This document shows, one piece after another, positions 1 through 12,717 of a stretch of 12,717 bases of DNA. This DNA is from Desulfobacteraceae bacterium. Its GTDB lineage: Bacteria > Desulfobacterota > Desulfobacteria > Desulfobacterales > Desulfobacteraceae. Position numbers and translations under genes: made by a program. Numbering within the stretch: the stretch's first letter is position 1; the number at the start of each line of letters is the position of its first letter. A model generated the notes under the pieces. That model saw only the letters and a list, made by a program, of their open reading frames with translations. It was not told where the DNA came from and searched no databases. The DNA lies in contig WFQS01000585.1 in NCBI GenBank assembly GCA_015486915.1, forward strand, positions 1-12,717. The letters run 5' to 3'.

Positions 1-120
1 GATATTGAAATTAAAACCCTTGAAAAGTCAGGATTTAAGACGGTAAGCCTTGGCAAAAGAATTTTAAGAACTGAAACGGCTGTGCCGGTTTTAATTTCGA
101 GACTCACAACATTAAGATAG
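1..120 (+). CDS. rsmE: 16S rRNA (uracil-1498-N3)-methyltransferase, C-terminal end only
   Basis: The window opens inside a reading frame that gives 39 residues and then a TAG stop. The segment [11 protein letters not shown] followed by a hydrophobic helix is the typical C-terminal signature of RsmE, the SPOUT-fold enzyme that uses S-adenosylmethionine to methylate N3 of U1498 in 16S rRNA. That conserved stretch is part of the trefoil knot that binds the cofactor in the family. The start and most of the protein lie outside the window, so completeness cannot be judged. The next gene follows on the same strand after 84 bases that hold a short repeat copy, so they need not be one operon. The family call rests on this one motif. 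Confidence 0.75.
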
Positions 121-145
121 TCATTGTTTCATCGTTACAATTTTT

Positions 146-168
146 TATAACCGCCATGAGGCAGATCT
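146..168 (+). repeat. Dispersed short repeat, copy A (5' half only)
   Basis: The copy begins TATAACCGCCATGAGGC and continues as AGATCT. It belongs to a family with six other copies here (1991-2053, 2468-2527, 3379-3406, 5153-5216, 11950-11975, 11978-12057). TATAAC and ATGAGGC are invariant in all seven. GCC and GGC flank an ATGA loop and can form a short hairpin. The 3' half of the full element (GCCTCA plus a small A/T hairpin) is missing here. It lies in the leader of the lytic transglycosylase gene. Confidence 0.7.
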
Positions 169-204
169 TAACATTAAAAATTAATATTTTATAATTATGA
201 AAAA

Positions 205-825
205 ATGCAGATCAGAGATATTTTAAAAACCGGTTTTAAATTCTGTATAATTGCAGCATTATTCTGCTTTATCTCGTCGTGTAAAGTATCCGCTGATATT
301 TATAAATTCATAGACAGTAATGGTGTGGTAAATTTTACCAATGTTCCTACATCATCTAATTATAAGCTTTATATCAAAGAAATACCCGATCAAAATTTGT
401 ATAAAAATGATAATGCAGAATTTGATTCATTGATAAAAAAGGCTTCTCATAAATTTAACGTCGCTTTTCCTCTTGTCAAAGCTGTGATTAAAGTGGAATC
501 GAATTTCAATCCCCATGCTGTGTCATCAAGGGGCGCCAGAGGATTAATGCAGATCATGCCGGATAATTATAAAAAACTTTATGTCGCAGATCCGTTTAAT
601 CCTTTCCAGAATATTATGGGAGGAACACGGCACCTTAAACAGCTTCTGACACATTACAATGGCAAACTGCCTCTTGCCCTTGCAGCATATAATGCAGGAA
701 CCGGTGTCGTAGACAGGTATAGAAACATACCTCCTTTTAAGGAGACAAAGGATTATGTAAGAAAAGTGATGAAGCTTTATAATATATATAATTATAAAAT
801 AAGGATCGGAGATGAAATAAATTGA
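205..825 (+). CDS. Exported lytic transglycosylase (SLT domain) with N-terminal DUF4124-like segment
   Basis: This 206-residue protein cleaves peptidoglycan between MurNAc and GlcNAc, forming 1,6-anhydro-MurNAc ends. Residues 10-30 form a signal sequence. Cys26 in FISSC could be a lipobox; VSA just before Asp31 could instead be a signal peptidase I site. Residues 31-58 (DIYKFIDSNGVVNFTNVP) resemble DUF4124, a domain often found before SLT domains. The catalytic domain spans about 72-195: Glu98 in KVESNFNP is the expected catalytic acid, followed by GARGLMQIMP (110-119) and AAYNAG (160-165). No clear Shine-Dalgarno site precedes the ATG. The last codons (about IGDEIN plus stop) lie inside the 162-bp repeat at 802-963, so the natural C-terminus may have been replaced. 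Family assignment is firm; substrate details are not visible. Confidence 0.9.
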   Translation: MQIRDILKTGFKFCIIAALFCFISSCKVSADIYKFIDSNGVVNFTNVPTSSNYKLYIKEIPDQNLYKNDNAEFDSLIKKASHKFNVAFPLVKAVIKVESNFNPHAVSSRGARGLMQIMPDNYKKLYVADPFNPFQNIMGGTRHLKQLLTHYNGKLPLALAAYNAGTGVVDRYRNIPPFKETKDYVRKVMKLYNIYNYKIRIGDEIN

Positions 826-963
826 ACAGAAATAGCGCAGAATTCCGGCCCATGTACAAGGCGCATTAAAGGTTGCATACTCAATGTATTCGGCCTTTGA
901 TGCAACGAAGTAGATGGGCCGGAAGACAAGCAATTTCGTTCAACTTATAAAATTTTCGATCCT
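802..963 (+). repeat. 162-bp palindromic MITE-like repeat, copy 1
   Basis: The element runs from AGGATCG to CGATCCT. Its outer about 31 bases form imperfect terminal inverted repeats (ATAAATTGAAC against GTTCAACTTAT). Inside, CCGGCCCAT and ATGGGCCGG make a perfect 9-bp pair, and GTTGCAT and ATGCAAC a 7-bp pair. A second copy lies inverted at 4618-4780 and is about 95% identical by eye. The dinucleotide TA flanks both ends of this copy, which would fit a TA-targeting transposase, but copy 2 does not clearly show the same. No transposase is encoded. The short open frames through it are not gene-like in context. Confidence 0.85.
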
Positions 964-1079
964 TAAATCCAATGCAGACTGAAATTTCATAAAATCAATC
1001 GGTTCTGTTTGTGTTGTCCAACCAAGTTCATCCGGTGTCCTGTCAAATTTATCTCTGTTGTTTAAACAGCAGAATCTCC
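940..1079 (-). pseudogene. Possible remnant of a small gene downstream of galU
   Basis: On the minus strand, right after the galU stop codon, there is an AAGGAG-like ribosome site and then an open frame of 47 codons that looks coding, with a segment reading NNRDKFDRTPDELGWTT. It has no ATG, GTG or TTG at a sensible distance. One of the neighbouring frames opens with CTG-CTG-TTT-AAA and stops within eight codons, as if a base had been gained or lost. The frame ends at a TGA inside the 162-bp repeat, so the repeat may have truncated the gene. I do not recognise the family, and it may be chance. Confidence 0.25.
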
Positions 1080-1958
1080 TTATTTATCAATATTCAAATG
1101 CATTGTTTTAATAAATTCCGTGAGTTTTTCTTTCAGTTCGGGACGTTCCATGGCAAATGCCATATTGGCCATCTGAAAGCCCGCCTTATCGCCGCAGTCA
1201 AACCGGTTTCCCTGAAATTTATAACCGAATATGGGCTGATTTGTCAGTAATTGTTTCATGGCATCTGTGAGTTGAATTTCGTTGCCTGCACCGGCCTCTA
1301 TTCTGCCAAGTATATCAAAAATTCTCGGGGTAAGAATGTATCTGCCTATGATTGCAAGATTTGAGGGAGCTTTTTCCGGCTCAGGTTTTTCAACCATGTT
1401 TTTGATGCGGACAACATCTTCCTCTATTGCATCAGCATCAAGTATTCCATATTTGTCGGTCTGATCATTTGCCACTTCCATGACAGCAACAATGGACGCT
1501 CTGAGCCTGTCAAATTTATCCACCATCTGGGACAGGACAGGAGTTTCAGACTGGATAAGGTCATCTGCAAGCAGGACGGCAAAGGGTTCATCTCCAACAA
1601 TATCCCGGGCGCACCATATGGCATGCCCTAATCCAAGTGGTTCATTCTGGCGTGTATATATTATTGTTCCTGTTTTAGGGACAAGATCCTTTACCTGCCG
1701 CAGCAATTCTTCCTTTTTCTTGTTCTTAAGGGCAACCTCCAGTTCAAAGGAGCGGTCAAAATGGTCTTCAAGAGCTTTTTTACCCCTGCCCGTGACAAAA
1801 ATAATATACTCTATACCTGCAGCAAATGCTTCTTCAACGGCATATTGAATAATAGGTTTATCAACTACGGGAAGCATCTCTTTTGCCATGGCCTTTGTTG
1901 CAGGAAGAAATCTTGTTCCAAGACCTGCAACGGGAAACACTGCTTTTCTGATTTTCAT
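1080..1958 (-). CDS. galU: UTP--glucose-1-phosphate uridylyltransferase
   Basis: This 292-residue cytoplasmic enzyme makes UDP-glucose from UTP and glucose 1-phosphate, feeding polysaccharide, LPS and glycolipid synthesis. The N-terminal nucleotide-binding signature is complete: FPVAGLGTRFLPATKAMAKE (8-27) followed by MLPVVDKP (28-35). LGLGHA (108-113) and LLADDLI (129-135, with the metal-binding Asp) follow. GNEIQLTDAM and GNRFDCGDKAGF near the C-terminus are typical of bacterial GalU. Length is normal for the family. An AGGAGAAT ribosome site lies two bases upstream of the ATG (1961-1968 on the complement). A same-strand copy of the short dispersed repeat (1991-2053) occupies the leader. 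A possible gene remnant follows the stop codon. No operon partner is evident in its current state. Confidence 0.95.
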   Translation of the reverse strand: MKIRKAVFPVAGLGTRFLPATKAMAKEMLPVVDKPIIQYAVEEAFAAGIEYIIFVTGRGKKALEDHFDRSFELEVALKNKKKEELLRQVKDLVPKTGTIIYTRQNEPLGLGHAIWCARDIVGDEPFAVLLADDLIQSETPVLSQMVDKFDRLRASIVAVMEVANDQTDKYGILDADAIEEDVVRIKNMVEKPEPEKAPSNLAIIGRYILTPRIFDILGRIEAGAGNEIQLTDAMKQLLTNQPIFGYKFQGNRFDCGDKAGFQMANMAFAMERPELKEKLTEFIKTMHLNIDK

Positions 1959-1990
1959 AAATTCTCCTGTAGGCTGTTTTTTTTATGTTT

Positions 1991-2053
1991 ATCAAAATCT
2001 CTGATTTTTGAGGCAAATCCGGGCAAATTCCGGTCGGCCTCATGGTCGTTATA
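1991..2053 (-). repeat. Dispersed short repeat, copy B (full length)
   Basis: Read on the minus strand, the copy starts TATAACGACCATGAGGC and ends GCCTCA plus AAAATCAGAGATTTT. TGAGGC and GCCTCA can pair over about 22 bases. The AAAATC/GATTTT hairpin is intact. It lies in the leader of galU in the same orientation, about 33-95 bases before the start codon, so it may be transcribed with the gene. Confidence 0.75.
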
Positions 2054-2063
2054 AATATTTGCG

Positions 2064-2083
2064 ATAATTATTGAAATAATTAT
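2064..2083. repeat. Perfect 9-bp inverted repeat upstream of galU
   Basis: ATAATTATT and AATAATTAT are separated by GA. The spacing and symmetry resemble an operator for a dimeric regulator near the galU promoter region, but A/T-only palindromes arise easily in AT-rich DNA. A T-run follows on the plus strand, so a weak terminator is also possible. Confidence 0.3.
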
Positions 2084-2195
2084 TATGTTTATTTTTTTAA
2101 GTCCAATCTTTTTTTAATCTTTTTTTAATTTTACCCGATTTGTTTAAACTTTCCGTTGGATTTGAGATCTAAAAACAAATCACAACACTCCCTGA

Positions 2196-2224
2196 TTGAC
2201 TTTATACTTTTATAATTATATTAA
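2196..2224 (+). promoter_or_regulatory. Candidate sigma70-type promoter
   Basis: TTGACT (2196-2201), a 17-base spacer and TATTAA (2219-2224) match the -35/-10 pattern reasonably. It lies about 340 bases before the cysteine-cluster gene, the nearest plus-strand gene. The rest of 2084-2467 is AT-rich, with a small TAGCAT/ATGCTA hairpin at 2316-2331 and no gene that I can support. Confidence 0.35.
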
Positions 2225-2467
2225 TGCATTGAAAAAAATACTAAAAATACGTAAATTTTCGACTTTATAATGTAAATTTTTGGCAGTGGTTCATATTCGT
2301 CTATTTGGGATTGTGTAGCATACTAATGCTATATGAACAGGTCAAAATGGGCGAAAATGGAGTGCTGGCAGAATATTTACCAAAATACGAAACTGACTCT
2401 TATGATCACATAAAGTGAAAAGAGTTTTTTATAAGAAAGAGTTCATTTTTGATAAAAGTAACTGATG

Positions 2468-2527
2468 CTCTTTTTATGTTCGTTGAGAGGCACTTAACGC
2501 AGTTCAGATCGGCCTCATGGCAGTTAT
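2468..2527 (-). repeat. Dispersed short repeat, copy C (3' hairpin deleted)
   Basis: Read on the minus strand this begins TATAACTGCCATGAGGC and continues CGATCTGAACTGCGTT, then GCCTC. It matches copy G (11978-12057) closely, including the following CGAACAT and AAGAGCAT, but lacks the A/T hairpin that sits between GCCTC and CGAACAT in copy G. It ends just before the ribosome site of the cysteine-cluster gene, in opposite orientation. Confidence 0.75.
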
Positions 2528-2563
2528 ATGAAAGGAAAAGATTAAATTGAAGGGGATATGTTA

Positions 2564-3376
2564 ATGGAGTCCAAGTCTGAAAATGAAAAAAAATCGGAAA
2601 TTTTACCTGTCCAGTTGAGTTATGACAGTAAATTTCATTTCCAATGTCACAAGGGAATAAGCTGTTTTACCAAATGCTGCAGGGGAATTGATATAATGCT
2701 TACCCCGTATGATATTCTTACACTTAGAAAAAAACTGGAGCTTTCTTCAGAAGAATTTCTTGCAATTTATACGGAATTAAAATTGCTGAAGAAAGCCGAT
2801 CTTCCAATTGTTACAATGAAATTATTGGATGATGAACAGAAATCATGCCCTTTTGTCAGGGATGACAAAGGATGCATTATTTACGAAGATCGGCCCACCA
2901 CCTGCCGCTATTACCCCCTTGGTATGGGGTCATTGAGTTATTCAGGGCATTCCAATGATGAACAGGATCAGGAATCGGATAAAAACGATGAATTCTTTTT
3001 CATGGTTAAAGAAGATCATTGTCTTGGATTTGAAGAAAAAAAAGAATGGACAGTTGCAGAATGGCGTGAGGACCAGGGCGTGGATATCAGGGATGAAGTT
3101 AATGCCGGATGGACAGATCTGATAGTAAGAAAAAAATCTGTCCCTGCATCCATAAAATTATCTGAACAGAGTAAGCAGATGTTCTTTCTTGCCTGTTATA
3201 ATATTGATAAATTTAAAAAGTTTGTCTTTGAAAGCAGTTTTCTCGATCGCTATGAAGTTGATCAAGCCAGGATTGATGAGATAAAAAACGATGAAATAAA
3301 ACTTCTCCAGTTCGGGTTTGAATGGATACAATACATTTTTTTTCAAAAAGGCGGGTTCAAAGTCAAGACAAAATAA
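2564..3376 (+). CDS. YkgJ-family cysteine cluster protein (UPF0153-type, probable metal or Fe-S binding)
   Basis: The family pattern is clear. Numbered from the ATG two codons upstream, Cys30, Cys36, Cys40 and Cys41 (CHKGISCFTKCC) are followed by Cys97 (CPFV), Cys106 and Cys116 in TTCRYYPLG, which fits the YkgJ/CxxxCC layout. These cysteines are thought to bind zinc or an iron-sulfur centre; the biochemical role of the family is not established. The C-terminal half (about 150-272) is acidic and lysine-rich with no recognised domain, making the protein longer than minimal members. I chose the second ATG at 2564 because AGGGG at 2551-2555 is then 8 bases away, against 2 bases for the ATG at 2558. 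There is no signal peptide. It stands alone between minus-strand galU and dapA. Confidence 0.8.
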   Translation: MESKSENEKKSEILPVQLSYDSKFHFQCHKGISCFTKCCRGIDIMLTPYDILTLRKKLELSSEEFLAIYTELKLLKKADLPIVTMKLLDDEQKSCPFVRDDKGCIIYEDRPTTCRYYPLGMGSLSYSGHSNDEQDQESDKNDEFFFMVKEDHCLGFEEKKEWTVAEWREDQGVDIRDEVNAGWTDLIVRKKSVPASIKLSEQSKQMFFLACYNIDKFKKFVFESSFLDRYEVDQARIDEIKNDEIKLLQFGFEWIQYIFFQKGGFKVKTK

Positions 3377-3378
3377 AA

Positions 3379-3406
3379 TTTATAACGGCCATGAGGCCGT
3401 TATAAA
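3379..3406. repeat. Dispersed short repeat, copy D (perfect hairpin form)
   Basis: TATAACGGCC and GGCCGTTATA flank the ATGA loop as a perfect 10-bp stem, extended to 12 bp by TT and AA. Only the 5' hairpin of the family is present. It sits directly after the stop codon of the cysteine-cluster gene and next to the dapA terminator, so it may help end plus-strand transcription or protect the 3' end. Confidence 0.7.
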
Positions 3407-3440
3407 AAAAAGGGGACAGCCATTTCATCGCTGTCCCCTT
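3403..3440. terminator. Rho-independent terminator between ykgJ-type gene and dapA
   Basis: AAGGGGACAGC (3410-3420) pairs perfectly with GCTGTCCCCTT (3430-3440) around a 9-base loop. On the minus strand the stem is followed at once by a run of T (complement of 3403-3409), a textbook terminator for dapA. On the plus strand the T-rich tract starts a few bases later (GAATTTATTTTTT), so it may also stop the cysteine-cluster gene. Confidence 0.85.
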
Positions 3441-3492
3441 GAATTTATTTTTTCCTGATTCCTTACCTTACCTTGTTCCTGTCATGGCAGTA

Positions 3493-4527
3493 TTAATAAT
3501 CGTACCATAATCCTTTTTTTGATTCCGGATCTGTCAGTTGTTTTTCTATGTCAATATTAAAAAAATCTGCAAGGGGTTCAAATATTGCCGGATTTTCCGC
3601 CTGAATTTTCTGCGCGATGCTGATCACCCTGTCAAGTCCGTTTTTTGTCATTTTCCCTACGGGTCTTCTGCATTTGCCGGAAGGCATGCCGAGAACCTGC
3701 ATCAATGTTTTAAGAGGAAGAGGGTTTCTTGCCCTGCATTTTACTTTTCCAAATGGCGTTGACTCCTCTGTAATGACAGTAACAAGGCCAAGAAGGGGTT
3801 TAAGCGCTTTGTGAAGTTTTTCAGCTTCTGGCATATTCCCCTCATTGATGTGCATGACCATATCGGTAAGTGCTTTTGGTGCAATATTTGTGACAACTGA
3901 GATAACTCCGGAGGCTTTAATCTCAGGGTCAGTCATCATGGTAAATACAAGGCCGTCGTCTCCGGAAAAAATTGAGAAATCATCTCCACAGCATTTTCTC
4001 GTCTGTTTCATGTTTTCAATATTTCCTGTAGCCTCTTTTACCGATGAAACATTTTTATATTTTTCTGCAAGAATTCCAAGGTCTTCAGGCAGTAACTGCG
4101 TACCTGTTCTTCCCGGGATGATGTATGGAATAATCTCCATTTCCGGAAAAGCCTCTGCAACGGGTTCAATATATTCCTTTCTTATTTCAAGGGAGCTTGG
4201 TCCGTTGTAATACGGGTCGACCATGAGAACTGCATCTGCGCCTGTATCCGATGCATTCTTTACTGCCTCAAGGGCTTCTTCGGTGTTATTGCTGCCGGCA
4301 CCTGCAATGCATAGGCATTTGCCCTTTGTGCCGTTTGCAACATCTGCAACCACTCTGTTGTGTTCCTCCCATTGCAGGGCAGGGCTTTCACCCGTTGTTC
4401 CAACGGCAAGTATTCCCGTGATATTATTTTTGATCTGGAATTTGATGAGCTGATCAAGACCGTCGGTATCAAGCTCCCCATTGCCGTTAAATGGTGTAAT
4501 AAGTGCTGTATAACATCCCTTTTTCAT
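3493..4527 (-). CDS. dapA: 4-hydroxy-tetrahydrodipicolinate synthase, with C-terminal extension
   Basis: DapA condenses pyruvate with aspartate semialdehyde, the first committed step of lysine and diaminopimelate synthesis, in the cytoplasm. Numbering from my chosen start, the TIM-barrel active site is intact: Thr44-Thr45 in VGTTGES, Tyr107 in PYYNGP, Tyr135 and Arg140 in YIIPGRTG, and the Schiff-base Lys164 in SVKEATGN. The usual YNVPGRT has Ile in place of Asn here. At 344 residues it is some 50 longer than typical enzymes (about 292); the extra part is C-terminal and ends near ESKKGLWYDY. An upstream ATG would add MLGVF, but the AGGAG ribosome site lies within those codons, so the start is at 4525-4527. 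A tandem 18-bp repeat lies upstream. A neighbouring family (N-acetylneuraminate lyase-like aldolases) is the main alternative. Confidence 0.88.
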   Translation of the reverse strand: MKKGCYTALITPFNGNGELDTDGLDQLIKFQIKNNITGILAVGTTGESPALQWEEHNRVVADVANGTKGKCLCIAGAGSNNTEEALEAVKNASDTGADAVLMVDPYYNGPSSLEIRKEYIEPVAEAFPEMEIIPYIIPGRTGTQLLPEDLGILAEKYKNVSSVKEATGNIENMKQTRKCCGDDFSIFSGDDGLVFTMMTDPEIKASGVISVVTNIAPKALTDMVMHINEGNMPEAEKLHKALKPLLGLVTVITEESTPFGKVKCRARNPLPLKTLMQVLGMPSGKCRRPVGKMTKNGLDRVISIAQKIQAENPAIFEPLADFFNIDIEKQLTDPESKKGLWYDY

Positions 4528-4559
4528 AAAGACTCCTAACATTAGTGTATGAATGATTT

Positions 4560-4595
4560 TTTTGTTTTAACGATTACTTTTGTTTTAACGATTAC
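4560..4595. repeat. Perfect tandem 18-bp duplication upstream of dapA
   Basis: TTTTGTTTTAACGATTAC occurs twice in succession (4560-4577, 4578-4595). It lies 33-68 bases before the dapA start codon on the minus strand, in the expected promoter region. It could be a paired regulator site or a simple replication slip. No better promoter is obvious. Confidence 0.6.
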
Positions 4596-4617
4596 TTCAG
4601 ATAGTCAGATTATTTTT

Positions 4618-4780
4618 AGGATCGAAAATTTTATAAGTTGAACGAGATTGCTTGTCTTCCGGCCCATCTACTTCGTTGCATCAAAGGCCGAATACGTTGA
4701 GTATGCAACCTTTAATGCGCCTTGTACATGGGGTAAGAATCCTGCGCTATTTCTGTTCAACTTATTTCATCTCCGATCCT
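4618..4780 (-). repeat. 163-bp palindromic MITE-like repeat, copy 2 (inverted relative to copy 1)
   Basis: The reverse complement aligns end to end with 802-963. Differences are a few substitutions and one small indel around the inner palindrome, where copy 1 has TTCCGGCCCAT and this copy has TTCTTACCCCAT. That change breaks one arm of the inner stem, so copy 2 folds less perfectly. The outer arms AGGATCG and CGATCCT are intact. Flanks are TT on the left and TA on the right, so no clear target duplication is seen. Confidence 0.85.
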
Positions 4781-4900
4781 TAGCGGTTAAAATTTTCGTC
4801 TTTATTGAATTAAAACGAAACCAGGCATTCTGAAAAGATCTCCATACAAATTATGGATATACAAAAAATTAATGACAGTTGATAACAGACCTGTTTGGTA

Positions 4901-4984
4901 TCATATATTGCCTTCCAGTTCAAGCTTCTTTTTTCCTTTCTCCATGTGGTATAAATTTAATTCTGTTCCTGTAAATTCAATATG
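4901..4984 (-). pseudogene. Possible tiny gene remnant upstream of dapA
   Basis: An open stretch of 27 codons on the minus strand, bounded by TAA and TGA, reads like protein (segment IEFTGTELNLYHMEKGKK) in otherwise structureless DNA. The only ATG within it would give 14 residues, without a convincing ribosome site. It could be the decayed end of a gene cut off by the nearby 163-bp repeat, or chance. The rest of 4781-5020 holds nothing that I recognise. Confidence 0.15.
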
Positions 4985-5023
4985 TTAATATCGTCCACTG
5001 ATGATATAGCAAGGCTTTTTTTC

Positions 5024-5052
5024 TTGACAGAAAGGGCGGTTAAAAATACAAT
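5024..5052 (+). promoter_or_regulatory. Strong sigma70-type promoter for the TPR gene pair
   Basis: A perfect TTGACA (5024-5029), an exactly 17-base spacer and TACAAT (5047-5052) are present. Transcription should start near 5059, giving a leader of about 220 bases to the TPR gene. Within that leader, AAACC/GGTTT (5072-5076 with 5088-5092) precedes a run of T at 5090-5097, so part of the transcription may end early. Repeat copy E lies further down. Confidence 0.7.
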
Positions 5053-5152
5053 GGCGCAAAAATTAATTGTCAAACCGCCTGTTAAAGGGTTTTTTTTATT
5101 TTTTAAATTTTAACGGCCATAAATATAGGGCCGAAGGCGCGAAGCCAATTCT

Positions 5153-5216
5153 TATAACGGCGATGAGGCAGATCTGGATTGGCCAAGATTTGCCTCAAAG
5201 AATCAAAGATTCTGAC
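5153..5216 (+). repeat. Dispersed short repeat, copy E (full length)
   Basis: Starts TATAACGGCGATGAGGC and ends GCCTCA plus AGAATCAAAGATTCT. TGAGGCAGATCT can pair with AGATTTGCCTCA over 12 bases with one G-T wobble. The small hairpin has AGAATC/GATTCT, where other copies have AAAATC/GATTTT: a paired change that preserves the stem. It lies in the leader of the TPR gene. Confidence 0.8.
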
Positions 5217-5277
5217 AAAAAATGAAAGTCACACGTTTTTTTACAAAGACTTTCTTATAAAAAAAAGGAATAAGCAA

Positions 5278-5943
5278 ATGGGAAATGATGATAAACCGCA
5301 GAATGCTGATGAATATATTGCAATGCTGCGTTCACAGGTAGCACAGAACACGGAATGCGGAACAACATATTATAATCTTGCCGTGGCTCTTCTCGGTAAA
5401 AAAGAATATAAGGAAGCGGAAGATGCGCTGCACGATGCTGTGGAGTGCACGCCCAACCTTGCAGAAGCATATGTCCTTCTCGGTGGGATCTGCCTTAAAA
5501 ATAATGATCTTGAAGGTTGTCTTAAATACAATAAAATTGCCGTTAAATCAAGGGCAGGTTTTGCAGAAGGGTATGGCAATATAGGCTTTATTTTACTCCA
5601 GCAGTGCACAGGACAGGATAGTGCGGCTGATGAGGACCGACTTGAAAATGCCATTAAAAATCTTCAGAAGGCAGTGGTTTTTAATCCGAAATTTGTCCAG
5701 GCTTTTACAACCCTTGGCACGGCGTATTTTATGAAAGGACTTATTGACGAAGGCATTGCTGCAAATCTCAAGGCGGTGAGCATTGAACATGATTTTCCCA
5801 TAGCCCATAATAATCTTGCTGTGGCATATCTTGAAAAAGGGGAATTTGAAAAATCCATAGAACATTGTGATAAAGCTGAAAAACTCGGATTTAAAGTCCT
5901 TGACCAATTAAAAAAAGAACTTGAGCCCCATAGAAAAAATTAG
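5278..5943 (+). CDS. Tetratricopeptide repeat (TPR) protein
   Basis: A soluble 221-residue protein made of about five TPR units, at roughly residues 28-60, 63-94, 97-133 (with an insert around SAADEDRLEN), 137-170 and 171-204. Each shows the usual small/large helix-pair pattern, for example YYNLAVALLGKKEYKEAEDAL and AHNNLAVAYLEKGEFEKSIEH. TPRs are protein-binding scaffolds; the partner is not visible. There is no signal peptide or membrane segment. The frame extends upstream to a TTG at 5179, but that stretch is repeat copy E; the ATG at 5278 has AAGGAA 8-9 bases before it and is the likely start. Its stop codon touches the start of the next gene, so the two are almost certainly co-translated and may act together. 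The dsr promoter follows those genes, so a link to sulfite reduction is possible but unproven. Confidence 0.85.
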   Translation: MGNDDKPQNADEYIAMLRSQVAQNTECGTTYYNLAVALLGKKEYKEAEDALHDAVECTPNLAEAYVLLGGICLKNNDLEGCLKYNKIAVKSRAGFAEGYGNIGFILLQQCTGQDSAADEDRLENAIKNLQKAVVFNPKFVQAFTTLGTAYFMKGLIDEGIAANLKAVSIEHDFPIAHNNLAVAYLEKGEFEKSIEHCDKAEKLGFKVLDQLKKELEPHRKN

Positions 5944-7164
5944 ATGGCAGATCCTTTATTCAGATACCATGTTCCTGGAAATTCCGGATTTGTCGATCCG
6001 GCATCTTTTCTATGGGACACACCGCTTTCAGGGAAACCTGACAGAAGTTCCGGAAAGATCACCTCTCAATTTTTAATAAAAAATTATTTTGAATCTGCAA
6101 AAAAATTTATTCAGCTTTACGATTATAAGATTTTAAAGAAAGGACTGAAATTTAATCTTAAAAAAAATATTTCTTTTACTGATATCTGTCATATTGATAT
6201 TTCCCTTGAAAAACACGGGGCCTTTTATCATCCTGCAAAAATAAGCGTTGAGCTGAACAATGGCAGAATTTTATTCTTTGTTTTGAATGCGGCTGTGTCC
6301 GATGCAGGACTTGCCCTTATTGAAAACGAATACAACACCTTGTCAAAATTGAATAAAAACAATGCAGAATCTTTGATTCCCCGGGTTTTCGGCATGGGAA
6401 AAGTTAATACAGAAAAAGGCTGTGCAGCTTTTTTCCTTGCCGAGTGGTTTAATGATTTTCATGAATTTCATGTCACATCTTCTTCAATTAACTCTGATGA
6501 TGAAAAAAAAATCGGATTATGGGAATCCAATGGTACAATTTCCAAAATTTTATTTCCAAATTATCTGACTATATACGAAAAAGCATCTGAAATTCTTACA
6601 AAATTTTATAAACCTGAAAGCTTTGAGCAGATTTTTCCATGGCATCACGCCGCAGGTGATTTTGTAGTAAAAAGAACGGGCAACGGTTTTGACGTGCGCC
6701 TGATCACAGTCAGAAATTATGGTGCCCTGTTTGGAGCGGTTCCTGATTCACAAGAGTCTGGATCTTCGGAAGCGTTTGGCTCAATGGAAGAGAATAATGA
6801 ACTTATGCTGCACGGACTTCTTTTTTTCTATCTTAATCTCTCCGTGAGAATGCGTGTTGACAGAATTGACGGAACAGGAAACTATTGTCTCATCGACTCA
6901 AGAGTTATCGCTTCTGTTTTAAAAGGCTTTTTAAGAGGACTGTCAAAGAAATATCTGTTAGACGGGACTCAAAAAGACGGGATTCAAAAAAATACTGCAG
7001 ATATTTTTCTTCAATTCGCAGGGCAGTTCAGTTTTGATGAATTCCATGACATGCTTGTAATGATAGTGAATTCATACAATAAAAATGCACCCGAGATGAC
7101 AATTATAAAAGCAAATCTCCTTAAGCACAGTAAACTTTTATTTAAAAAAACATGCATGATGTGA
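5944..7164 (+). CDS. Protein of unknown function, tentatively degenerate kinase-like (APH fold), upstream of dsrA
   Basis: A 406-residue soluble protein with no signal peptide; I do not recognise a named family. Its segment order recalls aminoglycoside-phosphotransferase or protein-kinase folds: a strand FFVLNAAVSD (111-120), a helix ending IENEYNTL (126-133), PRVFGMG (146-152), a hinge-like FFLAEWFNDFHEFHV (163-177), then PWHHAAGDFVV (232-242) where a kinase has its catalytic HGDxxxxN loop, and VRLITVRNYG (251-260) where DFG would be. No strand-3 lysine or DFG is visible, so if the fold is right the protein may not phosphorylate. The C-terminal third is helical. The ATG directly follows the TAG of the TPR gene with no own ribosome site, implying translational coupling. 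The dsr promoter starts 16 bases after its stop, with no terminator between, so read-through into dsrAB is likely. Confidence 0.7.
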   Translation: MADPLFRYHVPGNSGFVDPASFLWDTPLSGKPDRSSGKITSQFLIKNYFESAKKFIQLYDYKILKKGLKFNLKKNISFTDICHIDISLEKHGAFYHPAKISVELNNGRILFFVLNAAVSDAGLALIENEYNTLSKLNKNNAESLIPRVFGMGKVNTEKGCAAFFLAEWFNDFHEFHVTSSSINSDDEKKIGLWESNGTISKILFPNYLTIYEKASEILTKFYKPESFEQIFPWHHAAGDFVVKRTGNGFDVRLITVRNYGALFGAVPDSQESGSSEAFGSMEENNELMLHGLLFFYLNLSVRMRVDRIDGTGNYCLIDSRVIASVLKGFLRGLSKKYLLDGTQKDGIQKNTADIFLQFAGQFSFDEFHDMLVMIVNSYNKNAPEMTIIKANLLKHSKLLFKKTCMM

Positions 7165-7180
7165 AAAATATGCTTTTTTA

Positions 7181-7209
7181 TTGACAAGTCTCTGCAGAAA
7201 CTTTATACA
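7181..7209 (+). promoter_or_regulatory. Probable dsr operon promoter
   Basis: A perfect TTGACA (7181-7186), a 17-base spacer and TATACA (7204-7209) form a near-consensus sigma70-type promoter on the coding strand of dsrA. The predicted start near 7216 leaves a leader of about 260 bases. High expression would fit DsrAB, one of the most abundant proteins of sulfate reducers. Confidence 0.75.
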
Positions 7210-7272
7210 AGCTCTATTAATCTGTTAGGTGGTATGATTTATAATTCTGGTAACTCTAATTTTAGAAAGATT

Positions 7273-7370
7273 ATGATGGCCTGATATGGTATATTTTACA
7301 TATAGATCATCATAGCAACCTTATCCGGGGTGCTTTACCTGGATTAATAATTGTAAGCATGGCTATTGAT
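7273..7370 (+). promoter_or_regulatory. Leader region with mutually exclusive hairpins before dsrA
   Basis: Three pairings are visible. ATGATG (7273-7278) can pair with CATCAT (7308-7313), with an inner ATATG/CATAT. ATCCGGG (7323-7329) pairs with CCTGGAT (7338-7344), with one G-T wobble. ATAGC (7312-7316) pairs with GCTAT (7362-7366), enclosing the second stem. The first and third use overlapping bases, so they cannot coexist. I do not recognise a known riboswitch. From 7371 to 7465 the leader is AT-rich, with a 9-base direct repeat AAATTAACT at 7439 and 7451. Confidence 0.35.
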
Positions 7371-7477
7371 CGGAATTGATGTCCTTTTCCATTTTTTATT
7401 AAAAAATTTAAGGCAAAACAATTTTTATCAAAAAATGTAAATTAACTGTCAAATTAACTATTAACGGAGGTAAGTAA

Positions 7478-8806
7478 ATGGCAAAACATGAAACTCCTTT
7501 ACTGGACCAGCTGGAGTCTGGACCATGGCCGAGTTTTGTCTCTGACCTGAAACAGCAAGCAGAAGTCAGGGCAAAAAATGAAGCAGGTATTGAATTCCAG
7601 ATACCCCAGGATTGCTGCGAAGATCTTCTCGGTGTTCTGGAACTTTCTTACAAACATGGAAGAACACACTGGAAACATGGTGGAATCGTTGGTGTATTCG
7701 GTTATGGTGGCGGCGTTATAGGGCGTTATTGTGACCAGCCGCAGATGTTCCCCGGTGTTGAAGCTTTCCATACGCTGCGTGTAAACCAGCCCGCTGGAAA
7801 ATACTACACCACAAAGTATTTGAGAGATATCATGGAACTCTGGAACCGCAGAGGAAGTGGTCTTACAAATATGCATGGTGCAACAGGCGATATTATTCTT
7901 CTTGGGACAACCACTCCCCAGCTTGAAGAAATTTTTTGGGAGTTGACCCATAATCTGAATCAGGACCTTGGCGGATCAGGCTCCAACCTTCGTACCCCGG
8001 CAGACTGCCTGGGTCAGTCAAGGTGTGAGTTTGCCTGCTATGACACCCAGGATCTCTGTCATTTTCTGACTAATGAGTATCAGGATGAGCTTCACCGCCC
8101 TGCATTCCCGTATAAATTTAAATTTAAATTTGACGGATGTCCTAACTGCTGTGTTGCATCAATTGCACGTTCTGACATGTCCTTTATCGGTACATGGAAA
8201 GATGATATCAGAATTGATCAGGATGCAGTGAATAAATACGTAGAAAATGATGCTGCATATCCTCCTGAAGGCGGAGCACACAAAGGAAGCAGAGACTGGG
8301 GTGAGTTTGACATAGAAAAAGAGGTTCTTGATCTCTGTCCCACACACTGCATGAAATTTGAGAATAAAAAACTCTATATTGATGATGCAAACTGCACACG
8401 CTGCATGCACTGCATAAATGTAATGCCAAGGGCTTTAAAACCAGGCAAGGAAAAAGGATGTTCAATTCTTATAGGTGCAAAGGCTCCTATCCTTGACGGT
8501 GCACAGATGGGATCACTTCTTGTTCCTTTTATGCCGGTTAACGCTGAGAATGACTACGAAGAAATTACTGATCTTATTGATAAAATATGGGATTGGTGGA
8601 TGGAAGAGGCCAAGAACCGCGAAAGAGTTGGCGAGCTTCTCAAACGTCAGGGCTTCCAGAAACTGCTTGAGGTTACAGAACTTGAAGCACTGCCCCAGCA
8701 TGTCCAACATCCGAGGGAGAACCCCTATATCTTCTGGAGAGAAGATGAAGTACCAGGCGGCTTTACCCGTGACATTAAAGAATTCAGAAAATTTCATCAG
8801 AGATAA
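7478..8806 (+). CDS. dsrA: Dissimilatory sulfite reductase, alpha subunit
   Basis: DsrA pairs with DsrB in an alpha2-beta2 enzyme that reduces sulfite, passing sulfur to DsrC, in the cytoplasm. The 442 residues show the full family layout. Cys177, Cys183, Cys221 and Cys225 (DCLGQSRC and GCPNCC) bind the [4Fe-4S] cluster next to the haem site, and the numbers match the Desulfovibrio vulgaris protein. An inserted ferredoxin domain at about 284-318 has Cys287 and CTRCMHC (306-312) for a second cluster. The N-terminal half contains the basic, glycine-rich KHGGIVGVFGYGGGVIGRY (66-84). GGAGG at 7466-7470 lies 7 bases before the ATG. It is first in the dsrA-dsrB-dsrD-dsrN series, 15 bases before dsrB. 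Presence of DsrD supports the reductive type. Nothing is truncated. Confidence 0.98.
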   Translation: MAKHETPLLDQLESGPWPSFVSDLKQQAEVRAKNEAGIEFQIPQDCCEDLLGVLELSYKHGRTHWKHGGIVGVFGYGGGVIGRYCDQPQMFPGVEAFHTLRVNQPAGKYYTTKYLRDIMELWNRRGSGLTNMHGATGDIILLGTTTPQLEEIFWELTHNLNQDLGGSGSNLRTPADCLGQSRCEFACYDTQDLCHFLTNEYQDELHRPAFPYKFKFKFDGCPNCCVASIARSDMSFIGTWKDDIRIDQDAVNKYVENDAAYPPEGGAHKGSRDWGEFDIEKEVLDLCPTHCMKFENKKLYIDDANCTRCMHCINVMPRALKPGKEKGCSILIGAKAPILDGAQMGSLLVPFMPVNAENDYEEITDLIDKIWDWWMEEAKNRERVGELLKRQGFQKLLEVTELEALPQHVQHPRENPYIFWREDEVPGGFTRDIKEFRKFHQR

Positions 8807-8821
8807 GGAGGGAGAATAACA

Positions 8822-9970
8822 ATGGCATTTATATCATCTGGTTATAATCCAGACAAACCGATGGAGAACAGGATTACAGACATCGGCCCAAGAAAATATG
8901 ATGAATTTTATCCTTCTGTAATTGCAAAGAATAAAGGCAAATGGGCATACCACGAGATCCTTGAGCCTGGCGTACTTGTACATGTTGCAGAATCAGGAGA
9001 TGAGGTTTATACAGTCAGGGTTGGCGGCGCACGTTTCATGAGTACAACCCATATTGAAGAAATCTGCCAGATTGCTGACAAGCACTGTGACGGACATCTT
9101 CGTTTTACAACAAGAAACAATATTGAGTTCATGGTTGATTCCAAGGACAAAGTAGAGCCCCTTAAAAATGATCTCAAAAGCAGAAAATTTGCCGGCGGCA
9201 GTTTAAAATTCCCAATTGGCGGAACAGGCGCAGGTATCACAAATATAGTTCATACCCAGGGCTGGATTCACTGCCATACACCTGCAACGGATGCTTCAGG
9301 TACAGTAAAGTCTACAATGGATGCACTGTTCAGTGATTTCCAGGATATGAGACTTCCTGCGCATTTAAGAGTTTCCATGGCATGCTGTCTGAATATGTGC
9401 GGTGCTGTTCACTGCTCTGATATCGCAATCCTCGGTTATCACAGAAAACCCCCGATGATTGACCATGAATACCTTGATAAAATGTGCGAGCTTCCCCTTG
9501 CAGTTGCAGCATGCCCGACTTCTGCAATTAAACCGGCCAAGGTTAAACTTGAAGACGGAACAGAAGTTAAATCAGTTGCTGTAAATAATGAAAGGTGCAT
9601 GTTCTGCGGCAACTGCTACACCATGTGTCCGTCTATGCCCCTTGCAGATGCTGAAGGTGACGGTATTGTTCTCATGGCAGGTGGAAAGATATCCAACACA
9701 AGAAGTATGCCTAAATTTTCCAAGGTTGTTGTTGCGTTTATTCCAAATGAAGTACCAAGATGGCCGACCATGACAGATACCATAAAAAAAATGGTTGAGG
9801 CTTACGCAAAAGGCGCCAATAAATACGAGCGTCTCGGGGAGTGGGCTGACAGAATTGGATGGGAAAAGTTTTTTGAAGTGTGTGAGCTTGATTTTACCCA
9901 TCATCTCATTGATGACTTCCGTCAGCAGGCATATAGCTCATGGCGCCAGAGCTCTCAGTTTAAGTTCTAA
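8822..9970 (+). CDS. dsrB: Dissimilatory sulfite reductase, beta subunit
   Basis: The catalytic partner of DsrA; in characterised enzymes the functional sirohaem sits at the site whose [4Fe-4S] cluster is held by DsrB. The expected ligands are present and at the same positions as in Desulfovibrio vulgaris: Cys151 (WIHCHTP), Cys188-Cys189 (SMACCLNMC) and Cys193. A ferredoxin domain at about 228-270 carries Cys231 (ACPTSA), then CMFCGNC (259-265), followed by Cys269. At 382 residues the length is normal. AAGGAGG ends about 9 bases before the ATG. The gene lies 15 bases after dsrA, in one transcript. A run of T (9971-9979) follows the stop codon without a strong stem before it, and a hairpin at 10013-10048 separates it from dsrD. 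Confidence 0.98.
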
Positions 9971-10012
9971 TTTTTTTTACAGCTTTAACTGAAATTTTAG
10001 TATATTATGATA

Positions 10013-10048
10013 AACAGCCGGAGCGCAGATAAGAGCACTCCGGCTGTT
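10013..10048 (+). terminator. Hairpin between dsrB and dsrD, possible attenuator or processing stem
   Basis: AACAGCCGGAG (10013-10023) pairs perfectly with CTCCGGCTGTT (10038-10048) around a 14-base loop. Only ATCTTTTA follows rather than a clean T-run, so full termination is unlikely. A partial terminator or a stem that stabilises the dsrAB message would give more DsrAB than DsrD and DsrN. Confidence 0.55.
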
Positions 10049-10088
10049 ATCTTTTAATGGATAAGATAATGGACAGGGAGTAAAAATC

Positions 10089-10346
10089 ATGAGCGATCTT
10101 TTAAATGACAAAGAAGCGGCAAGCAAAGCTGTTGTTGATTTTATTAAAGCTAAATCAAAAACAAAATCAAAATTTTATTTTAAAGATTTTTCCAAGGTGT
10201 TTCCCGATGATAAGCTGAGGGCCATAAAAAAAGTTATTAACCAGATGGTTAAGGATGAAGTCCTTGAATACTGGTCAAGCGGAAGTACCACCATGTATGG
10301 CCTGGCAGGTGCAGGTAAACAGCACGCATCAGAGGGCGAAGAGTAG
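10089..10346 (+). CDS. dsrD: DsrD, small activator of dissimilatory sulfite reductase
   Basis: An 85-residue cytoplasmic protein with the sequence pattern of DsrD, a winged-helix protein found with dsrAB in sulfate reducers. Family work shows that it binds and activates DsrAB allosterically rather than acting as a DNA-binding repressor. Visible landmarks are the helix ASKAVVDFIKAKSKTKSKFY (11-30), KDFSKVFPDDKLRAIKKVIN and the wing VLEYWSSGSTTMYGLAG (58-74). The tail HASEGEE is acidic. Length is close to the usual 78 residues. GGAG at 10077-10080 lies 8 bases before the ATG. It comes 118 bases after dsrB, beyond a stable hairpin, so its dose may be set below that of DsrAB. Its presence marks the pathway as reductive. 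Confidence 0.95.
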   Translation: MSDLLNDKEAASKAVVDFIKAKSKTKSKFYFKDFSKVFPDDKLRAIKKVINQMVKDEVLEYWSSGSTTMYGLAGAGKQHASEGEE

Positions 10347-10404
10347 TTTTAACTTAACTTTTGGATTTGACTGCTGTAATAAATTTACATGTGTTCAGAA
10401 TTGT

Positions 10405-10490
10405 GACAGGGTCAGGCTTTCCTTATCATGCCTTTTTATCTGTTTATACCGGACTTTGATAAAGGCACGATAAAAAGAGCCTGACCTGTC
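10405..10490. repeat. Long imperfect palindrome between dsrD and dsrN
   Basis: GACAGGGTCAGGCT at the left end pairs with AGCCTGACCTGTC at the right end with one bulged G. The inner arms (ATCATGCCTTTTTATC against GATAAAGGCACGAT) pair imperfectly, leaving a loop of about 17 bases. The whole 86-base unit can form one hairpin. There is no T-run after it. It may be a partial terminator, a processing site, or a third non-autonomous repeat family with one copy here. Confidence 0.6.
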
Positions 10491-10548
10491 TATTTGATGA
10501 AATTTGAAGACAAATATTACAATTTAAAAAGAATATTGTGGCTGTACC

Positions 10549-11982
10549 ATGCATCAGACAAAAAGTGTTCCCGGGCTGATAATAGCAGGATTGAGCGGAG
10601 GCTCCGGGAAAACGATCATATCCCTCGGTATAACAGCTGCCTGGAAAAACCTCGATATAAAAGTTGCCTCCTTTAAAAAAGGGCCTGATTATATTGATGC
10701 GGGCTGGCTTGCAAAGGCGGCTGGAAGGCCCTGTTATAACCTTGATACTTACCTTTGTGCCTCATCCGAGGTTAGAAATTCATTTGAAAAATATTCAGTA
10801 AACTCAGATATCGTGCTTGTTGAAGGAAACAGAGGCCTTTATGACGGCATCGATACATATGGGAAAACAAGTACCGCAGAAATAGCAAAATTATTGAATC
10901 TGCCGGTTTTGCTTGTGCTGGACTGTACGAAATCCACCCGCACCATGGCTGCCCTTGTGATGGGGTGCATGCATTTTGATCCTGAACTTGATATTATGGG
11001 GGTTGTACTTAACCGGGTTGCAGGAAAAAGGCATGAGGGCAAGGTAAGGGATAATATAAAAAAATTCTGTAAAATTCCTGTTTTTGGTGCTGTTCCAAAG
11101 CTTACTGGAAAAAACTTCCCCGAGAGACATATGGGGCTTGTACCCTATGTTGAAAATTCTCTTGCTTCGGCTTCCATTGCAGGTGCTGCAAAGATTGCAA
11201 ATAAGCATATTGATCTTGAAGGTATTTACAGAGCCTGCAAACTGAGAGCCGGTAAAATAAAAAATGACGATGATGTTAAGGCCGGGAATGTGATTGAGAA
11301 ACATAAAAAAAAACCCGCAGGCAAATCGTGTGTAATAGGTGTTATAAGGGATTCAGCATTTCAGTTTTATTATCCCGATAACCTTGAAGCCCTTGAGGAA
11401 AAAGGCGCAAAGCTTAAATTCATAAGCCCTTTAAGGGAAAATTTTGTCCCGCCTGTTGATGCCATCTATATGGGAGGGGGGTTTCCTGAAACCCACGCCA
11501 GAGAACTTGCAGCGAATAAAGCCTTTCGTGAAAATCTTAAACATCTTGCTGAAAAAGGACTGCCGGTTTACGCAGAATGTGGAGGATTGATATTCCTTGG
11601 AAAAAATATGAATCTTGACGGTGAGGTGTTTCCAATGGCAGGGATATTGCCGGTGAGTTTCGGCCTTTCAAAAAGACCTGTGGGACATGGTTATACAAAG
11701 GTAAAAGTTATTAATAAAAATCCATTCTATAAAATTGGAGAAACCATTAAAGGCCATGAATTCAGGTACTCGTCAATTATTGATATCGAATACCACAGGG
11801 ATGATATGGCTTTTGCCATGGAAAGGGGAAAGGGAATCATAGATAAAATGGACGGGTTCTGCAGATACAACGTACTTGGGACCTATACACATATTATGGC
11901 TGCGGCCACTCCTTCCTGGGCAGAGTCAATTGTAAAAAAAGCGATCCAGTATAACCGCCATGAGGCGGCCGCTCTGATATAA
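10549..11982 (+). CDS. dsrN: DsrN: CobB/CbiA-type glutamine amidotransferase, probable siroheme amidase
   Basis: The 477-residue protein has the two-domain build of cobyrinate a,c-diamide synthase. The ATP domain shows a Walker A-type GLSGGSGKT (14-22), KKGPDYID (43-50) and EGNRGLYDG (92-100). The class I glutamine amidotransferase domain (about 262-460) shows YMGGGFPETH, the nucleophile Cys344 in YAECGGLIFL, and His448 in LGTYTHIM. The enzyme amidates acetate side chains of a tetrapyrrole using glutamine and ATP. Linked to dsr genes, the homologue DsrN is held to convert sirohaem to the sirohaem amide found in DsrAB, which I prefer over cobalamin synthesis because no other cob gene is near. 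An in-frame TAA lies 21 bases upstream, so the ATG is well fixed despite a weak ribosome site. Residues 468-477 (YNRHEAAALI) and the stop codon come from repeat copies F and G. Confidence 0.9.
   Translation: MHQTKSVPGLIIAGLSGGSGKTIISLGITAAWKNLDIKVASFKKGPDYIDAGWLAKAAGRPCYNLDTYLCASSEVRNSFEKYSVNSDIVLVEGNRGLYDGIDTYGKTSTAEIAKLLNLPVLLVLDCTKSTRTMAALVMGCMHFDPELDIMGVVLNRVAGKRHEGKVRDNIKKFCKIPVFGAVPKLTGKNFPERHMGLVPYVENSLASASIAGAAKIANKHIDLEGIYRACKLRAGKIKNDDDVKAGNVIEKHKKKPAGKSCVIGVIRDSAFQFYYPDNLEALEEKGAKLKFISPLRENFVPPVDAIYMGGGFPETHARELAANKAFRENLKHLAEKGLPVYAECGGLIFLGKNMNLDGEVFPMAGILPVSFGLSKRPVGHGYTKVKVINKNPFYKIGETIKGHEFRYSSIIDIEYHRDDMAFAMERGKGIIDKMDGFCRYNVLGTYTHIMAAATPSWAESIVKKAIQYNRHEAAALI
11950..11975 (+). 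repeat. Dispersed short repeat, copy F (inside the dsrN coding end)
   Basis: TATAACCGCCATGAGGCGG is read in frame as the last residues of DsrN. CCGCC and GGCGG close the ATGA loop; other copies have CGGCC/GGCCG, so the stem is kept by a paired change. Copy G follows 28 bases later in the same orientation, giving a tandem pair. Confidence 0.75.
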
Positions 11983-12057
11983 CGGCCATGAGGCCTATCT
12001 GAACTACGTTCCAGCGCCTCAAAAAATCAAAGATTTTGACGAACATGGAAAGAGCAT
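11978..12057 (+). repeat. Dispersed short repeat, copy G (full length, supplies the dsrN stop)
   Basis: It starts TATAACGGCCATGAGGCC, and its TAA is the dsrN stop codon. GCCTCA and AAAATCAAAGATTTT follow, then CGAACAT and AAGAGCAT, which are shared with copy C. It lies in the 3' untranslated end of the dsr transcript, about 20 bases before the terminator. Confidence 0.8.
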
Positions 12058-12077
12058 TTGTGACTCTGTCAAATTAA

Positions 12078-12116
12078 AAAAAGGCTTTGCCCGGATCAAA
12101 CGGGCAAAGCCTTTTT
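12078..12116. terminator. Strong bidirectional terminator between dsrN and cytochrome c3
   Basis: A perfect 16-bp stem (AAAAAGGCTTTGCCCG, 12078-12093, with its complement at 12101-12116) closes a 7-base loop. T-runs occur on both strands at the stem foot. It should end the dsr operon from the left and the convergent cytochrome gene from the right. Confidence 0.92.
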
Positions 12117-12139
12117 AAGTTTTAACGTTTTTTTAGATT

Positions 12140-12610
12140 TTATTTCTTCTTTTTTCTCTTCTTCTTGGCATGGCACTGTTTACATGATGTGGGAGCAGGC
12201 CCTTTTACCTTACCGGTTTTCTTTTTGTTAAAAGCCTTGTGGCAGCTTTTGCAGTTCTCATGCATTGCATACTCATAATACTTTTTGATCTTCTCTTTTT
12301 TGGAGAGTTTCTCACCTCTCACTCTCTTAGTGGCCTTGTGACATTCAATACATCTGTGAACATCATCGGTCATTTTAAGATTGTTAAGGGGTTTGTGGTC
12401 TGCATCATGATGGCATTCACCGCATTTGAGTTTAAATTCTTCAATGTGCTTTTTGTGTGGAAACGCCACAGGCCCTTTTTTATGCTTTTTAAATGCCTTT
12501 TCGTACAGATGCATTGTATCGGGAGGCGCTGTCCCGGCATAAATTCCTGTGGAAGCAAAGAGAAGAGCTACACCAATGGTAACCAGCAGAATTAATAATT
12601 TTTTGCTCAT
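12140..12610 (-). CDS. Periplasmic tetraheme cytochrome c3
   Basis: A 156-residue class III c-type cytochrome. Residues 1-25 are a signal peptide with likely cleavage after IYA. Four CxxCH haem sites are visible: CGECH (63-67), CIECH (87-91), CKSCH (120-124) and CKQCH (143-147). His52 and His55 in FPHKKH, His68 and His117 are candidate distal ligands, as in the cytochrome c3 fold. In sulfate reducers such proteins take electrons from periplasmic hydrogenases and formate dehydrogenases and pass them to membrane complexes. The protein is very basic, and its last residues after the fourth haem are almost all Lys and Arg, which would favour docking to acidic partners. GGAG lies about 11 bases before the ATG. 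It converges on the dsr operon over a shared terminator, so it is transcribed separately. Confidence 0.93.
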   Translation of the reverse strand: MSKKLLILLVTIGVALLFASTGIYAGTAPPDTMHLYEKAFKKHKKGPVAFPHKKHIEEFKLKCGECHHDADHKPLNNLKMTDDVHRCIECHKATKRVRGEKLSKKEKIKKYYEYAMHENCKSCHKAFNKKKTGKVKGPAPTSCKQCHAKKKRKKKK

Positions 12611-12668
12611 AATTACTTACACTCCATTAATCGTTAATAATTTGATTCACCCTAACCGTTTTATAAAT

Positions 12669-12691
12669 AAACAGCATTGTCACTGCTGTTT
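12669..12691. promoter_or_regulatory. Inverted repeat upstream of cytochrome c3
   Basis: AAACAGCA (12669-12676) and TGCTGTTT (12684-12691) form a perfect 8-bp dyad with a 7-base spacer, 59-81 bases before the cytochrome start codon. It may be an operator, or a terminator of an upstream minus-strand gene beyond the window. No clear promoter is seen in 12611-12717. Confidence 0.4.
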
Positions 12692-12717
12692 CAGCCATTT
12701 TTTAATAAATCTTATCC

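Follow-up and report, generated by a model that had tools for sequence, protein, structure and literature searches.

Structured repeats of a Desulfobacteraceae bacterium share their ends with an IS110-family insertion sequence

We analyzed a DNA stretch of 12,717 nucleotides from a Desulfobacteraceae bacterium (the window, i.e., the whole stretch at its full length), which carries a family of short structured repeats on both strands. The ends of these repeats are also those of a full-size insertion sequence (IS) of the IS110/IS1111 kind, so the repeats look like gene-less passengers. We consider, with a probability of around 80%, that they are miniature non-autonomous relatives (MITEs) of an IS1111-like RNA-guided element that would mobilize them in trans. 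IS110-family recombinases using bridge RNAs or seekRNAs are under study as programmable DNA-insertion tools, and their natural cargo beyond themselves is little described. If our reading is correct, the genomes of Desulfobacterota are a rich natural store of minimal donors for an RNA-guided system, which would reveal which end sequences are constant and which vary, supply natural pairs of guide and site that change together, and make visible the consequences of a donor end resembling its target. Searches of open-access literature, mostly at the level of listings, brought up no description of miniatures that stem from IS110 or IS1111.

Repeats of the window and of related genomes

The core of the repeats, TATAACNNCNATGAGGC, occurs seven times without mismatch in the window (146 plus, 2037-2053 minus, 2512-2528 minus, and 3381, 5153, 11950 and 11978 plus). 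When up to three mismatches are allowed, there are 11 matches for 0.84 expected, a number reached in 0 of 200 shuffles; the four non-exact matches have three mismatches each. This bears out the seven-site repeat with a common core described by the first-pass annotation. The literal motif given there, TATAAC-NNC-ATGAGGC, is one base off and has zero matches, because TATAAC and ATGAGGC stand four bases apart and not three.

The family plan in related genomes is TATAA/C-N3-CAYG-hairpin 1-CACAACRAA-N3-TGAAA, a variable middle, and then TTTCATATAAA, with elements chained through a common TATAA. Compared with this plan, only two copies of the window are of full length and reach the right end, i.e., copy C (2429-2528, minus strand), a 100-nt element with a GAGC-type outer stem and the right end TTATAA, and copy E (5153-5260, plus strand), a 108-nt element with an extra AGAATC/GATTCT hairpin and a GTC-type outer stem. 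Copies B and G had been taken as full alongside E. Both lack the right arm and the right end: copy B (1983-2053, minus strand, left limit set by eye) consists of the head, hairpin 1, and an extra AAATCAGAGATTT hairpin, and copy G (11978-12073, plus strand, right limit from G001 alignments) of the head, hairpin 1, an extra hairpin, and the left outer arm. Copies A, D, and F, all on the plus strand, are shorter still. Copy A (146-168), delimited by the core search and the family comparison, is a truncated left head, copy D (3381-3405) is a short palindromic form with only the mini-hairpin and the terminal TATAA, and copy F (11950-11977) is a left head through which an ORF (10549-11982) reads. 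In the relative G001, which is 95% identical, copy A is found at the orthologous place (contig C101, aligned over window positions 1-804; profile match L202), and copy F is shared as well (L026). Immediately left of copy E lies a remnant (about 5111-5157, plus strand) that lacks hairpin 1 and was delimited by eye; its right-end TATAA appears by eye to be common to copy E, and its GGGCCGAAGGCGCGAAGCC module is also present in G001 copies. A palindromic element with terminal inverted repeats was rejected, symmetry being restricted to the short forms.

The annotation had proposed a genome-wide, non-autonomous, structured, MITE-like repeat, and this was right. Far from there being few copies elsewhere, G001 has 423 in 2.9 Mb, with 0 in the reversed control. 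Among the copies of G001 and the window with a right end, identified by an expression that requires TATAA, 120 of 122 span 82-131 nt and two extend to 177 and 241 nt, while 20 of the 136 heads examined had no right end within reach. The miniature copies are under a few hundred bases long and have no transposase gene among the rows listed. Their ends are unlike each other, TATAAC on the left and TTTCATATAA on the right, i.e., there are no terminal inverted repeats. There was no sign of target duplication in the small copies, in which the two bases adjoining TATAA agree between left and right in only 19 of 119 cases. A plasmid search with window positions 1900-2600 gave no match; in viral contigs, six stretches had one core each, and the element profile covers only about 20-25 positions there.

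Both compensatory pairs quoted in the annotation (AGAATC/GATTCT with AAAATC/GATTTT, and CCGCC/GGCGG with CGGCC/GGCCG) are present in the sequence, and larger alignments show covariation in excess of expectation. Across 118 full copies, comprising the window's two and those from G001 chunks chosen by an exact 23-base pattern and not as a random sample, pairing between the base that precedes GCC and the one that follows GGC is seen in 95, for 39.1 expected under independence. In a set of 465 distinct heads drawn from many genomes, hairpin 1 keeps 4.36 of its 5 pairs, for a mean of 2.84 and a maximum of 2.98 in 300 shuffles of its arms among heads, a statistic uncorrected for relatedness. The idea that the element has two folds was also supported, since the mini-hairpin NGCC-ATGA-GGCM covaries and so does a longer hairpin using the same GAGGC. 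The folding of single copies was mixed, with z-scores of -4.2 for E, -7.2 for D, -1.5 for C, and -1.4 for G; 14 of 200 shuffles folded as well as copy C, and 20 of 200 as well as copy G.

A full-size IS with the same ends

A 1.75-kb IS that encodes an IS110-family transposase is bounded by the same ends as the repeats. Common to the copies of the window's type and to the IS are TATAAC..CAYG-hairpin-CACAACRAA-TGAAA and TTTC(A/T)TATAA. Identical IS copies lie in differing flanks, bounded by the head on one side and by GTGTTTCATATAA or GTGTTACATATAA on the other: four of the eight top copies aligned in G024 (1756 nt), four copies in G027 (1752 nt), and two in G057 (1746 nt). The IS of G059, G029, G003, and G005 likewise has the head at one end and one of these two sequences at the other, and in G059 the small element L373 is identical to the IS head except for two spacer bases. 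The IS ends found have other hairpin sequences than the window's subfamily. This includes G001, where the two IS ends (C237, C159) have a hairpin 1 and an outer stem unlike those of the subfamily and lie on different contigs; no whole IS was seen in this genome.

The product of the IS gene matches PF01548 (E 3e-23) and PF02371 (E 1e-15), i.e., it is a DEDD/Transposase_20 recombinase, and also matches the IS110 family RNA-guided transposase NF033542 (242 bits, cut-off 140). The IS has subterminal inverted repeats, TGAAACACT on the left and AGTGTTTCA on the right in G024, with a shorter match in other lineages. Its extensions beyond these repeats, about 40 nt on the left and about 6 nt on the right, fall outside the rule given for the IS1111 group, of 7 (or 6) bp on the left and 3 bp on the right (PMC11187229). 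We therefore call it IS1111-like, and not a typical member. With the expressions used, these ends were not found at IS110 genes that are about 38-40% identical (G003 L387 and L400, G463, G465), and the 41 plasmid records obtained with the parent transposase were all below 60% identity.

To relate heads to the transposase across genomes, we used a survey pattern with five N that favors TATAAAC heads (in G001, 14, as against 361 TATAAC cores). By this pattern, heads are found in 14 of the 18 genomes with the transposase, being absent from 4, and in 25 of the 68 genomes without it (p 0.003). Genomes with at least five heads make up 10 of the 18 and 4 of the 68, respectively (p 8e-6); in G029, one of the five heads is the IS's own left end. 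A PF02371 search gave no match in G306 (63 heads on one 3.28-Mb contig), G250 (46 heads), G087, or G477.

Insertion site, downstream RNA, and proposed mechanism

We joined the flanks of 14 IS insertions to obtain the empty site; L385 and L393, both in ORFs, were informative, and the others were uninformative or short. In these two, the empty site has TATAA, no head, and no duplication, and taking the IS as C...TATAAA placed after TATAA is the only choice that keeps the joined frame open throughout the length tested. Joining the L385 flanks gives a frame with a Peptidase_M50 match that spans the junction, at a score below the curated cut-off (24.5 vs 27.2 bits). For L398 and L405, shorter frames (47-53 codons) stay open at offsets other than the proposed one. 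The proposed boundary predicts that TATAAAC is the junction of a right end and a left end. In G001, 20 of 23 heads with the extra A follow a right end, as do 25 of 135 TATAAC heads, using a right-end expression that includes GCTCTTTC-type ends. The small copies of G027 that do not follow a right end have TATAAC (5), ATAAAC (6), AATAAC (2), ACTAAC (1), or TGTAAC (1) at their left flank.

One might see in the repeats an unrelated REP-like family serving only as the target of the IS110 element, like QMITE2 for IS1111 in Coxiella. Many IS copies do adjoin elements, and the REP part of QMITE2 is a known insertion target of IS1111 (PMC5896051). Yet, the joined flanks of L385 and L393 have TATAA without a head, and the head travels with the IS, with the same hairpin 1 (TGTCCTAGCGGACA) within genomes and between G024, G027, and G059, whereas other versions of hairpin 1 are found in the small elements listed for G027 and G024. 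We thus regard a role as mere target as improbable.

Downstream of the IS gene lies a conserved, covarying region, predicted to be a structured RNA, with 20 pairs of which 11 have two-sided changes (19 of 20 sequences, the G058 relic being left out). One segment of this RNA is identical to the copy's own left flank, the three bases before AAC, in 15 of 15 testable lineages. The triplets are TAT in 7 lineages, TAG in 1, AAT in 2, and ACT in 5, and 1 in 200000 permutations agreed as well, with kinship uncorrected. The tested set excludes G001, whose ends are on two contigs and agree, G007, whose left end is cut and whose remaining two bases agree, G041, G073, and G026, which have no left end, and the G058 relic. 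A second segment resembles the right end of the IS, and one small copy of G195 (L334) carries the site of its own genome's RNA.

A model in which the copies spread and swap parts chiefly through gene conversion or homologous recombination with one another, and not by transposition, would fit the occurrence of the same AGAATC/GATTCT hairpin within different outer stems, the copy-rich G306 without a PF02371 match, and the comparison of positions 5153-5260 with the matching place in G001, where different sequence stops at the same TATAA. However, the constant TATAA junction of single copies whose flanks differ requires insertion at a site, and we find it very unlikely that recombination is the main process. 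There is equally little to recommend the view that the copies are structured RNAs or mRNA regulatory elements (terminators, 5' leaders) under selection. Covariation is strong, 101 of the 118 copies are intergenic, and the right-hand gene is co-directional in 50 of 71, but Rfam gave no match for the window at gathering thresholds or for the loci of eight relatives at E up to 1, and the near-identical copies beside unrelated genes, the chains, and the IS that shares the ends speak for mobility. Such mobility may still have a regulatory by-effect. The least credible reading is that of REP/BIME or IS200/IS605-type elements moved single-stranded by a Y1 (HUH) transposase: there are hairpins near both ends, no duplication, a short AT-rich site, and Y1 genes (PF01797) in two sets of searched genomes (6 of 9 and 12 of 12), but the middle motif lies on both sides of the gene, by regular expression, in 0 of 63 Y1 loci (those given or fetched, and not every Y1 match in the 21 genomes), four sets of IS200 copies end differently by eye, G306 has no replication-strand bias by eye (32 plus and 31 minus, mixed along the contig), and a different transposase exists with the same ends. 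The first-pass annotation had suggested a search for a TnpA-REP partner; none was found among these loci, the partner found being the IS110-family transposase. The MITE half of its "REP/MITE-like" label is borne out and the REP half is not supported.

Under the reading of the repeats as MITEs of the IS1111-like element, the autonomous element would be C-N3-CAYG-hairpin 1-CACAACRAA-N3-TGAAACAC ... transposase gene ... structured RNA ... GTGTTTCATATAAA, and would insert directly behind a short site that is TATAA in most lineages and is not duplicated in the process. Miniatures would retain the left head, the subterminal inverted repeat (the outer stem, changed in sequence), and the right end, the gene being replaced by other sequence. 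The transposase and the RNA encoded downstream of its gene would most likely excise and insert them in trans; we infer that this RNA is a guide, with one segment that would read the target and a second that would read the right end of the element. Head-to-tail chains would then form because the right end spells the target, making each copy a landing site for the next. Movement of a miniature copy was not seen; there is an engineered precedent in a mini-IS with foreign cargo, which was moved when given transposase and RNA in trans (PMC11187229). We see an even chance that this is, more broadly, an RNA-guided cassette-like system, in which the RNA is set for the pentamer repeated by the right end, gene-less copies with exchangeable middles are arrayed at TATAA by the hundreds per genome, and the changes of the site with the RNA segment (TATAA to TAGAA, AATAA, and ACTAA) are a record of natural reprogramming.

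Comparison with known systems

REP/RAYT systems comprise hundreds of small palindromic intergenic repeats. Unlike in these systems, no GTAG-type tag was seen here and no Y1 partner was found in the 63 loci. Like bacterial MITEs (PMC10969869), the repeats are short, gene-less, mostly intergenic, present in many copies, and share their ends with an IS; they differ in having subterminal, asymmetric ends, without terminal inverted repeats or target duplication. That review does not use the term IS110. QMITE2 of Coxiella is similarly a miniature repeat closely tied to an IS1111-type IS, but in Coxiella the IS uses the repeat as its target (PMC5896051), whereas here the repeat and the IS have their ends in common.

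The IS1111 group, by the account in Siddiquee 2024 (PMC11187229), has a DEDD transposase, a non-coding RNA region (seekRNA) downstream of the gene, subterminal inverted repeats, no duplication, and RNA segments that match the top and bottom strands of the target in a given order. The element described here has such a transposase and such repeats, inserts without duplication in the two informative cases, and has a predicted RNA downstream of its gene, one segment of which follows the left flank and a second of which resembles the right end. It differs from the account of IS1111 in its left extension, which contains a hairpin and measures about 40 nt (IS1111: 7 bp), its right extension of about 6 nt (3 bp), its right end, which spells the target, and its hundreds of gene-less copies. 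As with the bridge RNA of IS621/IS110 (Durrant 2024, PMC11208160), one RNA appears to hold target and donor-end segments, although here the RNA lies downstream of the gene. MITEs are not mentioned in the main text of that work by a term search. The short donor was experimental in the IS621/IS110 work, whereas we propose that the repeats described here are natural miniature donors.

Abundance and anatomy of the repeat

The seven dispersed sites on both strands claimed by the first-pass annotation are present in the window, as seven exact TATAACNNCNATGAGGC cores at the places named. Genes near these cores encode two sulfite reductase-type proteins, DsrD, a CbiA/CobB-like protein, and a class III cytochrome c. 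Given these genes, the host is a sulfate reducer. By eye, the CbiA/CobB-like ORF (10549-11982) has its final codons supplied by copy F (11950-11977) and its stop inside the TATAA of copy G (11978-12073), an arrangement also found in G001 (L026). G001 is the genome of Desulfobacteraceae bacterium S145_18, found via locus L003, and two of its contigs align to window positions 1-804, 1028-1971, and 5248-12695 at 95-97%. The genome-wide spread that had been proposed is borne out there: G001 (2.9 Mb) has 423 core matches with at most one mismatch (224 on the plus and 199 on the minus strand) vs 0 for the reversed core pattern. Across the genome collection, the exact 23-base pattern occurs in 104 stretches, 97 of them from the S145_18 MAG. 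The remaining 7 come from Desulfobacterales GB_4872 (two), Desulfobacula, Syntrophobacterales, two Bacteroidales bins, and one Ruminococcaceae bin, the last showing by eye no likeness to the element past the 23 bases.

The 97 G001 chunks (642,297 bases) and the window together hold 212 cores with at most two mismatches, and the right end is reached in 122. Outside the window, 101 of the 118 right-end-bearing copies are intergenic according to a simple ORF caller written for this analysis, which gives 82% as coding. Of the 71 copies that have two neighbors, 50 have a co-directional right-hand gene. At the only orthologous place compared, window 5153-5260 (copy E) against G001 C89, the differing sequence stops at the same TATAA, with no clean presence/absence.

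Full copies start with TATAAC-N-GCCATGAGGC and hairpin 1, followed by GCCTC(A/T)CAACRAA or by a variant with an additional AGAATC/GATTCT hairpin. An outer stem (GAAAGAGC/GCTCTTTC, GAAACTC/GAGTTTC, or GAAAGTC/GACTTTC) encloses a variable middle, and the copy is closed by a TATAA that adjacent copies within a chain have in common. Base N pairs with the base following GGC in 95 of 118 copies (39.1 expected), and hairpin 1 stems keep 4.36 of 5 pairs, vs 2.84 when shuffled, in 465 distinct heads (left ends including hairpin 1). GAGGC therefore has two possible partners, the preceding GCC or the distal GCCTC, and these counts support both of the folds suggested for it by the annotation. The three-way agreement is only partial, since of the 72 readable copies, 32 repeat base N in the third segment. 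The folding energy of a single copy is clearly better than that of shuffles for E and the short palindromic copy D, and not clearly better for C (2429-2528, minus strand) and G.

Relatives have in common TATAA..CAYG-hairpin 1-CACAAYRAA, and the region between TGAAA and TTTCATATAA varies among them in both length and sequence. The pattern TATAANNNNNCAYGN{6,36}CACAAYRAA is present in 39 of 86 family genomes (323 matches vs 4 in the reversed control) and in 10 of 395 genomes of the phylum sample (6 control matches), where G195, G250, and G306 are rich in copies (27, 46, and 63). In G306 (e.g., L325, L341, L359), copies stand in tandem, repeating every 107 or 114 nt for the most part, and their middle part contains 7-nt repeats (CTTACCT, GCTCACG).

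Other repeats occur in and around the window. A second dispersed family, palindromic and around 165 nt long, has two copies in opposite orientation (800-967 and 4614-4782), dozens of copies in G001 at about 91-98%, and copies in G058 that have diverged further; the copy at 800-967 is missing from the orthologous place in G001 C101. The stretch of around 130 nt at 2251-2380 has many G058 matches at 75-85% and represents another dispersed family. An inverted repeat at 10410-10486 starts with GGTCAGGCTTTCCTTAT, and a similar GGGTCAGGCTTTCCTTATTG lies close to elements in G001. RAYT-like Y1 genes at L171 (G001 C227) and L170 (G045) have, by eye, sequences of the GGTCGGACC or GGTCGGGCC type close to each end and probably form a separate REP system.

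The parent insertion sequence and its boundaries

A G059 locus has a head, an IS110-family gene, and GAGTGTTACATATAA in that order. In aligned copies of this parent IS from G024, G027, and G057, one end is the head, the other is GTGTTTCATATAA or GTGTTACATATAA, and the flanks are unlike; the common length is 1756 nt for four of the 8 top G024 copies, 1752 nt for four copies of G027, and 1746 nt for two of G057. The same ends are found in other lineages at 54% identity or more, the bases before AAC being altered in G014, G063, G037, G039, G044, G054, and G195; the right end in G195 is GTATTTTCATATAA. Such ends were not found for IS110 genes at about 38-40% identity. In G001, C159 carries the right end and most of the transposase gene, and C237 the left end and a short gene piece. 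Among the 120 of 1545 relatives listed in a protein search (E 1e-100), some are named Desulfobacula or Deltaproteobacteria.

The transposase is present in 18 of the 86 family genomes (E 1e-60), and heads are commoner in these (14/18) than in genomes lacking it (25/68). At least five heads occur in 10/18 vs 4/68, the former becoming 9/18 if the one of five G029 heads that is the IS's own end is left out. G058, the genome richest in heads (90), retains a degraded piece of the parent gene together with a relic of its RNA (L381, C62), and has a further PF02371 gene on C63. Loss of the IS from G058 may have followed the spread of copies.

Empty sites were reconstructed at 14 parent loci by joining the left flank, including TATAA, to the right flank. 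Some frame is open for at least 45 codons on both sides in 5 of them. The longest, L385 and L393, are open over all of the tested length (99 codons on either side) and require precisely the removal of C...TATAAA, and L384 (65 codons) is consistent with it; L398 and L405 (47-53 codons) favor other offsets, perhaps by chance. Joining at L385 gives a frame of 538 aa, with the junction at 238, whose match to Peptidase_M50 (201-289, E-value 2e-5) scores below the curated cut-off. Most likely, the element begins with C and finishes with TATAAA, without duplication. TATAAAC is therefore expected where a right end meets a left end, and in the G001 set 20 of 23 heads with the extra A sit after a right end, vs 25 of 135 TATAAC heads.

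An RNA downstream of the transposase gene

The region between the stop codon and the right end of the parent is conserved. RNAalifold on 19 sequences gave 20 pairs, with two-sided changes in 11. An 8-pair stem surrounds a 7-pair inner hairpin and, with it, CACAACRAA on one side and CATATAAAAC, in most rows, on the opposite side. A further predicted stem, of 3 pairs and covering part of CACAAC, shows hardly any variation and is unsupported. The 8-pair stem is preceded by a segment such as AATATAACATGAC. In all 15 lineages where this segment and the left flank are both present, its three bases before AAC are those of the element's own left flank: seven lineages have TAT, five ACT, two AAT, and one TAG. 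Only 1 of 200000 permutations was as good, kinship being uncorrected. In the transposase tree, G014 (TAG) is well supported among TAT lineages, and G044 (AAT) stands beside ACT lineages with weak support (0.575). In G007, CACATAAAA is common to the right end and the RNA. The G195 RNA carries ACTAAC, and so does the left side of one small element in that genome (L334). We read the region as a bridge RNA or seekRNA with one part for the target and another for the donor, their assignment being inferred. For IS1111 RNA segments, the strand order is known according to section 9 of PMC11187229.

Proposed mobilization in trans and known systems

Most likely, an intact IS, present or past, would supply the transposase and the RNA, which would recognize the ends of the IS and of the miniature copy alike; a circle would be excised and then inserted after TATAA. 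New copies would land next to old ones because the right end repeats TATAAA. Section 11 of PMC11187229 describes an engineered mini-IS that was mobile in trans. Against this proposal, G306, G250, G087, and G477 have heads and gave no match in the PF02371 search, left flanks are mixed in G027, G058, and G059 among small copies not after a right end, the window hairpins are unlike those of the IS ends found in G001, and the orthologous place of copy E gives no clean presence/absence.

In the literature consulted, on seekRNA, bridge RNA, and miniature elements or MITEs in connection with IS110 or IS1111, we found no such miniature derivative; the Coxiella repeat QMITE2 acts as an insertion target for IS1111. 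The miniature copies resemble MITEs, but have neither terminal repeats nor duplication. The parent belongs to the IS110 family and is IS1111-like: it resembles IS1111 in its downstream RNA and subterminal repeats, and differs from it by a long left extension bearing a hairpin.
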